From: Phycicoccus duodecadis
GTDB taxonomy: Bacteria; Actinomycetota; Actinomycetes; Actinomycetales; Dermatophilaceae
Direction: 5' to 3'
Length of the DNA stretch: 64,000 nt
NCBI RefSeq assembly: GCF_002846495.1
Contig: NZ_PJNE01000001.1
Location: 1,612,001 to 1,676,000 of the forward strand
The position numbers were made by a program, and so were the translations under genes. The notes below the pieces were generated by a model. It made no database searches. It was not told the DNA's origin and saw only the letters and a program-made list of their open reading frames with translations. Below, piece after piece: positions 1 to 64,000 of this stretch; the first letter of the stretch is position 1; each line of letters begins with the position of its first letter.

Positions 1-282
1 CCACGGCTCAACCATCGAGCGACGTGCCCAAGGAGGGACTCGTACGCCGACCGCCCCGCCGTTGCCTGCTCGACATCGAACTCGACAACGTAGAGAAGAT
101 GCACCGCCCACCCCCACCTCGTAGTGACTCTGCCCCAGTGTGTCAGCCTGAAGTGACGGCAGGAGCCCTTCGACTGCGATTCGGCGTAAGGCCCCTGCAC
201 GCCGAGGCACAATCATCCGCTCTGGGCGAGCCTCGGCAGCCAGCCATCCGCGCCAGCATCGAGGCTCGCGGACATGGCGCGC
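1..282. other. Stretch with no recognised gene
   Basis: The open frames here (for example plus strand from 24) give low-complexity Arg/Pro-rich translations without a recognisable domain. I see no tRNA, repeat or clear terminator. It may hold the end of an upstream transcript. Confidence 0.4.
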
Positions 283-288
283 TAAGGT
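283..288 (+). promoter_or_regulatory. -10 box of an apparently leaderless Nudix gene
   Basis: TAAGGT lies exactly six bases before the ATG at 295, and no Shine-Dalgarno sequence is visible. This fits a leaderless transcript, which is common in actinobacteria. The call rests on the hexamer and spacing only. Confidence 0.4.
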
Positions 289-294
289 CGCCGC

Positions 295-765
295 ATGGGG
301 AGAATCGACTACGTCGACGACCCGGGAGCACCTGACGCCAACAGCGTCGTGCCCTCTGTGGTGGCCATCGTGCGTGACGACGTTGGTCGAGTCTTGCTGA
401 TTCACAAGACGGATAACAACTTGTGGGCGCTGCCCGGTGGTGGTCATGAGATCGGGGAGTCGATCGTCGACACCGTCGTTCGCGAGGTCAAGGAAGAGAC
501 TGGCTACGACGTCGAGGTGGAGAGCATCACCGGGACCTACACGAATCCCCGCCATGTCATGGCGTACGAGGACGGCGAGGTGCGTCAGCAATTCTCGATC
601 GCGTTTCGCGCCCGACTCGTCGGCGGCGAGGCTCAAACCAGCAGTGAGAGCAGTGAGGTTGTGTGGGTGCGCCCTCAGGAGATCGGCGCCCTGGACATGC
701 ACCCGTCGATGCGGATGCGGATCGAACACGCTCTCGAGAAGCGCAGCACGCCGTACCTAGGCTGA
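295..765 (+). CDS. Nudix hydrolase
   Basis: A 156-residue single-domain Nudix protein. The Nudix box G-x5-E-x7-REVKEETGY is complete at residues 49-71, with Glu55, Glu64, Glu67 and Glu68 as the metal-binding set. Nudix enzymes hydrolyse a nucleoside diphosphate linked to another moiety. The substrate (oxidised NTP, ADP-ribose, NDP-sugar) cannot be read from this sequence. The length is typical for the stand-alone family. It is convergent with the HD-domain gene at 757-1320 and overlaps it by nine bases. Its place beside the conjugation operon makes it either element cargo or old chromosomal sequence. The ATG at 295 is chosen because the domain begins soon after it and a -10-like TAAGGT precedes it. 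Confidence 0.85.
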   Translation: MGRIDYVDDPGAPDANSVVPSVVAIVRDDVGRVLLIHKTDNNLWALPGGGHEIGESIVDTVVREVKEETGYDVEVESITGTYTNPRHVMAYEDGEVRQQFSIAFRARLVGGEAQTSSESSEVVWVRPQEIGALDMHPSMRMRIEHALEKRSTPYLG

Positions 766-1320
766 CAGCACGCTCTGTGCGCGTTCGCAGCAGGCCTCGA
801 GGTACGCCCGCGACCTGAGCACCGCGCGATGCACTGGGTCACCACCGGGGTACCGAGCCACGATCTCGTCCAATCGCGCGCTCACGGCCACCAACTCACC
901 TGTCGGCGAGACGGTCAGGTCGGCCAGGATCAATGCATCCAACAGCCCCTGCTCGGGCCGGGGAATGGCTGCCAGCTCACGCGCCAGGCCTCGCTCTTCC
1001 GCCTCGTACTCAGCCCCAGTGTGGAAGGCGACAAGCGACACCACCACGGCGTCAGCTCCAAGACCGGCGAGGTACGTCGCCCCGTCGAGGGCGTGCAGAC
1101 CCGAATCGCGTGCCATCGGTGCGTAGCCAACGTCGTGCAGCCAGGCCGCGCTCACCACCGGGTCGTCATCCACTCCCGACGGTGAGACCGCGATGGCTCG
1201 CGCGGCCACCCCCTGAACATGGCGCCACCGGTCGGGGTGAGACCTCGCCAGGCACCCCTCAGCGAGCCGCTTAGCGTCTTCTGTCCTCACGAGGCTCAAC
1301 GGTACGTGCCGGATCGTCAC
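757..1320 (-). CDS. HD-domain metal-dependent phosphohydrolase-like protein
   Basis: A 187-residue cytoplasmic protein starting with GTG. The HD signature is visible: His34 (WRHV), His62-Asp63 in 'AAWLHDVGYAP', a further His in 'AFHTGAEYEA' and an Asp in 'LADLTVSPTGE'. This is the H...HD...D metal-ligand pattern of small HD phosphohydrolases. Such proteins act on nucleotides or other phosphate esters; the substrate here is unknown. It precedes nothing obvious in its own direction and ends nine bases inside the convergent Nudix gene. It is 29 bases downstream of the NlpC/P60 gene on the same strand, so it may be co-transcribed at the tail of the conjugation operon. Confidence 0.75.
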   Translation of the reverse strand: MTIRHVPLSLVRTEDAKRLAEGCLARSHPDRWRHVQGVAARAIAVSPSGVDDDPVVSAAWLHDVGYAPMARDSGLHALDGATYLAGLGADAVVVSLVAFHTGAEYEAEERGLARELAAIPRPEQGLLDALILADLTVSPTGELVAVSARLDEIVARYPGGDPVHRAVLRSRAYLEACCERAQSVLSA

Positions 1321-1349
1321 TCACGCCGCCGTAGGCCTGTGCTCATCGC

Positions 1350-2426
1350 TCACGACGCGGGAGCCGGGCGGCCAGCCACGACTGAGTCGCCCCAGGGGCG
1401 AGCCACAGTCAGGTCGATGGGCTTCACCTCGACGGTTCGGCCGGTCGTGGGCGCGTGGATGATGTTGCCTTCCCCGTCGTAGAGGCCGACGTGGTGGAAG
1501 AAGCCTGGCCGATCACGAGGGTCGTGGAAGAACAGGAGGTCTCCGGCCCGGAGCTGGCTGAGCGGCACCCGAGTCACCGCCGCGGCCTGGTCGCTGGCCA
1601 CGCGAGGCAGCGTGACTCCCGTGGCTTGGAACCAGACGTACCGCGTAAAGCTCGAGCAGTCGAACCCAACCGTGGACGCCCCCTTGCCGAACCCCATCCC
1701 TGGACCGTTCAACGTGCCGCCGCCCCACGAGTACGGAATGCCCAACTGGGTCAGGGCGACCTCAACCACCTTCGAGCCCTCGCCGGCGCCAACGGCGGCC
1801 GCGCACTCAGCGCCGGAGACGCTGGGGCTCCCCGCCAGCTGACGAGCGAGACCTTCCCACTTGGCGTAGGCATCGGGGAACGCACTCACCTGCACCGCTT
1901 GGGCGGCCCGAGTCACGGACAGGTTGAGATAGTCCGGAATGGATAGCAGACCCGGCTGCCCTCCTCGCCCGCCGGTGAAGAACATCTCGGACGAGGTCGC
2001 CGGGTCGAGTCGCTCTGCCCGACTTCCCCAGGCGTCGCGCTGCTGGAACAGCCCGATGGAGTCGCGGTCGCCGTAGGGCAGGTTGCGGAGCGTCGACTCC
2101 TGCAGCGCCGCGCTCAAGGCGATGACCCACCCCTTCGACGCCACGCCGAGCGCCCGACCAACCGCAACGATCGTCTGAGCGTTGGCCAGCTGCTCGGCAT
2201 CCAACGAACCGATATCGACAGGCGCTGGGCGCGCCACGACACCGCAGCCGAACGAGGCGTTCTCCTGATGCCCGCTTGAGTCGCCCGCGAACAGCGTTGA
2301 CGTGAAGACCCCTATCGACAGAGCACCGATGAGCAGGACGGGCAGGACGACCACGAGCACTCGGCGGAGGGCACGCCAGAGACGTATCTTCAGTTCAGCG
2401 GCCGCGAGTGCCGTCACAGGGTCCAT
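1350..2426 (-). CDS. NlpC/P60 cell-wall hydrolase of the conjugation apparatus (VirB1-like)
   Basis: A 358-residue protein with one N-terminal membrane segment (about residues 21-47) and two outside domains. Residues 85-200 resemble the lysozyme-like/transglycosylase region of conjugation hydrolases, with Glu110 in 'AALQESTLRN' followed by 'SIGLFQQR'. Residues 215-340 are an NlpC/P60 (C40) endopeptidase: Cys257 in 'FDCSSFTRYV', His312 in 'FHHVGLYDGEG' and His324 in 'NIIHAP'. In Gram-positive conjugation, proteins of this layout open peptidoglycan for the mating channel. It is the last clear transfer gene of the minus-strand operon, three bases after the preceding gene. Domain content is clear; the role in transfer follows from context. 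Confidence 0.88.
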   Translation of the reverse strand: MDPVTALAAAELKIRLWRALRRVLVVVLPVLLIGALSIGVFTSTLFAGDSSGHQENASFGCGVVARPAPVDIGSLDAEQLANAQTIVAVGRALGVASKGWVIALSAALQESTLRNLPYGDRDSIGLFQQRDAWGSRAERLDPATSSEMFFTGGRGGQPGLLSIPDYLNLSVTRAAQAVQVSAFPDAYAKWEGLARQLAGSPSVSGAECAAAVGAGEGSKVVEVALTQLGIPYSWGGGTLNGPGMGFGKGASTVGFDCSSFTRYVWFQATGVTLPRVASDQAAAVTRVPLSQLRAGDLLFFHDPRDRPGFFHHVGLYDGEGNIIHAPTTGRTVEVKPIDLTVARPWGDSVVAGRPAPAS

Positions 2427-2429
2427 GAC

Positions 2430-3002
2430 TCAGCTCCTCCCCGCCAGCCTCATGTCCAGCTCTTCGGGTTCGATGCCATCGACCCGCCACCCCGCCGACG
2501 TCCGCTCCAGCCGGACCAGCACCGCCCCACCGTCTGTCGGCACCCGGACTAGCGAGCTGGCCTCGCTGCGCTCGAGAACCTCGGTGTCCCCGACGACGCG
2601 AGATGCGGGCACCGCCGCGGAGGAAGCGGCATCCAAGACCGACGCGAAGCGAGCTGTCGACATGGCCTGGCAGCTTGCCCGCCACGCCTCAACGTCGGCA
2701 TCGGGTCTGGCCCACATGCGCACGAAATCGGTTGCAACAGCCTCGGGCGACTCGCGGACCCCGGGGGTGCCACTTGACGTCGATGATGTGGACGTCGCCA
2801 TCGGCGACCGCGAGGGCGAGGGAGCACCGGACACCGTGACTGTTACCTCGTGCAGTCCCGCCTGTGAGTCCACAACCTCCGATCCTCCTGAGATGCGGCC
2901 CAGCCCGGTAACGAGCATCGCGGCGCCCAACAGCGTGGCGGTCAAATTGCGCCAGGACCACAGAGGCCATCGCCACCACCCGGCCTCACGACTGCCGGTC
3001 AT
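2430..3002 (-). CDS. Membrane-anchored conjugation-associated protein
   Basis: A 190-residue protein with a basic/aromatic N-terminus (WWRWPLWSWRN), one membrane segment at about residues 22-38, and a Ser/Thr-rich linker. A mixed alpha/beta domain follows (about residues 85-185; 'ATDFVRMWARPD', 'VVGDTEVLERSEASSLVRV'). Small anchored proteins with an NTF2/VirB8-like outside domain are common at this place in actinobacterial conjugation operons, so a TcpC/VirB8-like channel role is possible, but I cannot assign the family from sequence alone. Its start overlaps the stop of the VirB6-like gene by four bases, and the hydrolase gene begins three bases after its end. Confidence 0.55.
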   Translation of the reverse strand: MTGSREAGWWRWPLWSWRNLTATLLGAAMLVTGLGRISGGSEVVDSQAGLHEVTVTVSGAPSPSRSPMATSTSSTSSGTPGVRESPEAVATDFVRMWARPDADVEAWRASCQAMSTARFASVLDAASSAAVPASRVVGDTEVLERSEASSLVRVPTDGGAVLVRLERTSAGWRVDGIEPEELDMRLAGRS

Positions 3003-5062
3003 GACGCATCACCGGCCTGGTCGTCCGACTCGACCCCGCGATGCAGCATGGCGCCGGTACGAGGGTCGTAGACGAAGTAGGCCAGGCCGTCATCCGTGAG
3101 CTCCGAGTTGCCGTCGTGTGCCGGTCCGGTCGAACGGTGACCACCGCGATCCAGGGACTCGGTCAGGATCTGCCCTGTCAGCACGCTGTGGCTACTGCGG
3201 GGAACGTCAAGCAGGGGAGGCATCGTGCAAGGCTCGCGACCGTCCTTGGATGCAACCGTCGGTGCGGAACTGCGCCACTCGCTGGAACCCTCATATCGTT
3301 GCCCAGAGCGGCTTGCGTCAGGCCTGACGTCCGACGAGACCGGGAGGGCGGCCCGCGTCATCGGCACTCTCCGGTCGACGCGTGACTGGGGCGATACTGA
3401 CGTGCGACTCAGACCTCTGTCGCTCGTCACGTCCCAGACCACCTGCGCCCGGGCGAACGTCTCGGCTCGAGGCGAAGCCTCAGCAGCCCGCTGACCCCCG
3501 CCCTCCGTCGGAACTGTGGCTTCGGGAGCCTCGGCCTGGGTGTCCTCGATGGCCTTCTTCGTGCCGTCGTTGACTCCTTGACGGGTCACCACGTAGCGCG
3601 TGAGCTGGCGGCCGAGGTGACGGCGCCGCATCCGTCTACCCGAGTGCCCGAGAATGCGGGTGAACGAGAGCAGGGGTGCCATCAGCACGAACGCCGCCAG
3701 CGTGATGACTAGGCATAGGACGAGCACCATGACCCCCATGCCGATGTCGTCCGCCGTGCTCAACACCGCCGAGATCGCCGCTGTGTAGACGACTGATCCT
3801 GCCGAGAAGGCGACGACGTTGACGACGGCAGCCCCACCCATGTTGGCCATCTGCTTGACCACACCTGACAGCGGAGCGAATACCCCGATGACTGCCGCCG
3901 CCGGTAGGAACATGACAAGGAGCCGGAGCATGACCAGACCCGCCAGAAGGAAGACGTCGGCGACGAGCCGGAACAGGTCGACGAACACGGCGCCGAACAG
4001 TGCCATCAGTCCGGTGCCCATCCGCCCGCCGGCCTTGCCCTGCAGGATGGCGTAGGTGGCGGGGTCTTGCTCGGCGATCTCGTCGGCCGTCTCCTTCCAC
4101 TGCTCGGCCTTCTCCTCGTTGAGCTGGTTTATCGCTTCCGGGGTGGAAGCCGATTCCGCCTCCGACCAGCTGACCGCGCTGGCCTGGAACAGGGCCGATC
4201 CCCAGCGGTCGGCTGCGAACGAGTCGGAGGATCCGAGCTGCCCGCGCAGCCATGCGTCGTAGAGGACGCGGTCGACCGTGAGCGCGCCTTGCGCTCGGGC
4301 ACTGGACTCGCCGGGCGTGGTCGACGCATCGACCCCGGCCGTACGGGCCTGCATCGACCCGATGGTCGAGGTGATGGTGTCGTCGAAGAAGCCACTGGCG
4401 CGCGAGGGGTACTGCGTGATCGCTGCCACGACGGCGAGGACCAGCGCAGCCCAGGCTGCACCCGCGACGACGGCCGGAAAGTGGGCCCGCATCGCCTGGA
4501 ACAGCAGCAGCGCGCCGACGCCCAAGACGGCAACGGTGCCCCAGGGGCTCCAGATCGAGTCGTGCAGTCGGGAGGTCACCGTCTCGACGACGTCGTCGAG
4601 CGGGCCCATGTACGAGGCCGGGTCCGCCACCTTGTTGTGCAGACCGTTCGTGGCCGCGGTCAGCCACACCGCACACGACAGGAGGACGTTGCCGATCATG
4701 GTGTCCGTCGCGGCCGCGGGGTCGCGAACTGATCCCCCGCACCCCAGGTCGTAGGTGTGCCAGGTGAGGCCGGCGTAGCCGTACTGCTCATAGACGCTCG
4801 TCCCAGCGTTCTGGGCGAACGGGTCGGCCACCGCCGGCAACGGCTTCGGCGCCGGGTCCAACGCACCCGGCAGGCCCATTCCCGGCCGCTCCGGGATCGG
4901 CGCGTCCTTGCAGTCGGGAACACCCGGGATGCCGGGAAGGGACCGGACGATCGATACCCCACCCTGCGGCGCCGCAACTCCGCTCGGAGCAGCAACAACA
5001 GTGGCCACTCCGAGACCCGCGGCGGTCACGAGAAGCACCAGGGCTCTGATGCGCGACCTCAT
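2999..5062 (-). CDS. Polytopic VirB6/TrbL-like conjugation membrane protein
   Basis: A 687-residue secreted/membrane protein. It starts with a signal-like segment (MRSRIRALVLLVTAAG), then a roughly 110-residue outside region. Several hydrophobic segments follow around residues 180-225 and 380-540, separated by a hydrophilic, coiled-coil-prone section ('INQLNEEKAEQWKETADEIAEQ'). A basic cytoplasmic tail follows 'GRRMRRRHLGRQL'. This layout matches the VirB6/TrbL-like integral channel protein of type IV secretion systems. The reading frame is open 97 codons further upstream, but that extension lies over the end of the ATPase gene; the ATG at 5062, one base after the ATPase stop, is the natural start. 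Confidence 0.7.
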   Translation of the reverse strand: MRSRIRALVLLVTAAGLGVATVVAAPSGVAAPQGGVSIVRSLPGIPGVPDCKDAPIPERPGMGLPGALDPAPKPLPAVADPFAQNAGTSVYEQYGYAGLTWHTYDLGCGGSVRDPAAATDTMIGNVLLSCAVWLTAATNGLHNKVADPASYMGPLDDVVETVTSRLHDSIWSPWGTVAVLGVGALLLFQAMRAHFPAVVAGAAWAALVLAVVAAITQYPSRASGFFDDTITSTIGSMQARTAGVDASTTPGESSARAQGALTVDRVLYDAWLRGQLGSSDSFAADRWGSALFQASAVSWSEAESASTPEAINQLNEEKAEQWKETADEIAEQDPATYAILQGKAGGRMGTGLMALFGAVFVDLFRLVADVFLLAGLVMLRLLVMFLPAAAVIGVFAPLSGVVKQMANMGGAAVVNVVAFSAGSVVYTAAISAVLSTADDIGMGVMVLVLCLVITLAAFVLMAPLLSFTRILGHSGRRMRRRHLGRQLTRYVVTRQGVNDGTKKAIEDTQAEAPEATVPTEGGGQRAAEASPRAETFARAQVVWDVTSDRGLSRTSVSPQSRVDRRVPMTRAALPVSSDVRPDASRSGQRYEGSSEWRSSAPTVASKDGREPCTMPPLLDVPRSSHSVLTGQILTESLDRGGHRSTGPAHDGNSELTDDGLAYFVYDPRTGAMLHRGVESDDQAGDAS

Positions 5063-5063
5063 G

Positions 5064-7607
5064 TCAGGCGCTCTCTCGCGCAACGCCATTGAAGGCCCGG
5101 TCGACGGCAACTGGCCGGACGTGCCCTGCACCATGGGTTCGGGTCTTCGTGGGGTCAGCAGTGGTGTCCAGTGCCGCGAGCACCTCGGGGTGGGCGGACA
5201 GGTCCATACGGATCCGTTCCACCCCTCCCGCGCCGTCGCTGAACACGAACTCACGGGGCCCTCGACGACCCGTCGCGGTCGGCCGCGAGAGCGACTCGAA
5301 GATGGCCTCGTATCCCTGACCCGGCTGGATGCCGGGGATGAACCGCAGGGCATCCTGTTGTGCTGTCTCGTCGGTGAGTCGGCCGATGAACGCTGCCGAC
5401 ACGAGGTTCGCGAGGTCCAGCCGCAGCAGGTCGGAGGGGTTCTGGCTGGCCATTAGCACCCGGGTGTTGTGCTTGCGGCTGTCGCGACCGGCGCGTTCGA
5501 TGAACCGGCGCCCCGTCGTGAACGTCGACAGCGCCCAGGCCTCATCGATGAAGATGCCCTTGCGGGCATGCACGTCGCCGAGGTACATCGCTCGCTGGGC
5601 CAGCCAGGCGGCCATGTAGAGCACGCACATGCTCAGCCGCTCGTCGAGGTCCTCGCTCCCCTTGGCGTTCTCGTCGGGGAACGTCAGCCCGCGCAGGGAG
5701 TACACGGTCAGGAGCGACTCCTCGGCGTCGTAGTCGTTGCGGTATCCGGGCGGGAAGAGCAGCCGCCCATGGCTGGTCCGCGCGGCCTCGGCGAGGAAGT
5801 CGTGCATGTAGCCGGCGTGCCGTTGCAGCTCGGGGTCACCGTCAACTCGCCCCAGCGCGGTGACCACCTCGGAGAGGCTGGACGTCACCGTGGCCGATAC
5901 AGCGCCGACCGCACGCATCAACGCAACCTCGGTGAGCACGTGGTCCTGCATCTGTCGCGGCAGGACAGACCTCAGCACGCTGCTTGCCAGCAGTCGTCGG
6001 GTGGCCTGAGCGTTGACCTGGGCTACGCGCCATTCAACCTCGTTGTAGTAGTGCTCGCGGCGGGGTTCGGCGATGACCCGGTACGCGCAAAGTGCTCCGG
6101 GGGCGGCGTCGAGCAGGTCGACCGACTTGGAGGCGGCGGCGAGCTGAGGCAGCCGGCACAAAGCAGTGAGCCTGCCCGACGGGTCGAGGACGGTCCACGA
6201 GACGCCCTGCATGACAGTGCGGTAGATGATGTTGCCGCCGGCGGTCGACTTGCCGCCGCCCAGTCCCGCACAGATGACCGCGAGCCCGGATTCCTCAGCT
6301 TGCTCGGTCGCCTTCCACGGCTCCCAGGTGACCACACTCGACGACGTGCCGGACGTCTCACCCAGGTGGATGCCGACACGGTCGCCGACCTTCGCCGTGG
6401 CGGTCGGGACCGCTGCAGCCAAAGTCGTCACCGGCATCCGGCGCCTGTAAGCCGTCGTTGCCAGCTTCTCCCCCGGGATGAACTCCCGGGCCACCGCGTA
6501 CTGGTCGGCGGGCCGGGAGATCGTCACCTGCGGAGCGAAGAGCTGACGCACCGCGGCGGCCCTGTCGAGCGCCTCTTCCTCCGAGACCCCAGACACCGCG
6601 ATGCGGTACCAGCCGGCGGTGCGAGTACTGAGGCCGGACAGACCGCTCGACAGCTCGTCCTCCACGACCAGTGCCTTCGAGGCCTGCCGGTCGAGCGCCC
6701 CGGGCGCCGGCTCGGCGTGCTCGTGCTCGTAGTGCTCCTTCTGCGAGCGGATGCGCTGGATGCTGCGCCGCATCGCCATTCCCACGCGACCGGCATCCTC
6801 GATCGTCACTCTCGCCGACCACTCGACCGGGAACGGCAGCTGGTCAGTGCGCTGGATCCAGGGCACGCCTGGCGGGATATCGAGGTCCGTCATGCGCCCC
6901 ACCGACAGGACACAGACGTGACGCTGGATCTCGACGTCGTCTGCCTCGCCTCGGACAATGATCGTTCGCCCGTAGGGCACCGCGGTCCAGGTGACATGGT
7001 CGGTGAACTCGTCCAGGTCGTCTTGCTCCCAGTGCGCGACTTCGGCCGCCCCCAGCGTTAGGGGTGCCGGCAGACCCAGTGAGCAGGACCGGTGGAGCAA
7101 CCATTCCAGTTGCCGGGGTGATGCGGGCGTCCCCTCGAACCCCGGGTGCCGGAGGAGGTCGTCGACCTCACGGATCGGCCTGGCCATCGCGGCGACCTCC
7201 CTATCTGCCGCTCTTCCGGCCAAGCCGCTCAGGGCGTGCAGAACTCGCCGGGACGTCCCTAGGTCAACACCGAGGTAGACCTCCTTGTCCGCCATGTTGC
7301 GCCTGGCGAGCTGCACCTGATCGCGGATGAGGTGCTCGGGCCAACCCGGCAACGGGGCAGGGGCATTCGCGTCGTGCGCCTGCGCCCACCTCGAGACCGG
7401 GTAGGGCCGCGTTGTCACTCGAAGGTGCAGCTTTCGCTTCGTCAGCTGTGCGAGCGCGTCGGCGGTGTCGACGATGAGCCGCTCGCGGGCATTGTCAGGG
7501 CGGAACGACCAGCCCTGTGGCGCGAGCTGGTACCAGGCAGTGACCCGGTCACCCGCCACCGTGCAATGCCCGGTGATCCGCCGCAGCGACAGGCCCCGGC
7601 TGCTCAT
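5064..7607 (-). CDS. VirB4/TraC-type conjugation ATPase
   Basis: An 847-residue soluble ATPase. Walker A is at residues 447-454 ('AGLGGGKST') and Walker B at 684-691 ('GIFIDEAW'), followed by 'RVLMASQNPSDLL', the sensor/RAAR-like region typical of VirB4 proteins. The N-terminal 400 residues form the variable membrane-docking domain. VirB4 proteins energise assembly of the mating channel and are the most conserved part of type IV secretion systems, so this gene anchors the identification of the operon. Its start overlaps the TcpE/PrgI-like stop by four bases and its stop is one base from the next start, which indicates translational coupling. Confidence 0.9.
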   Translation of the reverse strand: MSSRGLSLRRITGHCTVAGDRVTAWYQLAPQGWSFRPDNARERLIVDTADALAQLTKRKLHLRVTTRPYPVSRWAQAHDANAPAPLPGWPEHLIRDQVQLARRNMADKEVYLGVDLGTSRRVLHALSGLAGRAADREVAAMARPIREVDDLLRHPGFEGTPASPRQLEWLLHRSCSLGLPAPLTLGAAEVAHWEQDDLDEFTDHVTWTAVPYGRTIIVRGEADDVEIQRHVCVLSVGRMTDLDIPPGVPWIQRTDQLPFPVEWSARVTIEDAGRVGMAMRRSIQRIRSQKEHYEHEHAEPAPGALDRQASKALVVEDELSSGLSGLSTRTAGWYRIAVSGVSEEEALDRAAAVRQLFAPQVTISRPADQYAVAREFIPGEKLATTAYRRRMPVTTLAAAVPTATAKVGDRVGIHLGETSGTSSSVVTWEPWKATEQAEESGLAVICAGLGGGKSTAGGNIIYRTVMQGVSWTVLDPSGRLTALCRLPQLAAASKSVDLLDAAPGALCAYRVIAEPRREHYYNEVEWRVAQVNAQATRRLLASSVLRSVLPRQMQDHVLTEVALMRAVGAVSATVTSSLSEVVTALGRVDGDPELQRHAGYMHDFLAEAARTSHGRLLFPPGYRNDYDAEESLLTVYSLRGLTFPDENAKGSEDLDERLSMCVLYMAAWLAQRAMYLGDVHARKGIFIDEAWALSTFTTGRRFIERAGRDSRKHNTRVLMASQNPSDLLRLDLANLVSAAFIGRLTDETAQQDALRFIPGIQPGQGYEAIFESLSRPTATGRRGPREFVFSDGAGGVERIRMDLSAHPEVLAALDTTADPTKTRTHGAGHVRPVAVDRAFNGVARESA

Positions 7608-8029
7608 CGTGTGGCCCGGTCGTTGAGCTCCGCGACGGCGGAGTGGCGCCCCCGGCGCCGGATCCGGCCCGGGCGCGGGGGGACAGCGCGGACCCGGGCC
7701 GGACGCAGGATAGAGGTCTTCCCTCGCTTCTGGGCACGCGGTGCGTTGACCTCGTTGATCAGCCCGCGCAGGACCGCACTAAGCGGCCGGTCATGGTCCA
7801 CCACGCGCAAAATGACCTTCGTTACGCCCACCGTAACCAGCAGCGTGTACGCCAGCGCGAAGAACCCGACACCAATACCGAGCCGGCGTTCGGCGATCTG
7901 GAGCAGGACGAAGACCGCTGCGCCAACGCCGTAGGCGACGTAGCGAGCGCGGAATGGCAGCGTCTTGCCCGGTGGGCCGAGCCAGACGGCGTTGACGTCG
8001 TAAATCTCATCGTCCACAGGCAGGCGCAT
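7604..8029 (-). CDS. TcpE/PrgI-like conjugation membrane protein
   Basis: A 141-residue protein. A short N-terminal soluble part ('MRLPVDDEIYDVNAVWLGP') is followed by two close membrane segments (about residues 30-50 and 55-75). The C-terminus is long and strongly basic and is predicted cytoplasmic. This arrangement, directly before a VirB4-type ATPase, is that of TcpE/PrgI-like proteins (VirB3-like position) in Gram-positive conjugation. The gene lies between the pilin-like gene (3-base gap) and the ATPase gene (4-base overlap). The family is inferred from topology and context, not from a catalytic motif. Confidence 0.6.
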   Translation of the reverse strand: MRLPVDDEIYDVNAVWLGPPGKTLPFRARYVAYGVGAAVFVLLQIAERRLGIGVGFFALAYTLLVTVGVTKVILRVVDHDRPLSAVLRGLINEVNAPRAQKRGKTSILRPARVRAVPPRPGRIRRRGRHSAVAELNDRATR

Positions 8030-8032
8030 CGT

Positions 8033-8287
8033 TCAACCCGTGACGAGCGACGCGAGCCAGGTGCCAACCTCGTCGGCGCGACCGCTGCTTGCCACGCCAA
8101 GCACCGCAAGCGCCACGATCACGCCGGCCACGACGCGCATTGCCTTGGCGTTGTCTCCACGCTGGGCGAAGACGAAAAGCATGACAGCGATGAGTAGGAG
8201 GAGCAGCGGGATGATGTTGCCCTTGATCCACGACTGCAGGTTGGCGGTGTCCCCTGTGACGCGCGCGAGCGCAACGAACTCGTTCAT
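8033..8287 (-). CDS. Small two-helix membrane protein, VirB2/TcpD-like
   Basis: An 84-residue protein with two membrane segments (about residues 24-42 and 50-66) joined by a short charged turn ('QRGDNAKAM'). VirB2-type pilins and TcpD-like proteins have this size and shape, and the gene opens the transfer operon. A good Shine-Dalgarno sequence (AAGGGGA on the minus strand) sits a few bases before the ATG. Whether it is assembled into a pilus or stays a membrane subunit cannot be told. Confidence 0.6.
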   Translation of the reverse strand: MNEFVALARVTGDTANLQSWIKGNIIPLLLLLIAVMLFVFAQRGDNAKAMRVVAGVIVALAVLGVASSGRADEVGTWLASLVTG

Positions 8288-8803
8288 GGTGTCCCCTTGA
8301 TCGAACGGCAGAGGCCGGAAGGTCCCCTGCTATCCAGTCCGCCAGACGCGTACGCGTCGTTCAAGGAGATGTCGCAAACTGTGGATATCTCGTCAACGAG
8401 CGGCCCATGACGACCAAGGCGGCGATATCCCAGGTCTGCAGGTTGGAGGAACTGTTCGGTCTGGCTCCCCCGCTCCCCATCATCCGGGCCCGGCGGAACG
8501 CGTCAAGGGCGCCTACGGCGTCACTGCGTGATGGCCTCCGGCCACCCTTGACCCAACCCGTCGGACCCTACAGATGCTCCGCTAAGAGGAACCAGCCCGG
8601 TATGGGGCCAGGGACTCGCTCAACCGGATAGGTCAGGCTGTGCATCAACGAGACCTTGGCTGCGCTCCATCACGCAGCGATGCGATCATCCGGCGGCGTC
8701 GGCTAGGAAGGCAGAGTATTCGGCCAGACGTGACCCCTCGCCCAGTGGCGGCACGAGGTTCCCGTGCGATACCAGCTCCCGGCGGTGTGACTTCGTCGGC
8801 GGG
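8288..8803. other. 516-bp intergenic region upstream of the transfer operon
   Basis: No convincing gene; the plus-strand frame at 8407-8631 translates to low-complexity sequence. The region holds a perfect 14-bp palindrome (8345-8358), a small hairpin (CTCGT/ACGAG, 8389-8400), inverted 7-mers GGATATC/GATATCC (8383-8389, 8424-8430) and inverted 11-mers (8524-8534 and 8667-8677). It should contain the transfer-operon promoter and the end of the excisionase transcript. An oriT could sit here, but nothing proves it. Confidence 0.5.
8345..8358. promoter_or_regulatory. Perfect 14-bp palindrome, candidate operator of the transfer operon
   Basis: GACGCGTACGCGTC is its own reverse complement and lies 58 bases upstream of the first gene of the conjugation operon. 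Position and symmetry suit a repressor site. No repressor gene is visible in this window. Confidence 0.4.
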
Positions 8804-8992
8804 CTATCGGAGAAAGCCCTTCGTGGGCACCTGCCGGAACATCGCATCCACCGCCTTGGGCTCCACCCGAATCAGTCGACCCGACCTGTAGGCGACCAAC
8901 TCGCCATCGATGATCCGGCGCCGAAGCGTTTTCACGCTGATGCCAGTACGATCGGCGGCTTGAGCCAATGACTCGTATTGCCGCTTGACCAT
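8804..8992 (-). CDS. Excisionase-like helix-turn-helix protein
   Basis: A 62-residue winged-helix protein of the HTH_17/excisionase type. 'YESLAQAADRTGISVKTLRRRI' (the helix-turn-helix) is followed by 'DGELVAYRSGRLIRVEPKAVDAMF', the usual wing and closing helix. Xis proteins bend DNA at attachment sites and steer a tyrosine integrase towards excision. In many actinobacterial elements xis sits directly beside int, but no integrase gene follows here. The gene is divergent from the NERD gene. A larger minus-strand frame starting at 9131 overlaps it but lacks domain support. Confidence 0.75.
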   Translation of the reverse strand: MVKRQYESLAQAADRTGISVKTLRRRIIDGELVAYRSGRLIRVEPKAVDAMFRQVPTKGFLR

Positions 8993-9129
8993 GCTTTAAG
9001 AGTAGAGCCACAGGTTCACGGGACTGAGGGTTACCGGTGCTGAAGGAGGGATCTGACGCAACCTCCTGCGTTGAGCGACCGCGGCGAAATACCGTGGGGA
9101 ACATGGACGGGGGAACGGAGGAGGAGCGC

Positions 9130-9948
9130 ATGCGCCTGCGCTACGCCGGAACATGCCGAATCTGTGGGTCGCAGCTGCCAGCGAAAGGGGATGCGATCTA
9201 CGAACGGGTGACTAGGACGGTGCGATGTGTCACCCATGAGGTCAGTACGCCCGATGCTGTGCCAGCCGGTCACGAGCTCGACCTCGCTCTTCCTGAGGTG
9301 GTTCCTACCGGAACGGCAGGAGCGTCAGCGCGTCGGGAGTTCGAACGGCGCAAAGCAGCGCGCGAAGAGCGGATCCGTGCCAAGCACCCGAAACTCGGCG
9401 GCTTGATCCTCGCCGTCTCCGAAGAACCTCAGTCCACCAACGCATGGAACACCGGCGCACTAGGCGAGGAGAAGCTCGGCGGGGGCCTCGACCGCCTCGC
9501 CTCCGGGAAGATCCGGTTGTTGCACGACCGTCGGATGCCAAGGAGCAGGGCGAACATCGACCACCTGGCCGTGACACCGACCGGCGTCTATGTCATCGAC
9601 GCCAAGAAGTACCGCGGCCGCCCGCACCTTAAGATCGACGGTGGGCTCTTCCGGCCACGCGTCGAACGGCTGATGATCGGCTCACGCGACTGCACCAAGC
9701 TCGTCGACGGGGTACTCAAACAAGTCGACGTCGTGCGCGCACTCCTCGAGCCCGAGGTACCAGTGCACGGGGCCCTCTGCTTCATAGAGGCCGACTGGCC
9801 ACTGCTCGGCGGCAACTTCACCATTCGCGACGTGCACGCCCTCTGGCCCAAGAAGCTCTACCCGAAGCTCCAAGCAGAAGGCCCCCTCACCACCGAAACC
9901 ATCGCCGAGGTGCACGGCATTCTCGCAAAGGCGTTGCCGGCGTCCTGA
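9130..9948 (+). CDS. NERD-domain protein with N-terminal zinc-ribbon-like segment
   Basis: A 272-residue protein. The N-terminus has a small Cys/His cluster ('CRICGSQLPAKGDAIYE...CVTH'), then a charged helical linker. A NERD (nuclease-related) domain covers about residues 100-250, with 'NIDHLAVTPTGVYVIDAKKY' giving the Asp...(D)-A-K core of the PD-(D/E)XK-like fold. NERD proteins are thought to act on nucleic acids, sometimes in defence. The start at 9130 is preferred over 9037 and 9103 because GGAGGAGGAG lies immediately upstream and the domain begins here. It lies between the excisionase-like gene and the R-M island. Confidence 0.75.
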   Translation: MRLRYAGTCRICGSQLPAKGDAIYERVTRTVRCVTHEVSTPDAVPAGHELDLALPEVVPTGTAGASARREFERRKAAREERIRAKHPKLGGLILAVSEEPQSTNAWNTGALGEEKLGGGLDRLASGKIRLLHDRRMPRSRANIDHLAVTPTGVYVIDAKKYRGRPHLKIDGGLFRPRVERLMIGSRDCTKLVDGVLKQVDVVRALLEPEVPVHGALCFIEADWPLLGGNFTIRDVHALWPKKLYPKLQAEGPLTTETIAEVHGILAKALPAS

Positions 9949-10004
9949 GGTGTATCCGTGCCCAAGCGGCGAAGAACGCGCTATGGGTTGGGGGGAGAAT
10001 ACGC

Positions 10005-10058
10005 CGACCGGCCGTCCCAGAATGCCCGCGCTGCCAGCCTACGAGGCTCGGCCGGTCG
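10005..10058. repeat. Compound inverted repeat downstream of the NERD gene
   Basis: CGACCGGCCG (10005-10014) pairs perfectly with CGGCCGGTCG (10049-10058). Inside the loop, AGCCT-acg-AGGCT (10036-10048) forms a second hairpin that abuts the right outer arm. It could end the NERD transcript or be a binding site; no gene occupies 9949-10242. Confidence 0.5.
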
Positions 10059-10180
10059 ACAGGAGCACCGCCTATGAGGTGCCAGCTGGTTGCGCGACCT
10101 CCTCTGACTGAGCGTGTGGGTCGCTACCTCCGGCGTGGACCATTCCGATGCTCTGCCGAATTTGCCTCTATAGGATCAAG

Positions 10181-10227
10181 GCGGCGCTGCGCGCCGCGGC
10201 CCTGCGGGCGGCGCTGGCGCGCCGTCC
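10181..10227. repeat. GC-rich hairpin cluster
   Basis: Three adjacent short hairpins occur in a row: GCGGCG/CGCCGC around CTGCG, GCCC/GGGC around TGC, and a GGCG/CGCC pair. The cluster resembles REP-like palindromic sequence or a terminator near the ends of the NERD gene and of the minus-strand gene at 10243. Confidence 0.35.
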
Positions 10228-10242
10228 TCGGTCCGGTGGTGT

Positions 10243-10935
10243 CTACGGCCAAACAGCGGAATGCACAAGAGTGAGCGCCACATCCAATGCTTCTAGCGCG
10301 TCACTCTCTGCGATCGCATCCAGACGGCGCTCCACATCCGGCTCAAGGTCCTCGGCGAGCTGCGCCCTCGCCATCAGAGATGACTTGTGGAGAGGAGCCT
10401 TGAAATGCGCAGACACCTTCCTCGCCTCGTTGAGGGCGCTCAACCGCGACAGTAACTCCTGCGTAATCACACCCCTGTCGGCTGCCGTCGTCATCAGTCT
10501 CCCCAACCCCCATCGCTCCCATCTCTCCGGAAGATCGTCGGAGATCGACAGGATGCCCGCGAGGTGTCGCTCGCAGGCAGCATGCGCGCACATGAGCGAG
10601 GCCAGGCTCTGCCCGCGAATGAGACAGAGTGCGCTCTCGTGGACTAGCCACATGGTCTCTAGGCCTCCGTGGAACAGTTGCCCCCAGCCAGTCTCGTGCC
10701 TCGTCTCGATGTCGCGGACAAGACCCCAACGGCGGGCCCGTTCCCGTCGCGTTGCGCGGTCCTGAAGGAACAGGCGCGCGACCAAGCCGTCCGCCGAGTC
10801 GACTGGCGATGCATCCAACCACTCCTCCAGGCGCTCTGCCAGGGAGAGAGCGCGCACACCTGGGATCGGTAGCTGTAGCTGGTCGACAATCACGGCAGGA
10901 CCGTCCACATCCGAATTCAGCACCAGGCACCCCAT
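10243..10935 (-). CDS. Uncharacterised helical protein with an HEPN-like RX4H motif
   Basis: A 230-residue, mostly alpha-helical protein of unknown function. A conserved-looking core runs from 'WLVHESALCLIRGQSLASLMCAHAACERHLAGIL' to 'LSALNEARKVSAHFK'. The RX4H pattern (Arg172 to His177), preceded by a long helix pair, is what HEPN-fold ribonuclease or antitoxin-type proteins and DUF4145-like proteins show. HEPN membership is inference. The gene is divergent from the putative REase gene at 10999 and part of the R-M island. The frame is open far upstream over the other gene, but the ATG at 10935 is the last one that clears it. Confidence 0.5.
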   Translation of the reverse strand: MGCLVLNSDVDGPAVIVDQLQLPIPGVRALSLAERLEEWLDASPVDSADGLVARLFLQDRATRRERARRWGLVRDIETRHETGWGQLFHGGLETMWLVHESALCLIRGQSLASLMCAHAACERHLAGILSISDDLPERWERWGLGRLMTTAADRGVITQELLSRLSALNEARKVSAHFKAPLHKSSLMARAQLAEDLEPDVERRLDAIAESDALEALDVALTLVHSAVWP

Positions 10936-10998
10936 CCTTCGGTCGGAGTGGCACCAACCGCCCTCATCGGAGGAGCCACAGCGGATATCGTTCCACTC

Positions 10999-11739
10999 AT
11001 GCCTCCCAGCCGGCGGACCGGCGCGACTCCCTTGACGATTGCACCCCCCCTTCACGATGTCCTCGCGGACATGGGCGCGAAATACCGCGCCGATCCGGTG
11101 GCCGCCGTACGCAGCCAAGCCTTTATCAAGACCCTCCATGATCATCTCGCGGGCGAGCTGGACGCCTCCCTCCTGGACAGCGCTCGGCGGGAAGGCGTGC
11201 AGGTCATGAAGGAGGTGAAACTCTTTGGTTCCCATAAGCCCAAGGATGCGGACGTTGCCGTGGTCCACCCCCACAACGGGCCATTGATGATCGTCGGCGT
11301 GCGCAGCCAAATGAGTTCCATTGGGAACAATGTGTTGGAGTACTACCAAGGAATAGTTGGCGAGTGCATCAGTTTGCAGGACCGGTTCCCTATGGCCGTA
11401 ATCGGATACGTTTACCTGCATCCGAAGGTGAGTAAGAAGTGGAGAACCGTCAACGGGAAGAAGGTCCTGGGAGACGAATTCCCCGATCATGCTCGCTACG
11501 CCAAGATGTACAGCGCCATTACCGGACGTGACGGCACCTCTTACAAAGACATTCGAGGCGTTTACGACCAATTCGCGTACATGGTAGTAGATTTCGACGC
11601 CAAGCCTCCGACCGTCGACGACGGGCTGGTACAAGCTGGCGTTCCTCTCGCAAAGAATGACCTGCGTGTTTCCACGTTCACAGATCGCATGATCAGCACC
11701 TTTAAGGACAGGCACATCTGGATGGACATGTTCCAGTAG
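10999..11739 (+). CDS. Putative restriction endonuclease-like protein
   Basis: A 246-residue protein (263 if the GTG at 10948 is used). The central part 'KDADVAVVHPHNGPLMIVGVRSQMSSIGNN' has the shape of a PD-(D/E)XK core: an Asp strand, then about 14 residues later a strand ending V-R-S-Q. Gln in place of the usual Lys is known in BglII/BstYI-type enzymes. 'RFPMAVIGYVYLHP' and a helical C-terminus follow. Context supports a restriction enzyme: a PLD-type REase gene and a methyltransferase gene lie next to it. It could also be another defence effector. The start is uncertain because no good ribosome binding site precedes either candidate. Confidence 0.45.
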   Translation: MPPSRRTGATPLTIAPPLHDVLADMGAKYRADPVAAVRSQAFIKTLHDHLAGELDASLLDSARREGVQVMKEVKLFGSHKPKDADVAVVHPHNGPLMIVGVRSQMSSIGNNVLEYYQGIVGECISLQDRFPMAVIGYVYLHPKVSKKWRTVNGKKVLGDEFPDHARYAKMYSAITGRDGTSYKDIRGVYDQFAYMVVDFDAKPPTVDDGLVQAGVPLAKNDLRVSTFTDRMISTFKDRHIWMDMFQ

Positions 11740-11854
11740 GAGACGGGTTCAGGGCCCGCGCCGCACACCTTCGCTAGGACCGACAATCCGCCACGCCGCT
11801 CCCGGCGAGATCCACTTCCGACCCTCTTGATCACAATTAGGGCATGCTGCACGC

Positions 11855-13051
11855 ATGCGCGTCAGCCTGGTGACTCAACCGTTGACCCATTCGCCCACGG
11901 CCGCCATGGTGATCGCTGCGCTGGCTGCGGACGCCGAGATTGACCGGATTGACATCGCCGTGGCCTGGGCCAAACGAAGCGGGTTCAGTCAGGTCGCGGA
12001 GAGCCTGCGCTCGTTCACCTCGCGCGGAGGCATTCTCCGAATCGTCACGGGCGTCAGCCAGGGAGGGGCGACTCGTCAAGGCCTAGAGCTCGTGGCCGAA
12101 TTGGCGACTGAAGCGTACATTGTTCACCATGCTGGGAGAACCTTTCACACTAAGGTCTACGCCGGCTATGGTGATGATCATGCCACGCTATTGGTGGGAT
12201 CTCACAACCTTACCCTTGGTGGCCTTGTAACCAACTTCGAAGTTGGCGCGCTGTTAGAGGCGGACAGATCCTCTGCTTCCGACGAGGTCGTGGTCCAACA
12301 ATTCCAAGAATACATCGACACTCTAATAGGTGACGACGAGGCCACAAAAGAGCTCACCCTTGGAACCCTCGCGCAGCTCATTTCTGATCCTAGATACCTA
12401 GTTGGAGACGAGGACGCCCCGGACAGGGCCAACGGGCGAGCCGCGAGTGCGGCAGGAGGAGGCGGGAACTCACTCTTTGGCACTTCGACGCTGAATCTCC
12501 GAAGGGCAGCTGGAAGTCGTACCGGTCCGGGCTCGTCTGCTGCCACGACGAAACGTGTCCCAACGGCCGGGAATCCGACCGCATCGCCAGCAACTGTTCT
12601 GCGACGCTGGTACAAGCGCGTACCTGCGTCAAGCGTGAGCCGGGTGGGAGGCAACACCAACCCCCAAGGGCACCTTACCCTCACGCAAGGTCCAGGCATC
12701 CCCGGGCAACAACCCCACCCGATTAGACAAGGCACGTACTTCCGCAACATCTTCTTCGGCGATGCCGCTTGGGCACCAGGTAGACGAGCAACCACGGAGG
12801 TCGCGACAGTGACTGTTGAAGTTATCGCCAGAGGAAAAGATCTGGGAACGTTCAACTTGGTCGTTGAACACAACACCCTGTTTGAGTCCGGCCAAGGGAA
12901 CCGGTCCTCGTTTTTGCACTGGGGAAGCACCCTGAGCGAGTACCTGCGAAAGCGAGTCGATCACACGGGAGATATCGTCACCCTGGAGAAGCTCAGCGAC
13001 GGCACCTACCGTCTAACTCTCGACCGCCATGCGGTTGGACCCTTTCTGTAA
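11855..13051 (+). CDS. Phospholipase D-family restriction endonuclease (BfiI/NgoFVII type)
   Basis: A 398-residue protein in two parts. The N-terminal PLD nuclease domain (residues 1-170) has a single HxK motif, His98-x-Lys100 in 'TFHTKVYAGYG', then 'LLVGSHNLTLGGL' with Asn118 and Glu129. One motif per chain means the active site forms at a dimer interface, as in BfiI, which cuts DNA without metal ions. After a low-complexity linker (about 195-270), the C-terminal domain ('YFRNIFFGD', 'SSFLHWGSTLSEYLRKR', 'TGDIVTLEK') matches the B3-like recognition domain of this family. It is convergent with the methyltransferase gene, 31 bases apart, so the two probably form one R-M system. Confidence 0.82.
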   Translation: MRVSLVTQPLTHSPTAAMVIAALAADAEIDRIDIAVAWAKRSGFSQVAESLRSFTSRGGILRIVTGVSQGGATRQGLELVAELATEAYIVHHAGRTFHTKVYAGYGDDHATLLVGSHNLTLGGLVTNFEVGALLEADRSSASDEVVVQQFQEYIDTLIGDDEATKELTLGTLAQLISDPRYLVGDEDAPDRANGRAASAAGGGGNSLFGTSTLNLRRAAGSRTGPGSSAATTKRVPTAGNPTASPATVLRRWYKRVPASSVSRVGGNTNPQGHLTLTQGPGIPGQQPHPIRQGTYFRNIFFGDAAWAPGRRATTEVATVTVEVIARGKDLGTFNLVVEHNTLFESGQGNRSSFLHWGSTLSEYLRKRVDHTGDIVTLEKLSDGTYRLTLDRHAVGPFL

Positions 13052-13082
13052 ATGCCGTCCGGACCCCAGTCGCACGTTTGCA

Positions 13083-14669
13083 CTACTGAGCAGATTCACG
13101 CCACCGAGTGAGAACATCCACTCCGTCGCGGATGAGCTCAACCTCTCGATCCGACAGCGCGAGCCCCCCGCGGAGGACCGCCTCGTCACCCAGTTCGTAT
13201 GCCCCCCGGATGTCCCCAGACTTCAGGCGCTGATCGATGAGCACCGCGTGCTCGGAAGTAGAGGCCATAGCAATGCGCACCTCTGAGGCCTCGCCCGGGA
13301 TCATCACCATGACACCACCACCCAGCGAGTGAACTCTCAATTCGCACTCGAGCAAGGTCAGCGACGTATACCAACTGGCTGCAATCAGCGCGGGGTCTGA
13401 ACCCTTAGACAGGTACCCGCACAGCAAACTATTACTCGCTACGCACCCTGCGTCGTTGACCATGAGGAGGGGGGTGGAGCTGAAAACGGACAGAATCAAG
13501 TCCGGCGTCAGCACTCCAGGCACCAGATACCATGGATCACGCACTTTGCACTTATAGCGATTGGCGACGCCTCTCCGAGCCCCTTCGGCAACGTAGTCTG
13601 CTTCCGCGGCGGAGAGTCCTCCTTTTGATGCGGGGTGGAAGAGCGTGTCGTAGCTTGGCATGTGAGACGTGAACAACCCTCTGCCCCGGAGGCTGCGAGT
13701 CGTTGTCACAGCTCGTCGGAGCACTCCCCGCGGCAGCTTGTATGCCTTGACCGTCTCTGGACTGGGATGAAAGAACGTCTTATCCCCTGATACGTAGCCA
13801 ATTCTCAACTTCATTACTTCGGCAGCCGGCCGCGTTATCGGGGCCAGCCGATCAAGAAGGTCACGTAGTTCTTGGGCAAGTAGGGCTCGGACGAAATCGC
13901 GTTCACCCTGGACAATCCGCTCGACGTCCAAGGTGGAAACGGTTGCGGGACGATGGAGCGCGAGGTCGGCCACTGCTTCGTAGGTCTCGAACTCCACTGT
14001 TGAGCTCCGGCCCCCATGGCCATCCGCAAAGAGAAGGACCACGTCTTGCAGAATGTCTGGGAAGACCCGCTCGAAGACACGTACGACTCGGAGAGATGAA
14101 AAGTTCTGTCCCAAGAACTGCCACAGTGGGCGCGCGTACCGCACGTATGTCAGTTCATATGGCAATACGAATGCCAGTCGCCCGCCTATACGCAGGAAGT
14201 TGGACGCATGAATGACGAAGGGCATCCAAATGCTTCCACTCGGCTCCATCCCTGACGGTAAGCGGTCGTGTGCGACTGCGAGCGCGCGGCTCCGTGCCGC
14301 TGAGTCCACATGACGAAGCCGCACATAGGGCGGGTTGCCGATGACAGCATCCACCGGGTGTGGCGGCTGAGCGAGGAAGTCACCGCTCACGACCTCAGAT
14401 TCGTGGATCAGTTGTCCAGAAACAGCCGCGCCCACCGCGGGCTCATCCAGTTCCACACCGCGAACGTGCATCTGCTGTAACTCACGCTTCGCGGCGACTA
14501 TCTTTAGCGCCCTTAGAAACGCACCATCTCCAAAGCTGGGTTCGAGGATAGTGTCCTGGTCACCGCGCAGCACCCAGTCGGCCATGTACTCGGCCGCGGA
14601 GGACGGCGTGTAGTACGCGCCCATCTGTCGCTGAATGCTCACCTGACGCTCCGACAGTGCCGTGGTCAT
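13083..14669 (-). CDS. M.TaqI-like N6-adenine DNA methyltransferase
   Basis: A 528-residue gamma-class methyltransferase. Motif X is 'GAYYTP' (residues 17-22), motif I (SAM binding) 'LEPSFGDGAF' (42-51) and motif IV 'NPPY' (112-115), the adenine-flipping catalytic loop. The long C-terminal half is the target-recognition domain. It methylates adenine in the target of the associated endonuclease and so protects the host; the recognition sequence is not deducible. It is transcribed towards the PLD REase gene and is the last gene before the element boundary. Codon use looks less GC-biased than in the chromosome to the right. Confidence 0.88.
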   Translation of the reverse strand: MTTALSERQVSIQRQMGAYYTPSSAAEYMADWVLRGDQDTILEPSFGDGAFLRALKIVAAKRELQQMHVRGVELDEPAVGAAVSGQLIHESEVVSGDFLAQPPHPVDAVIGNPPYVRLRHVDSAARSRALAVAHDRLPSGMEPSGSIWMPFVIHASNFLRIGGRLAFVLPYELTYVRYARPLWQFLGQNFSSLRVVRVFERVFPDILQDVVLLFADGHGGRSSTVEFETYEAVADLALHRPATVSTLDVERIVQGERDFVRALLAQELRDLLDRLAPITRPAAEVMKLRIGYVSGDKTFFHPSPETVKAYKLPRGVLRRAVTTTRSLRGRGLFTSHMPSYDTLFHPASKGGLSAAEADYVAEGARRGVANRYKCKVRDPWYLVPGVLTPDLILSVFSSTPLLMVNDAGCVASNSLLCGYLSKGSDPALIAASWYTSLTLLECELRVHSLGGGVMVMIPGEASEVRIAMASTSEHAVLIDQRLKSGDIRGAYELGDEAVLRGGLALSDREVELIRDGVDVLTRWRESAQ

Positions 14670-15106
14670 TCGTGAGCCTCCTGGTTCTCTGTCTGCCTCA
14701 CACCTGAGGGCTGGAACGGGCGACGGCCATCCTGCGATGGGTGGTGCTCCCTGCTTCGCCTCGCTGCACCATATCTACCGCGCCGCTCTGACACGGGGAG
14801 GGTTCCATCAGCGGGCAGCGAGTCGTCCCGCTGGCCTGCCGTGGCCATCGATCGCGAGAAGCACCAAGATGGCTGGTAGCGACGTGCGGCTGCCTCCGGA
14901 CCACCATGACGGGCAGGCCCCGCCCCTTCGCCGTCCGGAGTCGGGGTCCAAACCGGATGGCCAACGAAACGCTGATGGAGGGGTGCGAGCGGGGACACAT
15001 GGCAGGACACATGCGCCCGTGGGGGACCAGCAGCAGTCACCACCGCCCGTCGACAACTGGGCAGGTGAGGGACCACGTCAGGAACGCCCGAGCATGTTGA
15101 ATTCCC
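14670..15106. other. Non-coding attachment-side segment
   Basis: Long frames exist on both strands, but they run into tRNA-derived sequence and show no domain, so I see no gene. The segment lies between the methyltransferase start and the tRNA fragment and should contain the methyltransferase promoter and integrase/excisionase binding sites. Confidence 0.45.
14993..15013. repeat. Tandem 9-bp direct repeat near attR
   Basis: GGACACATG occurs at 14993-15001 and again at 15005-15013, a 12-base period. Short direct repeats about 100 bases from a core site are typical of integrase arm-binding sites; that function is inference. Confidence 0.35.
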
Positions 15107-15146
15107 AATCCGTAGGTTGTGGGTTCGAGTCCCACGGGGCCCACCA
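15107..15146 (+). repeat. attR: 3' fragment of a tRNA gene
   Basis: The 40 bases comprise the end of an anticodon arm, a variable loop, a full T arm (GTGGG-TTCGAGT-CCCAC, 15119-15135), the 3' acceptor strand GGGGCCC, the discriminator A and CCA (15144-15146). The bases upstream do not fold into the missing 5' half, so it is not a working tRNA. This is what remains at the distal end after an element integrates into a tRNA 3' end. From the anticodon-stem remnant (AATCCGT) the donor is probably tRNA-Lys(CTT), recalled from typical actinobacterial sequences. Confidence 0.75.
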
Positions 15147-15181
15147 CCTACACGCCCTGGCGCCCACTGAGTCCCGCTCGG

Positions 15182-15205
15182 GAGTCGCACGGCATCCCGC
15201 GACTC
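15182..15205. terminator. Hairpin just after the tRNA fragment
   Basis: GAGTCGC (15182-15188) pairs with GCGACTC (15199-15205) around a 10-base loop. It sits where the terminator of the original tRNA gene would be, on the chromosomal side of the junction. There is no T-run. Confidence 0.4.
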
Positions 15206-15291
15206 TCGCGGGGCGCCGGGCCCTGTCCAGGAACCGGGCTTCCTCGCTGCCTCGCACGGGCCCACGACCGTGACCATGGGATCCTGACGTC

Positions 15292-16587
15292 ATGACCGAT
15301 CGCAGCTGGGGGTTCCGCACCCGCGCCCTGCATGCCGGCGGGGCACCCGACCCCACCACCGGCGCGCGAGCGGTGCCGATCTACCAGACGAGCAGCTTCG
15401 TCTTCGACGACACCACCGACGCCGCCAGCCTCTTCGCGCTGCAGAAGTACGGCTCGATCTACACCCGCATCGGCAACCCCACCGTCGCGGCCTTCGAGGA
15501 GCGGATGGCGAGCCTCGAGGGCGGCATCGGGGCCGTCGCCGCCGCCAGCGGGCTGGCCGCCGAGTTCCTCGTCTTCGCGGCCCTGGCCGGGGCCGGCGAC
15601 CACATCGTCGCGGCCGGCAGCCTCTACGGCGGCACCCTGACCCAGCTCGACGTCACGCTGCGCCGCTTCGGGGTCGAGACGACGTTCGTCCGCGGCACCG
15701 ACGCGGTCGACTACGCGGCCGCGATCACCCCGGCCACCCGCTGCCTCTTCGCGGAGGTCGTGGCCAACCCCAGCGGCGAGGTCGCCGACCTGGCCGGGCT
15801 GGCCGACGTCGCGCACGCCGCCGGCATCCCGCTGGTCGTCGACGCGACCACGGTGACCCCCTGGCTGTGCCGCCCCATCGAGCACGGCGCCGACATCGTG
15901 ATCCACAGCGCGACGAAGTTCCTCGGCGGGCACGGGACGACGCTCGGCGGCGTGGTCATCGAAAGCGGCCGGTTCGACTGGGGCAACGGCAGGTTCCCGC
16001 GGATGACCGAGCCCGTGCCGTCGTACGGCGGCATCGAGTGGTGGGGCAACTTCGGCGAGTACGGCTTCCTGACCCAGCTGCGCAGCGAGCAGCTGCGGGA
16101 CGTCGGGCCCGCCCTCTCGCCGCACTCGGCGTTCCTGCTGCTGCAGGGCATCGAGACGCTGCCGCAGCGGATGGACGCCCACCTGGCCAACGCCCACGAG
16201 GTGGCGCGCCGGCTCGACCAGGACCCGCGGGTCGGCTGGGTCAGCTGGGCCGGGCTGCCCGACCACCCGCACCACGAGCGGGCGCAGCGCTACACGCCGA
16301 AGGGCCCCGGCGCGGTCTTCTCGTTCGGCGTCCGCGGCGGCCGGGACGCCGGGGCACGGTTCATCGAGTCGCTCCAGCTGTGCAGCCACCTGGCCAACAT
16401 CGGGGACGCGCGGACCCTCGTCATCCACCCCGCGAGCACCACCCACCAGCAGCTGAGGGTCGACCAGCTCGAGGCCGCCGGGGTCGGCGAGGACCTGGTG
16501 CGGATCAGCGTCGGGCTCGAGGACGTCGAGGACATCCTCTGGGACCTCGACCAGGCCCTGGCCACCGCCGAGAAGGACGCCCGATGA
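15292..16587 (+). CDS. metY: O-acetylhomoserine/O-succinylhomoserine sulfhydrylase family enzyme
   Basis: A 431-residue PLP enzyme of the Cys/Met metabolism family. Lys209 in 'IHSATKFLGGHG' is the Schiff-base lysine; 'SIYTRIGNPT' binds the cofactor phosphate from the partner subunit. The length and the insertion around 'WGNGRFPRMTEP' fit O-acetylhomoserine sulfhydrylases, which make homocysteine from O-acetylhomoserine and sulfide, rather than the shorter cystathionine synthases. It is the first gene right of the element. A GATCCT hexamer six bases before the ATG hints at a leaderless transcript. The next gene overlaps it by four bases, so both are probably co-transcribed. Confidence 0.85.
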   Translation: MTDRSWGFRTRALHAGGAPDPTTGARAVPIYQTSSFVFDDTTDAASLFALQKYGSIYTRIGNPTVAAFEERMASLEGGIGAVAAASGLAAEFLVFAALAGAGDHIVAAGSLYGGTLTQLDVTLRRFGVETTFVRGTDAVDYAAAITPATRCLFAEVVANPSGEVADLAGLADVAHAAGIPLVVDATTVTPWLCRPIEHGADIVIHSATKFLGGHGTTLGGVVIESGRFDWGNGRFPRMTEPVPSYGGIEWWGNFGEYGFLTQLRSEQLRDVGPALSPHSAFLLLQGIETLPQRMDAHLANAHEVARRLDQDPRVGWVSWAGLPDHPHHERAQRYTPKGPGAVFSFGVRGGRDAGARFIESLQLCSHLANIGDARTLVIHPASTTHQQLRVDQLEAAGVGEDLVRISVGLEDVEDILWDLDQALATAEKDAR

Positions 16588-17060
16588 GCGCCGCGTGGGC
16601 GCCCCCATCCGCGCAGGAGCGCAGGGCGCTCCTGCGTCGCACCCGCACGGTCGCGATCGTCGGGGCGTCGGCCAAGCCCTCGCGGGCCAGCTACTTCGTG
16701 GCGACCTACCTGCTGTCGAGCACCGACTTCACGCTGTGGTTCGTGAACCCGTCCGTGACCGAGATCCTCGGCCACCCGGTGTACCCGTCGCTCGCGGCGC
16801 TGCCCGAGGCGCCGGACCTGGTCGACGTGTTCCGCAAGGCCTCGGACCTGCCCGAGGTGCTCGACGAGACCCTCGCGGTCGGCGCCAAGGCCATCTGGCT
16901 CCAGCTCGGGCTCTGGGACGGCGCGGTGGCCGAGCGCGCCACCGCCGCCGGGCTCGACGTCGTGATGGACCGGTGCCTGAAGATCGAGCACGCCCGGTTC
17001 GCCGGCGGCCTGCACCTGGCCGGCTTCGACACCGGTGTCATCTCCGCCCGCCGCCGCTGA
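16584..17060 (+). CDS. CoA-binding (YccU-like) protein
   Basis: A 158-residue protein that is a single CoA-binding Rossmann domain. 'TVAIVGASAKPSRASYFVATYLL' is the nucleotide-binding loop, and the C-terminal 'DVVMDRCLKIEHARF' is the conserved end of the family. It resembles the CoA-binding domain of succinyl-CoA ligase alpha without the catalytic part; the physiological role is unknown. The ATG at 16584 overlaps the metY stop (ATGA), and coupling of such proteins to metY is seen in other actinobacteria. Confidence 0.8.
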   Translation: MSAAWAPPSAQERRALLRRTRTVAIVGASAKPSRASYFVATYLLSSTDFTLWFVNPSVTEILGHPVYPSLAALPEAPDLVDVFRKASDLPEVLDETLAVGAKAIWLQLGLWDGAVAERATAAGLDVVMDRCLKIEHARFAGGLHLAGFDTGVISARRR

Positions 17061-17087
17061 GGCTCGTCCGGCGCCGGGGCTCGACCC

Positions 17088-18053
17088 TCAGGCGAAGGTC
17101 GTGTACGAGAACGCCGGCGGCTCGCGCAGGGCGTCGAGCGCCGCGAGGTCCTCGAGCGTCGGGTCCCAGAGCCCGGCCTCGGCGTTGGCGCGCACCTGCT
17201 CGGGGCGCGTCGCGCCCGAGATGACGCTCGACACCGCGGGCTGCGCGGCGAGCCCCCCGACGGCCAGCGTGAGCATCGAGATGTCGCGCTCGGCGGCGAA
17301 GGCCTCGAGTGCCTCGATGCGGTCCCAGTCGGCCTCCTCGAGACGCCGCGCCTGGTTCTCGAGGCGCGAGCCCTGCGGTGCTGCCGCGCCCCGGCGGTAC
17401 TTGCCGGTGAGCAGCCCGGAGGCGAGCGGGAAGTAGGGCAGCAGCCCCACGCCCACGGCCTCGCAGGCGGGGACGAGCTCGTCCTCGGCCACCCGGTTGT
17501 AGAGCGAGTACTCGTTCTGCGCCGAGACGAAGCGCTGCAGCCCGTTGGAGTGCGCGACCCAGTCGGCGTCCACGACCTGCCAGGCGGCCAGGTTCGAGGA
17601 GCCGAGGTAGCGCACCTTGCCCTCGGTGACCAGCTCGCTCATCGCGCCCAGGGTCTCCTCGAGCGGGGTGATGGGGTCGGGCCGGTGCAGCTGGTACAGG
17701 TCGATGTGGTCGGTGCCGAGCCGGCGCAGGCTCGCCTCGACGGCCCGGCGCACGTAGCGGCGCGACCCGTGAGCGCCGAAGTGCTCGGCGTGGTGCTCGC
17801 CCATCCCGAACTTCGTGGCCAGCACGACCTGGTCACGGCGGGAACCGAGGGCTTGGCCCAGCAGCTCCTCGCTGGCCCCGTCGCCGTAGGAGTCGGCGGT
17901 GTCGAAGAGGGTGATGCCCGCGTCGATGGCAGCGTCGACGACTTCGCACGTGCGGTCGAGGTCGATGCGGGAGCCGAAGGCGTTGCAGCCGACGCCGACG
18001 ACGGACACCATCAGGCCGCTGTCACCCAGGGGGCGGTAGGTCATCTCGCTCAT
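17088..18053 (-). CDS. Aldo/keto reductase
   Basis: A 321-residue TIM-barrel oxidoreductase. Family marks are 'LFDTADSYGDGASEELLGQAL' (Asp and Tyr of the catalytic tetrad), 'VVLATKFGMG' (Lys), and 'HIDLYQLHRPD' (His). The C-terminal 'SSVISGATRPEQVRANAEA' binds the NADPH phosphate. The length is typical of the AKR11/AKR12-like bacterial group, which reduces aldehydes and sugar ketones with NADPH; the true substrate is unknown. It is convergent with the CoA-binding gene, and a strong hairpin (18098-18155) lies in its upstream region. Confidence 0.85.
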   Translation of the reverse strand: MSEMTYRPLGDSGLMVSVVGVGCNAFGSRIDLDRTCEVVDAAIDAGITLFDTADSYGDGASEELLGQALGSRRDQVVLATKFGMGEHHAEHFGAHGSRRYVRRAVEASLRRLGTDHIDLYQLHRPDPITPLEETLGAMSELVTEGKVRYLGSSNLAAWQVVDADWVAHSNGLQRFVSAQNEYSLYNRVAEDELVPACEAVGVGLLPYFPLASGLLTGKYRRGAAAPQGSRLENQARRLEEADWDRIEALEAFAAERDISMLTLAVGGLAAQPAVSSVISGATRPEQVRANAEAGLWDPTLEDLAALDALREPPAFSYTTFA

Positions 18054-18097
18054 GCCGCCAACCTACGTCGCGCGGCGAGCCGGCCCGACGGCGCGGT

Positions 18098-18155
18098 CGA
18101 GAGGAGGTGACACGCGGATTCCAGGGACGGGACCTCCGCGTGTCGCCTCCTCTCG
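18098..18155. terminator. Long near-perfect hairpin between two minus-strand genes
   Basis: The 21-base arms 18098-18118 and 18135-18155 pair with one mismatch (or G-U pair) around a 16-base loop. The stem reads CGAGAGGAGG...ACACGCGGA. It lies 30 bases after the stop of the MDR oxidoreductase gene and 45 bases before the aldo/keto reductase start, so it most likely ends the former transcript. It has no U-run, as is common in high-GC actinobacteria. Confidence 0.6.
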
Positions 18156-18185
18156 AGAAGGGAGTGCCGCGCGACGGCGCCGGCG

Positions 18186-19214
18186 TCAGAGGCGGACGAC
18201 CATCTTGCCGGTGTTCTCGCCCTTGAGGACCCCCAGGAAGGCGTCGACCGCGTGCTCGATGCCGTCGGCGAAGGTCTCGCGCGAGGTGAGCGTGCCGTCG
18301 GCCAGCCAGCCGGCGGCGCGCTCGGCGTACTCGCCGGCCAGGTCGTAGTGGTCGCCGACCAGGAAGCCCTGGATGAGGCCGCGGGTCTGGATGAGGCGCG
18401 CCAGGTTGCGCGGGCCGGGCGTGGGCTCGGTGTCGTTGTAGACCGAGATCATCCCGCAGACCGCGATGCGGCCGCCGAGGTTCAGCGAGCCCACGGCCGC
18501 CTCGAGGTGCTCGCCACCCACGTTGTCGAAGTACACGTCGATGCCGTCGGGCGCGGCCTCGCGCAGCTGCTTCGCGACCGGCCCGTCCTTGTAGCTGAAG
18601 GCCGCGTCGAAGCCCAGGTCCTCGACCAGGTGGCGCACCTTCTCGGCCGAGCCGGCGCTGCCGATGACCCGGCTCGCGCCGAGCGCCTTGGCCAGCTGGC
18701 CCACGGCGCCCCCCACGGCCCCGGCTGCCCCGGAGACGAACACGACGTCGCCCTCCTTCAGCGACGCGATGCGGGTGAGGCCGGCGTAGGCGGTGAGCCC
18801 GGTCATCCCGAGGATGCCCAGGTAGGCCGACGCCGGGGCGCGGTCGACGTCGACGACCCGCGCGCTCGTGGCGTCGACGACCGCCACCTCGCGCCAGCCC
18901 AGCGCGTGCAGGACGTGGTCCCCGACGGCGAACCCGTCGGCCCGCGACTCCTCGACGACCCCGACCGCTCCGCCACCCATGGCCTCACCGACCGCGAAGG
19001 GGGCGGCGTAGGACTTGGCCGCGCTCATCCGGCCGCGCATGTAGGGGTCGACCGACATCACGGCGTTGCGCACCCGCAGCTGCCCGTCGGCGAGCGCGGG
19101 GACGTCGCTGGTGGCCAGCTCGAAGTCGTCGGGCGTCGGCCAGCCCACGGGTCGCGCGGCGAGGCGTACCTCTCGCGGGGCGGCCGAGGGGGTGGCGCTG
19201 GTGGTGTCGGTCAT
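18186..19214 (-). CDS. NADP-dependent MDR-family oxidoreductase
   Basis: A 342-residue medium-chain dehydrogenase/reductase without the zinc sites, of the curcumin/leukotriene B4 12-hydroxydehydrogenase-like group. 'MSVDPYMRGRM' is the group signature, 'VFVSGAAGAVGGAVGQLAKALGA' the NADPH-binding Rossmann loop and 'YFDNVGGEHLEAAV' the substrate-side motif. These enzymes reduce alpha,beta-unsaturated carbonyls. The start at 19214 is taken because the domain begins right after it; the open frame continues 91 codons upstream without family similarity. It sits behind the small gene at 19303 and is divergent from the OhrR-type regulator, which suggests a role in electrophile or peroxide damage. Confidence 0.85.
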   Translation of the reverse strand: MTDTTSATPSAAPREVRLAARPVGWPTPDDFELATSDVPALADGQLRVRNAVMSVDPYMRGRMSAAKSYAAPFAVGEAMGGGAVGVVEESRADGFAVGDHVLHALGWREVAVVDATSARVVDVDRAPASAYLGILGMTGLTAYAGLTRIASLKEGDVVFVSGAAGAVGGAVGQLAKALGASRVIGSAGSAEKVRHLVEDLGFDAAFSYKDGPVAKQLREAAPDGIDVYFDNVGGEHLEAAVGSLNLGGRIAVCGMISVYNDTEPTPGPRNLARLIQTRGLIQGFLVGDHYDLAGEYAERAAGWLADGTLTSRETFADGIEHAVDAFLGVLKGENTGKMVVRL

Positions 19215-19302
19215 GACGACCTTCCTGTCGACGGATGGGCAACAGGTAGGTCCAACGACGACGGCCGTGCAGGTATGCCGTGCGCTGCTCCCCAGGGGCC
19301 GC

Positions 19303-19509
19303 TCAGCCGCCGGCGCGCGCCGCCTTCTCGGCCCGGAGGCGCTCGACCCGCCGCTGCCGCTCGCGCAGCAGCTTCTGCTGGGGGTCGTCGGCGGTGCCGA
19401 GCTGCGCCGGCCCGAAGACGCTGGTCGCGAGGTACCGGAACCGCCACCCGATGCGGTACCCGATCGAGAGCCCTTCGACGTCCGCACGTGCCACAGTGAC
19501 CCACTCCAT
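19303..19509 (-). CDS. Small conserved hypothetical protein
   Basis: A 68-residue protein: 'GLSIGYRIGWRFRYLATSVFGPAQLG' followed by a charged helix rich in Arg, Gln and Lys. I know of no function. It reads as a genuine small gene because it starts right at the divergent promoter with the MarR-type regulator, and similar short actinobacterial proteins with a 'GYRIGWRFRYLA' block exist in my memory. The oxidoreductase gene begins 88 bases downstream, perhaps in one transcript. Confidence 0.5.
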   Translation of the reverse strand: MEWVTVARADVEGLSIGYRIGWRFRYLATSVFGPAQLGTADDPQQKLLRERQRRVERLRAEKAARAGG

Positions 19510-19516
19510 TTGATTA

Positions 19517-19537
19517 GTGCCCTAAGTGTTGTGGCAC
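19517..19537. promoter_or_regulatory. Candidate OhrR-type operator
   Basis: GTGCC (19517-19521) and GGCAC (19533-19537) form an inverted repeat in the 52-bp region shared by the divergent small gene and the MarR-type gene. Autoregulation at such a site is usual for MarR proteins. Binding here is inferred from position. Confidence 0.35.
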
Positions 19538-19561
19538 GAACCTATCCCTGGTCGCCCTAGA

Positions 19562-20041
19562 ATGGAAATCGTGACGACCCAGCTCGCCCCCGAACCCGGC
19601 CCGGCCGCCGGGGACCTGCTCGCCCTCGACCGTCAGGTCTGTTTCGCGCTCGCCGTGGCCTCGCGCAACGTCATCGCCCTCTACCGGCCGCTGCTCCACC
19701 CCATGGGCCTCACCCACCCGCAGTACCTCGTGATGCTCGCGCTGTGGGAGCAGGCCCCGCTGCGGGTGTCCGAGATCGCCGAGCGGCTCAGCCTCGAGCC
19801 CGCCACGCTCTCGCCCCTCCTCAAGCGCCTCGAGACCGCAGGGCACGTGCGCCGCGACCGCGACCCCCGCGACGAGCGGGTGGTGGCGGTGTCGCTCACC
19901 CCCGCCGGCCGTCGCCTGCGTCGCCGGGCCGAGCGCATCCCGCCCGCGGTCCTGGCGCGGCTCGGCATGGACATCGGCGACCTCGAGGACATCCGCGACC
20001 GGCTGACCGGCCTGATCGACGCGACCCGCAACGCCACCTGA
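19562..20041 (+). CDS. MarR-family regulator of the OhrR type
   Basis: A 159-residue winged-helix protein. 'LDRQVCFALAVASRNVIALY' matches the start of OhrR, where the Cys (Cys27 here) is the organic-hydroperoxide sensor. 'LRVSEIAERLSLEPATLSPLLKRLE' is the recognition helix and 'RDRDPRDERVVAVSLT' the wing. OhrR represses a thiol peroxidase gene (ohr) until oxidised. No ohr is adjacent; the divergent genes are a small protein and an MDR oxidoreductase, so the target may differ. The ATG at 19562 is chosen over 19526 because the homologous region starts after it. Confidence 0.78.
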   Translation: MEIVTTQLAPEPGPAAGDLLALDRQVCFALAVASRNVIALYRPLLHPMGLTHPQYLVMLALWEQAPLRVSEIAERLSLEPATLSPLLKRLETAGHVRRDRDPRDERVVAVSLTPAGRRLRRRAERIPPAVLARLGMDIGDLEDIRDRLTGLIDATRNAT

Positions 20042-20082
20042 ACGGCCGCGGGACGGATTTCGCGGCGCCGCCGCACCGCCGC

Positions 20083-20088
20083 TATCCT
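20083..20088 (+). promoter_or_regulatory. -10 box before the GDT1 riboswitch
   Basis: TATCCT is followed six to seven bases later by the predicted 5' end of the riboswitch stem. The same hexamer precedes the second Mn riboswitch (44460-44465). No clear -35 is visible. Confidence 0.45.
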
Positions 20089-20187
20089 GGCCGCCGAAAG
20101 GGAGTAGTCCCCAATCGCCGTGTCGACACACTGACCCCCGGGTCCGGTGCGGTGGGCCACCTTCGGTGGCGGACGAGACTTTCGGCC
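20089..20187 (+). ncRNA. yybP-ykoY manganese riboswitch
   Basis: Visible hallmarks are the closing stem CCGAAAG/CTTTCGG (20094-20100 with 20179-20185), the conserved 5' internal-loop sequence AAGGGAGTAG right after it, and GGACGAGACTTT on the 3' side. A GC-rich helix sits between (20131-20168). This is the consensus of the yybP-ykoY class, which binds Mn2+ and switches on Mn exporters. The gene downstream is a GDT1/UPF0016 Mn exporter, a known partner of this class. The expression platform before the start codon at 20268 was not resolved. Confidence 0.82.
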
Positions 20188-20267
20188 AGCTCACGACCGC
20201 CCTTCGAGGACGTGTCCGGCCGAGACGTCCTCCCCAGGATCCTCGCCGGCCGCGAGGAGACCATCAC

Positions 20268-20846
20268 ATGAACGCCTTCCTGATCAGCACGGCCGTCATC
20301 TTCGTGGCCGAGCTCGGCGACAAGAGCCAGCTCATGGCCATGACGTTCGCGACGCGCTACCGGGTGCGCGACGTCCTCGTCGGCATCACCGCCGCCACCG
20401 CCGTCGTGCACCTGCTCTCGGTGGGTATCGGGGCGCTGGTGGGCACCGCCTTCTCGCAGTACCAAGGGGCGATCTCGATCGTGGCGGGCGTGGCCTTCCT
20501 GGTCTTCGCCGCGTGGACGCTGCGCGGCGACGAGCTCACCGAGGACGAGGCGGACAAGGCGCGCCGCAGCACCGGCGCCGCGCTGCTGGCCGTCGGCGGC
20601 GCGTTCTTCCTGGCGGAGCTCGGCGACAAGACGATGCTGGCCACCATCACCCTGGCCACCCGCGAGGGCTGGCTCGGTACCTGGATCGGCAGCACCGTCG
20701 GGATGGTCGCGGCCGACGCGCTCGCCATCGGCGTGGGGGCCGTCCTGGGCCGCACGTTGCCCGAGAAGGCCATCAAGTACGGTGCCGCGGCGGCCTTCGT
20801 CGTGTTCGGCCTGCTCCTGATCGCCGAGGGTCTCGGCGCGTTCTGA
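20268..20846 (+). CDS. GDT1/UPF0016-family manganese exporter
   Basis: A 192-residue membrane protein with six predicted helices in two inverted halves. Each half carries the signature E-x-G-D-K-[ST]: Glu15-Ser20 ('VAELGDKSQL') and Glu117-Thr122 ('LAELGDKTML'). The family (human TMEM165, yeast Gdt1, bacterial MneA) exports Mn2+/Ca2+. The upstream Mn riboswitch makes Mn2+ the likely substrate. GAGGAGA seven bases before the ATG at 20268 fixes the start. The frame is open further upstream, but that part is riboswitch leader. Confidence 0.88.
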   Translation: MNAFLISTAVIFVAELGDKSQLMAMTFATRYRVRDVLVGITAATAVVHLLSVGIGALVGTAFSQYQGAISIVAGVAFLVFAAWTLRGDELTEDEADKARRSTGAALLAVGGAFFLAELGDKTMLATITLATREGWLGTWIGSTVGMVAADALAIGVGAVLGRTLPEKAIKYGAAAAFVVFGLLLIAEGLGAF

Positions 20847-20852
20847 GACCAC

Positions 20853-20858
20853 TAGGGT
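20853..20858 (+). promoter_or_regulatory. -10 box of an apparently leaderless peptidase gene
   Basis: TAGGGT lies six bases before the ATG at 20865 and there is no ribosome binding site. This gives the S10 peptidase gene its own promoter right after the GDT1 stop. Confidence 0.45.
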
Positions 20859-20864
20859 CGCGGG

Positions 20865-22370
20865 ATGGACGACAGCCCCGCCGGCTCCACGACGCCCGAG
20901 CCGCCCCCAGCGCCCGGCGAGCGGACCGGGGCCACGCCCGCCCCGCCGGGCGACGACCTGGTCAGCACGGAGCACACCCTCGGCGACGGCCGCGGGGCAC
21001 TGACCTACACGGCGACCACCGGGCGGGTCGTGCTGCGCGAGGAGGTGTCGACCGACGGCACCTTCACCGGGTGGCAGCCGAAGGCCGAGGTCTTCCTCAC
21101 TTCCTACGTCGTGGAGGCACCGGACGAGCGGCCGCGGCCGGTGGTGTTCGCCTTCAACGGCGGCCCCGGGTCGAGCTCGGTGTGGCTGCACCTGGGGCTG
21201 CTCGGGCCGCGGCGCGTCGTCTCCGGTGACGTGGGCGGCCTCCAGGCCCCGCCGTACGGGCTCGCCGACAACCTCGACACCCTCCTCACCGTCGCCGACC
21301 TGGTCTTCGTCGACCCGGTCTCGACCGGGTACTCGCGGGCGGTCGAGGGCGGCAAGGCCGGGCCCTTCCACGGGTTCACCGGTGACGTCGAGAGCGTCGC
21401 CGAGGTCATCCGGCTGTGGACGACCCGCAACGGCCGCTGGCTGTCGCCGAAGTTCCTCGCCGGCGAGTCGTACGGCACGGTGCGGGCGGCCGCGGTGGCC
21501 GAGCACCTCCAGACCCGGCGCGGGATGTACCTCAACGGCGTCGTGCTGGTCTCGAGCGTCCTCGACCTGGGCTCGATCGGGCTGCACGAACCCGAGGACC
21601 GCGGCCACGTCGGCTACCTGCCCACCTACGCGGCCATCGCGCACCACCACGGCCGGCACGGCGACCGGCCGCTGGCCGATGTGCTGGCCGAGGCCGAGGC
21701 GTACGCCGAGCGCGACTACCCGTGGGTCCTCTCGCGCGGGGACCGGCTGAGCGCCGGCGAGCGCGGCGACGCCGTCGCCACGATCGCCCGACTCACCGGG
21801 CTGAGCGAGGAGTACGTCGACCTCAGCGACCTGCGCATCGAGCACCTGCACTTCTTCGCCGAGCTGCTGCGGCGCGAGCGCAAGGTCGTCGGCCGCATCG
21901 ACGGCCGGTTCGCGGGGCCGGCCGGCAACCCGGTGGCCGAGGTGATGGATGCCGACCCGAGCATGGACGCCATCACCGGGCCGTACGTCGCGGCCTGGAA
22001 CCACTACGTGCGCACCGAGCTCGGCTACGAGAGCGACCTGCCCTACGAGCAGCTCTCCACGGCCGCGCACGAGGAGTGGTCGTACAAGGAGTTCGAGGGA
22101 CGGCCGGTGGACGTGACCGGGCGGCTGGCCCGGGCCATGCGGACCAACCCCGACCTCAAGGTGCACGTGGCGTACGGCTGGCACGACGGCGCCACGCCGT
22201 ACTTCGCCGCTCGCGAGACGTTCTCGCGCCTCGGGCTGCCGCCGGAGCTGGCCGCCAACATCGAGCACCACTCCTACCCGGCGGGTCACATGATGTACGT
22301 GCACGAGCCCACCCGGGTGCGGCAGAGCGCCGACCTCGCCGACTTCGTCCGGCGGGCCAGCGGCGGCTGA
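20865..22370 (+). CDS. Serine carboxypeptidase-like S10 peptidase
   Basis: A 501-residue alpha/beta-hydrolase of peptidase family S10. 'VFAFNGGPGSSSVWLHLG' is the oxyanion-hole region and 'FLAGESYGTVRA' carries the catalytic Ser202. 'HVAYGWHDGATPYFAA' and 'HHSYPAGHMMYVHEP' hold the Asp and His of the triad near the C-terminus. S10 enzymes remove C-terminal residues from peptides. There is no signal peptide, and the first 30 residues are Pro/Thr-rich, so the enzyme appears cytosolic, like other bacterial homologues. It follows the GDT1 gene by 18 bases but has its own -10-like box. Confidence 0.85.
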   Translation: MDDSPAGSTTPEPPPAPGERTGATPAPPGDDLVSTEHTLGDGRGALTYTATTGRVVLREEVSTDGTFTGWQPKAEVFLTSYVVEAPDERPRPVVFAFNGGPGSSSVWLHLGLLGPRRVVSGDVGGLQAPPYGLADNLDTLLTVADLVFVDPVSTGYSRAVEGGKAGPFHGFTGDVESVAEVIRLWTTRNGRWLSPKFLAGESYGTVRAAAVAEHLQTRRGMYLNGVVLVSSVLDLGSIGLHEPEDRGHVGYLPTYAAIAHHHGRHGDRPLADVLAEAEAYAERDYPWVLSRGDRLSAGERGDAVATIARLTGLSEEYVDLSDLRIEHLHFFAELLRRERKVVGRIDGRFAGPAGNPVAEVMDADPSMDAITGPYVAAWNHYVRTELGYESDLPYEQLSTAAHEEWSYKEFEGRPVDVTGRLARAMRTNPDLKVHVAYGWHDGATPYFAARETFSRLGLPPELAANIEHHSYPAGHMMYVHEPTRVRQSADLADFVRRASGG

Positions 22371-22392
22371 CCGGCGGGGCGGCGCCGCCGTC

Positions 22393-22428
22393 GGCGGGCC
22401 CGGAGCCTCCGGGGCGTCCGGGCCCGCC
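22393..22428. terminator. Bidirectional hairpin terminator
   Basis: The 12-bp perfect arms GGCGGGCCCGGA (22393-22404) and TCCGGGCCCGCC (22417-22428) enclose a 12-base loop. It lies between the convergent S10 peptidase gene and the secreted FN3 protein gene, so it can end both transcripts. Confidence 0.7.
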
Positions 22429-22431
22429 GGG

Positions 22432-25400
22432 TCAGCGGACCGGGCTCAGCTCGAGGTCGAGCGAGATGTCGCTCGAGCTCGGCTGGTCCTGGTGGACCTC
22501 GACCGACACCACGTTGCGACCCGGGACCAACGCAGTGGCCGGGACGTCGACGGTGCGCCAGAGGTTCTCCTCGCTCCCGGCGATGTAGCGCAGCGCGCGG
22601 GTGTCGTAGGCGACGGGGCCGGTCGGCAGGTTGAAGCGGTAGACCTCGGTGCCGTTGACGTAGACGACTGCGGCGTCGTCGACCAGGAGGCGCATCCGCA
22701 GGGCCGTGATGCCGGCCGTCGTGGGCCCGACGTCGACGACCGTGCGCCCGTACGCCGTGGTCGGGCGCGGGTTGGTGGCCCAGGTGAGCACCGTGCGCTC
22801 GTCGCCGTCACCGAACCCCCACTGGCTGGCACCGAGCTGCCACCGGGAGTCGTCGTACGACGGCGCCGTCCAAGCGGTCCCGAGATCGGCGCCGGTGCCG
22901 TTCATCCGCCACGCGTCTCCGCTGAGGAGCAGGGTGCGGGTGCGCACCATGAGCGCGGTGCCGGGCGCACTGGCGCCGTTGCCGTTGGCCGCCGTCACCG
23001 TGTAGGAGTACGTGACGTCGGCCGACAGGCCGGTGTCGGTGAGCGAGGTGCCCGCCGTGGTGCCGACGGGCGCGCCGTCACGGAGCACGGTGTACGAGTC
23101 GGCGCCGGCGGACGCCTGCCACGACAGCCCCGCCGTCGTGGACGTGACGCCGGAGGCCGTCAGGCCGGTGGGGGCGGGCGGCGGCGCGGCCGGGACCGCG
23201 GTGGTGGTGACCGTGGTGACGGGGCCGGGCGCGCTGGGGCCGGCCGCGTTGGAGGCGACCAGCGAGTAGTCGTAGGCGGTGGCCGGGGTGAGCCCGGTGT
23301 CGAGGTAGGCGGTGGAGGCCGTGGCGGCGACCGGCCGGCCGTCGCGCAGGACGGTGTAGCCGGTGGCGCCGGCGACGGCCGTCCATCCGAGCTGGACGCT
23401 CGTGGCCCCCACGGTGCCCACGACCGGCGCACCGGGGGTGGGGGGCGGGGTGGGGGCGGCCGGGGTGGTGGCCGTGACGGTGGCGCTGGGCGCACTCGCA
23501 CCGGTGGAGTTGGTGGCGATGACCCGGTACCCGTAGCTGGTGGACGGCACGAGACCGCTGTCGGAGAACGCAGTCGAGGCCACGGTGGCGACGGTGACGC
23601 CGTCGCGCTGCACCAGGTAGCCGGTGGCCCCGGCGGACCCGGCCCAGGACACCTCGACCGAGGTCGCGGACGAGGGCGTGGCGGTGACCCCGGTGGGTGC
23701 GGCCGGCGCCGTGGGAGCCGATGAGGTGTACTCGACGCGGGCCGCGTAGCTGACGTCGCTCGAGGTGGTCGAGGAGTTGTGCACCTCGACGGCGAGCACG
23801 TTGGCGCCCTGCACGAGCCGCCCCGCCGGGATGGCGTAGGAGGACCAGTCCATCTCGTCGGTGCCCCCGATGCCGTTGACCGCCAGTGAGGTGTCGCCGA
23901 TCGCGCCTGTGGGCATGTTCTCGCGGACCAGCTCGGTGCCGTTGAGGTAGGCGACCGCACCGTCGTCGAGGAGCAGCCGGAGGCGGGGGTTGCCGACCGA
24001 CGCGAGGGACGGGACGGTGAACGCCGTGCGGAAGTAGTGGGTGACCCCCAGCGGGCTGATCACGACGTCCTCGTCGCCGTCGCCGTAGCCCAGCTCACCG
24101 GCACCGGTCGACCACGCCGTGTCGGAGTACGCGGTGGTGGTCCAGGCCCCCGCGGGCGCGGTGCCGGTGGACCAGAACCGCACCGGGGTGCCGGACCCGA
24201 CGAACAGCGACCGTGCCGACTCGGTGGTGAGGAGCGGCGCGGACGCGGCGGGGCCGGTGTTGCCGGAGGTGTCGACCGCCGCGACGGTGTAGCGGTAGGG
24301 GGTCCCGGGCAGCACGGTGCGGTCGCGGTAGAAGGTCTTGTTGGCCTGCCCGATCGCCACGCCGTCGCGCAGCACGACGTAGTGGGAGACGGCGACGTCG
24401 TCGGCGGCCGGGTTCCAGGTGAGGCTGACCTCGTCGGACAGGGTGGCCGGGGCCCGTACCGAGGTGGGGGCGGTGGGCGGGGAGCCGTCGGCCGGGTCGG
24501 GGGTGACCGCGAAGGCGGCGTAGCGGCGGACCGTCGCGCCGTCCACGGTCTCGAAGTGGCCGCCGAGCGCCAGGCGGGAGCCGTCGAGCGTCATCGCCCA
24601 GACCCCGGACCAGCCGACCACCCGGGCGTCGATGTCGGGGAGCACGGCGCCACTGCGGGCGTCGAGGGCGACGACACCGGCACGTGGCGACCCGGCGAAC
24701 GCGGTGTCGAAGTGGCCTCCGGCGAAGAGCTTGCCGTCGCGCAGCTCGAGGGTCTGCACGTCGCCGTCGGTGCCCGCCCACCAGCGCTCGAAACCGGTGG
24801 CGCGGTCGAGGGCGGTGACGCGGCCGCCGGGGCCCCCGACCGACAGGTAGACGAGGTCGTCGGTGACGACGGTCTCGAAGACGTAGCAGGGGTTGGTGAG
24901 GTCGTTGCAGGAGGACTTCGGCACCCACCCCGTGACCGCGCCCCCACTGACGTCGACCGCCCCGACGTAGGGCCGGCCCGCCCCGGACAGCGTCGTGAAG
25001 GTGCCCCCGAGGAAGGCCGTGCCACCGTCCGGGGACAGGGTGAAGGACCGGATGCCGCTGTTGGCCCGCGGGTTCCAGGCGCCGACGGTCCCGGTGGCCG
25101 CGGTGACCACCGCCCCCCGGCTGCGGCTCTGCCCCGCGACCCGGGCGAAGGACCCGACCAGGTAGAGGTTGCCGCCCACCACCTGGAGGTCGCGGACCTC
25201 GCCGTCGGTGTCGGCCCGGAAGGACCCCACGGCCCCGCCGGCCAGCGCGACCACGGCCAGGTTGGCCCGGGAGATGCCCCCGACGGCCGAGAACGCGCCG
25301 CCCACGTACACGGAGGCGCCGTCGGAGGTGAGCTCGAGGGCCCGGACGGTGCCCGTGACCGAGGGTGCCCAGGCGAGCAGCGCCCCGGTGCTGACGCTGA

Positions 25401-25650
25401 CCGCCGCGAGCCCGTTGCGCCGCTGCACGGTGGCGCCGTCGGGCGAGCGCATCCAGGTGAAGTCACCACCCAGGAGCATGGTGTCGCCGGCGCGGACCAG
25501 GGCGTAGACGTGCCCGTTGTCGGGGCGCCACGAGGGAAGGACGGTGCCGTCGTCGATGGCCGCACGCGCGACCCCGGGGACGACGACGGCCGAGACAGCG
25601 GCGAGCACCGCCGAGAGGATGGTCAGAACCACTCGACGGTGCTCGCTCAT
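22432..25650 (-). CDS. Large secreted beta-propeller/FN3 surface protein
   Basis: A 1072-residue exported protein with a signal peptide of about 30 residues ending 'GVARA'. Residues 35-395 form a propeller-like region with recurring 'GGxF' blades ('LGGDFTWMRS', 'VGGAFSAVGG', 'LGGTFTTLSG', 'AGGHFDTAF', 'LGGHFETVDG'). An FN3 domain follows (about 400-485). A beta-sandwich with 'LLLDDGAVAYLNGTELVRENMP' comes next (490-650), then three FN3 domains in tandem (655-915). A second copy of the sandwich ends the protein ('RLLVDDAAVVYVNGTEVYRFNLP', 915-1072). No LPXTG motif is present. It is the last gene of a priming-transferase operon, which suggests a matrix or cell-surface role. Confidence 0.75.
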   Translation of the reverse strand: MSEHRRVVLTILSAVLAAVSAVVVPGVARAAIDDGTVLPSWRPDNGHVYALVRAGDTMLLGGDFTWMRSPDGATVQRRNGLAAVSVSTGALLAWAPSVTGTVRALELTSDGASVYVGGAFSAVGGISRANLAVVALAGGAVGSFRADTDGEVRDLQVVGGNLYLVGSFARVAGQSRSRGAVVTAATGTVGAWNPRANSGIRSFTLSPDGGTAFLGGTFTTLSGAGRPYVGAVDVSGGAVTGWVPKSSCNDLTNPCYVFETVVTDDLVYLSVGGPGGRVTALDRATGFERWWAGTDGDVQTLELRDGKLFAGGHFDTAFAGSPRAGVVALDARSGAVLPDIDARVVGWSGVWAMTLDGSRLALGGHFETVDGATVRRYAAFAVTPDPADGSPPTAPTSVRAPATLSDEVSLTWNPAADDVAVSHYVVLRDGVAIGQANKTFYRDRTVLPGTPYRYTVAAVDTSGNTGPAASAPLLTTESARSLFVGSGTPVRFWSTGTAPAGAWTTTAYSDTAWSTGAGELGYGDGDEDVVISPLGVTHYFRTAFTVPSLASVGNPRLRLLLDDGAVAYLNGTELVRENMPTGAIGDTSLAVNGIGGTDEMDWSSYAIPAGRLVQGANVLAVEVHNSSTTSSDVSYAARVEYTSSAPTAPAAPTGVTATPSSATSVEVSWAGSAGATGYLVQRDGVTVATVASTAFSDSGLVPSTSYGYRVIATNSTGASAPSATVTATTPAAPTPPPTPGAPVVGTVGATSVQLGWTAVAGATGYTVLRDGRPVAATASTAYLDTGLTPATAYDYSLVASNAAGPSAPGPVTTVTTTAVPAAPPPAPTGLTASGVTSTTAGLSWQASAGADSYTVLRDGAPVGTTAGTSLTDTGLSADVTYSYTVTAANGNGASAPGTALMVRTRTLLLSGDAWRMNGTGADLGTAWTAPSYDDSRWQLGASQWGFGDGDERTVLTWATNPRPTTAYGRTVVDVGPTTAGITALRMRLLVDDAAVVYVNGTEVYRFNLPTGPVAYDTRALRYIAGSEENLWRTVDVPATALVPGRNVVSVEVHQDQPSSSDISLDLELSPVR

Positions 25651-25655
25651 GGTCG

Positions 25656-28600
25656 TCAGCCGATCAGGACGCTGAGGACGGGTTGCCCGCTGGGCGCTTC
25701 ACTGGTGTCGAACTCGGCGTTGTCGTTGCCGCCTCCGACGATCGCGATCGTGACGTCCTGCCCGGCGTACGCGGCCAGGGCGCCGGCGTCGAGCGTGACT
25801 GTCGTGCTCCCGTCGACCCCGATGCCGGTGAAGGACCCCAGGACCGTGGCCGAGACCGCCGGTGCGGTGTCGTAGGTCATCGTGGCCTCGGACCAGCTGG
25901 AGTCGGTGACCAGCATCAGCTGCTGCGGGTCGACGCTCGAGGCCCACGAGTTCGCGGTCGTGGAGAGGGTCAGTGTCGCGGTCTGCAGTGAGGTCCCGGC
26001 GGGGACGGCGGGCACCCGGAACTTCAGGTACGACGTCTGCGGCGACGTGCCGCCCTTGCTGCGCATGACCCAGCTGTTGCCGGCCGTGGCCGTGGGGCTG
26101 GCCGCGTTGACCCAGGTGTCCTCGGTGGGGACGAGGTTGGACGTCGTCGGCGGCGGCGGGGGCGGCGGCGCGATGGTCGCCGCGACCGCATCGGACGCCG
26201 CGCTGACGTTGCCCGTGGGGTCGACGGCCGCCACCCGGTAGTAGTACGTCCCGGTCGCCTGGTTCGGGTCGGCGGCCGAGAGGGCCGTCGTCCGGGTGAG
26301 CAGCGAAGCGGCGTCGGCCGTGAAGTCGGCCGAGGTGCCCTTGTACACGCGGTACTCGGCGACGGCGTCGTTGTCGGTCGAGGCCTGCCACGTCAGGCTG
26401 ACGTCCTGCCCGCTGACCGAGGTCGTGAGACCGGCCGGCACCGACGGCGCCTGGCTGTCGACCACCGGCGCGTCGGCCAGGGTGGCGTGCCGGGCGACCT
26501 GGGCCGCCGGCATCGGGTAGGTGTACAGCGCGAACTGGTCGATGGTGCCGGAGAACCAGTCGCTCGCGGGGCGCGAGGCCCAGCCGCTGAGGTTGTCGCC
26601 GCCGATGCGCCAGTAGCCGTTCCAGCGCACGATGGCGTTGTTGGTGGGGTCGGCCGCCACCTGGCTGCCGTCGACGTACAGCTTGGTGCCAGCGAGCGAG
26701 TCGATGGTGGCCACCACGTGGTGCCACTGGCCGTTGTTGAGGCCCGCGGCGGAGCTCAAGTAGCGGCGGGGCTCGCCGCTGCCGAAGACGACCTTGCCGT
26801 CGTTGGTCATGTAGACCGCCCGGTCGGTGCTGCTCGAGGTGCCCGTGGTGGTCTTGGAGTTGCCGAAACCGGCGAGGCGGCCCCCCGACGTGGTCGTGGT
26901 CTTGAACCACAGCTCGACGCTCGCCTGCTTCTTGGCCCACTCGTTGGTCTGGTCGACGATGGCACCGCCGCTGGCGCCGCTGAGGGTGACCGCCTGGCCG
27001 AGGTTGGGCACCCCAGGCCGGTTCAGAGTGACCCCGGAGCCGACCGTCATGGTCCGCCCCGTGACGACGTCGCGGACCGTGCTGCCGGACGTCTCGTCGA
27101 GGGGGTAGAAGAGGCGGGCGGCGTCGAGGCGCTGCACGTCGGCGGGAGCCGGGACGGCGGACGCGACGGTGACGGTGCTCGCGGCCGACTGCAGGCCGAC
27201 GTTGCCGTCAGGGTCGACCCCGCGCACCGTGTAGGTGTGCGTGGAGCCGGCCAGCACGGCGGTGTCGGTGAACGACATCCAGCCCGGGAACCAGGGCTTG
27301 GTCTCGGTGGTGACCGAGTAGACCGGCGCGGCGGTGTTGCCGTCGCGGATGACCTGGTAGGTCACCATCCGGCTGTCACGGTCCTCGCTGGTCGACCAGT
27401 TGACCGTGGCCCGGCCCGGCGTGGAGCTGGAGACGATGGGCGCGCCGGGACGCTGGGGCGCCTGCTGCACGCCGCCGGCGTCCTTGTAGGCGAAGCGGGT
27501 CAGACCCTGCTGCCGCTGGTTGTCGTTGACGAGGGTGAACTCGCCGCCGACCCAGAGGATGTCGTTGCCGACGGTGGCCATCTCCCGCGGGCCGTTGCCG
27601 TCGTCGGTCTGCGGGGTCCAGTTGAGCAGCTGGAAGTTGCCGTTGCTGGTGGGGACCTCGGCGCGCAGCTTGTAGCGACGCGAGGTCTCGGGGTCGGTGC
27701 TCTGGTACTGCTCCGGGAACCCGTCGACCATCTGGCCGCAGTTGTGCGAGTGCGACCCGGCGTAGACGACCCCGCGCAGCACGGCGATGGAGTGCGAGGC
27801 ACCGAGACAGTTGTCGAAGTTCTTGCGCAGCCCCGTGGCGGGGTCGTAGACGTCGACGCCCTCGTTGATCGAGCCGCTGGCCTCGCCGGCGACGTAGATC
27901 AGGCCGTTGAAGACCTCGATGTCCTCGACCCACGCGGCGGAGTTGAAGTTGTTGGTGTCGTTGAACGAGACGCGCACCCCGGTGACCGGGTCGACGGCCG
28001 CGAGGCGCCGCGGGCCGGTGCCGTTGATGGTGTTGAAGTTGCCGCCCACGACGAGCTTGGAGCCGTCGGGGGTGAGCTTCATCTTGCGGACCGTGCTGTC
28101 GGCGGCCGGGGCGAACGGGAGGGTGTCGCCGGTGGTGCGGTTGAACGCGGCCAGGCGGGTGCGCACCGTGCTGTCGGACAGCTTGGTGAAGCTGCCGCCG
28201 ACGTAGACGGTGCTGTCGCTGGCCGTGACCGACATGACGCGGCCGTACATCCCGACCTTGTAGCCGCCGGCGAGGTTGCCGGTGGCGGTGTCGAAGGCGG
28301 CCAGGCCGAGGCGCCACTGGCCGTTGACCTTGGTGAAGTCACCACCGAGGTAGAGCGTCTTGCCGTCGGGCGTGACGTCCATGTCCCAGACCGTGCCGCA
28401 CTCGCGGGTGGTGCTGGTGACCTTGGGGCAGTTGGCGTCGGTGCTCGTCGACACGGTGCCCGAGACGATCGGGTTCCAGGGGAGCAGGTCCCCGGTGCGG
28501 GCGTCGAAGGCCGCGACGAAGCGACGCGCCACCTCCTGCGTGCCCGGTGCGGCACCCGGGGGGCGCACCGCGGTGAAGCTGCCGCCCACGTAGGCGACGT

Positions 28601-28763
28601 TGCCGACGACCTGGATGGCCCAGACCGTGCCGTTGGTCTGCCAGGTGGAGAGCGGGGTGGCGGTGAGCGTCTCGATCCCGGCGTCCAGGGCGGGTGCCTG
28701 GGCCGGGAGCGTGATGACCATCGATGCGGCCGCGAGCAGCACGCATGCGAGACGACGGATCAT
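25656..28763 (-). CDS. Large secreted propeller/LamG/DNRLRE surface protein
   Basis: A 1035-residue exported protein with signal peptide 'MIRRLACVLLAAASMVITLP'. Residues 30-400 form a propeller with repeated 'YVGGSFTAV', 'YLGGDFTKVNG', 'YVGGSFTKLSD' and 'VVGGNFNTING' blades, related to the neighbour at 22432. An FN3-like domain, a LamG/concanavalin-like domain (about 520-740, 'GQWHHVVATIDSLAGTKLYVDG') and another FN3 domain follow. A C-terminal DNRLRE domain (about 860-1035, 'EDTWVNAASPTATAGNSW') ends it. LamG and DNRLRE modules suggest carbohydrate binding outside the cell. The ATG at 28763 is used because the signal peptide starts there; the open frame upstream is over the GT4 gene. Confidence 0.78.
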   Translation of the reverse strand: MIRRLACVLLAAASMVITLPAQAPALDAGIETLTATPLSTWQTNGTVWAIQVVGNVAYVGGSFTAVRPPGAAPGTQEVARRFVAAFDARTGDLLPWNPIVSGTVSTSTDANCPKVTSTTRECGTVWDMDVTPDGKTLYLGGDFTKVNGQWRLGLAAFDTATGNLAGGYKVGMYGRVMSVTASDSTVYVGGSFTKLSDSTVRTRLAAFNRTTGDTLPFAPAADSTVRKMKLTPDGSKLVVGGNFNTINGTGPRRLAAVDPVTGVRVSFNDTNNFNSAAWVEDIEVFNGLIYVAGEASGSINEGVDVYDPATGLRKNFDNCLGASHSIAVLRGVVYAGSHSHNCGQMVDGFPEQYQSTDPETSRRYKLRAEVPTSNGNFQLLNWTPQTDDGNGPREMATVGNDILWVGGEFTLVNDNQRQQGLTRFAYKDAGGVQQAPQRPGAPIVSSSTPGRATVNWSTSEDRDSRMVTYQVIRDGNTAAPVYSVTTETKPWFPGWMSFTDTAVLAGSTHTYTVRGVDPDGNVGLQSAASTVTVASAVPAPADVQRLDAARLFYPLDETSGSTVRDVVTGRTMTVGSGVTLNRPGVPNLGQAVTLSGASGGAIVDQTNEWAKKQASVELWFKTTTTSGGRLAGFGNSKTTTGTSSSTDRAVYMTNDGKVVFGSGEPRRYLSSAAGLNNGQWHHVVATIDSLAGTKLYVDGSQVAADPTNNAIVRWNGYWRIGGDNLSGWASRPASDWFSGTIDQFALYTYPMPAAQVARHATLADAPVVDSQAPSVPAGLTTSVSGQDVSLTWQASTDNDAVAEYRVYKGTSADFTADAASLLTRTTALSAADPNQATGTYYYRVAAVDPTGNVSAASDAVAATIAPPPPPPPTTSNLVPTEDTWVNAASPTATAGNSWVMRSKGGTSPQTSYLKFRVPAVPAGTSLQTATLTLSTTANSWASSVDPQQLMLVTDSSWSEATMTYDTAPAVSATVLGSFTGIGVDGSTTVTLDAGALAAYAGQDVTIAIVGGGNDNAEFDTSEAPSGQPVLSVLIG

Positions 28764-30055
28764 CGGGATCCTCCTACGGGGATGTTCCCGACGACTGCCG
28801 GGGAGTGGTGGCGCACGGCGGGCGGACGTGCCCGGTCGTGCTCGCGGGGCGCGGCGAGAGGCGCCCCACGGTGGCTGCCCGGCACGTGCGCCGGGAGCTG
28901 GTCGGTGGTCGCCGGGGCGACGGGGAGGTGGGCCTCGACCGCGGCGGGCAGCCCGGTGAGGTCGCGGTAGAGCGCGTCGAGCCGCTGGGCACCGGCCGAC
29001 CAGTCGTGGGCCAGCCGGGCGCGCAGGACGACGGCCGCGCGGGCCGCCGTCTCGGCGAGCTCGGCGCGGGCCTCGACGGCGCCGGTGAGGGCCGCGGCCA
29101 GGGCCGCGGGGTCCTCGGGCCGCACGAACGTGGCGGGCGTGCCGGCCAGGGCCTGGCGCATCCCGCCGACGTCGGTGGCGACGACCGGGGCACCCATGGC
29201 CGCGGCCTCGAGCACCCCGAGCGACATGCCCTCGTAGCGCGACGGGGCGACGACGACGTCGGCCGCGGCGCACCACAGCAGCACGTCGCGGCGCGAGGCC
29301 GGGATGACGACCGTGGTGCCGGGCGGCAGCTGGTCGACCAGGGCCGGCGCGCCCTTCAGCGCGCCCACCAGCACGAGCACTCCGGGGCGGCCGGCACGCG
29401 CCCAGGCCTCGAACAGGACGTCCTGGCCCTTCTGGTGGCTGAGTCGCGCCGCGCAGACCACGACCGGGTCGCGGTGGGCGACACCCAGCGCGTCGCGGGC
29501 GGCGGCGCGGTCGGAGGGCGGGAGGTCGCGCGGGTCGATGACGTTGCCGAGCACCTCGGAGCGGGTGGCCTCGACCCCCGCATCGACGCCCTCGACGGCC
29601 TCGTCGTCGCCGCACAGCAGCAGCGCGTCGGTGCGCCCCACCGCCAGCCGCTCCCAGGACCGCGCGGCGCGGGAGACGACGCCCTCGGCGCCGTGCCAGC
29701 TCCAGGCGTGGGGGGTGAAGACGGTGGGTACGTCGAGCCGCAGCAGCCGCCCGGCGAGGCCGGCCTTGCTGCTGTGCAGGTGTACGAGGTCGGGGCGCTC
29801 GCGCCGCACGACCGCCGACAGCGCCCGCGCCTCGGCCACGGCGGAGCGGCCCGGGGAACGGGTCGCGTCCCAGCGGGTCCAGCGCCCGCCGGCCTCCCGC
29901 GCGGTGTACGGGAGGTCACCGCCGAGCGGGCTGGCGACGACGACGTCCCAGCCGCGCTCGGCGAGCATGCGCGTGTACCCCGTGACGGCCACCGCGACGC
30001 CGGCCGTGACCGGCTGCGACACGTGCAGGACCCGGGGGGCCCGGTCGGACGGCAT
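28760..30055 (-). CDS. GT4-family glycosyltransferase
   Basis: A 431-residue retaining GT-B glycosyltransferase. The N-terminal Rossmann half starts 'RVLHVSQPVTAGVAVAVTGYTRML'. The C-terminal half has 'VVCAARLSHQKGQDVLFEAW' and the donor-site 'PSRYEGMSLGVLEAAAMGAPVVATDVGG' (E-x7-E). A disordered basic tail ends the protein. It adds a sugar from an activated donor during exopolysaccharide repeat-unit assembly on the cytoplasmic face. The start at 30055 shares one base with the sugar transferase stop (TGATG), and its end overlaps the next start by four bases, so this is one operon. Confidence 0.85.
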   Translation of the reverse strand: MPSDRAPRVLHVSQPVTAGVAVAVTGYTRMLAERGWDVVVASPLGGDLPYTAREAGGRWTRWDATRSPGRSAVAEARALSAVVRRERPDLVHLHSSKAGLAGRLLRLDVPTVFTPHAWSWHGAEGVVSRAARSWERLAVGRTDALLLCGDDEAVEGVDAGVEATRSEVLGNVIDPRDLPPSDRAAARDALGVAHRDPVVVCAARLSHQKGQDVLFEAWARAGRPGVLVLVGALKGAPALVDQLPPGTTVVIPASRRDVLLWCAAADVVVAPSRYEGMSLGVLEAAAMGAPVVATDVGGMRQALAGTPATFVRPEDPAALAAALTGAVEARAELAETAARAAVVLRARLAHDWSAGAQRLDALYRDLTGLPAAVEAHLPVAPATTDQLPAHVPGSHRGAPLAAPREHDRARPPAVRHHSPAVVGNIPVGGSR

Positions 30056-30735
30056 CACATGGCACCCCGGCCCCAGAGCACGGCGGGGATGGTGAGGAGG
30101 AGGATCCGCAGGTCGAAGACCAGGCCGCGGCGGCGCACGTACTCGAGGTCGAGCTCGAGCCGTTCGTCGGCGGTGGTCGTGGACCGCCCGGAGATCTGCC
30201 ACAGCCCGGTGATGCCCGGGGCCACCCGTAGCCGCTCGTCGCCGGCCGCGCCGAGCGCCTCGACCTCGGCCGCGATGAGCGGACGTGGGCCGACGAGCGA
30301 CATCTGGCCGGTGACCACGTTGAGGAGCTGGGGCAGCTCGTCGACGGAGGTCTTCCGGAGGAAGGAGCCCAGGCGCGTGATGCGCGGGTCGTGCGCGATC
30401 TTCACGAACGGGCCCGCGTCGTAGACGTTGCCGGCGGCGGACAGCTCACGGAGGCGGGCCTCCGCGTCGCTGACCATCGTGCGGAACTTCCACATACGGA
30501 AAGACCGCCCGTGCTCGCCGACCCGGGTGTGCCGGAAGAAGACCGGCCCGCTGGAGTCGAGCTTGATGAGGACCGCCACCACCACGAAGGGGACAGCGAG
30601 CATCACCAACGCCACGGAGGCGAAGAGAACGTCGAGGATCCGTTTGGCCACGCGTTCGAGACGCGGTGCCACCGGAAGTGGACGTGCTGCGACCGGGTAT
30701 GCCGGCCGCGAAACGAGGTCGTCGATAAACGCCAC
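30055..30735 (-). CDS. Priming sugar-1-phosphate transferase (exopolysaccharide)
   Basis: A 226-residue bacterial sugar transferase (PF02397 type). One N-terminal membrane helix ('ILDVLFASVALVMLAVPFVVV') is followed by 'DSSGPVFFRHTRVGEHGRSFRMWKFRTM', 'LGSFLRKTSVDELPQLLNV', 'MSLVGPRPL' and 'GITGLWQISGRS', the complete family signature. These enzymes place the first sugar phosphate on undecaprenyl phosphate. The GTG at 30735 is preferred: GGGGAG lies six bases upstream. Frames from 30903 add an unrelated N-terminus. It lacks the multi-helix N-terminal domain of WbaP-type enzymes. First gene of the operon running to 22432. Confidence 0.87.
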   Translation of the reverse strand: MAFIDDLVSRPAYPVAARPLPVAPRLERVAKRILDVLFASVALVMLAVPFVVVAVLIKLDSSGPVFFRHTRVGEHGRSFRMWKFRTMVSDAEARLRELSAAGNVYDAGPFVKIAHDPRITRLGSFLRKTSVDELPQLLNVVTGQMSLVGPRPLIAAEVEALGAAGDERLRVAPGITGLWQISGRSTTTADERLELDLEYVRRRGLVFDLRILLLTIPAVLWGRGAM

Positions 30736-30997
30736 GATGAGCTCCCCCTGCAAGAGCGAAGTCGCGGAAAAGGCCATAGTGACCGAGGCCCACGCCATTG
30801 CGCAACTGGCCGAACGGGCCATGTGGACGACGCGCGGGACTCGGGCCCGAACGGCCCTGAAGCTGTCGGTTCTCAGGACAGCCGGAGGGCGCTCGTGATA
30901 CACCCGGGGCGAGGTCGGTCACGAAGGTGCATGAAAACCTCTGCCGGGCAGGGTATTCCATCCGCCGCGGAACGCCGCTGCGAAGAGTGGGCGCGCC
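30736..30997. other. Leader/promoter region of the sugar transferase operon
   Basis: 262 bases without a supported gene and less GC-rich than the surroundings. A minus-strand TACCCT (30950-30955) is a possible -10. A long leader may precede the GTG at 30735; no riboswitch was recognised. Confidence 0.35.
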
Positions 30998-31831
30998 TCA
31001 GGAGAGGAGCCGCAGGGCGAGATCCTCGCCCTCGCCGACCATCCGCCGGGCGTGCGCCAGGTCATCGCCGTTGCGTTGCCTCACAGGAGAGGCGAGGTTC
31101 TCGGCGAGCAGCCGCAGGGTCAGGTGCCGGACCAGGACGGCCACGTGGGGGTGCCCCGACGTGGGCACCGACCCCTCGATGCGCCGCAGCGCCACCGCGC
31201 GGTCGGCCGGGTCGGTGAGCGTCGACCACAGCCGCACGTGGTCGGTCCAGCGGGGATGCCCGCCCAGGAACTCCCAGTCGATGACGAGCACGTCGGCCCC
31301 GTCGGCGAGGACGTTGCGGCGGTAGAGGTCGCCGTGGCCCGGCACCCGGTCGGCGAGCCCCGCGGCCGCCGCTCGTGCCGCCCGGAACCTCGGGATCGGC
31401 AGTCCGCCGGCCACCGAGCGCACGACCCGCACGGCCAGCGTCCGACGGTCGGCCCGCCAGGTCGAGGGCGCCTCGGCCGGCAGCGGCGCGGGGCAGGCGG
31501 CGATGCGGTCGGCGGCGTCGAGAGCGGCGCCCACGGCCTCGGCCCCCCGGCACGAGGTACCCGGCGCGCGGGCCCCCACCAGCCACGAGCCGTCCGGCGC
31601 GGCGCCGTGCACCGCGGGCACCGGCACGCCGGCGGCCGTGGCCCAGCGTCGGCCGTCGACCTCGAGCCGGACCAGGCGCCGCCCGGCCTCGGAGGCGGCG
31701 AGGTCGACGACGAGGGTGTCGTCGACCCACCGGCGCACGGGGCGGGGGGGCCCCGGCTTCACGGCCTCGGACAGGGCGTCGGGATCGGCACCGGCGGCCC
31801 GGACCGCGGCGCGCACCGGCTCAGGGAGCAT
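30998..31831 (-). CDS. APH-like phosphotransferase
   Basis: A 277-residue protein of the aminoglycoside phosphotransferase/choline kinase fold. Residues 166-173 are 'HGDLYRRN' (Brenner motif with catalytic Asp168 and Mg-ligand Asn173) and 184-187 'IDWE' hold the second metal Asp. The N-terminal lobe is short. The fold phosphorylates small hydroxyl compounds; here, beside a glycoside hydrolase gene and polysaccharide genes, a sugar or polyol substrate is more likely than an antibiotic, but that is inference. It overlaps the glycoside hydrolase gene by 11 bases. A GTG at 31855 is an alternative start. Confidence 0.7.
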   Translation of the reverse strand: MLPEPVRAAVRAAGADPDALSEAVKPGPPRPVRRWVDDTLVVDLAASEAGRRLVRLEVDGRRWATAAGVPVPAVHGAAPDGSWLVGARAPGTSCRGAEAVGAALDAADRIAACPAPLPAEAPSTWRADRRTLAVRVVRSVAGGLPIPRFRAARAAAAGLADRVPGHGDLYRRNVLADGADVLVIDWEFLGGHPRWTDHVRLWSTLTDPADRAVALRRIEGSVPTSGHPHVAVLVRHLTLRLLAENLASPVRQRNGDDLAHARRMVGEGEDLALRLLS

Positions 31832-32948
31832 CCGGGCAGACCCGTGACGCGACACAGCGCAGGGCGGCCCAGGCGGGCTTGCGCGAGCCGTCGGCCCGCA
31901 GCAGCCCGAAGCCGTCCTGGTGCACGTCGCCGAGCGCGGTGTCGCGGGCGGTGTACCAGAACCAGCCCTTCACCTGGGGGTACCGGCGCGCGACGATGCG
32001 CACGGAGTCGTAGAGGAAGCGCGCCTGCTCGGCCTCACTCACCCCCAGGGCCCAGACGGGCGCGTCGGCGGCGTTCTCGTGGCTCGACCAGCCCACCTCG
32101 GTGAGCCAGATGGGCACCTTCGCCTCGCCGTGGGCGCGCATGACGACCACGAGCTCGTCGAGGTTGAGGAAGCGGTAGCGCGTGCCGTCGGCGGCCGTGC
32201 CGGGCGAGAGGTCGCCGGGGCTCGGGTAGGGGTGCACGGCCATCACGTCGTAGGAGCCCTTGGCGCCGGCGGCGTACAGCTGCTCGACCCAGTCGATGTC
32301 GACGTACTCGAGCCCGCCGACGACGACCGGGGCGTCGGGGTCGGCGATCTTCACGGCCGGGTAGGCGGCCCTGAGCAGCGAGGCGTAGGCCCGGGCGTCG
32401 GGCGGGTTCCAGAACCGCTTGCCGTTGGGCTCGTTCCAGATCTCGTAGGCGTCGACGTCGGCACCCCAGCGCTCGGCCATCCAGCGGAGGGCGCGGGCGA
32501 AGGCGTGCGGGTCGGGATGCGCGGCCTTGCCGCCGCCGTCGGTGGCCCACGGGGGCGCCCAGTAGACCTCGAGCAGCACCTTCAGGCCCTGGGCCCGGGC
32601 GATCCGGATGGCCTCGTCGACCCGCGGCACCCCCCATCCCATGTCCCAGCGGTTCGGGCCGTCCGGCTGGAGGGAGGCCCAAGCGACGTCGAGGCGCACC
32701 CAGCCGGCGCCGGTCGCCGCCACGCCTTCGGCCATCTGCTCGCGGTCGGCGGTCTGCACCCCGTCGAAGAGCGCGGTGTACTGCACGCCGATGACGGGCG
32801 GCGTGCCGTCGATGGGGCGCATCGGCCCGCTGCTGGTCGGGCCGGACGTGATGCGGGTACCTCCGGTGCCGGTGACCGAGACCACGCCCGCGACGCCGAG
32901 CACCACGGCCAGCGCGACGGCGATGGCGGCCACGTGACGGTGCCTCAC
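31821..32948 (-). CDS. Membrane-anchored glycoside hydrolase (GH39/cellulase-like)
   Basis: A 375-residue protein with an N-terminal membrane anchor or signal (residues 6-26), a short Gly/Ser/Thr linker and a TIM-barrel hydrolase. Glu173 in 'YEIWNEPNGKRFW' is the acid/base and Glu284 in 'IWLTEVGWSS' the likely nucleophile, the clan GH-A pattern. 'VMAVHPYPSPGD' resembles GH39-type enzymes. It may trim or process the polysaccharide made nearby. The GTG at 32948 overlaps the preceding stop (GTGA); the longer frame to 33146 lies inside the propeller gene. Confidence 0.78.
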   Translation of the reverse strand: MRHRHVAAIAVALAVVLGVAGVVSVTGTGGTRITSGPTSSGPMRPIDGTPPVIGVQYTALFDGVQTADREQMAEGVAATGAGWVRLDVAWASLQPDGPNRWDMGWGVPRVDEAIRIARAQGLKVLLEVYWAPPWATDGGGKAAHPDPHAFARALRWMAERWGADVDAYEIWNEPNGKRFWNPPDARAYASLLRAAYPAVKIADPDAPVVVGGLEYVDIDWVEQLYAAGAKGSYDVMAVHPYPSPGDLSPGTAADGTRYRFLNLDELVVVMRAHGEAKVPIWLTEVGWSSHENAADAPVWALGVSEAEQARFLYDSVRIVARRYPQVKGWFWYTARDTALGDVHQDGFGLLRADGSRKPAWAALRCVASRVCPDAP

Positions 32949-33853
32949 GAGGCGGGCACGCGGACCCGGGTCACGGGAACCCGGTCGACCGCGGCGGGCA
33001 GTCCCTCGGTGGTCGCGAGGAGCGCCGTACCGGCGGTGTCGTAGGCGATCGCCTCGCCCTGCCGGCTCTCGGGCAGCGCCACCCGGCGCGGCGTCCCGCC
33101 GACCAGCGCCTCCGCGATGTCGCCGTCGGGGACGTCGTACTCCCACGCGGCGGCATACGTGCGCAGCACGACGAACACGCCCGAGCGTGCGACCGCCGCG
33201 CCCGTGACGAGCCGCGCGGCCGTGCCTCCGGCGCCCGTGGGGTCGACGTCGACCGTGCCGCGCCGCACGAGCGGGATGGTGGCGCCGTCGACCAGTGGCG
33301 TGTCGGTGGCGAAGACCGTCGCGGGACCGAACCCGACCTTCGTGACGACGACGGCCCGGCCGTCACTACCGATGAGGACCGCCTCGGCGTCGTAGGTGCC
33401 GCTCGGGTAGTCGAGCACGACGCGCCGCACGTCGTCGGTGCCCGGCACCCAGCCCACGAGCTGCACCCCGGAGCGCGAGGCCCGGTTGCCCCCGACATCG
33501 GCCAGCCAGAGGCGCCCCTCGGGCCCGAGCACCAGGTCCTCGACGTCGGAGAGCACGACGCCCCTCTTCTTGAGGACCGGGGCCAGGTCGAAGGTGGCGG
33601 CGACGCGGCACCGGTCGTCGAGCCGGTAGACCACGGCTCCGCGGTCGTCGACCACCCAGAGCTGGTCGTCGGTGACGGCCATGCCGCTGATGCCGCCCAG
33701 CCGCGCGTCGGTGACCGAGCACAGCGGGGCGCCCGCGCCGTAGGTGGTGCGCACGACCGTGGCGGGGTCGGCGGCGCCGCTGGTGAGGCCCACGTCCACG
33801 AGGACACCGACGGCGACGAGCAGCGCCACGGCAGCGGCGACGGCGACGCGCAT
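32945..33853 (-). CDS. Secreted beta-propeller protein
   Basis: A 302-residue protein with an N-terminal hydrophobic segment ('VAVAAAVALLVAVGVLVDVGL') and then a propeller of NHL/SMP-30-like blades ('GISGMAVTDDQLWVVDDRG', 'VEDLVLGPEGRLWLADVGGN', 'YDAEAVLIGSDG'). No catalytic motif stands out. GAGGAG eight bases before the ATG at 33853 supports the start. It is first in an operon with the glycoside hydrolase and phosphotransferase, and divergent from the Wzz-like operon. Confidence 0.7.
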   Translation of the reverse strand: MRVAVAAAVALLVAVGVLVDVGLTSGAADPATVVRTTYGAGAPLCSVTDARLGGISGMAVTDDQLWVVDDRGAVVYRLDDRCRVAATFDLAPVLKKRGVVLSDVEDLVLGPEGRLWLADVGGNRASRSGVQLVGWVPGTDDVRRVVLDYPSGTYDAEAVLIGSDGRAVVVTKVGFGPATVFATDTPLVDGATIPLVRRGTVDVDPTGAGGTAARLVTGAAVARSGVFVVLRTYAAAWEYDVPDGDIAEALVGGTPRRVALPESRQGEAIAYDTAGTALLATTEGLPAAVDRVPVTRVRVPAS

Positions 33854-34035
33854 CTGGATCTCCTCGACGGACGGGCCACGCCGACCGGGCCGGACGGCCG
33901 GGGCTGGCGACGAAAGGGCCATCGTCCACGAAACGAACAACGGCGCAGACGGCAGGCCCTACCGTGTCATCGTAACGACCTGCCGACGTGGGCCGCAGGG
34001 GTCCGATGCCCGGCGGTCAAGAAGGGGACCCCATC

Positions 34036-35088
34036 ATGGTGCGCCGCCGCATCCTCACGAGCGCCGCTGTCGGTCTGCTCCTCGCCCTCGTCGTGGCCAT
34101 CGTCGGCCAGGTGTACGCCGCCGGGCTCCCCGACCAGTACACGGCCCAGTCGGTCGTGCTGTTCGGCTCGCGCCCGACCGAGAACGGCAGCATCGCGAGC
34201 TCGGACTCGGTCCAGGCGGCCGCGGCCGGCTACGTCGCGTACCTGTCGGCGCCGTCGACGCTGCGTGAGGTGGCCGACGGGATCGGCGAGTCCCCAGCGG
34301 TCCTCAAGGACGGCCTCACCGTCACCCAGCTGCCGGCCACCGGCACCATCCGGATCGACTTCGAGACCACCGACCCCGACCGGGCGGCCCGGGCTTCCAA
34401 CGCGCTGGCCACGTCGATGGCCGCGCGCACCGTGAGCGACCCCGTGGTCTACGGCCAGGTGCTCGCCCGCGCCGCCGTGCCGCTGCAGCCGTCGGGGCCG
34501 CCGCGCACGATCCTCCTCGTCGCGACCATCCTGGTCGCCCTGCTGCTCGGAGCCGGCGCCGCCACCGCCGCCTGGGCGGCCCCCACCTACCTCGGCCGCC
34601 GTCGCGGTACCGGTCTCCACGACAGCGCGACCCACCCGGTGGACGCCGGTGCCGTGGTCGCCGCCCCGGTCGTCGCCGCGGCGACGACCCCCGTCGAGGC
34701 CAGGCCCGTCGCTCCCACGGCCACGGCCTCCGAGGCCGCGCCGCAACCCACCGACGATGCCGTGGCCCGGCGCCTGGCCGCCGCCACCGCCCCGCACCAG
34801 GCCGTCGGCCACCACCAGGACGAGGCGGTCGCCACCGACGAGAACTCCTCAGCCGCAGCGCAGGACGAGGCCGCCGACCAGGCGGACGACGCGGCCACCG
34901 CCCCGACCGACTCCGCGACCGACGGCGAGGGGGCCCAGCAGGCTCACCATGAGGCGGATGGGACCGACGAGGCCGACGAGACCGCCGTCGCGCACCTTCC
35001 CGGTCTGAACGGCTCGGCCTCGCGCCCCGGCCAGGGCGCTCCCCGTGGTCCCCGCCGCCGCACCACGAAGGCGCGCAAGAACCGATGA
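34036..35088 (+). CDS. Wzz-like chain-length/polysaccharide co-polymerase protein
   Basis: A 350-residue membrane protein. A first helix (about 6-27) is followed by an outside domain (30-150) typical of chain-length determinants: 'YTAQSVVLFGSRP', then 'RIDFETTDPDRAARASNALATSM'. A second helix follows (about 155-178). The cytoplasmic tail is long (about 170 residues), Ala/Asp/Glu-rich, and ends in a basic 'RRRTTKARKNR'. There is no BY-kinase Walker motif. Such proteins set polymer length together with the Wzy polymerase. RBS AAGGGGA precedes the ATG at 34036. Its stop overlaps the next start. Confidence 0.72.
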   Translation: MVRRRILTSAAVGLLLALVVAIVGQVYAAGLPDQYTAQSVVLFGSRPTENGSIASSDSVQAAAAGYVAYLSAPSTLREVADGIGESPAVLKDGLTVTQLPATGTIRIDFETTDPDRAARASNALATSMAARTVSDPVVYGQVLARAAVPLQPSGPPRTILLVATILVALLLGAGAATAAWAAPTYLGRRRGTGLHDSATHPVDAGAVVAAPVVAAATTPVEARPVAPTATASEAAPQPTDDAVARRLAAATAPHQAVGHHQDEAVATDENSSAAAQDEAADQADDAATAPTDSATDGEGAQQAHHEADGTDEADETAVAHLPGLNGSASRPGQGAPRGPRRRTTKARKNR

Positions 35089-37250
35089 GCACGTCCTCCG
35101 GCCATCGGGTCCCCCCGGGGCCGGACGCCGGCGACCGGGCGCCCCTCCGCGTGCTGGTCGTGGCGCCGAAGGGCTTCGTCGGCGGCGCCGAGGCCTGGCT
35201 GCTGTCGATCCTCGGCGCCGCCGGGAGGCGGCTGTCGGTCGACGCGGTCGTCCTCGACGACGGGCCACTGGTGGAGGAGCTCGCGTCACGCGGCGCGAGG
35301 GTCACGGTGCGGCCCACCGGCCCCCGCCCCCTGGACCTCCTGAGCGCCGGCGGCTCCCTGCGCACAGTGCTGCGCCGGGCCGACCCCGACGTCGTGCTCG
35401 CCAACGGCATCAAGGCCGCGGTCGCCGTCGGGCCCGTGGCGTGGGCCGCCGGGGTCCCGCTGGTCTGGGTCCGGCACGACCCGAGCTTCGACCCCACCCT
35501 CGGCCGTGTCGTGCACCGGCTGGCCACCCGCACCGTCACCGTCACCCCGCGGGGCGGTGCCGACGTCGAGCACCCGGGCGCCCTCGTCGTCGCTCCGCCC
35601 CTGCTGGCCGAACCGCTCCCCCGGGCCGAGGCGCTGGAGCGGCTGCACGCGCTGGGTGTGCCCGACGGCGACCACCTCCTCCTCGGGATGACGACCCGCC
35701 TCGCCCCCTACAAGGGGCTCGACACCGCCATCCGCGCCCTCGCCCGACCCGGGGCCACCCGCTGGCGGCTCGTCGTCGCCGGCGTCGACGACCCCGGAGC
35801 CCCCGGCGAGCAGGCCCGCCTCGCGGCCCTCGCCCGTGAGGCGGGCGTCGAGGACCGCGTCACCTGGCTCGGCTCCGTCGACGGCGCCGGCCGTCTGGCC
35901 GCCGGCTTCGACGCCGTCGCCCTGCTCACGCGGGCCGGCGTCCCGGGGTACCCGTCGGCCGAGGGCCACCCCCTCGTCATGATCGAGGCCCTCGCGGCCG
36001 GCACGCCCGTGGTCACCGACCCGCGCACCGTCCCCCCGGCCCGCGACGCCGCCACCGCCCGCGGCTGCGCGCTCGTCGACGCCACCGACCCGGTCGACGT
36101 CGCCGCCGCGCTGCATCGGCTGGCCGAGACCGACGCCCGAGCGGCCGTGGCCGCCGAGGCCGGTGCCGTCGGGGCCGTCCACCCCCGGGCGCCCGAGGTC
36201 GCCGACACCATCGTCACCGTCCTGCGCGAGGCCGCCACCCGCCCCGGCGCGGGGGAGGCCGACGGCCCGGCGGTCACCGTCGTCACCACCGTCCTGAACG
36301 AGGCCACCGGGGTCGACGAGCTGCTCGAGCTGCTCGTCCCGCAGCTGCGCCACGACGACCGCCTGGTCGTGGTCGACGGCGGCTCCACCGACGGCACGTG
36401 GGAACGCCTGCAGGAGTGGGAGTCCCGCGAGCCTCGGGTCGAGGCGAGCAGCGCACCGGGCGCCGGGATCTCCGCGGGGCGCAACATCGGCATCCGGCGT
36501 GCGCGTACCGCATGGGTGGCCTGCACCGACGTCGGATGCCGCCCGGAGCCCGGCTGGCTCGACGGCTTCCGGCGCGCCGCCGGCACCGGCCGCTACGACC
36601 TCGTCACCGGGGTCTACCGCGCCGGCGACGACGGCTCCGACTGGTCGCGCGCCCTGGCCGCGGTCGCCTACCCCCGCCCCGCCGAGCAGCGTCGCCGCAC
36701 CCCGCTGGTCCGTACCTATGGGCGGTTCCTGGGGCGGGCCTACGACGCGCGCCTCTGCACCGGCCGGTCGGTGGCCTTCACCCGCGACGCGGCCGAGGCG
36801 GCGGGGGGCTTCCCCGAGCACCTGGCGACCGCCGAGGACGTGCGCTTCGGGATGGCCGCCGTCGACGCCGGCGCCCGGCCCGTGCTGTCGCTCGACGCCG
36901 AGGTCACCTGGGCCCAGCGGCCGACCCTCGCCGCCAACGGCCGGATGTTCCGCGGCTACGGGCGCGGCGACGGCCTCTCGGGCGACCGGGTCCTGGTGGG
37001 GCGCAACCTCGCCCGGGCCCTGGTCTTCGCGTCTCTCCCCGTCCTGGCCCTGCACCCGACCGGGCGGCGGCTGGCCGTCTCGGGGCTGGCCACCTACCTG
37101 TCGCTCCCGCTCGCGCGGGCCGCCCGCGGACCGCGCCCGCTGCCGACCATGGTGCTCGTGCCCGCCGTGGCGGCCTACCGTGACCTCATGAAGGCGCGCG
37201 GCTGCGCCGAGGGTCTGCTGCAGCGGCGTCGTGAGAGGACGCGGGCATGA
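35085..37250 (+). CDS. Bifunctional glycosyltransferase: GT4 and GT2 domains fused
   Basis: A 721-residue fusion. Residues 20-390 form a GT4 (GT-B) enzyme: 'RVLVVAPKGFVGGAEAWLLSI', 'LLGMTTRLAPYKGLDTAI', 'PSAEGHPLVMIEALAAGTPVV'. Residues 395-700 form a GT2 (GT-A) enzyme: 'VTVVTTVLNEATGVDELLELL', 'RLVVVDGGSTDGTWERL', 'SAGRNIGIRRARTAWVACTDVG' (DXD-like site). The end is hydrophobic, suggesting membrane association. The two activities would add two consecutive sugars to the repeat unit. It is coupled by four-base overlaps to the Wzz-like gene before and the Wzy-like gene after it. Confidence 0.85.
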   Translation: MSTSSGHRVPPGPDAGDRAPLRVLVVAPKGFVGGAEAWLLSILGAAGRRLSVDAVVLDDGPLVEELASRGARVTVRPTGPRPLDLLSAGGSLRTVLRRADPDVVLANGIKAAVAVGPVAWAAGVPLVWVRHDPSFDPTLGRVVHRLATRTVTVTPRGGADVEHPGALVVAPPLLAEPLPRAEALERLHALGVPDGDHLLLGMTTRLAPYKGLDTAIRALARPGATRWRLVVAGVDDPGAPGEQARLAALAREAGVEDRVTWLGSVDGAGRLAAGFDAVALLTRAGVPGYPSAEGHPLVMIEALAAGTPVVTDPRTVPPARDAATARGCALVDATDPVDVAAALHRLAETDARAAVAAEAGAVGAVHPRAPEVADTIVTVLREAATRPGAGEADGPAVTVVTTVLNEATGVDELLELLVPQLRHDDRLVVVDGGSTDGTWERLQEWESREPRVEASSAPGAGISAGRNIGIRRARTAWVACTDVGCRPEPGWLDGFRRAAGTGRYDLVTGVYRAGDDGSDWSRALAAVAYPRPAEQRRRTPLVRTYGRFLGRAYDARLCTGRSVAFTRDAAEAAGGFPEHLATAEDVRFGMAAVDAGARPVLSLDAEVTWAQRPTLAANGRMFRGYGRGDGLSGDRVLVGRNLARALVFASLPVLALHPTGRRLAVSGLATYLSLPLARAARGPRPLPTMVLVPAVAAYRDLMKARGCAEGLLQRRRERTRA

Positions 37251-38716
37251 GCACCCTCACCCCCACCAGAGCGCCGGCGCCGGCGCCCGGCGGCGGACGC
37301 CGGCCGACACTATCGACCGGCGCGGTCACCGGTGCCGCGGTCTTCCTCGCCGTGGCTCTGGTGGTGGTCATCGCCTGGCAGGGCCCCGTCGTGGCGCTGG
37401 CCGGCCTCGGCCTCGTCGTCGCCGTCGCCGTCGTCACCCGGCGAGCCTCGATCGCCATCTCGGTGCCGCTCCTCGCCGCCCCGGTGGCGCTGCACGAGAT
37501 CCCCGGCGGCCAGGGGGCCCAGGTCATCCACCTGCTCCTGGTCGCGGTCATCGCCGTCATCGTGCTGGCCGGACTGCGCGGCCAGCTGCCCGCTCCCCCA
37601 CGCACGGTGCTGGCGGGCCTGGTCTTCGTCGTCGCCCTGCTCATCACGACCCTCACCTCGATCGACCCGTTCCGCGGCCTCAAGGTGTCGGTCAACCACG
37701 TCCTCGGGCTGTTGGTCTGCGTCGCCGCCGCGGCGGTGGCGCGCCACTCCCACGCGTACCTGCGAGAGGTCCTGCGGCTGTGGACCCTCGCCTCGCTCAC
37801 GGTCGTCCTGCCCAACCTGCCGGAGGCGGCGCGGGGCTCGGCCCGCTTCGGCGGCGCGATCGTCAGTGACCGGGCCCAGGGCGTCTTCGCCCAGCCCAAC
37901 GACTTCGGTGAGTTCTCCCTCTACTGCATCGGTGCCGCGCTGGCCCTCACGGTGGCGGCCGAGCGGCGTCTCGACCGGGTCATCGGCATCGTCGGGGTCC
38001 TGGCCGGCACGGCGGCCCTGGGCCTGTCGTTCTCGCGCGGCTCCTGGATCGGCGCCGGCGCGATGGTGGTCCTCGCCTGCGTGCTCGCGCCCCGGCTCCT
38101 GCGCCGCCTCGTCCCGGTGGTCGCCGGCGCCTCGGTGGTGGCCGCCGTCGCCACCGCGCTGGCCATCCCCCCGTTCGGGCTGCTGGCCGAGCGGCTGGCA
38201 TCCCTGACCTCCGGCGCCCCCAACCCGCAGGACGACCGCCCGGTCATCTACGCCGAGGCCTTCCGTCTCTGGCTCGAGCGCCCCTTCCTCGGGCACGGCC
38301 CTGGCACGTTCGCCCAGCTGGCCCAGGAGCCGGGCGCCCTCCTGGTGCGCCGACCCTACATCCACGCCCACTCGGTGCCCCTCGACCTCGCGGCCGAGAC
38401 GGGCCTGGTGGGGGTCCTGGCCCTCGCCCTCGTCACGCTGACGGCGATGGTCGTGGTGCTGCGGGCACTGGGCCGCCTACGTCGTGTCGGCGACCCGCGG
38501 GCCGTGCGCGAGCGCACCACTCTGGCGGTCCTCGCGGCCCTGATGGGCGGGGTGGCCGTGCACGGGCTCATCGACGTCAACTACACCAACCCGTTCCTCA
38601 TCCCGGTCGCGTGGACCATGCTCGGGCTCGTCCTGGGCACGGCCGCGAGGGCCCACGACGGCGGGTCGGCGCCGGGCCCTCGCGGCGCCGCGCGGACGGG
38701 CGTGGACCGCCCGTGA
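37247..38716 (+). CDS. O-antigen ligase/Wzy-type polymerase
   Basis: A 489-residue polytopic membrane protein with about eleven predicted helices and a large outside loop. 'GVFAQPNDFGEFSLYCIGAAL', 'LGLSFSRGSWIGAGAM' and 'RPFLGHGPGTFAQL...HAHSVPLDLAAETGLVGVLAL' are the typical blocks of the Wzy_C/O-antigen ligase family. It probably joins lipid-linked repeat units outside the membrane. It begins and ends in four-base overlaps inside the plus-strand operon. Confidence 0.82.
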   Translation: MSTLTPTRAPAPAPGGGRRPTLSTGAVTGAAVFLAVALVVVIAWQGPVVALAGLGLVVAVAVVTRRASIAISVPLLAAPVALHEIPGGQGAQVIHLLLVAVIAVIVLAGLRGQLPAPPRTVLAGLVFVVALLITTLTSIDPFRGLKVSVNHVLGLLVCVAAAAVARHSHAYLREVLRLWTLASLTVVLPNLPEAARGSARFGGAIVSDRAQGVFAQPNDFGEFSLYCIGAALALTVAAERRLDRVIGIVGVLAGTAALGLSFSRGSWIGAGAMVVLACVLAPRLLRRLVPVVAGASVVAAVATALAIPPFGLLAERLASLTSGAPNPQDDRPVIYAEAFRLWLERPFLGHGPGTFAQLAQEPGALLVRRPYIHAHSVPLDLAAETGLVGVLALALVTLTAMVVVLRALGRLRRVGDPRAVRERTTLAVLAALMGGVAVHGLIDVNYTNPFLIPVAWTMLGLVLGTAARAHDGGSAPGPRGAARTGVDRP

Positions 38717-40287
38717 GCACCCCCTCGGACGTCGCGGCGCGCAACCCCGTCACGCGCCAGGTCGCCCGGGCGGGTGCGCTGACCGGGGTCGGCGCGGTGG
38801 TCTCGGCCGTCATGGGCTTCGCGTTCACGGTCGTGGCGGGTCGCAGCCTGGGCACCGCGGGCGCCGGTGTCGTCTTCGTCATCACCTCCCTCTTCACCAT
38901 CGCCACGACCATGCTCAAGCTGGGTTCCGACACCACGTCGGTGCGGGTGGCGGCCCGGCTGGTGGCGCTCGGGCGGGGGCGCGACGTGCGCTCGGTCGTG
39001 CGCCGCCTGGGCGTCCCGGTGCTGGCCCTCACCCTGGTCACCGCCGCCGTCGTCATCGCCCTGGCGCCCGAGGTCGCGCGGGCCGCCCTCGGCCGCTCCG
39101 TGTCGACCCCCGGAGCCGTCGCGGGGGTCGTCGTCCTCGCGCTCCTCATCCCGGCGCAGACCATGACCGTCATCCTCCTGGCGCTGCTGCGGGGCCTGGG
39201 CGACATCCGCACGCTGGTCCTCGTCGACCAGGTCCTCAAGCCCACCCTGCGCGTGGTCCTGGTCGGTGCCGCAGCCCTCGTCGTGCCCGGGGTGCTCGGG
39301 GTCACCGTCGCCTGGGTGCTGCCGGTGGCGGCGGGCATCGTCGTCACGGTCGTCATCCTGCGCCGACGGCTCGACGCCGCCGAGGCCGTGACGCCGTCGC
39401 TGGACCCGGAGGCCCTCGACGCGCCCGACGAGTCGTCGTCGCGCGCGCTGTGGGCCTACACGCTGCCGCGGGCGGTGGCGCAGGCCCTCGAGATCGTCAG
39501 CCTGAGCATCGGCGTGACGTTGGTGGGCCGGCTGGCCGGAGCCTCCGAGGCCGGTCTCTTCGGGGCGGTCAACCGCCTGGCCGTCGCCGGCATGCTGGTG
39601 TGGCAGGCCGTCCGCATCGTCATCTCCCCCAACATCGCGGCCCTGCTCACGAGCCACGACGTCGACGGCGTGCGGCGCCTGCACCAGACCGGCTCCGGAT
39701 GGATCGCCGCGCTGGCGTGGCCGGGCTACCTCGTGCTGGCCGCGGCCAGCCCCACCGTGCTGCGCCTGTTCGGCGACGACTTCGGGGCGGGCAGCGCCGC
39801 CCTCACCACGGTGGCCATCGCGATGCTGGTCCCCTCGCTCGTCGGGCCCGCCCAGTCGCTGGTCCTGATGGCCGGGTGGAGCACCCTCGGCCTCCTCGTC
39901 TCGGTGGCCGCGCTCGTCACGAACCTGGTCCTGATCTTCGCCCTCGTCCCCGAGCTGGGGGCGTTCGGCGCGGCCATCGCCTGGGGGGCGGCGCTCGTCG
40001 TCGAGAGCGCCCTCTACGTGGCCATCACGCGGGCCCGGCTCGGCATCTGGGCGGTCGGCCGCCCGGCGCTGGTCTCGGCAGCGGTCGCCACCGTCACGGT
40101 CGGCCTCCCCCTCGGGGTCGCCACCCTGTCGGGCGCCGGCGAGTACGTGGTCGTGGGCGTCGCGGCCCTGTCGCTGCTGGCGCACCTCGCCCTGCTGATG
40201 GTGCTGCGGCGCCACGTGCACCTCGACCAGTTCGTCCGGGCCCTGCGGCGTCGCGGGGCCCCCTCCTCCGAGAAGAGCCCGCGATGA
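38713..40287 (+). CDS. Wzx-type polysaccharide flippase (MOP superfamily)
   Basis: A 524-residue protein with about 14 predicted membrane helices. The start 'NPVTRQVARAGALTGVGAVVSAVMGFAFTVVAGRSLG' and the central 'AYTLPRAVAQALEIVSLSIGVTLVGRLAG' are typical of polysaccharide transport proteins of the MOP superfamily. It would flip lipid-linked repeat units across the membrane. The GTG at 38713 overlaps the polymerase stop (GTGA). Confidence 0.82.
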   Translation: MSTPSDVAARNPVTRQVARAGALTGVGAVVSAVMGFAFTVVAGRSLGTAGAGVVFVITSLFTIATTMLKLGSDTTSVRVAARLVALGRGRDVRSVVRRLGVPVLALTLVTAAVVIALAPEVARAALGRSVSTPGAVAGVVVLALLIPAQTMTVILLALLRGLGDIRTLVLVDQVLKPTLRVVLVGAAALVVPGVLGVTVAWVLPVAAGIVVTVVILRRRLDAAEAVTPSLDPEALDAPDESSSRALWAYTLPRAVAQALEIVSLSIGVTLVGRLAGASEAGLFGAVNRLAVAGMLVWQAVRIVISPNIAALLTSHDVDGVRRLHQTGSGWIAALAWPGYLVLAAASPTVLRLFGDDFGAGSAALTTVAIAMLVPSLVGPAQSLVLMAGWSTLGLLVSVAALVTNLVLIFALVPELGAFGAAIAWGAALVVESALYVAITRARLGIWAVGRPALVSAAVATVTVGLPLGVATLSGAGEYVVVGVAALSLLAHLALLMVLRRHVHLDQFVRALRRRGAPSSEKSPR

Positions 40288-41222
40288 GCACCCCGAACCC
40301 CCCGAAGCCCGTGCGCCAGGAGGAGGTGCCGAGCCGGCTGCGCTCGGTCAAGAAGAAGGTGCCCACGCCCGTCAAGGCGCTGGCCCGGCAGGCCACCCGG
40401 GCCGCCGGCCTCGCGACCGCGTCGCGGCGCACCGACCCCGACTTCCTCGTGGTCGGCACCAAGCGCGGTGGCACCACCTCGCTCTGGAACTACCTCGTGG
40501 ACCACCCCGACGTGCTGCCGATGTTCCCGGCCGCGCAGGAGATCAAGTCGCCGCACTACTTCGACATCCACTACGACCGTGGCCGCCGCTGGTACCGCTC
40601 GCACTTCCCCACCGAGGCCGAGCGCGCGCGCCACGAGCGGCGCACGGGGCACCGGGCGCTGGCGGGCGAGGCCTCCCCCTACTACATGTTCCACCCGCTG
40701 GCGCCGCAGCGGATCGCCGCCGACCTGCCGGACGTCCGCCTCGTCGTGAGCCTGCGCAACCCGGTCGAGCGCATCTGGAGCCACTACCACGAGCGGGTCG
40801 CTGGGCACACCGAGACGCTGTCGTTCGACGCCGCCCTCGAGGCCGAGCCGGGACGCCTGGGCGGCGAGGCCGAGCGCATCGTCAGCGACGCCCCGCGCTA
40901 CTACAGCCATCACCACGACCTGTCGTCCTACCTGGCCCGAGGTCACTACGACGAGCAGCTGCGCGTGCTGACCGACCTGTTCCCACCGCACCGGCTCCTG
41001 GTGCTGCGGGCCGAGGACTTCTACGCCGACCCCGCCGCCGAGCTGGCCAAGGTGTGCGCCCACCTGGGGCTGCGGCTGCACGGCGCCGACGCGTTCCCGC
41101 AGTACAACAAGCTGCCGCGGTCCTCGCTCCCCGAGGAGGCGCGGGCGCGGCTCGAGGACTACTACCGGCCGCACGTGCGCGCCACCGAGGAGATCCTCGG
41201 GCGCGACCTCGGCTGGTTCTGA
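40284..41222 (+). CDS. Sulfotransferase
   Basis: A 312-residue cytoplasmic PAPS-dependent sulfotransferase. The 5'-phosphosulfate loop is 'VVGTKRGGTTSLWNYL' (residues 57-72) and the 3'-phosphate site 'VVSLRNPVERIWSHYHE' (154-170, Arg158 and Ser166). The family resembles heparan-sulfate N-deacetylase/sulfotransferase-type domains. As the last gene of the Wzz-GT-Wzy-Wzx operon it probably sulfates the repeat unit or its lipid-linked precursor, making an anionic polymer; the acceptor is inference. Confidence 0.85.
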   Translation: MSTPNPPKPVRQEEVPSRLRSVKKKVPTPVKALARQATRAAGLATASRRTDPDFLVVGTKRGGTTSLWNYLVDHPDVLPMFPAAQEIKSPHYFDIHYDRGRRWYRSHFPTEAERARHERRTGHRALAGEASPYYMFHPLAPQRIAADLPDVRLVVSLRNPVERIWSHYHERVAGHTETLSFDAALEAEPGRLGGEAERIVSDAPRYYSHHHDLSSYLARGHYDEQLRVLTDLFPPHRLLVLRAEDFYADPAAELAKVCAHLGLRLHGADAFPQYNKLPRSSLPEEARARLEDYYRPHVRATEEILGRDLGWF

Positions 41223-41235
41223 CCGCGCGGCCCGC

Positions 41236-42402
41236 TCAGACCTCGAGGGGCGTGGCCAGCGCGCCGCCGCAGTGGTAGACGTCGGGGCGCCCGGGCCAGA
41301 TGCGGCCGGCCTCGTGCATCCGGTCGTCGAGCTCGTTGCGCCAGGTACCCGCGTCGTCGACCCAGTAGCGGGCCGCGTGGTCCCAGAGCCGGCGGTACCA
41401 GCCCTCCCAGTGCTCGTCGCCGGTGCGTCGCAGCAGGTAGGCCGCGATCTGGATGCCTTCGCACACCGGCCAGTGCAGCCGCACGTCGGCCACGGGCGTG
41501 CCGTCCCAGTCGACCGTGTAGACCAGCCCCGGGCGCCCGTCGAGGTCCCAGCCGCCGTCGAGGGCTCGCCGGGTGAGCGCCTCGGCGGCCTCCGCCAGCC
41601 ACGGCGGTGACGCGACCAAGGGCGAGTCGTCGAGCTGTAGCAGGAAGCGGGCCCACTCGAGCGAGTGCCCGAAGGTCGCGCCGTACGGCCGGAACGGGTG
41701 CATCGGCTCGTCGCGGTTGTAGTCGAGCACGACCTGCCAGTCGGGGGTGTAGTGCTCGGGCAGCAGCCAGCCGTGGTCACGCGCCGCGCCGTCGATGAGG
41801 CGCGCGGCGATCGCGAGCCCGCGCTCGTGCCAGCGGGCCTCCTGCAGCGCGGTGCCCATGGCGAGGAAGGCCTCGAGGCCGTGCATGTTGGCGTTGGCCC
41901 CGCGGTAGTCCTCGGAGTCGCTCCAGTCGGGGGCGAACGACTCGCGCAGGGCCTGCGCGTCGTCGTCCCAGAGATGGGCGTCGACGACCTCGGCCACCTG
42001 CGCGAGGAGGCCGGCCGCCGCGGGGTGCCCGACCTCGAGCGCGGTGGCCGCGGCCAGCCCGACGTGAACGTGGTCGTAGGTCATCTTGCGGGTGACGCTG
42101 CCGGGCTCGCTGAGCCATCCGCCGTGCTCGGGGTCGGCGTGCAGGCCGGTGAGCGAGGTCATCGCGTGGTCGAGCAGCTCGCCCGCACCAGGGATGCCGT
42201 GCCGCACCGCGATGGCCGCGACGTACCCCATCCGCGCCGTCAGGAACAGCTGCGGCGAGCGCCCCGGCAGCGGGTCGCCGGCACCGTCGAGGTGGTGGAA
42301 GCCGCCCTCGGGCCGGATGGAGCGCAGCGAGAACGCGACGAGGTCGGCCAGGCCGCCCTCGAGCCAGGTGCGGTGGGCGGGGGTGTCGAGCCAGGACGTC
42401 AC
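41236..42402 (-). CDS. N-acylglucosamine 2-epimerase (AGE) family protein
   Basis: A 388-residue (alpha/alpha)6-barrel sugar epimerase/isomerase. 'MTYDHVHVGLAAATALEVGHP', 'RGANANMHGLEAFLAMGTAL', 'FGHSLEWARFLLQL' and 'YHCGGAL' supply the His and Glu residues typical of AGE and YihS-type enzymes. Whether it is an N-acylglucosamine epimerase or a mannose/glucose isomerase is not clear. The GTG at 42402 overlaps the mutarotase stop (GTGA); the long frame beyond has no similarity. With the mutarotase it forms a two-gene operon, convergent with the polysaccharide operon. Confidence 0.82.
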   Translation of the reverse strand: MTSWLDTPAHRTWLEGGLADLVAFSLRSIRPEGGFHHLDGAGDPLPGRSPQLFLTARMGYVAAIAVRHGIPGAGELLDHAMTSLTGLHADPEHGGWLSEPGSVTRKMTYDHVHVGLAAATALEVGHPAAAGLLAQVAEVVDAHLWDDDAQALRESFAPDWSDSEDYRGANANMHGLEAFLAMGTALQEARWHERGLAIAARLIDGAARDHGWLLPEHYTPDWQVVLDYNRDEPMHPFRPYGATFGHSLEWARFLLQLDDSPLVASPPWLAEAAEALTRRALDGGWDLDGRPGLVYTVDWDGTPVADVRLHWPVCEGIQIAAYLLRRTGDEHWEGWYRRLWDHAARYWVDDAGTWRNELDDRMHEAGRIWPGRPDVYHCGGALATPLEV

Positions 42403-43226
42403 AGATCCTCCACGGAGAGCCGGTAGGTGAGCGTGTGGGTGGCGCCGGGGGCCACGGTGACCACGTCGGCGAGGGCGTTGGCGGCCTCCACGCAGACGAA
42501 GCGCGACCAGTGCCCCCCGATGTCGTCGATGCCGGCGGCCTTGCCGGCCCAGGGGTTCCAGACGACGCGGTCGGCCGCACCCTCGGCCTCGACGACCAGC
42601 CGCCGCCGCAGCACCGGGTCGCTGACGACCACCGGTGCGGTGGAGCGGTACACGCGGTCGGTCTCGCCGGTGAGGACGAGGTCGCCCTCCTGCACCCGGT
42701 CCTCGCCCGCGACCTTGTCGTGGAAGGCCGCGCCGTCGAGCCCACCCACGCGGACCTCGCGCACGTCGCCGACGGCGAGGTAGGCGTGCAGGGCCTCGCC
42801 CACGACGAACGGCTCGTCGCCCAGGTTGGCGGTGGTCAGGCGCAGGGTGAGCGCTGACCCGAAGGTGGCCTCGAGGTCGAGCCGGTACGGGTGCGGCCAC
42901 CAAGGGCTCGTGGCCTCGTCGGGGGTGAGCCGGTGCGCGACGACGGTGACGTCGCCGTCGGAGGTGGTACCCAGGTACCGCCAGACCGCAGCGCGGGCGA
43001 TGCCGTGCGCCGGCGCGTCGGGCTCCGGCCCGGGGCCGAACCAGGGCCAGCACACCGGGACCCCGGCGTGCGGCGGGCCTGCGGGGTCGGACCCGACGCC
43101 CGGGTGGGCGAACAGGACCGGGTCGCGCCCGGCCGGGGCCCAGCGCAGCACCAGCGCCCCGGTGTCCAGCACCTCCGCCGTGCCGGCAGGCCCGTCGACC
43201 CGACGGGAGGTGGTGGACGCGTTCAC
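42399..43226 (-). CDS. D-hexose-6-phosphate mutarotase-like (aldose epimerase) protein
   Basis: A 275-residue beta-sandwich protein of the YeaD/aldose 1-epimerase family. 'VLFAHPGVGSDPAGPPHAGVPVCWPWFGP' is the conserved entry motif and 'VVGEALHAYLAVGDVREVRVGGLDG' contains the catalytic His. A later Glu lies in 'RFVCVEAANALADVV'. The family interconverts alpha and beta anomers of hexose-6-phosphates. The gene starts with GTG at 43226 and is translationally coupled to the AGE gene, consistent with joint sugar handling. Confidence 0.85.
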   Translation of the reverse strand: MNASTTSRRVDGPAGTAEVLDTGALVLRWAPAGRDPVLFAHPGVGSDPAGPPHAGVPVCWPWFGPGPEPDAPAHGIARAAVWRYLGTTSDGDVTVVAHRLTPDEATSPWWPHPYRLDLEATFGSALTLRLTTANLGDEPFVVGEALHAYLAVGDVREVRVGGLDGAAFHDKVAGEDRVQEGDLVLTGETDRVYRSTAPVVVSDPVLRRRLVVEAEGAADRVVWNPWAGKAAGIDDIGGHWSRFVCVEAANALADVVTVAPGATHTLTYRLSVEDL

Positions 43227-43265
43227 GCACCCAACCTACCGGCGCCGGCGGCCCGGCTGAACGGC

Positions 43266-44327
43266 TCAGGAGACCTCGGACCCGACCGTCTCCCGACGCG
43301 GCGGCGCACCGTCGTCCGCGTCACGAGCCTCCGCCCGGCGCTTGGCCACCAGGCTGGTCACCGTGACCAGGGCCAGGATGCCGATGATCACGCCCAGCGA
43401 GGCCAGGGTGGGCACCTCGGGGGTGGCCGGCCAGACGCCGTGGGCCCAGTGCAGGACGAGCTTGACGCCGATGAACGCCAGGATGGCCGCGAGGCCGAAA
43501 CCCAGGTGCGCCAGCGCGCCGAGCAGGCCCTCGAGGACGAAGTACAGCGCGCGCAGGCCGAGCAGGGCGAACGCGTTGGTGGCGAACACCAGGTACGCGT
43601 CGCCGGTGATGCCGAAGACCGCCGGCACGGAGTCGACCGCGAAGACGATGTCGGTGCCGAGGATGGCGACGGTGACCAGCGCAAGAGGGGTGAGGGCACG
43701 CCGGCCGCTCTCCAGCACCGTCATCCGCGGGCCGCGGTAGTCGTCGACGACCGGCCGGAAGCGGCGCAGCAGCCTGACGGTGCGCAGGCTGCCGATGTCG
43801 ACGGCGGCGTCCTCGTGCGACAGGGCGTCGCGCAGCACCTTGACGGCCGTGACCAGCAGGACGGCGCCGAACAGGAGGAAGGTCCACGAGAAGGAGGCGA
43901 TCATCTGCGCGCCGAGGGCGATGAAGACGCCGCGCAGCACCAGCGCGCCGGCGACCCCGACCAGCAGCACTCGCTGCTGGAGCTCCTTGGGCACCGCGAA
44001 GGCGGTGAGCAGCAGCATGAAGACGAACAGGTTGTCGACCGAGAGCGACTTCTCGACGAGGTAGCCGGTGTAGTACTCGATGCCGCGGTCGCCGCCGTAC
44101 CGGCTCCAGACGAAGACCCCGAACGCCAGCGGCAGCGCGATGTAGAAGGACGACCAGCCGACGGCCTCCTTCATCGAGACCTCGTGCGGCTTCCGGGTGA
44201 TGACGAAGTCGAGGACGAAGAGCAGCAGGACGCCGCCGATGGTGATCCCCCAGAGCAGCGGGGTCCCGACGGAGTCCTGGGTGGCGGCCGGCTGGGCCGC
44301 CGTGAGCAGGGTGGGCAGGGTCGACAT
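43266..44327 (-). CDS. TerC-family membrane protein, likely Mn2+ transporter
   Basis: A 353-residue membrane protein with about nine helices. TerC marks are 'WGITIGGVLLLFVLDFVITRKPHEVSMKEA', 'YLVEKSLSVDNLFVFMLLLTAF' (metal-binding Glu and Asp-Asn) and 'LGTDIVFAVDSVPAVFGIT' (Asp-Ser-x-Pro). Proteins of this type (B. subtilis MeeF/MeeY, E. coli Alx) are linked to Mn2+ export. The upstream yybP-ykoY riboswitch supports Mn control. TGAGGAG before the ATG at 44327 defines the start; the frame is open 15 codons upstream inside the riboswitch leader. Confidence 0.87.
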   Translation of the reverse strand: MSTLPTLLTAAQPAATQDSVGTPLLWGITIGGVLLLFVLDFVITRKPHEVSMKEAVGWSSFYIALPLAFGVFVWSRYGGDRGIEYYTGYLVEKSLSVDNLFVFMLLLTAFAVPKELQQRVLLVGVAGALVLRGVFIALGAQMIASFSWTFLLFGAVLLVTAVKVLRDALSHEDAAVDIGSLRTVRLLRRFRPVVDDYRGPRMTVLESGRRALTPLALVTVAILGTDIVFAVDSVPAVFGITGDAYLVFATNAFALLGLRALYFVLEGLLGALAHLGFGLAAILAFIGVKLVLHWAHGVWPATPEVPTLASLGVIIGILALVTVTSLVAKRRAEARDADDGAPPRRETVGSEVS

Positions 44328-44355
44328 GGGGCTCCTCAGGGCATGGTGGTGCTGT

Positions 44356-44455
44356 CCTGAGGTCTCCTTCACCGCCTCTCGGGCGGCGCCGTACCGGGAG
44401 GGCCATGGGGCCCTCGTACTGACCGGAACGAGCTTGGGAAGTACTCCCCTCGTGC
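44356..44455 (-). ncRNA. Second yybP-ykoY manganese riboswitch
   Basis: On the minus strand: ACGAGGGGAGTAC (from 44453) holds the conserved GGGGAGTA internal loop. Then comes a CGT/ACG-closed arm with GGTCAGTACG, then a GC-rich helix. The 3' side is GAAGGAGACCTC (about 44371-44360), the partner of the GGGGAGTA element. AGG/CCT pair next to the loop; an alternative 7-bp closing pair CCTGAGG/CCTCAGG (44462-44456 with 44362-44356) also exists but overlaps the -10 box. It precedes TerC, a frequent partner of this riboswitch class. Confidence 0.7.
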
Positions 44456-44459
44456 CCTC

Positions 44460-44488
44460 AGGATACCCTCAGGTTCCGGATTCCCCAA
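44460..44488 (-). promoter_or_regulatory. Promoter of the TerC riboswitch transcript
   Basis: Minus strand: -35 TTGGGG (44488-44483), a 17-base spacer and -10 TATCCT (44465-44460). The expected start at about 44453 coincides with the first bases of the riboswitch. This gives terC its own promoter, independent of the upstream photolyase operon. Confidence 0.55.
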
Positions 44489-44513
44489 GCCCGCGCGGCG
44501 AGGACCCTGCGCG

Positions 44514-45884
44514 TCAGCGCCCCTTGACGGCAGCCAGCCGGTCGAGGGCCTCCTGGCGCTCGGCCGCGTGGTCGACGACCCGCTCCGGGTAGCCGTGCGT
44601 GTAGCCGTCGGCGTGCTCCCACGGCTGATGCGCCGCCTTGCCGGGCAGGTGCCGCAGCTCGGGCACCCACCGGCGCACGTACTCGCCGTCGGGGTCGAAC
44701 TTCTCGCCCTGCGTCACCGGGTTGAACACCCGGAAGTACGGCGAGGCGTCCGTGCCCGTGCCGGCGACCCACTGCCAGCCGTGGTTGTTGGACGCGAGGT
44801 CGCCGTCGGCCAGGTGGTCGAGGAAGTGCCGCGCCCCCACCGGCCACCAGACGTGCAGGTCCTTGGTGAGGAAGCTGGCCGTGATCATCCGGACGCGGTT
44901 GTGCATCCACCCCTCGGCCAGCAGCTGGCGCATCCCGGCGTCGACCACGGGATAGCCGGTCTCGCCCCGCTTCCAGGCCTCGATGGCGTCCTCGGGCGCG
45001 TCGTAGCGCATGCCCTGCAGGGCCGGGCGCAGGTCGTGCCACGCGCTCCGCGGGTTGTGGTGCAGCACGTCGGCGTAGAACTCGCGCCAGGCCAGCTCGG
45101 TGCGGAAGGAGTCGGCGCCCGTGCCGCTGCGCTCGCCCAGCTGCGCCAGCAGGGTGCGCGGGTGCACGACCCCCAGCTTGAGGTAGGGCGACATCCGCGA
45201 GGTGGCGTCGAGGGCCGGTCGGTCGCGGTCGTCGTCGTAGCCCGCCAGGTGGTCGTCGCGGAAGGCCCGGAAGCGACGCAGCGCCGCGTCCTCGCCGGCG
45301 GGTGGGAGCGCGGGCAGGTCGGGCGCGGAGAGCGCGGCGTCGAGGGCCGCGGTGGCGTCGGCGTCGTTGCGGGCGTGCCGCAGCGGGAGCTCGCGCGGGG
45401 TGGGCGCGGGGTCGGGCCACCCGTGCCGGCGCCAGGCCCGCGCGAACGGCGTGAAGACCTTGTACGGCTCGTCGGAGCCGTTGGTGACGAGGCCGGGGCC
45501 GACGGCGTAGGGCGTGCCGGTCTCGACCCAGTCGACCCCGGTCGCGCCCAGCGCCTCCCGGACCGCGTCGTCGCGCCGACTCCCCGAGGGGGTGGTCTCG
45601 CGTGAGACGTGCAGCGACGAGGCCGAGACCCGCTGGGCCAGCGCCGGCAGCACCGCGCGAGGGTCCCCGTGCAGCAGGGTGAGCGCACCTCCCAGGGACT
45701 CGTCGAGGGCGCGCAGGTTGGCGGCCAGCCAGGCCCGCCGCACGGGGCCGCCGCCGTCCCAGAGCCGCGGATCGACGACGAACGCGATCACCAGGTCGGC
45801 GCCCCCGGCGGCGTCACGCGCGGCGAGCAGGGCCGGGTGGTCGCGGCGGCGCAGGTCGCGGCGCAGCCAGAGCACGGCGGTCAC
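44514..45884 (-). CDS. phr: Deoxyribodipyrimidine photo-lyase (class I CPD photolyase)
   Basis: A 456-residue cryptochrome/photolyase protein. The N-terminal antenna domain starts 'VLWLRRDLRRRDHPALLAA'. The C-terminal FAD-binding domain has 'ARTELAWREFYADVLHHNPRSAW'-like sequence, 'TGYPVVDAGMRQLLAEGWMHNRVRM', and 'DLASNNHGWQWVAGTGTDASPYFRVFNP', the class I signature. It repairs UV-induced cyclobutane dimers using blue light. The GTG start at 45884 has AAGGAGG upstream. It is the last gene of a tightly packed operon headed by the promoter beside litR, which predicts light induction. Confidence 0.92.
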   Translation of the reverse strand: MTAVLWLRRDLRRRDHPALLAARDAAGGADLVIAFVVDPRLWDGGGPVRRAWLAANLRALDESLGGALTLLHGDPRAVLPALAQRVSASSLHVSRETTPSGSRRDDAVREALGATGVDWVETGTPYAVGPGLVTNGSDEPYKVFTPFARAWRRHGWPDPAPTPRELPLRHARNDADATAALDAALSAPDLPALPPAGEDAALRRFRAFRDDHLAGYDDDRDRPALDATSRMSPYLKLGVVHPRTLLAQLGERSGTGADSFRTELAWREFYADVLHHNPRSAWHDLRPALQGMRYDAPEDAIEAWKRGETGYPVVDAGMRQLLAEGWMHNRVRMITASFLTKDLHVWWPVGARHFLDHLADGDLASNNHGWQWVAGTGTDASPYFRVFNPVTQGEKFDPDGEYVRRWVPELRHLPGKAAHQPWEHADGYTHGYPERVVDHAAERQEALDRLAAVKGR

Positions 45885-45896
45885 GGTGCCTCCTTG

Positions 45897-46673
45897 TCAG
45901 CTGAGACGGTCGAGGACGACCGGGAGCAGGAAGAGCATCCCGAGCGACCAGGTGAGGTGGGTGACGATGGGGCCGAGGATGCCGCCGGTGACCCGCCGCT
46001 GGAGCCCCACGACGACCCCGACCAGCGCCGCCGCGAAGACCAGCAGCGGGATGCCCGAGGTGGCGGTGACCAGCGCGTAGACGATGGTGGTGACGGCCAC
46101 GGCGTGTCTGCGCCCGACGCCGGCGTACAGGGCGCCGCGGAAGTACAGCTCCTCGGCCACCCCGTTGACGATGGTGACGACCGCGACCACGGCCAGCGAC
46201 CCGTACCGCGCGTGGTCGAGCAGGGTCAGCACGGGGTCGCGCAGGAACGGGATGCGGGCCACCACCACCGCCCCGGCGAGGAACAGCCCCAGCAGCATCA
46301 CCCCGAGGGCCAGGGACTGCACCACGGCCCGGCTCTCGACGTCGCCGTGCCGGGTGTGGCCGCGCCCGAGGTGCAGGGGGCCGGAGACGAGCGCCCCCAC
46401 GGCCCAGGCCGCCGCCAGGGCGAAGGTGGCGACGTAGAACATCGGGTCGCCGGGCTCGATGCGCAGCGCCCAGGTGAGCAGCGCCGCCCCGACCAGCAGG
46501 GTCACCACCACCACCACGCGCCGGCGCCGGAAGGCCCAGTCGGGCTCGGTGTGGTCCCGCGGGACGGGGTCGACGAGCGCCGCCCGGACGAACGAGCGCA
46601 GCTCGGTCACGGGGTGGAGGCGCCACCCGCCCGACGCCCGCGGACCCCCGGGGGCGCGACCACCGGCCGTCAC
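45897..46673 (-). CDS. CPBP-family intramembrane metalloprotease
   Basis: A 258-residue protein with about seven membrane helices. 'VNGVAEELYFRGALYAGVGR' carries the EExxxR motif, followed by 'LVFAAALVGVVVGLQRRVTGG' and 'PIVTHLTWS' with the later His. This is the CPBP (Abi/CAAX-like) family. Some members cleave prenylated proteins; most bacterial members have no known substrate. The GTG at 46673 overlaps the preceding stop by four bases, and the photolyase gene starts 12 bases after its end, so it belongs to the LitR-linked operon. Confidence 0.8.
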   Translation of the reverse strand: MTAGGRAPGGPRASGGWRLHPVTELRSFVRAALVDPVPRDHTEPDWAFRRRRVVVVVTLLVGAALLTWALRIEPGDPMFYVATFALAAAWAVGALVSGPLHLGRGHTRHGDVESRAVVQSLALGVMLLGLFLAGAVVVARIPFLRDPVLTLLDHARYGSLAVVAVVTIVNGVAEELYFRGALYAGVGRRHAVAVTTIVYALVTATSGIPLLVFAAALVGVVVGLQRRVTGGILGPIVTHLTWSLGMLFLLPVVLDRLS

Positions 46674-47695
46674 GACGACGAGCCGCGGCCGCCTCCGGCC
46701 CACGAGGGGTCGGCCGCGTTCACCCGGGCAGGGTCGACGGTGCCGGGCTCCGGGCGCGGGTCGGCGTCGTCGCCGGCGATCGCGTCGGTGACGCCCCGGT
46801 CGTAGCCGAGCGGGCCACCGGCGGGAGCACCCACCAGGTCGTCGATGTCGTGCTCCTCACAGACGACCTCGTGCAGCAGGCTCTCGACCAACGGTTTGGC
46901 CAGCCCGGTGGGCACCGGGGTGACGAAACCGACCCACTGCGAGGCGAGCCGCGGCGTGAGCACGGGGACGGTGACGATGGTGCGGGGCATCAGCCCGGCC
47001 AGGCGCGCGAACCGCATGATCATCTCGCGGTAGGTGAGGACCTCGGGCCCGCCGATGTCGAAGGTGCGGGTGACCCCCGGCGGCAGGTCGGCCGCCCCCA
47101 CCAGGTAGTGCAGGACGTCACGGACCGCGATCGGCTGGATGCGGTTGTCGAGCCACTTGGGCGTGATCATGAACGGCAGCCGGGTGGTCAGGTGGCGCAG
47201 CATCTCGAACGACGCCGAGCCCGACCCCAGGATGATGGCGGCCTGCAGGACCGCGGTCGGCACGCCGCTGGCCATCAGCAGGTCGCCCACCTCGACGCGG
47301 GAGGCGAGGTGGTCGCTGAGCGGCCCCTCGGCGGGGTGCAGCCCCGAGAGGTAGACGATGCGGCCGACCTCGGCCTCGAACGCCGCCCGGCCGAAGCCGG
47401 AGGCCATCTCACGGTCGCGCTCGACGAACCCGCCGTCGGCGTCCATCGAGTGCAGGAGGTAGTAGGCCACGTCGACGTCGGCGAGCGCCTGCGCGAGCGT
47501 CGAGCGCGACGTGGCGTCGCCCTCGACGACCTCGGCGTCGGCGAGCCACCAGCGGTCGCGGAGCTTGCCGGCGTCGCGGGTGAGCACCCGCACCGTCCAC
47601 CCCTCCTCGAGCAGGGCCGGCACCAGGCGGGAGCCGATGTAGCCGGTGACCCCGGTGACCAGGGCCCGCCGGCCGGTGCCGCGTCGTCCGCTCAC
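46670..47695 (-). CDS. NAD(P)H-binding atypical SDR protein
   Basis: A 341-residue protein. The N-terminal Rossmann fold has 'ALVTGVTGYIGSRLVPALLEEGWTVRVLTRD' (GxxGxxG), then 'VVEGDATSRSTLAQALADVDVAYYLLHSM' and 'IVYLSGLHP', the layout of atypical SDRs (NAD(P)H-binding, NmrA-like). It lacks the YxxxK pair of classical SDRs. A C-terminal 'SQWVGFVTPVPTGLAKPLVESL' region is shared with actinobacterial relatives often annotated as NAD-dependent epimerases. Overlapping starts and stops on both sides place it firmly in the LitR-linked operon. Confidence 0.8.
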   Translation of the reverse strand: MSGRRGTGRRALVTGVTGYIGSRLVPALLEEGWTVRVLTRDAGKLRDRWWLADAEVVEGDATSRSTLAQALADVDVAYYLLHSMDADGGFVERDREMASGFGRAAFEAEVGRIVYLSGLHPAEGPLSDHLASRVEVGDLLMASGVPTAVLQAAIILGSGSASFEMLRHLTTRLPFMITPKWLDNRIQPIAVRDVLHYLVGAADLPPGVTRTFDIGGPEVLTYREMIMRFARLAGLMPRTIVTVPVLTPRLASQWVGFVTPVPTGLAKPLVESLLHEVVCEEHDIDDLVGAPAGGPLGYDRGVTDAIAGDDADPRPEPGTVDPARVNAADPSWAGGGRGSSS

Positions 47696-48123
47696 CGTCG
47701 GTCCAGCGTCTCCTTGAGCTGGGCGGCCGTGCGGTCGCCCAGGCGCTCCAGGAGGGGCTTCATGATCGGCCCGAGGAAGCGCGCCGGGCCGGAGAAGTCG
47801 AAGTCGGCCCGGTAGGTGACCGACGAGCCGGTGCCGTCAGGGCGGACGGTGATGGTGTCGTGGCTGGTCGTGGACCTGTTGCGGCCGACGATGACGAACT
47901 CGGGCTCGGCCACCTTCTCGGTCGTGTACTCGAGCTCGACGGAGTTGCCGGCGAAGGTCGAGACGTTCTTGTAGACCGTGCCCACCCCGCCGTCACCCGA
48001 CACCCGCTCGCAGGAGTCGGTGCCCGCGTCCCACTCGGTGGCGTTGCGGAAGTCGACGAGGTACGGGAAGACCACCTCCGGTGCCGCGCTCGTACGGATC
48101 GTGCGTTCGACGGTCGTGGTCAT
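47692..48123 (-). CDS. SRPBCC-family protein
   Basis: A 143-residue START-like helix-grip protein ('VERTIRTSAAPEVVFPYLVDFRNATEWDAG' at the N-terminus, 'GPIMKPLLERLGDRTAAQLKETLD' as the long C-terminal helix). The fold binds hydrophobic ligands such as lipids or polyketides, matching the lipid-modifying neighbours. No catalytic residues are evident. It lies seven bases after the CFA-type methyltransferase gene and overlaps the next gene by four. Confidence 0.8.
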   Translation of the reverse strand: MTTTVERTIRTSAAPEVVFPYLVDFRNATEWDAGTDSCERVSGDGGVGTVYKNVSTFAGNSVELEYTTEKVAEPEFVIVGRNRSTTSHDTITVRPDGTGSSVTYRADFDFSGPARFLGPIMKPLLERLGDRTAAQLKETLDRR

Positions 48124-48130
48124 GGGAGGC

Positions 48131-49375
48131 CTACCTTCTGGCGAGACGGATCTGTGCGACGTCCAAGTACCCGGTCGCGAAGCCTGCCTCACAGTACGCG
48201 AGGTAGAAGTCCCACATCCTGCGGAAGGTCTCGTCGAAGCCGTGCTGCTGGATCTCGCTCCAGTTGGCGTTGAAGGTCTCCCGCCAGCGGTGCAGGGTCT
48301 CGGCGTAGTCGGCGCCGAAGCCGTGCACCCGCTCGACGCGCAGCGTGGTGGAGTCGCGCGAGACGTCACGGATGGCCTGGAGCGAGGGGATCAGCCCGCC
48401 CGGGAAGATGTACTTCTGGATCCACCCGAAGCTGTGCTTGGTGGCCAGCAGCCGGTGGTGCTCCATGAGGATGGCCTGCACGGCCACCGCCCCACCGGGC
48501 GCCAGCAGCTCGTCGATCTTGCGGAAGTAGGTCGCCCAGTACTCCTCGCCCACGGCCTCGATCATCTCGACGCTGACGATGCTGTCGAACTGCCCAGTGG
48601 TCTCGCGGTAGTCCTGGAGCAGGACGGTGACCCGGTCGGACACGCCGGCGGCCTCGATCCGCTGCATGGCCAGGGCCCGCTGCTCGGCCGAGAGGGTGAC
48701 CGAGGTGACCGTGGCGCCGCGAGCGGCGGCGCGTAGGGCGAGCTCGCCCCACCCCGTGCCGATCTCGAGCACGCGGCTGCCCGCCCGGACGTCGGCGGCG
48801 TCGAGGATGGCCTCGACCTTGCGTACCTGGGCCTCGTGCAGGTCCTGCTCGGCCAGCGGCCGGGCCGGGTCGAAGAGGGCCGAGCTGTACGACATCGAAG
48901 GGTCGAGGAAGGCGGCGAACAGGTCGTTCGAGAGGTCGTAGTGCGCGCTGATGTTGCTCCGCGAGCCCTCGAGGGTGTTGCGCATGGCCTGGGGGATGGC
49001 GCGGTCGACGACACCGCGCAGGGCCAGCAGCGGCTTGGGGACCAGCTCGCCCATCCGGGCCGCGAAGGGCATCAGGGCCTGCGCGAGGTCGGTGCCCTCG
49101 GCGGCCTTCCAGTCGCCGGCCATGTAGGCCTCGCCGAGGCCGATCTTCGGGTGGGCCTCGAGGCGGCGGAACATCGCGCGGGGGCGGACGACCTCGATGA
49201 CGGGGCTGTCGGGGCCGCCGTTGCCGACCACGGTGCCGTCGGGGTAGCGCATCCGCACCGGCATCGGCTTGACGGCGACCTCGGTGATGGCCTTCGCGAC
49301 GGCGCCACGAGTGAGGATGCGGGGGAAGCCGAGCCGCGGGGCGGCGAGCTCGAGGCGGGGCGTGTCGGCGGTCAT
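48131..49375 (-). CDS. CFA synthase-type fatty-acyl methyltransferase (left copy)
   Basis: A 414-residue SAM-dependent enzyme. After an N-terminal lipid-binding part, 'GSRSNISAHYDLSNDLFAAFLDPSMSYSSALF' is the CFA-family signature, 'VLEIGTGWGELALRAAARGA' the SAM-binding loop and 'DSIVSVEMIEAVGEEYW' the bicarbonate/active-site Glu region. Family members methylate double bonds of phospholipid acyl chains to cyclopropane, methyl-branched or furan-precursor products. It is coupled to DUF1365 and an FAD oxidoreductase, the same trio seen in light- or singlet-oxygen-regulated operons elsewhere. A divergent-side paralogue lies at 52601. The product is therefore not necessarily a plain cyclopropane. 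Confidence 0.85.
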   Translation of the reverse strand: MTADTPRLELAAPRLGFPRILTRGAVAKAITEVAVKPMPVRMRYPDGTVVGNGGPDSPVIEVVRPRAMFRRLEAHPKIGLGEAYMAGDWKAAEGTDLAQALMPFAARMGELVPKPLLALRGVVDRAIPQAMRNTLEGSRSNISAHYDLSNDLFAAFLDPSMSYSSALFDPARPLAEQDLHEAQVRKVEAILDAADVRAGSRVLEIGTGWGELALRAAARGATVTSVTLSAEQRALAMQRIEAAGVSDRVTVLLQDYRETTGQFDSIVSVEMIEAVGEEYWATYFRKIDELLAPGGAVAVQAILMEHHRLLATKHSFGWIQKYIFPGGLIPSLQAIRDVSRDSTTLRVERVHGFGADYAETLHRWRETFNANWSEIQQHGFDETFRRMWDFYLAYCEAGFATGYLDVAQIRLARR

Positions 49376-50127
49376 CGCACACTCTCCAGGCTGTGGTCGG
49401 GACGGGGGCGGACGGGCAGCCTCCGCAGCCACAGCCAGATGCCGTGGACCCGGATGAGCCCGCTCACCCGCTGGGGCATCAGCGGGTACCGCAGCGCGGC
49501 CGTGGCCACCGCCGAGGTGGTCGCCCGCCTCGGCGCGCCGGTCACGGTCGCGGTCACCAGTGGTTCGTCGCGGACGCGAAGTCGGATGGCCACGCCGACC
49601 TTCGAGGGCGTCAGGGTGAGACGGATGGCGTAGTCGCCCTCGACGTCGTTGAACGGCGAGACGAAGAACTCCTTGGGGAGGTCGGCCCGGCCACCGGCGT
49701 CCGGGCGCAGCACGTAGGCGTGGCGCTGGCCGTAGGTGTTGTGGACCTCGACCAGCACGGCCCGCAGCGCGCCGCCGGGGGCGAAGACCCAGAAGGCGCT
49801 CATGGGGTCGAAGACGTGGCCCAGCACGCGGGCGTGGGCAAGCATCACGACCCGGTCGCCGGGGGTGGTGTCGACGCCGTCGCGCTCGAGCACCCGCAGG
49901 ACGTTGGCCTTGAGCGCAGGGATGCCGGGGTTCGCCGACAGGTGGTCCTCGCCGCGGAAGCCGGCCACGGGGCGCAGCCAGCGCGGCAGGCGGGGCATCG
50001 CGTCGAGGTCGACCAGCCACTGCGTGTGCCGGTGACTGAACGAGTGCTTGACCGGGCGGAACCGGGTGTGGTGCACCGTTCCCACGACGAGCGCGGGCAG
50101 GGTGGGGAGGTCGGCGGTGCTGGTCAC
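49372..50127 (-). CDS. DUF1365-family protein
   Basis: A 251-residue protein of unknown activity: 'ALVVGTVHHTRFRPVKHSFSHRH' near the N-terminus, 'LLAHARVLGHVFDPMSAFWVF' and 'VLVEVHNTYGQRHAYVL' in the middle, all DUF1365 hallmarks with several conserved His. DUF1365 genes almost always occur between an FAD-dependent oxidoreductase and a CFA-type methyltransferase, as here, so a lipid-modifying role is likely. The GTG at 50127 overlaps the preceding stop (GTGA) and its own stop overlaps the methyltransferase start. Confidence 0.88.
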   Translation of the reverse strand: MTSTADLPTLPALVVGTVHHTRFRPVKHSFSHRHTQWLVDLDAMPRLPRWLRPVAGFRGEDHLSANPGIPALKANVLRVLERDGVDTTPGDRVVMLAHARVLGHVFDPMSAFWVFAPGGALRAVLVEVHNTYGQRHAYVLRPDAGGRADLPKEFFVSPFNDVEGDYAIRLTLTPSKVGVAIRLRVRDEPLVTATVTGAPRRATTSAVATAALRYPLMPQRVSGLIRVHGIWLWLRRLPVRPRPDHSLESVR

Positions 50128-51410
50128 CAGGTGACCCCGAAGGCCGCGGCGGCCTCTACGCCCGAGCGGCAGCCGTCCTCGTGGAAGCCCCAGCCCTGGT
50201 ACGCGCCGGCGAAGGCGGTGCGCTCGGTGGTGATCTCGGGGATGCGGCGCTGGGCGCGCACCGCGGCGAGGTCGTAGAGGGGGTGGGTGTACCGCATGGT
50301 GGCGACGACGCTAGCGGGGTCGATGCGCTCCGTGGCGTTGAGCGTCACGTAGAACGGCTCGCTCGCGGGCAGGCCCTGGAGGCGGTTCATCCAGTACGTG
50401 ACGATGGCCCCCTGGGCGGGGTCGTCGCCGAGCAGGTAGTTCCACGACGAGCGCGCCAGGCGCGCCCGCGGCATCAGCGAGCCGTCGCGGTGCAGGACGG
50501 TCTCGTTGCTGCTGTAGCGGAACGCGCCGAGGACCTCCTTCTCGGCCGGGGTGGCATCGGCCAGGAGGCGCAGGGCGTCGTCGGCGTGGGTGGCCAGCAC
50601 CACGCGGTCGTAGCGGTCGAGCCGGCCGGCGGCGGTGCGCACCTCGACGCCGTCGTGGGTGCGGGTGACCGCGGTGACGGCGTCGCCGCTGCGCACGTCG
50701 GCGAGGCGGGCGGCCAGGGCGTCGACGTAGGTGCGCGAGCCGCCCACGACCGTCATCCACTGCGGGGAGTCGCCCACCGAGAGCATCCCGTGGTGGGCGA
50801 GGAAGCGGAACAGGTAGCGAGCCGGGTAGTCGAGCGCGTCGCCCTCGCCGCTGGACCACACGCACGCCACGACGGGGATGGCGTAGTAGCGGACGAACGA
50901 CTCCGGGAAGCCGTGCTCGCGGATGAACTCGCCGTAGGTGGTGGTGTCCTCGTCGTCGCTCTGCTCGAGGAAGGCGCGGGCGACGGTGTGGAAGCGCTTG
51001 ACGGCCCGCAGCATCCCCACGTACTCACGGTCGAGGAGCTGGCGGGGGCGGGCCACGAAGCCCTTGACCCCCCGGCCGCCCGCGTACTCGAGCCCGGTGG
51101 CCTCGTCGCGGATGGACATCGACATCTCGGTGTCGTGCGTCTGCACGCCGAGCTCGCCGAAGAGGCGGCGCAGGTAGGGGTAGGTGCGGTCGTTGTGCAC
51201 GATGAAACCGCTGTCGACCCGCAGGTCACCGGCGGCCGTGGGCACGGTGTGCGTGTGCGCGTGGCCCCCCAGACGGTCCTCGGCCTCGACCAGCGTCACG
51301 TCGTGCCGGGTGGCCAGGACATGGGCTGCCGTGAGCCCCGAGACCCCCGCCCCGACGACGACGACGCGCTCGCGCGCCGGGGAGCGCTCGGAGATGGACA
51401 GGGCAGGCAT
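50124..51410 (-). CDS. FAD-dependent amine oxidase-like oxidoreductase
   Basis: A 428-residue flavoprotein. 'RVVVVGAGVSGLTAAHVLATRHDVTLVEAEDRLGGHAHTH' is the dinucleotide-binding fold and RxGG-type second motif; 'VDSGFIVHNDRTYPYLRRLF' and 'VVGGSRTYVDALAARL' are typical of the group found with DUF1365 and CFA-type enzymes. It probably oxidises acyl chains or their methylated products. It heads the seven-gene leftward operon. The ATG at 51410 is chosen over the GTG at 51416: a -10 TACGGT (51423-51418) lies seven bases upstream of the ATG, which predicts a leaderless transcript. Confidence 0.85.
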   Translation of the reverse strand: MPALSISERSPARERVVVVGAGVSGLTAAHVLATRHDVTLVEAEDRLGGHAHTHTVPTAAGDLRVDSGFIVHNDRTYPYLRRLFGELGVQTHDTEMSMSIRDEATGLEYAGGRGVKGFVARPRQLLDREYVGMLRAVKRFHTVARAFLEQSDDEDTTTYGEFIREHGFPESFVRYYAIPVVACVWSSGEGDALDYPARYLFRFLAHHGMLSVGDSPQWMTVVGGSRTYVDALAARLADVRSGDAVTAVTRTHDGVEVRTAAGRLDRYDRVVLATHADDALRLLADATPAEKEVLGAFRYSSNETVLHRDGSLMPRARLARSSWNYLLGDDPAQGAIVTYWMNRLQGLPASEPFYVTLNATERIDPASVVATMRYTHPLYDLAAVRAQRRIPEITTERTAFAGAYQGWGFHEDGCRSGVEAAAAFGVTW

Positions 51411-51417
51411 GGTCACG

Positions 51418-51447
51418 ACCGTAGAACCTTTCGGAAAGACTCGTCAA
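51418..51447 (-). promoter_or_regulatory. Leftward promoter of the FAD-CFA-photolyase operon
   Basis: Minus strand: -35 TTGACG (51447-51442), an 18-base spacer and -10 TACGGT (51423-51418), followed after seven bases by the ATG at 51410. The -35 box lies inside the 11-bp repeat array, so a bound LitR/CarH tetramer would block RNA polymerase. Confidence 0.6.
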
Positions 51448-51463
51448 AGGTTTGTCAAATCTA
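51420..51463. repeat. Four 11-bp-phased direct repeats: candidate CarH/LitR operator
   Basis: Four tandem 11-mers: CGTAGAACCTT, TCGGAAAGACT, CGTCAAAGGTT and TGTCAAATCTA (51420, 51431, 51442, 51453). The last two share GTCAAA, the outer two are weaker; the AA core recurs every 11 bases. CarH of Thermus binds as a tetramer to tandem 11-bp direct repeats overlapping the -35 of its target, and the array here overlaps both divergent -35 boxes. Confidence 0.6.
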
Positions 51464-51480
51464 CTCCCACGACGTACCGT
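51452..51480 (+). promoter_or_regulatory. Rightward promoter of litR
   Basis: Plus strand: -35 TTGTCA (51452-51457), a 17-base spacer and -10 TACCGT (51475-51480), seven bases before the ATG at 51488, again a leaderless arrangement. It is the mirror image of the leftward promoter. Confidence 0.55.
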
Positions 51481-51485
51481 CGTGG
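51467..51485. promoter_or_regulatory. Inverted repeat over the litR -10 and start site
   Basis: CCACGACG-TAC-CGTCGTGG: perfect 8-bp arms around three bases, covering the -10 box and ending three bases before the start codon. It is a second operator candidate, perhaps for a different regulator or for fine autoregulation. Confidence 0.5.
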
Positions 51486-51487
51486 TC

Positions 51488-52555
51488 ATGAGACGTTCGG
51501 TTCCGCCGTCGATGCGGATTGGTGAGCTAGCCGCCCGTGTCGGTGTGAGTACCCACGTCCTGCGGGCCTGGGAGTCGCGCTACGCCCTCCTCACGCCGAC
51601 CCGCTCGCAGGGTGGCTACCGCCTGTACGGCGCCGACGACGAGCGCCGGGTCCGCGAGGTCCTCAGCCTGCGCGACCAGGGGGTCAGCGCGATGGAGGCC
51701 GCCCGCCAGGTGCTGGCGGCCGAGCGCGCCGGCACCGCGGCCGCCACCGGTGTCGCCGCCGAACCCGGCCCCGACGAGGCCCGGCCGCCGCAGGACGCCG
51801 AGGCGCGGCTCCGGCTCGACCCCCCGCTGCTCGTCGCGCAGCTCCTCGACGCCATCACCGCCCTCGACGAGGACCGCGCCCACGCCGTCCTCGACACCGC
51901 CTTCCTCGACCGGTCGGTCGAGAGCGCCGTCGTCGACGTGCTGGTCCCGTTCTTCGTGCGGGTCGGCGAGATGTGGGAGCTCGGCCGCATCGGCATCGCC
52001 CAGGAGCACTTCGCCAGCAGCCTCGTGCGCCGGCGCCTGGGGGCCCTGTCGATGACCTGGGGTCTCGGCACCGGCCCGGTGGCCGTGCTGGCCTGCCCTC
52101 CCGGGGAGTTCCACGACATCATCCTGATGAGCTTCGGGGTGCTGCTGGGGCGCGCCGGCTGGCGGGTCCGCTACCTCGGCGAGGACACCCCCGTCCCGTC
52201 GCTGGTCTCGGCCTGCCGGCTCACCAAGCCCGACGCGGTGGTGCTCGCCTCGCGCCGCCCGTCCGGCTTCCGGTCCCACGCGCGCCAGCTCAAGGCCCTG
52301 CACGAGCAGTTCCCGCTGTGGATCGCCGGCCGGGGCACCACCCCCCGGGTCCTCACCGAGATCGGCTGCAACCACCTCGGGCCCGACATCGTGGCCGACG
52401 TCGCGCTGCTCACCGAGGCCGCCCGCACCCGCCGGCGGGCCGCTGAGGCCGCCGCTCGTCAGGGCGCCCGCACCGCCGCCCCGGCCGCTGCCGTCCACCC
52501 CGCCGACCACGCCACGCCATCCGAGGCACGGTCGGACTCCGAACCGCTTGCGTGA
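51488..52555 (+). CDS. litR: CarH/LitR-type B12-dependent MerR photoreceptor regulator
   Basis: A 355-residue regulator. Residues 9-78 are a MerR helix-turn-helix ('MRIGELAARVGVSTHVLRAWESRYALLTPTRSQGGYRLYG'). Residues 108-190 are the four-helix cap with the CarH signature W-x9-E-H (Trp163, Glu173, His174). Residues 195-330 are a B12-binding Rossmann domain with 'CPPGEFHDIIL' (His209, the likely lower cobalt ligand). The spacing His174 to His209 (35) equals His142 to His177 in Thermus CarH. In the dark, adenosyl-B12 holds the tetramer on DNA; light breaks it. The residue after the cap Trp is Glu164 rather than the His of Thermus CarH. It is divergent from the photolyase operon. Confidence 0.85.
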   Translation: MRRSVPPSMRIGELAARVGVSTHVLRAWESRYALLTPTRSQGGYRLYGADDERRVREVLSLRDQGVSAMEAARQVLAAERAGTAAATGVAAEPGPDEARPPQDAEARLRLDPPLLVAQLLDAITALDEDRAHAVLDTAFLDRSVESAVVDVLVPFFVRVGEMWELGRIGIAQEHFASSLVRRRLGALSMTWGLGTGPVAVLACPPGEFHDIILMSFGVLLGRAGWRVRYLGEDTPVPSLVSACRLTKPDAVVLASRRPSGFRSHARQLKALHEQFPLWIAGRGTTPRVLTEIGCNHLGPDIVADVALLTEAARTRRRAAEAAARQGARTAAPAAAVHPADHATPSEARSDSEPLA

Positions 52556-52600
52556 CCTCGCGGCACCTCGCCGCGCCCGCACCCGACGCCAGGAGCACCC

Positions 52601-53902
52601 ATGACGCTGACCGACCAGGGCACGACGACGCCGACCGCCCGCTCCGCCGGGATCGCCGGGCGCATCGAGGCCGCGCTGCGCCCCCTCATCGCCGGGCCCT
52701 TGCCGGTGCGCCTGCGCGCCTGGGACGGGTCCGAGGCCGGGCCGGCCGACGGCACCCTCGTCGAGCTGCGCACCCCGCAGGCGCTCACCCGCCTGCTGTG
52801 GCACCCGGGCGAGCTGGGCGCGGCCCAGGCCTACGTCACCGGTGAGCTCGAGGTCGAGGGCGACATCGGCGACGCGCTCGACCTGGTCCGCGAGACCGTG
52901 GCCGCCCGCGACATCCCCCCGCTGACCGCCGCCCGGGTCGGCCGGTTGCTGCCCGACCTGGTGCGCCTCGCCCGCGACACCGGCGCCCTGGCCCGGCCCC
53001 CGGCCCCGCCGGCCACCCAGGCCGTCATCAAGGGCCGCCTGCACTCGCTGGCCCGCGACCGCGCGTCCATCAGCCACCACTACGACCTGTCGAACGACTT
53101 CTACCAGTTCCTGCTCGACCCCCACATGGCGTACTCGTCGGCCTTCTTCGTCGACGGCCCCGACATGCCGCTCGAGGCCGCGCAGGCCGCCAAGCTCGAC
53201 CTCGTCTGCCGCAAGGTCGGCCTCACCGAGGGCACCCGCTTCCTCGACATCGGGTGCGGCTGGGGCTCGCTGTCGCTGTATGCCGCCGAGCACTTCGGGG
53301 CGCAGGTCACCGGTGTCACCATCGCCGCCGAGCAGAAGGCCTTCATCGACGCGCGGATCCGCGAGCGCGGCCTCGAGGACCGCGTGCAGATCCAGCTGCG
53401 CGACTACCGCGAGATCGACTCCGGCCCGTACGACGCCGTCGCGTCCCTCGAGATGGGCGAGCACGTCGGCGAGAAGAACTACGCCACCTACGCCTCGGTG
53501 CTCCACCGCAGCGTCAAGCCCGGTGGCTACGTGCTGGTGCAGCAGATGTCGCGCCGCGGCGTGCACCCGGGCGGCGGCCCCTTCATCGAGCAGTTCATCG
53601 CGCCCGACATGACGATGCGCCCGGTCGGCGAGACCCTGAACTACCTGCAGGACGCCGGCTTCGAGGTCCGCGGGGTGCACGCCCTGCGCGAGCACTACGT
53701 GTGGACCGTCGACGCCTGGCACCGCACCCTCGAGGAGAACTGGGACCGCGCCGTCGAGCTCATCGGCGAGGAGGGCGCGCGGGTCTGGCGCCTCTACCTG
53801 GTCGGCGGCTCACAGGCCTTCCGCGACAACCGGATGGGCGTCGACCAGCTGCTGCTGCGCCGCCCCGGTGGCCCGCCCGTCGTCTCCGACCCGGCGCGCT
53901 GA
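52601..53902 (+). CDS. CFA synthase-type fatty-acyl methyltransferase (right copy)
   Basis: A 433-residue SAM-dependent enzyme with the CFA signature 'ISHHYDLSNDFYQFLLDPHMAYSSAFF', the SAM loop 'FLDIGCGWGSLSLYAAEHFGA' and the active-site region 'DAVASLEMGEHVGEKNY'. 'VQQMSRRGVHPGGGPFIEQFIAPDMTMRP' near the end is a more classical CFA-like acyl-binding segment than in the left copy. CCAGGAG precedes the ATG at 52601. It lies 45 bases after litR and shares one base with the DUF1295 gene (TGATG), so all three form a rightward operon. Confidence 0.85.
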   Translation: MTLTDQGTTTPTARSAGIAGRIEAALRPLIAGPLPVRLRAWDGSEAGPADGTLVELRTPQALTRLLWHPGELGAAQAYVTGELEVEGDIGDALDLVRETVAARDIPPLTAARVGRLLPDLVRLARDTGALARPPAPPATQAVIKGRLHSLARDRASISHHYDLSNDFYQFLLDPHMAYSSAFFVDGPDMPLEAAQAAKLDLVCRKVGLTEGTRFLDIGCGWGSLSLYAAEHFGAQVTGVTIAAEQKAFIDARIRERGLEDRVQIQLRDYREIDSGPYDAVASLEMGEHVGEKNYATYASVLHRSVKPGGYVLVQQMSRRGVHPGGGPFIEQFIAPDMTMRPVGETLNYLQDAGFEVRGVHALREHYVWTVDAWHRTLEENWDRAVELIGEEGARVWRLYLVGGSQAFRDNRMGVDQLLLRRPGGPPVVSDPAR

Positions 53903-54699
53903 TGGGCGCCGGCTTCTCGGGCGGGACGCTCGTGGTGGTGCTCCTGGCCTCGGCGCTGACGTCGCTGGTCGCGATGGCCGTCACGGCCGTCGTGGCGCGC
54001 AGCCGCGGCAAGTACGCGGTCGTCGACATCACCTGGGGGCTGGTCTTCGTCGCCATCGGCTGGGTCGCCTACCTGGTGGGGCAGCACTCGGCGCGCTCGC
54101 TGCTGCTGGCGGTGCTGGTCACCCTGTGGGGCGGCCGGCTCGCGTGGCACATCCGCGGGCGGGCGCTGGGCCAGGGCGAGGACCCCCGCTACGAGAAGCT
54201 GCTGTCGGCCGTGCCGCCCGAGCAGCGCTTCCGCTACGCGCTGATGCGCATCTTCGCCACCCAGGGCGTCGCGGCCTGGTTCGTCTCGCTACCGCTGCAG
54301 GTCGCCGCCGCCACCGACTCGGCGCTGGGCTGGGTCGCGGCCCTCGGCGTGGTCGTCTGGCTGGTCGGGGTGACCTTCGAGGGGGTGGGTGACGCACAGC
54401 TCAAGGCGTTCAAGGCCGACTCCTCGAACAAGGGCACGGTCATGGACCGGGGCCTCTGGGCCTGGACGCGGCATCCCAACTACTTCGGCGACTCCGCCGT
54501 CTGGTGGGGGATGTGGGTCGTCGCGGCCGAGGCGTGGCCGGGCGTGCTGACGGTGCTCTCGCCCGTGGTCATGACCTACTTCCTGGCGTTCGCCACCGGG
54601 GCCCGGCTGCTCGAGTCCGAGATGGCCAAACGGCCCGGGTACCCCGAGTACATGGAGCGCACCAGCATGTTCTTCCCGCTGCCGCCGAAGAAACGCTGA
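53902..54699 (+). CDS. DUF1295-family (steroid 5-alpha-reductase-like) membrane protein
   Basis: A 265-residue membrane protein with about seven helices. 'KYAVVDITWGLVFVAIGWVAYLV', 'WHIRGRALGQGEDPRYEKL' and 'GLWAWTRHPNYFGDSAVWWGMWVVA' followed by 'ESEMAKRPGYPEYMERTS' are the DUF1295 hallmarks; the RHPNYFG region corresponds to the NADPH site of 5-alpha-reductase/ICMT-fold proteins. It likely reduces a double bond in a lipid. It is coupled to the CFA-type gene; such pairing is frequent and points to reduction of a methylene intermediate to a methyl-branched chain (inference). Confidence 0.85.
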   Translation: MGAGFSGGTLVVVLLASALTSLVAMAVTAVVARSRGKYAVVDITWGLVFVAIGWVAYLVGQHSARSLLLAVLVTLWGGRLAWHIRGRALGQGEDPRYEKLLSAVPPEQRFRYALMRIFATQGVAAWFVSLPLQVAAATDSALGWVAALGVVVWLVGVTFEGVGDAQLKAFKADSSNKGTVMDRGLWAWTRHPNYFGDSAVWWGMWVVAAEAWPGVLTVLSPVVMTYFLAFATGARLLESEMAKRPGYPEYMERTSMFFPLPPKKR

Positions 54700-54769
54700 C
54701 CCGACGCGCCGGGGGAGGCCCGTACCCGACGTGACCCATCGAGCACGCGGGGTAGGGCCGGAGGCGGCC

Positions 54770-54949
54770 TCAGGTCTGGTCGTCGACCGTCGCGTCCGCG
54801 GCGTTCTTCCTGACCGACTCGACGCCGTTCATGGCGCTGGCCTTGCTCTCGTAGGCCTCCCCGGTGGCGATCACCTGGCCGTTGCCTGCCTTGAGACGGA
54901 ACCGGAACTTGCCGGCCTTGTCCTCGTAGACCTCGAACGTGCCCGCCAT
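54770..54949 (-). CDS. DUF1508 (YegP-like) small protein
   Basis: A 59-residue protein, a single DUF1508 domain: 'TFEVYEDKAGKFRFRLKAGNGQVIATGEAYESKASAMNGVESVRKNA'. The beta-beta-beta-alpha fold usually occurs in tandem; this is a one-domain version. The function is unknown. A longer frame upstream to 55300 runs antisense-like over DUF445 DNA and has no similarity. It is convergent with DUF1295. Confidence 0.88.
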   Translation of the reverse strand: MAGTFEVYEDKAGKFRFRLKAGNGQVIATGEAYESKASAMNGVESVRKNAADATVDDQT

Positions 54950-55049
54950 GACAGATCCCTTCGCCGGGCCCAGTGGTGGGGCCACGCTAGACCCGGGCGG
55001 GGCGCCTGCCAAGGGTCGCCGGCCGCTCTCCATCCGGCCGCGCCGCGCG

Positions 55050-56306
55050 TCAGGAGAGGGCCTGGGCGACCGCGTGGATGGCGACCCCGGCCAGCGCCCC
55101 GACGACGGTGCCGTTGATCCGGATGAACTGCAGGTCACGGCCCACGTGCAGCTCGATGCGCTCGGCGGCCTCGCGACCGTCCCAGCGGTCGACGGTGACC
55201 GAGATGACCTCGGCCAGCTCGCTGCCGTAGGTGTTGACGACGAACGAGACGGCCTCGCCGAGGCGCGCCTCGAGGCGTTCCTTCCACACCGGGTCGTCAC
55301 TGAGCCGGCGGCCGAGGTGCTCGAGCAGCTCGTCGCCGCGGGCGTGGAAGTAGGAGCCCTCGTCGTCCATCGCCGTCTCCAGCGCGGTGCGGAACGAGCG
55401 CCACAGCCCCACGGCGGTCTCGGCGGCCTGGGGGTGGGTGAGCAGGCGTTCCTTGAGGGCCTCGGCGCGGGCCATGACGGCGTCGTCGTGCTGGAGGTCC
55501 TGGGCGAGACGCCGCAGGAGGTCGTCCAGGGCCAGCCGGGCGGGGTGCCGGTCGTCGCCGCGGATCTCGCGCAGGAAGGCCAGCAGCTGCTCGTAGGTCC
55601 AGCCGATGACCCGGTCGTCGAGCCACGGCGGGCTCCACCAGGGGGCGCGCGAGCCCAGGACGTCGGCGTAGGTGCCGGGGTTCTCGCGCAGCCAGTCGTG
55701 CAGCTCCTCGAGGCCGAGGTCGACCAGGCCGCGGTGGGTGCGCTCGGTGACGATGCCCTCGAGCAGGGCGCCGGCGATGGGGCTCACCGGTTCGCGGACC
55801 AGGCGCGGGACCAGGAAGTCCTCGACGAGCCGGCGCACCTCGTCCTCGTGCAGCCGGCCCAGGCCGGCGCGGGCGACCCGGACGACCTCGGTGAGGACGG
55901 TGGCGCGGTTGCCGGGGTCGGCCAGCCAGCGGCCCACGCGGTCGCTGACGTGGGCGGCAGCGAGCCGTTCGCGCGCGATGTCCTCGGTGAGGAAGTTCTC
56001 GGTGACGAACTCCTGGAGGCTGCGCCCGATCTCGTTCTTGCGCTTCGGGATGATCGCGGTGTGCGGCACCGGCAGGCCGAGCGGGTGGCGGAACAGGGCG
56101 GTGACGGCGAACCAGTCGGCCAGGGCGCCGACCATGGCCGCCTCGGCGGCGGTGTTGACGTAGCCCCAGACCCCGCCGTGGTCGAGACGCAGGGTGGCCA
56201 GGAAGACCACCGCCGCGAGGCCCAGCAGCGCGAGCGCGAGCAGGCGCATCCGGCGCAGCCCGGTACGGCGGCGCTCGTCGGCCGGGGAGGGCGCCATGAG
56301 ACTCAC
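55050..56306 (-). CDS. DUF445-family membrane protein
   Basis: A 418-residue protein with one N-terminal membrane helix ('LLALALLGLAAVVFLATL'), the DUF445 core 'GYVNTAAEAAMVGALADWFAVTALFRHPLGLPVPHTAIIPKRKNEIGRSL', a long helical middle, and a C-terminal hydrophobic segment ('INGTVVGALAGVAIHAVAQAL'). The family is widespread and uncharacterised, probably cell-envelope related. The start is GTG 56306 or ATG 56297. A perfect palindrome lies 33 bases upstream (56339-56361). Confidence 0.8.
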   Translation of the reverse strand: MSLMAPSPADERRRTGLRRMRLLALALLGLAAVVFLATLRLDHGGVWGYVNTAAEAAMVGALADWFAVTALFRHPLGLPVPHTAIIPKRKNEIGRSLQEFVTENFLTEDIARERLAAAHVSDRVGRWLADPGNRATVLTEVVRVARAGLGRLHEDEVRRLVEDFLVPRLVREPVSPIAGALLEGIVTERTHRGLVDLGLEELHDWLRENPGTYADVLGSRAPWWSPPWLDDRVIGWTYEQLLAFLREIRGDDRHPARLALDDLLRRLAQDLQHDDAVMARAEALKERLLTHPQAAETAVGLWRSFRTALETAMDDEGSYFHARGDELLEHLGRRLSDDPVWKERLEARLGEAVSFVVNTYGSELAEVISVTVDRWDGREAAERIELHVGRDLQFIRINGTVVGALAGVAIHAVAQALS

Positions 56307-56338
56307 GGCCCCGATCCTGCCCCACCCCGGGTCCTCGG

Positions 56339-57959
<1,621 letters not shown>

Positions 57960-58000
57960 CCCGGCGCCCGCCCGGTCCCGGCGTGCGCCAGGATGGGCGC

Positions 58001-59224
58001 ATGGCCTTCGACGTCGAGCGCATCCGGTCCCACTTCCCCGCCCTGGCCGAGGGCCTGGCGCACTTCGACGGACCGGGCGGCAGCCAGACCCCGGACGTCG
58101 TGGGCGCCGCCGTCGCGGGCACCCTCACCGCCGCCATCAGCAACAAGGGTGTTGTCACGGCCTCCGAGCGGCGGGCCTCGGCCGTGGTGGCCGACTGTCG
58201 CCAGGCCATGGCCGACCTCCTGGGCGCCGACCCGCGCGGCATCGTCTTCGGCCGCAGCGCCACCGCGCTGACCTACGACCTCTCCCGCGCCCTGGCCAAG
58301 CAGTGGGGCCCCGGCGACGAGGTCGTGGTGACCCGGCTCGACCACGACTCGAACATCCGCCCCTGGGTGCAGGCCGCCGAGACCGCCGGCGCCACCGTGC
58401 GCTGGGCCGACTTCGACCCCGCCACGGGCGAGCTGACGGTCGCCGACATCGAGGCCGTGCTCTCCGAGCGCACCCGCCTGGTGGCCACGACCGCGGCCTC
58501 GAACCTCATCGGCACCCGGCCCCCGACCCGCCACATCTCGGATGCCGTGCACGCGGTGGGCGCGCTGCACTGGGTCGACGGGGTGCACGCCACCGCGCAC
58601 GCCTCGGTCGACCTGCGGGCCCTCGGCGCCGACGTCTGGACCTGCTCGCCCTACAAGTTCCTCGGCCCGCACTGCGGGGTCCTGGCGGCCGACCCGGCCC
58701 TGCTCGAGACCCTCCACCCCGACAAGCTGCTCCCCTCGGCCGACACCGTGCCCGAGCGCTTCGAGCTGGGCACCCTCCCCTACGAGCTGATGGCCGGGGC
58801 CACCGCCGCCGTCGACTTCCTGGCCGGGATGGAGGACCTCGACACCCCGGTCACGCCCGCCGGCCGCCGCGAGCGCCTCGAGACCTCGTTCGCCGCCCTG
58901 GAGGCCCACGAGGAGTCGCTGCTGTCCGTCCTCGAGCCGGCCCTGCGCGCGATGCCCGGCGTCACGGTGCACTCCAACGCGGCCCACCGCACCCCCACCC
59001 TGCTGTTCACCGTCGAGGGCGTCGACGGGATGGACGTCTACCGCGGGCTGGCCGAGCACGGGGTCAACGCCCCGGCCAGCAGCTTCTACGCGCTCGAGTG
59101 CTCGCGGCACCTCGGCCTCGGCGACGGCGGCGGCGTCCGCGTGGGGCTGGCGCCCTACACCAACCGCGGCGACGTCGACCGGCTGCTGGCCGGGGTCGCC
59201 GACGTCATCGGGCGTCGCGGCTGA
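58001..59224 (+). CDS. Cysteine desulfurase-like aminotransferase class V protein
   Basis: A 407-residue PLP enzyme, fold type I class V. 'FDGPGGSQTP' near the N-terminus and 'LHWVDGVHATAH' (Asp193) precede Lys219 in 'VWTCSPYKFLGPH', the Schiff-base lysine. It belongs to the 'cysteine desulfurase-like' subgroup (TIGR01976 type), which differs from IscS/SufS and whose substrate is not established. No Fe-S genes are nearby. The ATG at 58001 starts the domain; its 3' end overlaps the convergent DUF1990 gene by 20 bases. Confidence 0.85.
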   Translation: MAFDVERIRSHFPALAEGLAHFDGPGGSQTPDVVGAAVAGTLTAAISNKGVVTASERRASAVVADCRQAMADLLGADPRGIVFGRSATALTYDLSRALAKQWGPGDEVVVTRLDHDSNIRPWVQAAETAGATVRWADFDPATGELTVADIEAVLSERTRLVATTAASNLIGTRPPTRHISDAVHAVGALHWVDGVHATAHASVDLRALGADVWTCSPYKFLGPHCGVLAADPALLETLHPDKLLPSADTVPERFELGTLPYELMAGATAAVDFLAGMEDLDTPVTPAGRRERLETSFAALEAHEESLLSVLEPALRAMPGVTVHSNAAHRTPTLLFTVEGVDGMDVYRGLAEHGVNAPASSFYALECSRHLGLGDGGGVRVGLAPYTNRGDVDRLLAGVADVIGRRG

Positions 59225-59756
59225 GCGGGAGCGCCCGCAGGTAGCGCCGGGTGTAGACCTCCTGCACCCGGTGGGTGACCGGAGCCCCCCACCGCGACAG
59301 CAGGATGCCGGGTCGCGAGAACGCGCGCACGTGGGCCCGCACGGTGCCGTCGGGGTCGAGGACGACCTCGAACAGCTCCTCGCCGCTCTCGGGGTGCCCG
59401 GGGAGCGTCCCGTAGGCGAACCCGCGGCGTCGGGGCTCGTCGACGACGTAGACCACCCGCACCGGCACGTCGGCGGGCCACCAGCCGATCCGCAGGGCCG
59501 CCTCGTCGCCCGGGGCGACCGGGCGGCCCTCCGCCGCCGTCGTCGTGCGGATGCGGATGCCCGCGCCCCGCTGCATCCCCCACTGCTGCACGTCGTCACC
59601 GGCCCGCTCGAAGAGGGCGCTGCCGGTGCCGATGACCGCCCAGCGGTCCACGGCCCGGAAGCCCGCGGGCGGCCGGTGGAGGAGGTCGTCGCGCGCCGTG
59701 GCGCCGACGTCGGGGTAGGTGAGAGCGGCGGGGGGCGGGTCGAGCGGGCGGGCCAT
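59205..59756 (-). CDS. DUF1990-family protein
   Basis: A 183-residue protein of the actinobacterial DUF1990 family: 'AALTYPDVGATARDDLLHRPPAGFRAVDR' at the N-terminus, 'RVVYVVDEPRRRGFAYGTLPGHPESGEELFEVVLDPDGTVRAHVRAFSRPG' as the core and 'LLSRWGAPVTHRVQEVYTRRYLRAL' at the end. The fold is START-like; the function is unknown. The ATG at 59756 is used; an upstream ATG at 59783 is in frame but outside the family. It overlaps the previous gene tail to tail. Confidence 0.88.
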   Translation of the reverse strand: MARPLDPPPAALTYPDVGATARDDLLHRPPAGFRAVDRWAVIGTGSALFERAGDDVQQWGMQRGAGIRIRTTTAAEGRPVAPGDEAALRIGWWPADVPVRVVYVVDEPRRRGFAYGTLPGHPESGEELFEVVLDPDGTVRAHVRAFSRPGILLSRWGAPVTHRVQEVYTRRYLRALPLSRDAR

Positions 59757-59836
59757 GCCGGCATCGTCGCACCGCGCCGCCACGTGGCCGCTCCGGGGCC
59801 ACGCCCGGCCCCGTCGCCTGTGACAGCATCGGGTCC

Positions 59837-60889
59837 ATGGTCGCGCTGCTCGAGCCCCTGCAGGCCCCGGTCGAGCCGGTCGACGCCCTGCGCCGCATCG
59901 CCTTCCTGCTGGAGCGCACCCGGGCCGGCACCTACCGGGTGGAGGCGTTCCGCAACGCCGTGAAGACCCTGCGCACCGTGGACGGAGCCGAGCTCGCGGC
60001 GCGGGCCGACGCCGGCACCCTCCAGGAGCTCGACGGCATCGGGAAGTCCACCTCGGGCGTCATCGCCGAGGCCCTCTCCGGCGAGCTGCCGGCGTACCTG
60101 GCCTCGCTGCAGGAGAAGGCCGGTGGCCCCCTCGTCGAGGGCGGCGGCGGGCTCTACGGGCTGCTGCGCGGCGACTGCCACCTGCACTCCGACTGGAGCG
60201 ACGGCGGCTCCCCCATCGACGAGATGGTTCTCACCGGCGTCGAGACCGGCCACGAGTGGATGGTGCTGACCGACCACAGCCCGCAGCTGCGGGTCGCGAA
60301 CGGCCTCACGGTCGAGCGGCTGCGCCGGCAGCTGAAGATCGTGGACGGCGTGAACCGTTCGCTGGCAGGGCAGTTCACGCTGCTCAAGGGCATCGAGGTC
60401 GACATCCTCGACGACGGCTCGCTCGACCAGACCGACGAGATGCTCGGCCAGCTCGACCTCGTGACCGCGTCGGTGCACAGCAAGCTGCGGATGAACGAGG
60501 GCCCCATGACGAAGCGGATGGTGGCCGCCGTCAGCAACCCCCGCGTCAACGTGCTGGGGCACTGCACCGGCCGCCTGGTCGAGGGCTCGCGGGGCGTCCG
60601 CCCCCAGTCCGACTTCGACGCCCGCGCCGTGTTCGAGGCCTGCGTCGAGCACGACACCGCGGTGGAGATCAACAGCCGGCCCGAGCGCTGTGACCCGCCC
60701 GACGAGCTGGTCGCCCTGGCCCTCGAGATCGGCTGCCTGTTCTCGGTCGACTCCGACGCTCACGCCCCGGGTCAGCTCGACATGAAGGCGTACGGCTGTG
60801 AGCGCGCCGAGGCCCTGGGCGTCCCGACCGACCGCATCGTCACCACGTGGGACGTCGACCGGGTTCGGGAGTGGGCGGCGCCGGGCTGA
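59837..60889 (+). CDS. PHP-domain phosphoesterase with helix-hairpin-helix N-terminus
   Basis: A 350-residue protein. Residues 10-95 are a PolX-like helical region with a helix-hairpin-helix ('LQELDGIGKSTSGVIAEAL'). Residues 110-345 are a PHP domain: 'GDCHLHSDWSDGG' (His115, His117), 'MVLTDHSPQL', 'LLKGIEVDIL', 'VTASVHSKLR', 'VLGHCTGRL' and 'FSVDSDAHAPGQ', giving the full metal-binding set. It equals the 3' end of bacterial PolX without the polymerase part, so DNA-end processing is likely but unproven. Confidence 0.85.
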   Translation: MVALLEPLQAPVEPVDALRRIAFLLERTRAGTYRVEAFRNAVKTLRTVDGAELAARADAGTLQELDGIGKSTSGVIAEALSGELPAYLASLQEKAGGPLVEGGGGLYGLLRGDCHLHSDWSDGGSPIDEMVLTGVETGHEWMVLTDHSPQLRVANGLTVERLRRQLKIVDGVNRSLAGQFTLLKGIEVDILDDGSLDQTDEMLGQLDLVTASVHSKLRMNEGPMTKRMVAAVSNPRVNVLGHCTGRLVEGSRGVRPQSDFDARAVFEACVEHDTAVEINSRPERCDPPDELVALALEIGCLFSVDSDAHAPGQLDMKAYGCERAEALGVPTDRIVTTWDVDRVREWAAPG

Positions 60890-60892
60890 CCG

Positions 60893-60927
60893 ACGGGGCC
60901 GGGCGCTCGGGCGGCGGACCCCGTTTT
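60893..60927 (+). terminator. Terminator after the PHP-domain gene
   Basis: ACGGGG (60893-60898) pairs with CCCCGT (60919-60924) around a GC-rich loop and is followed by TTT. It lies four bases after the stop codon. Confidence 0.6.
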
Positions 60928-60954
60928 GGTGGCACGCGCGGCGTCCCCTATGCT
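60926..60954 (+). promoter_or_regulatory. Promoter of the tRNA cluster
   Basis: -35 TTGGTG (60926-60931), a 17-base spacer and -10 TATGCT (60949-60954) precede tRNA-Glu by about 55 bases after the predicted start. Confidence 0.55.
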
Positions 60955-61014
60955 TTCGGAGTCCTCGACGGATCCGAGCCCGGTCTGCGTGACGACGAGG
61001 GTCCGACGAGTCGG

Positions 61015-61087
61015 GTCCCCATCGTCTAGCGGCCCAGGACCCCGCCCTTTCACGGCGGTAGCACGGGTTCGAATCCCGTTGGGGATA
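61015..61087 (+). tRNA. tRNA-Glu(TTC)
   Basis: 73 bases. Acceptor GTCCCCA pairs with TGGGGAT; the anticodon arm is CCGCC-CTTTCAC-GGCGG with anticodon TTC; the T arm is CGGGTTCGAATCCCG. CCA is not encoded. Confidence 0.95.
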
Positions 61088-61106
61088 CGGTCTTGCGTCA
61101 CACCAA

Positions 61107-61180
61107 GGCCCCGTAGCGCAGTTGGTTAGCGCGCCGCCCTGTCACGGCGGAGGTCGCGGGTTCGAGTCCCGTCGGGGTCG
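61107..61180 (+). tRNA. tRNA-Asp(GTC)
   Basis: 74 bases. Acceptor GGCCCCG pairs with CGGGGTC (one G-T pair); the anticodon arm is CCGCC-CTGTCAC-GGCGG with anticodon GTC; the T arm is GCGGGTTCGAGTCCCGT. Discriminator G; CCA is not encoded. Confidence 0.95.
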
Positions 61181-61193
61181 CTCCTTCATGGAA

Positions 61194-61213
61194 GGGCCGG
61201 ATACGTCCGGCCC
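61194..61213 (+). terminator. Hairpin between tRNA-Asp and tRNA-Phe
   Basis: GGGCCGGA-TACG-TCCGGCCC is a perfect 8-bp stem with a 4-base loop, 13 bases after tRNA-Asp. It may terminate part of the transcripts or guide processing. The following bases have only a weak T-rich stretch. Confidence 0.55.
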
Positions 61214-61227
61214 TCTCGTGCAGGTCC

Positions 61228-61304
61228 GGCCAGGTAGCTCAGTTGGTACGAGCGTCCGACTGAAAATCGGAAGGTCGGCGGTTCGACCCCGCCCCTGGCC
61301 ACCA
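61228..61304 (+). tRNA. tRNA-Phe(GAA)
   Basis: 77 bases including encoded CCA (61302-61304). Acceptor GGCCAGG pairs with CCTGGCC; the anticodon arm is CCGAC-TGAAAAT-CGG type with anticodon GAA; the T arm is GGCGGTTCGACCCCGCC. Unlike its two neighbours it encodes CCA. Confidence 0.95.
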
Positions 61305-61443
61305 TCCCCGGATGATCGCGTCCCTCACCAGGGACCTGACGAGGCCACTCCGGCCGCGCCACCGGCTCCGACGGGGCCGTCGCGGGAGTTCACGGGACGC
61401 CCCCTCGAGGACGTCCGTCACCGGCGCGGCGCGGACGACGTAT

Positions 61444-62541
61444 CTACGCCGCGTTCAGCCGCCAGAGCAGCGCGGCCATCTGCGCCCGCAGCCGGTCGGA
61501 CGGGTTGTCCACCTCCACCCCGAGGGCGGCCTCGACGTGGCGGAGCCGGTTGGTCACCGAGCTGTGGTGCATGTGGAGCGCAGCGGCGGCCTGCCGGGCC
61601 GAACCGTGCCAGGTGACCGCGAGCAGCACCTCGATGTCCTGCTCGCCGCTGTCGGTCGCCGCCAGCGCGGCGAGCGCGCGGACGTCGGGTGTCGCGAGGG
61701 CGACGTCACGCGGCACGTGAGCCAGGGCGGCCAGCGCCCCCAGCTTCTCGTGCTCGACGATGCCTCCTCGCTGGCGCCAGACCCGGGCGAAGCGGAGGGC
61801 CACCCGCGCGGACGCCCACGAGGCGGGCGCCTGGGCCACCGGCACGGTGCACCCCACGCCGATGCCGACCGGCGCCGCACCCTGCTGCAGGGGGCCGCGC
61901 AGCCGATCCTCGATGTCGCTACCCCCTTGCAGCAGCACCACCCCGGAGACGCCCAGGACGCTTCCCCGCGCGAGGGCGCCGCCGGCCGAGGCGGCCGCGA
62001 CGACGCTCCGGAGGATGGCGGTGGGCTCGCTCCCCGGTACGGAAACGGCGAGCACCGTGAGGCGCGCGGCCGGGTTCATCCCGAGCAGCCGCAGGGCCCG
62101 GCTGCGGTCCTCCTCCTGGGCGGCCGAGGCGATGACGAGCTCCACCAGCGCGGGGTCGGCGTTGGCGCCGGGAGTGTGCGAACGCCACCGGGCGGCGGCC
62201 GTCACCGCGAGCCGTTCGATGAGGACCTCGTCCAGCGGCTGGGCGCCCGGCCGCTCGAGCCACACGTGGCCGACGACGGCGTCATCGACCAGGACCGGCG
62301 CCTCGAAGGCGATCGGGTGCGTCATCGGCGGGCTCGCGGCGCCCCCTTCGTCGAACCGCAGTGTGCGCCCCGAGCTCTCGTCCCGCAGGCCGGCGGTACA
62401 GCATCCCAGCGCGGCGGTCGCCCGCAGTACGGCGTCGAGCGAGGCGCCATGGCTCAGGAGCTGGTCGAAGTACTCGATCACCCGCAGCGACGCCTCCACG
62501 TCCGGGTCGAGGTTCGAGAGCTTGAGGAGGAGGCCGCGCAT
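61444..62541 (-). CDS. PucR/CdaR-type transcriptional regulator
   Basis: A 365-residue regulator. The C-terminal PucR HTH is clear: 'LLAVTWHGSARQAAAALHMHHSSVTNRLRHVEAALG' (about residues 300-340). The middle has the GGDEF-like spacer region of the family ('GIGVGCTVPVAQAPASWASARVALRFA'), and the N-terminal 130 residues are a variable sensor part. PucR/CdaR proteins usually activate catabolic genes. It is divergent from the sugar-binding lipoprotein gene at 62765, the likely target. The start at 62541 is the first ATG with the conserved N-terminus. Confidence 0.82.
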   Translation of the reverse strand: MRGLLLKLSNLDPDVEASLRVIEYFDQLLSHGASLDAVLRATAALGCCTAGLRDESSGRTLRFDEGGAASPPMTHPIAFEAPVLVDDAVVGHVWLERPGAQPLDEVLIERLAVTAAARWRSHTPGANADPALVELVIASAAQEEDRSRALRLLGMNPAARLTVLAVSVPGSEPTAILRSVVAAASAGGALARGSVLGVSGVVLLQGGSDIEDRLRGPLQQGAAPVGIGVGCTVPVAQAPASWASARVALRFARVWRQRGGIVEHEKLGALAALAHVPRDVALATPDVRALAALAATDSGEQDIEVLLAVTWHGSARQAAAALHMHHSSVTNRLRHVEAALGVEVDNPSDRLRAQMAALLWRLNAA

Positions 62542-62764
62542 GCGCGCACGCTACGACATGGATCGTCCCGGGGGAATGCTTCGGTCTCAGGCACTCCCGG
62601 GGTCCGCGCACGTGGCGGATGACGGGCCGGGAAGAGTCGACACGCGGCGGGTGACTCGGCAGGCGCCCAGGTCACAGACTCATGCGTACTCCGAGGCCAC
62701 CCCGCCTCGCTTCACCACCCGGTGCGGCCGCCCCTGTGGGCCGGCCCCAATGTTAGGAGACATC

Positions 62765-63796
62765 GTGACTCGCAGCTTCCGACGACGTGGGCGGCCAGCA
62801 CTGACAGTGTGCCTGGCGGTGGTGGCCATGGGAGTGGCCGGCTGCTCCGGTGGTTCGTCCGACACCAAGGGCACGGCGGCCGACGCCGGGTCCCCGCAGG
62901 ACAAGGTGAAGATCGCCTTCGTCTCAGGGCCGCTCAACGACCCGTTCTTCCCGCCGCTCTACCAGGGCACGCAGGACGCGGCGGCCCAGCTGCCGATCGA
63001 GCTGAACTACATCCCCATCGACGAGGCGGACATCCAGGCGAGCTCGTCCAAGACGATGGAGGCCGCGATCGCCTCCAAGCCGGACGTCATCGTCGTGGGC
63101 GACTTCATCACCAACGTCGTCGACCCCCTCATCCAGAAGGCGGTCTCTCAGGGGATCCCCGTGTTCGTCAACCAGTCCGGCCAGGACAGCTGGGAGAAGG
63201 TCGGCGCCCAGGGGTTCATCGGCCAGTTCGGCCCGGACGTGGGGAACGAGGCCGCCAAGCGGTACGCGGCCGCCGGCAAGCGTGACGTCCTGTGCGTCAT
63301 CAACGTCGCCGGCAACCCCTACCTCGACGCCATCTGCAAGGGCCTCGCGGACGGTCTCGGCGCCCAGGGCGCGACGTCCTCGACCTTCACCCTGCCGAGC
63401 GGGGACGGTACGGACCAGTCGAAGAGCGCTCGGGACATCAGCGGCTACCTGGCCACCCACAAGTCCGTCGACGCCGTGATGACGCTGAACAACCTCACCG
63501 GCTACGCCGCCGTGCAGGCCATGAAGCAGGCCGGCCGGCCCGCGGGTGGCGTCGCCTCGTTGGGCGTCGGCAAGCAGGCCATCGCCGCCGTCCGCTCGGG
63601 CGACATGCTCTTCCTCGTGAACGAGCAGCCCTACCTCGACGGGTACCTCGGAACGGTCTTCGCGTACACCTACGCCAAGTACGGCCTGGCTCCGGTCGGG
63701 GTCGTCAAGACCGGCCCGCAGATCGTCGACAAGACGAACGTGGACAAGATCTCGGCGGTCTTCGACAAGTACCCGAACGTGATCGGTCCGAAGTGA
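62765..63796 (+). CDS. Sugar ABC transporter substrate-binding lipoprotein
   Basis: A 343-residue lipoprotein. The signal peptide ends in lipobox 'VAGC' (Cys27). The mature part is a type 1 periplasmic binding protein (ribose/LacI-like): 'VKIAFVSGPLNDPFFPPLYQGTQDAA', 'ADIQASSSKTMEAAIASKPDVIVVGDF', 'NQPYLDGYLGTVFAY'-like C-terminal sequence. It captures a sugar or related small molecule for an ABC importer. The GTG at 62765 has AGGAGA four bases upstream; the open frame to 61760 lies over the PucR gene on the other strand. The permease start overlaps its stop. Confidence 0.85.
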   Translation: MTRSFRRRGRPALTVCLAVVAMGVAGCSGGSSDTKGTAADAGSPQDKVKIAFVSGPLNDPFFPPLYQGTQDAAAQLPIELNYIPIDEADIQASSSKTMEAAIASKPDVIVVGDFITNVVDPLIQKAVSQGIPVFVNQSGQDSWEKVGAQGFIGQFGPDVGNEAAKRYAAAGKRDVLCVINVAGNPYLDAICKGLADGLGAQGATSSTFTLPSGDGTDQSKSARDISGYLATHKSVDAVMTLNNLTGYAAVQAMKQAGRPAGGVASLGVGKQAIAAVRSGDMLFLVNEQPYLDGYLGTVFAYTYAKYGLAPVGVVKTGPQIVDKTNVDKISAVFDKYPNVIGPK

Positions 63797-64000
63797 GCGG
63801 GCGTCCTGACAGGGGAGGCGAGGCCGGGCCTCCCTCAGGCGTCGGCGAGGCACGACGAGAGGACCCCGCGACGAGTCCTGCCGCGCTGTCGGGCGGGACC
63901 GCCGGAGCGGACGGGAACCCCGCGGCGACGCGGCCCCGCCCGGGCGTGGGACGCATCCTGCTCACCCGCCCCGAGGCCGGCGGCGCCGTGTCCGCCCTGG
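63793..64000 (+). CDS. ABC transporter permease, N-terminal part (cut by window end)
   Basis: Partial: 69 codons are visible from the GTG at 63793, which overlaps the preceding stop (GTGA). The N-terminus is Gly/Pro/Arg-rich, then 'VGRILLTRPEAGGAVSAL', the typical start of RbsC-like sugar permeases just before the first membrane helix. Assignment rests on this stretch and on the operon order after a sugar-binding lipoprotein. Confidence 0.6.
   Translation, partial: MSGRPDRGGEAGPPSGVGEARREDPATSPAALSGGTAGADGNPAATRPRPGVGRILLTRPEAGGAVSAL

Follow-up and report, generated by a model that had tools for sequence, protein, structure and literature searches.

The furan fatty acid (FuFA) pathway is described as the work of ufaM, ufaD and ufaO in R. 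sphaeroides and R. palustris, with sigmaE/ChrR in control in R. sphaeroides, whose ufa operon also holds RSP1087-1089, reported as not needed for FuFA (PMC7380195). FuFA genes are core photo-oxidative targets of the sigmaE-ChrR (ECF11) regulon (PMC6852236). In P. putida and P. mendocina, a class II LitR is described with a light-induced polycistron that holds phrB, an SDR, a FAD oxidoreductase and ufaM (PMC9758184). B12 photoreceptors of the CarH/LitR class carry the published signature GxxW, EH, GxxH and GxxxP (W131, E141, H142 and H177 of TtCarH) (PMC11796333), and CarH operators are tandem 11-bp repeats across the promoter with the consensus nAnnTnnACAn (PMC8156234). In Chlamydomonas, the genes for CFA1, CFA2, DUF1365, DUF1295 and DUF2177 require SAK1 for induction by singlet oxygen (PMC4067076).

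The 64,000-nucleotide stretch of DNA analysed here (the window) comes from a soil actinobacterium with a Phycicoccus-like genome. We consider it likely that its litR locus serves light-gated protection of membrane and DNA, with FuFA synthesis under AdoCbl-LitR. This B12-type actinobacterial form is a variant of the published LitR-controlled combination of phr with ufaM; we found no description in the literature of the DUF1295/CFA2 part or of B12-type control of such genes in Actinomycetota.

Gene content of the litR locus

The first-pass annotation had described divergent, tightly coupled gene runs around litR, and this was confirmed. All ten families named from sequence are present, in two divergent runs (Table 1); Pfam on the ten listed ORFs gave photolyase, Rce1-like CPBP, NAD_binding_10/NmrA, Polyketide_cyc2 of the SRPBCC type, DUF1365, Amino_oxidase FAD, MerR with B12-binding_2, CMAS and DUF1295. 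One listed ORF (48366-49382) had no Pfam match because the left CFA uses another frame, that of CDS 48131-49375, which scored 294.9 bits against CMAS in a search of its own genome. Starts were corrected for SRPBCC (48123) and DUF1295 (53902), and phr matched the NCBIfam photolyase models under the model cut-offs. In the left run, UfaD/UfaO, UfaO/UfaM and SRPBCC/SDR each overlap by 4 bp, SDR and CPBP overlap (the CPBP start is uncertain), and gaps of 7 and 12 bp separate UfaM from SRPBCC and CPBP from phr; in the right run, litR and CFA2 are 45 bp apart and CFA2 overlaps DUF1295 by 1 bp.

Table 1 Features of the litR locus, in window coordinates
Feature	Position	Strand	Evidence
phr, FAD-type DNA photolyase, 456 aa	44514..45884	-	Pfam FAD_binding_7 2.3e-81, DNA_photolyase 5.9e-40
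CPBP (Rce1-like) membrane protein, start uncertain	45897..46703	-	Pfam Rce1-like 2.4e-12
SDR / NmrA-like NAD(P)-binding protein	46670..47695	-	Pfam NAD_binding_10 6e-14, NmrA 9.7e-14
SRPBCC (Polyketide_cyc2), 143 aa	47692..48123	-	Pfam 1.5e-18, start corrected
ufaM-like acyl methyltransferase (CFA1), 414 aa	48131..49375	-	CMAS homology, active-site pattern
ufaO-like DUF1365 protein, 251 aa	49372..50127	-	Pfam DUF1365
ufaD-like FAD oxidoreductase	50124..51410	-	Pfam Amino_oxidase 7.7e-26
Predicted ufaD promoter, -35 TTGACG (51447-51442), 18-bp spacer, weak -10 TACGGT (51423-51418)	51418..51447	-	Sequence, intergenic alignment
Predicted LitR operator, 11-bp tandem repeat TTTGACAAACC TTTGACG, overlaps both divergent -35	51442..51459	-	Sequence conservation
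Predicted litR promoter, -35 TTGTCA (51452-51457), 17-bp spacer, weak -10 TACCGT (51475-51480), leaderless	51452..51480	+	Sequence, intergenic alignment
litR, CarH-type B12 photoreceptor repressor, 355 aa, ATG 51488	51488..52555	+	MerR_1 5.4e-15, B12-binding_2 4.2e-15
CFA2, second CMAS-family methyltransferase, 433 aa	52601..53902	+	Pfam, tree, active-site pattern
DUF1295 membrane protein, 265 aa, steroid/sterol C=C-reductase-like fold	53902..54699	+	Pfam, fold

Homologous UfaD, UfaO and UfaM are encoded together at this locus, in the order of RPA2571-2570-2569. The comparison used plasmid homologues that share this gene order rather than the characterised proteins of R. sphaeroides or R. palustris: UfaD was 41% identical to the Azospirillum and 39% to the Paracoccus homologue, and UfaM (CFA1) 42% to the Azospirillum homologue and 38% to that of the Paracoccus plasmid. 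At the alignment columns that we take to be C139/E239/H240/H266/Y317 of E. coli CFA, UfaM has S followed by EAQY, and EAQY was present in 66/74 CFA1 rows and 5/5 plasmid homologues. By homology, the FAD–DUF1365–CFA trio is the ufaD–ufaO–ufaM FuFA pathway, so its chemistry is already described, and the "undescribed membrane photoprotection pathway" is not supported in the form proposed earlier, given the ufaDOM genes (PMC7380195) and the similar LitR operon published for Pseudomonas (PMC9758184). The locus shares with the described pathway its three families and gene order and, with the alphaproteobacterial plasmid homologues, the UfaM active-site pattern, but it has a B12-type LitR where R. 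sphaeroides has sigmaE/ChrR control and it adds CFA2, DUF1295 and a photolyase (PMC7380195). The sensor differs likewise from that of the ECF11 regulon, with no ECF or ChrR gene among the ten genes of the locus (PMC6852236).

The window LitR has a MerR DNA-binding domain followed by B12 four-helix and Rossmann domains, as in CarH/LitR B12 photoreceptors. The Rossmann-type Pfam model scored 30.3 bits against its own cut-off of 32.1, and the region is covered by the alignment to Thermus CarH (5c8d, E 1.1e-28), in which both domains align and W131, E141, H142 and H177 are kept. All four signature motifs are retained, as GEMW, EH, GEFH and GEDTP, and the host genome encodes an ATP:cobalamin adenosyltransferase. 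By its domains, motifs and CarH alignment, the CarH/LitR-type regulator that had been placed at the centre of the locus is indeed of the B12 type.

The predicted operator and promoters

An 11-bp tandem repeat, TTTGACAAACCTTTGACG, lies between litR and ufaD and covers both predicted −35 elements. It occurs in 12/12 genomes of the genus (exact in 11, with one mismatch in 1), and a scan of the window at up to 3 mismatches gave this single match, with none in 100 shuffles. Across 88 loci, TTTGAC-N5-TTTGAC was found in 13.5 kb of LitR-upstream DNA as 13 exact, 3 one-mismatch and 7 two-mismatch sites, against 0, 5 and 15 in the ~1.57 Mb outside it; four of the five outside one-mismatch sites were looked at, and these lie between ufaD and SRPBCC-litR. 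The reversed half-site gave 0 exact, 0 one-mismatch and 8 two-mismatch sites in all 88 loci. Out of sample, in P. elongatus an exact match to the wider operator consensus stands 20 bp before the ufaD ORF, though ufaDOM is ~190 kb from litR, and in a genome of a related genus (G021) a one-mismatch site separates a polyprenyl-synthase gene from a second litR of the B12 type; the reversed control gave 0 in 7/7 genomes. The conserved operator and the matching P. elongatus ufaD and second-litR sites support the prediction that LitR acts here as a CarH-type dark repressor.

Against nAnnTnnACAn, the window repeat keeps the 11-bp period, T5 and ACA/ACG but not A2, and it has two clear copies, not three or four (three in the P. 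elongatus litR locus, L044). Domain layout and AdoCbl residues are common to the window LitR and the CarH/LitR class, and the 11-bp tandem repeats over the predicted −35 resemble the operators of that class, whereas the missing A2 sets the operator apart and the targets described in these works are carotenoid genes, not furan-fatty-acid and photolyase genes as here (PMC8156234, PMC11796333). The Pseudomonas class II system also has a LitR-family repressor and a single polycistron that unites phrB, SDR, FAD oxidoreductase and ufaM, but uses a TGTACA-N12-TGTACA operator and LOV-protein antirepression in place of the B12 signature and TTTGACR 11-bp repeats, and it differs from the divergent two-arm layout with CFA2, DUF1295, SRPBCC and CPBP (PMC9758184). 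That class II operator was looked for in the 51411-51487 intergenic stretch and is not present there.

The predicted ufaD promoter is mostly conserved in the intergenic alignment; a stricter consensus promoter scan listed neither it nor the litR promoter, and both −10 hexamers are weak. The likely ufaD start is a leaderless ATG at 51410, with CAT at this position in most rows of the alignment, and the longest ORF opens at GTG 51416. That the two coupled operons share one predicted operator is supported.

Distribution of the gene set and the place of CFA2 and DUF1295

The ten-family set around litR recurs in the loci of ten relatives (L031-L037, L039, L042, L079), which makes the arrangement more than chance; L043 has a litR locus without SRPBCC and CFA2, that of P. 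elongatus consists of phr, litR and DUF1295 only, and L038, L040 and L041 lie on short contigs. The first-pass annotation had suggested a survey of litR neighbourhoods; in most of the loci surveyed here, the ufa genes have no LitR nearby, one being close in 9/18 in the family/order set and 7/50 in the phylum set. Several of these ufa-near LitRs lack parts of the signature or have no operator site detected upstream; among all LitR rows, 24/33 matched all three tested patterns and 30/33 the GxxW-x9-EH part. UfaD, UfaO and UfaM were all present in 52/68 DUF1365 loci, with a UfaO-UfaM fusion in 6 more, and an Acidobacteriota MAG (L047) carries LitR-UfaD-UfaO-UfaM-DUF1295-coclaurine-N-MT-like on a single strand. 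The window locus joins two modules, ufaDOM with DUF1295 (often with a second methyltransferase) and a LitR-linked SRPBCC–SDR–CPBP–phr set.

CFA2 has the active-site pattern SEHQY and forms a clade separate from both UfaM and the coclaurine-N-MT-like enzymes. Its score was 182.8 bits against a CFA and 62.4 bits against coclaurine N-MT; the second methyltransferase of L122 scored 204.7 against the latter. The two types never shared a locus (0/52 complete loci). CFA2 as a FufM-type enzyme was rejected on its position outside the coclaurine-N-MT-like clade, the group used as FufM proxy, which we take to be FufM-type through a presumed FufM-LIME1-coclaurine N-MT link. Part of that link rests on published work (PMC10940516). 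CFA2 is probably the second methyltransferase of the FuFA pathway, yielding dimethyl-FuFA.

The modelled DUF1295 fold matches the membrane fold of steroid/sterol C=C reductases over the whole chain, and the profile alignment to these covers ~70 residues around PNYFGD. Of the 18 complete loci that hold DUF1295, 15 have it downstream of UfaM or CFA2 at a distance of at most 130 bp. The gene was not in the fetched stretch of 34/52 complete loci, occurs without DUF1365 in 53/344 genomes, and adjoins litR, not ufaM, in L043/L073, L066 and L044, so that it is neither a required nor an exclusive companion. The SAK1 response of Chlamydomonas likewise co-induces the CFA1, CFA2, DUF1365 and DUF1295 families, but under a eukaryotic regulator and with a CFA2 listed as a coclaurine N-methyltransferase, nearer the FufM type than the window CFA2 (PMC4067076).

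A possible, though not favoured, reading is that CFA2-DUF1295 forms a separate, also light-controlled lipid branch unrelated to FuFA, in which CFA2 would make a methylene or cyclopropane acyl chain and DUF1295 would reduce this to a saturated branched one, either 10-methyl (tuberculostearic-type) or another. This would suit the C=C-reductase-like model of DUF1295, its presence in 10/12 CFA2-type loci (among the 52), its place after litR in P. elongatus with ufaDOM far off, and the sister position of CFA2 to the genome's third CFA (support 100/97, with a single long-branched row). On the other side, CFA2 has no His at the H266 column, DUF1295 follows UfaM within 127 bp without any CFA2 in L132, L134, L138, L139 and L140, and it is the CFA3 + FAD_binding_4 pair (L055) that resembles the published FAD-oxidoreductase/methyltransferase pair making 10-methyl stearate (PMC5660069). 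We retain DUF1295 as probably an unrecognised FuFA enzyme. More speculative, and on balance doubtful, is its assignment as an NADPH-dependent enone reductase acting on the ene-dione of spent FuFA, possibly recycling the furan, in a cycle that in Phycicoccus would be switched by light through B12.

Proposed light control and the LitR-linked module

In the response that we infer, light induction and every product included, AdoCbl-bound LitR would occupy the 11-bp repeats in the dark and keep both divergent, probably leaderless promoters off; UV, blue or green light would photolyse AdoCbl, LitR would leave the DNA and both arms would be transcribed. UfaM would methylate an unsaturated acyl chain in membrane phospholipid, UfaD would desaturate the product to a methylated diene, and UfaO would oxygenate this to a furan fatty acid, a singlet-oxygen quencher. 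CFA2 would probably add the second methyl group, elsewhere the task of the differently derived FufM, DUF1295 would probably serve the pathway as an NADPH-dependent C=C reductase, and Phr would repair UV lesions, with SRPBCC, SDR and CPBP accompanying LitR and phr. Of the light-linked lipid change and DNA repair envisaged at first, the link of photolyase with methylation and oxidation of acyl chains is supported.

It is improbable that LitR instead reports B12 status or oxidative stress, with the cluster as a general membrane-stress operon. The four light-signature motifs are intact, and the same operon holds a photolyase, an enzyme that works only in light; yet the FAD-DUF1365 pair adjoins sigma-70-family genes on three alphaproteobacterial plasmids, and some LitR relatives do not themselves sense light via B12, as described for M. 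xanthus CarA (PMC8156234) and for the Pseudomonas class II LitR, which uses a LOV partner (PMC9758184).

The first-pass annotation had called SRPBCC, NAD-binding and CPBP genes beside phr unusual. SRPBCC-SDR-CPBP beside LitR in fact recurs in related genera, twice without ufa genes in the locus: in L040, with phr, and in L041, where the contig ends before phr. The window CPBP keeps the EExxxR motif, and T replaces the usual His of what we take to be its second motif, a His found in none of 20 aligned relatives. A longer pathway, with SRPBCC, SDR and CPBP contributing a substrate carrier, an extra redox step and membrane processing to FuFA chemistry, is quite unlikely: in the Phycicoccus group the three genes fill the space from ufaM to phr in tight packing, and SDR and CPBP also follow ufaM in P. 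elongatus, but neither L040 nor L041 gave a DUF1365 match (both are MAGs, whose completeness is not known), and RSP1087-1089, likened to these genes by their place in the ufa operon, are described as dispensable for FuFA (PMC7380195).

Light-gated FuFA synthesis under AdoCbl-LitR would add, in a Gram-positive phylum, a lipid pathway to the carotenoid genes that B12 light sensing controls, and the operator consensus offers a means of tracing the B12-LitR regulons of the family. The ufa genes adjoin varied photo-oxidative regulators, namely sigma/anti-sigma genes, the Pseudomonas class II LitR and the B12-type LitR. Two new FuFA candidates emerge, DUF1295, whose fold suggests C=C reduction, and CFA2, the likely second methyltransferase, and the fate of FuFA after singlet-oxygen trapping becomes a concrete question. 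If DUF1295 is an enone reductase, it would be the missing FuFA enzyme common to Actinomycetota, Acidobacteriota and green algae, and would detoxify the reactive ene-dione left by singlet-oxygen trapping. The resulting 1,4-dione might then close back to the furan, which would regenerate the scavenger in the membrane, and in Phycicoccus the whole cycle of making, trapping and reducing would be switched by light through vitamin B12.

Gene content and probable furan fatty acid genes

ORF and Pfam reading found all ten genes listed in the first-pass annotation, in two runs diverging from a short gap. The minus-strand run comprises, in transcription order, a ufaD-like FAD oxidoreductase, DUF1365 (UfaO), a CFA-type methyltransferase (UfaM, CFA1), SRPBCC, SDR, CPBP and photolyase (phr), and the plus-strand run litR, a second CFA-type methyltransferase (CFA2) and DUF1295. 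Only the gene models needed correction: the frame of the left methyltransferase differs from that of the ORF initially listed for it, and the SRPBCC and DUF1295 starts were moved later. The same ten families were seen in the loci of ten relatives; locus L043 lacked two of them, and that of P. elongatus (L044) held only phr, litR and DUF1295 at the litR place, its DUF1365 gene lying ~190 kb away. The host is a Phycicoccus-like actinobacterium (Intrasporangiaceae), with litR relatives 74-87% identical in genomes labelled Phycicoccus or Nostocoides and 49% identical in P. elongatus. In Phycicoccus sp. HDW14 (L042), the matches to LitR, UfaO, SDR and phr are each divided between two ORFs, which suggests assembly errors or decay. 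The CPBP protein retains EExxxR and a third-motif His, but a His at the customary second-motif position is absent in all 20 aligned relatives, so the protein may lack protease activity.

Furan fatty acids (FuFA) are made from phospholipid acyl chains that UfaM methylates, UfaD desaturates and UfaO oxygenates, RPA2571-2570-2569 being ufaD-ufaO-ufaM; singlet oxygen makes FuFA vanish rapidly and is lethal to cells unable to make them (PMC7380195, partial text). The window has identical families in identical order. Its Ufa proteins were compared with same-layout plasmid operons of Azospirillum and Paracoccus in place of the proteins characterised in PMC7380195. Identities to these homologues were 41/39% (UfaD), 35/33% (UfaO) and 42/38% (UfaM). 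The CFA alignment has five active-site columns named after E. coli CFA; EAQY follows the first in 66 of 74 CFA1 rows and 5 of 5 plasmid homologues, EHQY occurs in 23 of 32 rows labelled CFA2, and the genome's third CFA has CEHHY. With its FAD_binding_4 neighbour, this third CFA resembles a published 10-methyl-stearate gene pair (PMC5660069, partial text).

Separate UfaD, UfaO and UfaM were encoded in 52 of 68 DUF1365-centred loci ("complete" loci); six more had UfaO and UfaM in a single ORF (natural fusions: L111, L118, L120, L124, L126, L148), and the last 10 were DUF1365 genes standing alone, other methyltransferases or truncated contigs. DUF1365 was present in 52 of 396 sampled Actinomycetota genomes, and a minority of loci had LitR in the neighbourhood of ufa genes. 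On a Tsukamurella plasmid (L177) the ufa trio is accompanied by a lipocalin and a SigK-named ECF/anti-sigma pair, and on a Streptomyces plasmid (L175) by DUF1295, SRPBCC, a MerR regulator and an MpaB-family oxygenase.

LitR and its predicted operator

The match of Thermus CarH (5c8d) to the window LitR spans both domains (E 1.1e-28). GxxW, EH, GxxH and GxxxP are motifs of light-responsive cobalamin domains in a recent sequence-mining study (PMC11796333, partial text); the window LitR has GEMW, EH, GEFH and GEDTP at the signature places, and the four CarH key residues given there align with it one-to-one. Among 33 LitR rows above 200 bits, GxxW-x9-EH was found in 30 and the combination with GxxH and GxxxP in 24, one of the incomplete rows (L042) being a frameshift-split gene. 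The window's genome also encodes an ATP:cobalamin adenosyltransferase.

When the window was aligned with 14 relatives, no stretch upstream of litR was conserved better than TTTGACAAACCTTTGACG, on the minus strand between the probable start codons. This sequence had no other window match at <=3 mismatches and none in 100 shuffles, and across the genus genomes it was exact in 11 of 12 with a single mismatch in the twelfth, each time ~1.35 kb from the same genome's DUF1365 match. This predicted operator consists of two 11-bp repeats. CarH operators are promoter-overlapping tandem 11-bp repeats, nAnnTnnACAn (PMC8156234, partial text), of which the window repeat retains T5 and ACA/ACG and lacks A2. 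The -10 hexamers of both predicted promoters are weak, and a consensus promoter scan picked up neither; since an ATG lies 7 bp beyond the -10 in each direction, both the litR and ufaD messages are probably leaderless.

The switch looks local in the window's own genome, where a looser pattern at one mismatch matched only the DUF4193 site besides the window operator. The DUF4193 (97 aa) near-copy, seen at <=2 mismatches in three of the 12 genus genomes, could be a second LitR target or merely a similar promoter. One-mismatch operator-like sites also occur at a UvrD/LigD locus in five genus genomes (L207, L210, L212, L217, L220), and the 3-mismatch site in the window's genome (L081) likewise stands at the LigD gene.

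Features and operator-like sites
Feature	Location	Strand	Details
Lower-G+C region	window 1-16000		G+C 0.63-0.69 versus mostly 0.72-0.76 beyond; NlpC/P60, AAA_10 (VirB4-like), NERD; perhaps an integrated conjugative element
Exopolysaccharide-type cluster	window 31821-40287		glycosyl hydrolase, glycosyltransferases, Wzy_C ligase, Polysacc_synt flippase
CPBP	window 45897-46703	-	
Left methyltransferase CDS	window 48131-49375	-	
Gap with TTTGACAAACCTTTGACG	window 51411-51487		
Predicted promoter	ATG 51488	+	-35 TTGTCA (covered by first repeat), 17-bp spacer, -10 TACCGT
Predicted promoter	ATG 51410	-	-35 TTGACG (covered by second repeat), 18-bp spacer, -10 TACGGT
Operator near-copy	G000:C1:1596565-1596582 (own genome; L080 6566-6583; also L173, L174)		overlaps DUF4193 gene -35
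Third CFA gene	L055 9824-12873 (G000:C1 ~261.3-264.4 kb)		with FAD_binding_4 oxidoreductase, small upstream ORF
One-mismatch site	L202 2984 (G021:C24)		between second MerR/B12-binding gene and polyprenyl-synthase gene
0-1-mismatch site	G449, L198 3034		TspO-type gene
0-1-mismatch site	G452		DUF2177 and fatty-acid hydroxylase, opposite TspO-type gene
0-1-mismatch site	G452		SDR gene
0-1-mismatch sites	G452 and G021, one each		pyridoxamine-oxidase-like genes
Positions of G452 and G021 sites in the three rows above	L199 2994 and L200 (G452:C7); L201 3036 (G021:C36)		

Operator-like sites in related genomes

Across 88 loci, TTTGAC-N5-TTTGAC had 13 exact matches, all of them in LitR-upstream DNA. 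One-mismatch sites numbered 3 there versus 5 elsewhere, four of the five with ufaD on one side and an SRPBCC-litR pair on the other (L068, L072, L078 twice), and two-mismatch sites 7 versus 15; a reversed half-site control gave 0 exact, 0 one-mismatch and 8 two-mismatch sites in total. The P. elongatus litR site has three consecutive repeats, and Ornithinibacter and Tetrasphaera MAGs (L040, L041) have the same site with litR opposite SRPBCC-SDR-CPBP and no ufa genes. Among loci scanned for the repeat, no such site was found near LitR in L116, L117, L119, L134, L139 and L145.

An out-of-sample search of seven related genomes with CCTTNGACANACCTTNGACA returned 24 sites at <=2 mismatches, of which 10 had at most one, and its reversed control matched nothing in any of the seven. 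One exact site lies 20 bp ahead of the ufaD ORF of P. elongatus; UfaO, UfaM, SDR and CPBP matches come after this ORF, and the neighbour on the opposite side is a 6-O-methylguanine DNA methyltransferase gene. The polyprenyl-synthase gene at the G021 site is the kind of neighbour that would be expected at a carotenoid-type LitR locus. Three of the remaining eight 0-1-mismatch sites are at litR gaps (genomes G022, G015, G449), and the genes at the other five fit photo-oxidative stress only in part. DUF2177 adjoins ChrR on an Aminobacter plasmid and is on a Chlamydomonas singlet-oxygen list (PMC4067076, partial text). The polyprenyl-synthase site and those five may mark a wider B12-LitR regulon.

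Known light systems and the two modules

In Pseudomonas, light-induced phrB, SDR, FAD oxidoreductase and ufaM are controlled by class II LitR together with a LOV protein, phrB and ufaM being induced 25-33-fold (PMC9758184, partial text), and the core targets of sigmaE-ChrR include FuFA genes (PMC6852236, partial text). FAD-DUF1365 adjoins a sigma-70-family gene on three alphaproteobacterial plasmids, with a CFA gene adjacent in two. Among the papers that a literature search listed, none tied FuFA genes to B12-type LitR in Actinomycetota or ascribed a FuFA role to DUF1295; with subscription journals thinly covered, this silence argues only weakly for a true absence.

Among the 52 complete loci, the second methyltransferase was CFA2-type in 12 and coclaurine-N-methyltransferase-like in 9, never both together; one of the latter scored 204.7 bits to coclaurine N-methyltransferase, which LIME1 also resembles. 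FufM is 37.9% identical to Arabidopsis LIME1 (PMC10940516, partial text). CFA2 in Actinomycetes probably takes the part that FufM plays elsewhere. DUF1295 was present in 18 of the 52 (about a third); in 15 of these it lies <=130 bp behind UfaM or CFA2, and in five loci it follows UfaM with CFA2 absent; an Acidobacteriota MAG (L047) encodes LitR, UfaD, UfaO, UfaM, DUF1295 and a coclaurine-N-methyltransferase-like enzyme consecutively on a single strand.

Besides the ufa module, a second one, SRPBCC-SDR-CPBP-phr, accompanies LitR: LitR occurred in 15 of the 52 complete loci, 12 of these with phr, and phr without LitR in one. The co-occurrence test makes no correction for phylogeny, and the locus sets partly overlap. 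In Phycicoccus, both modules are united under one predicted operator.
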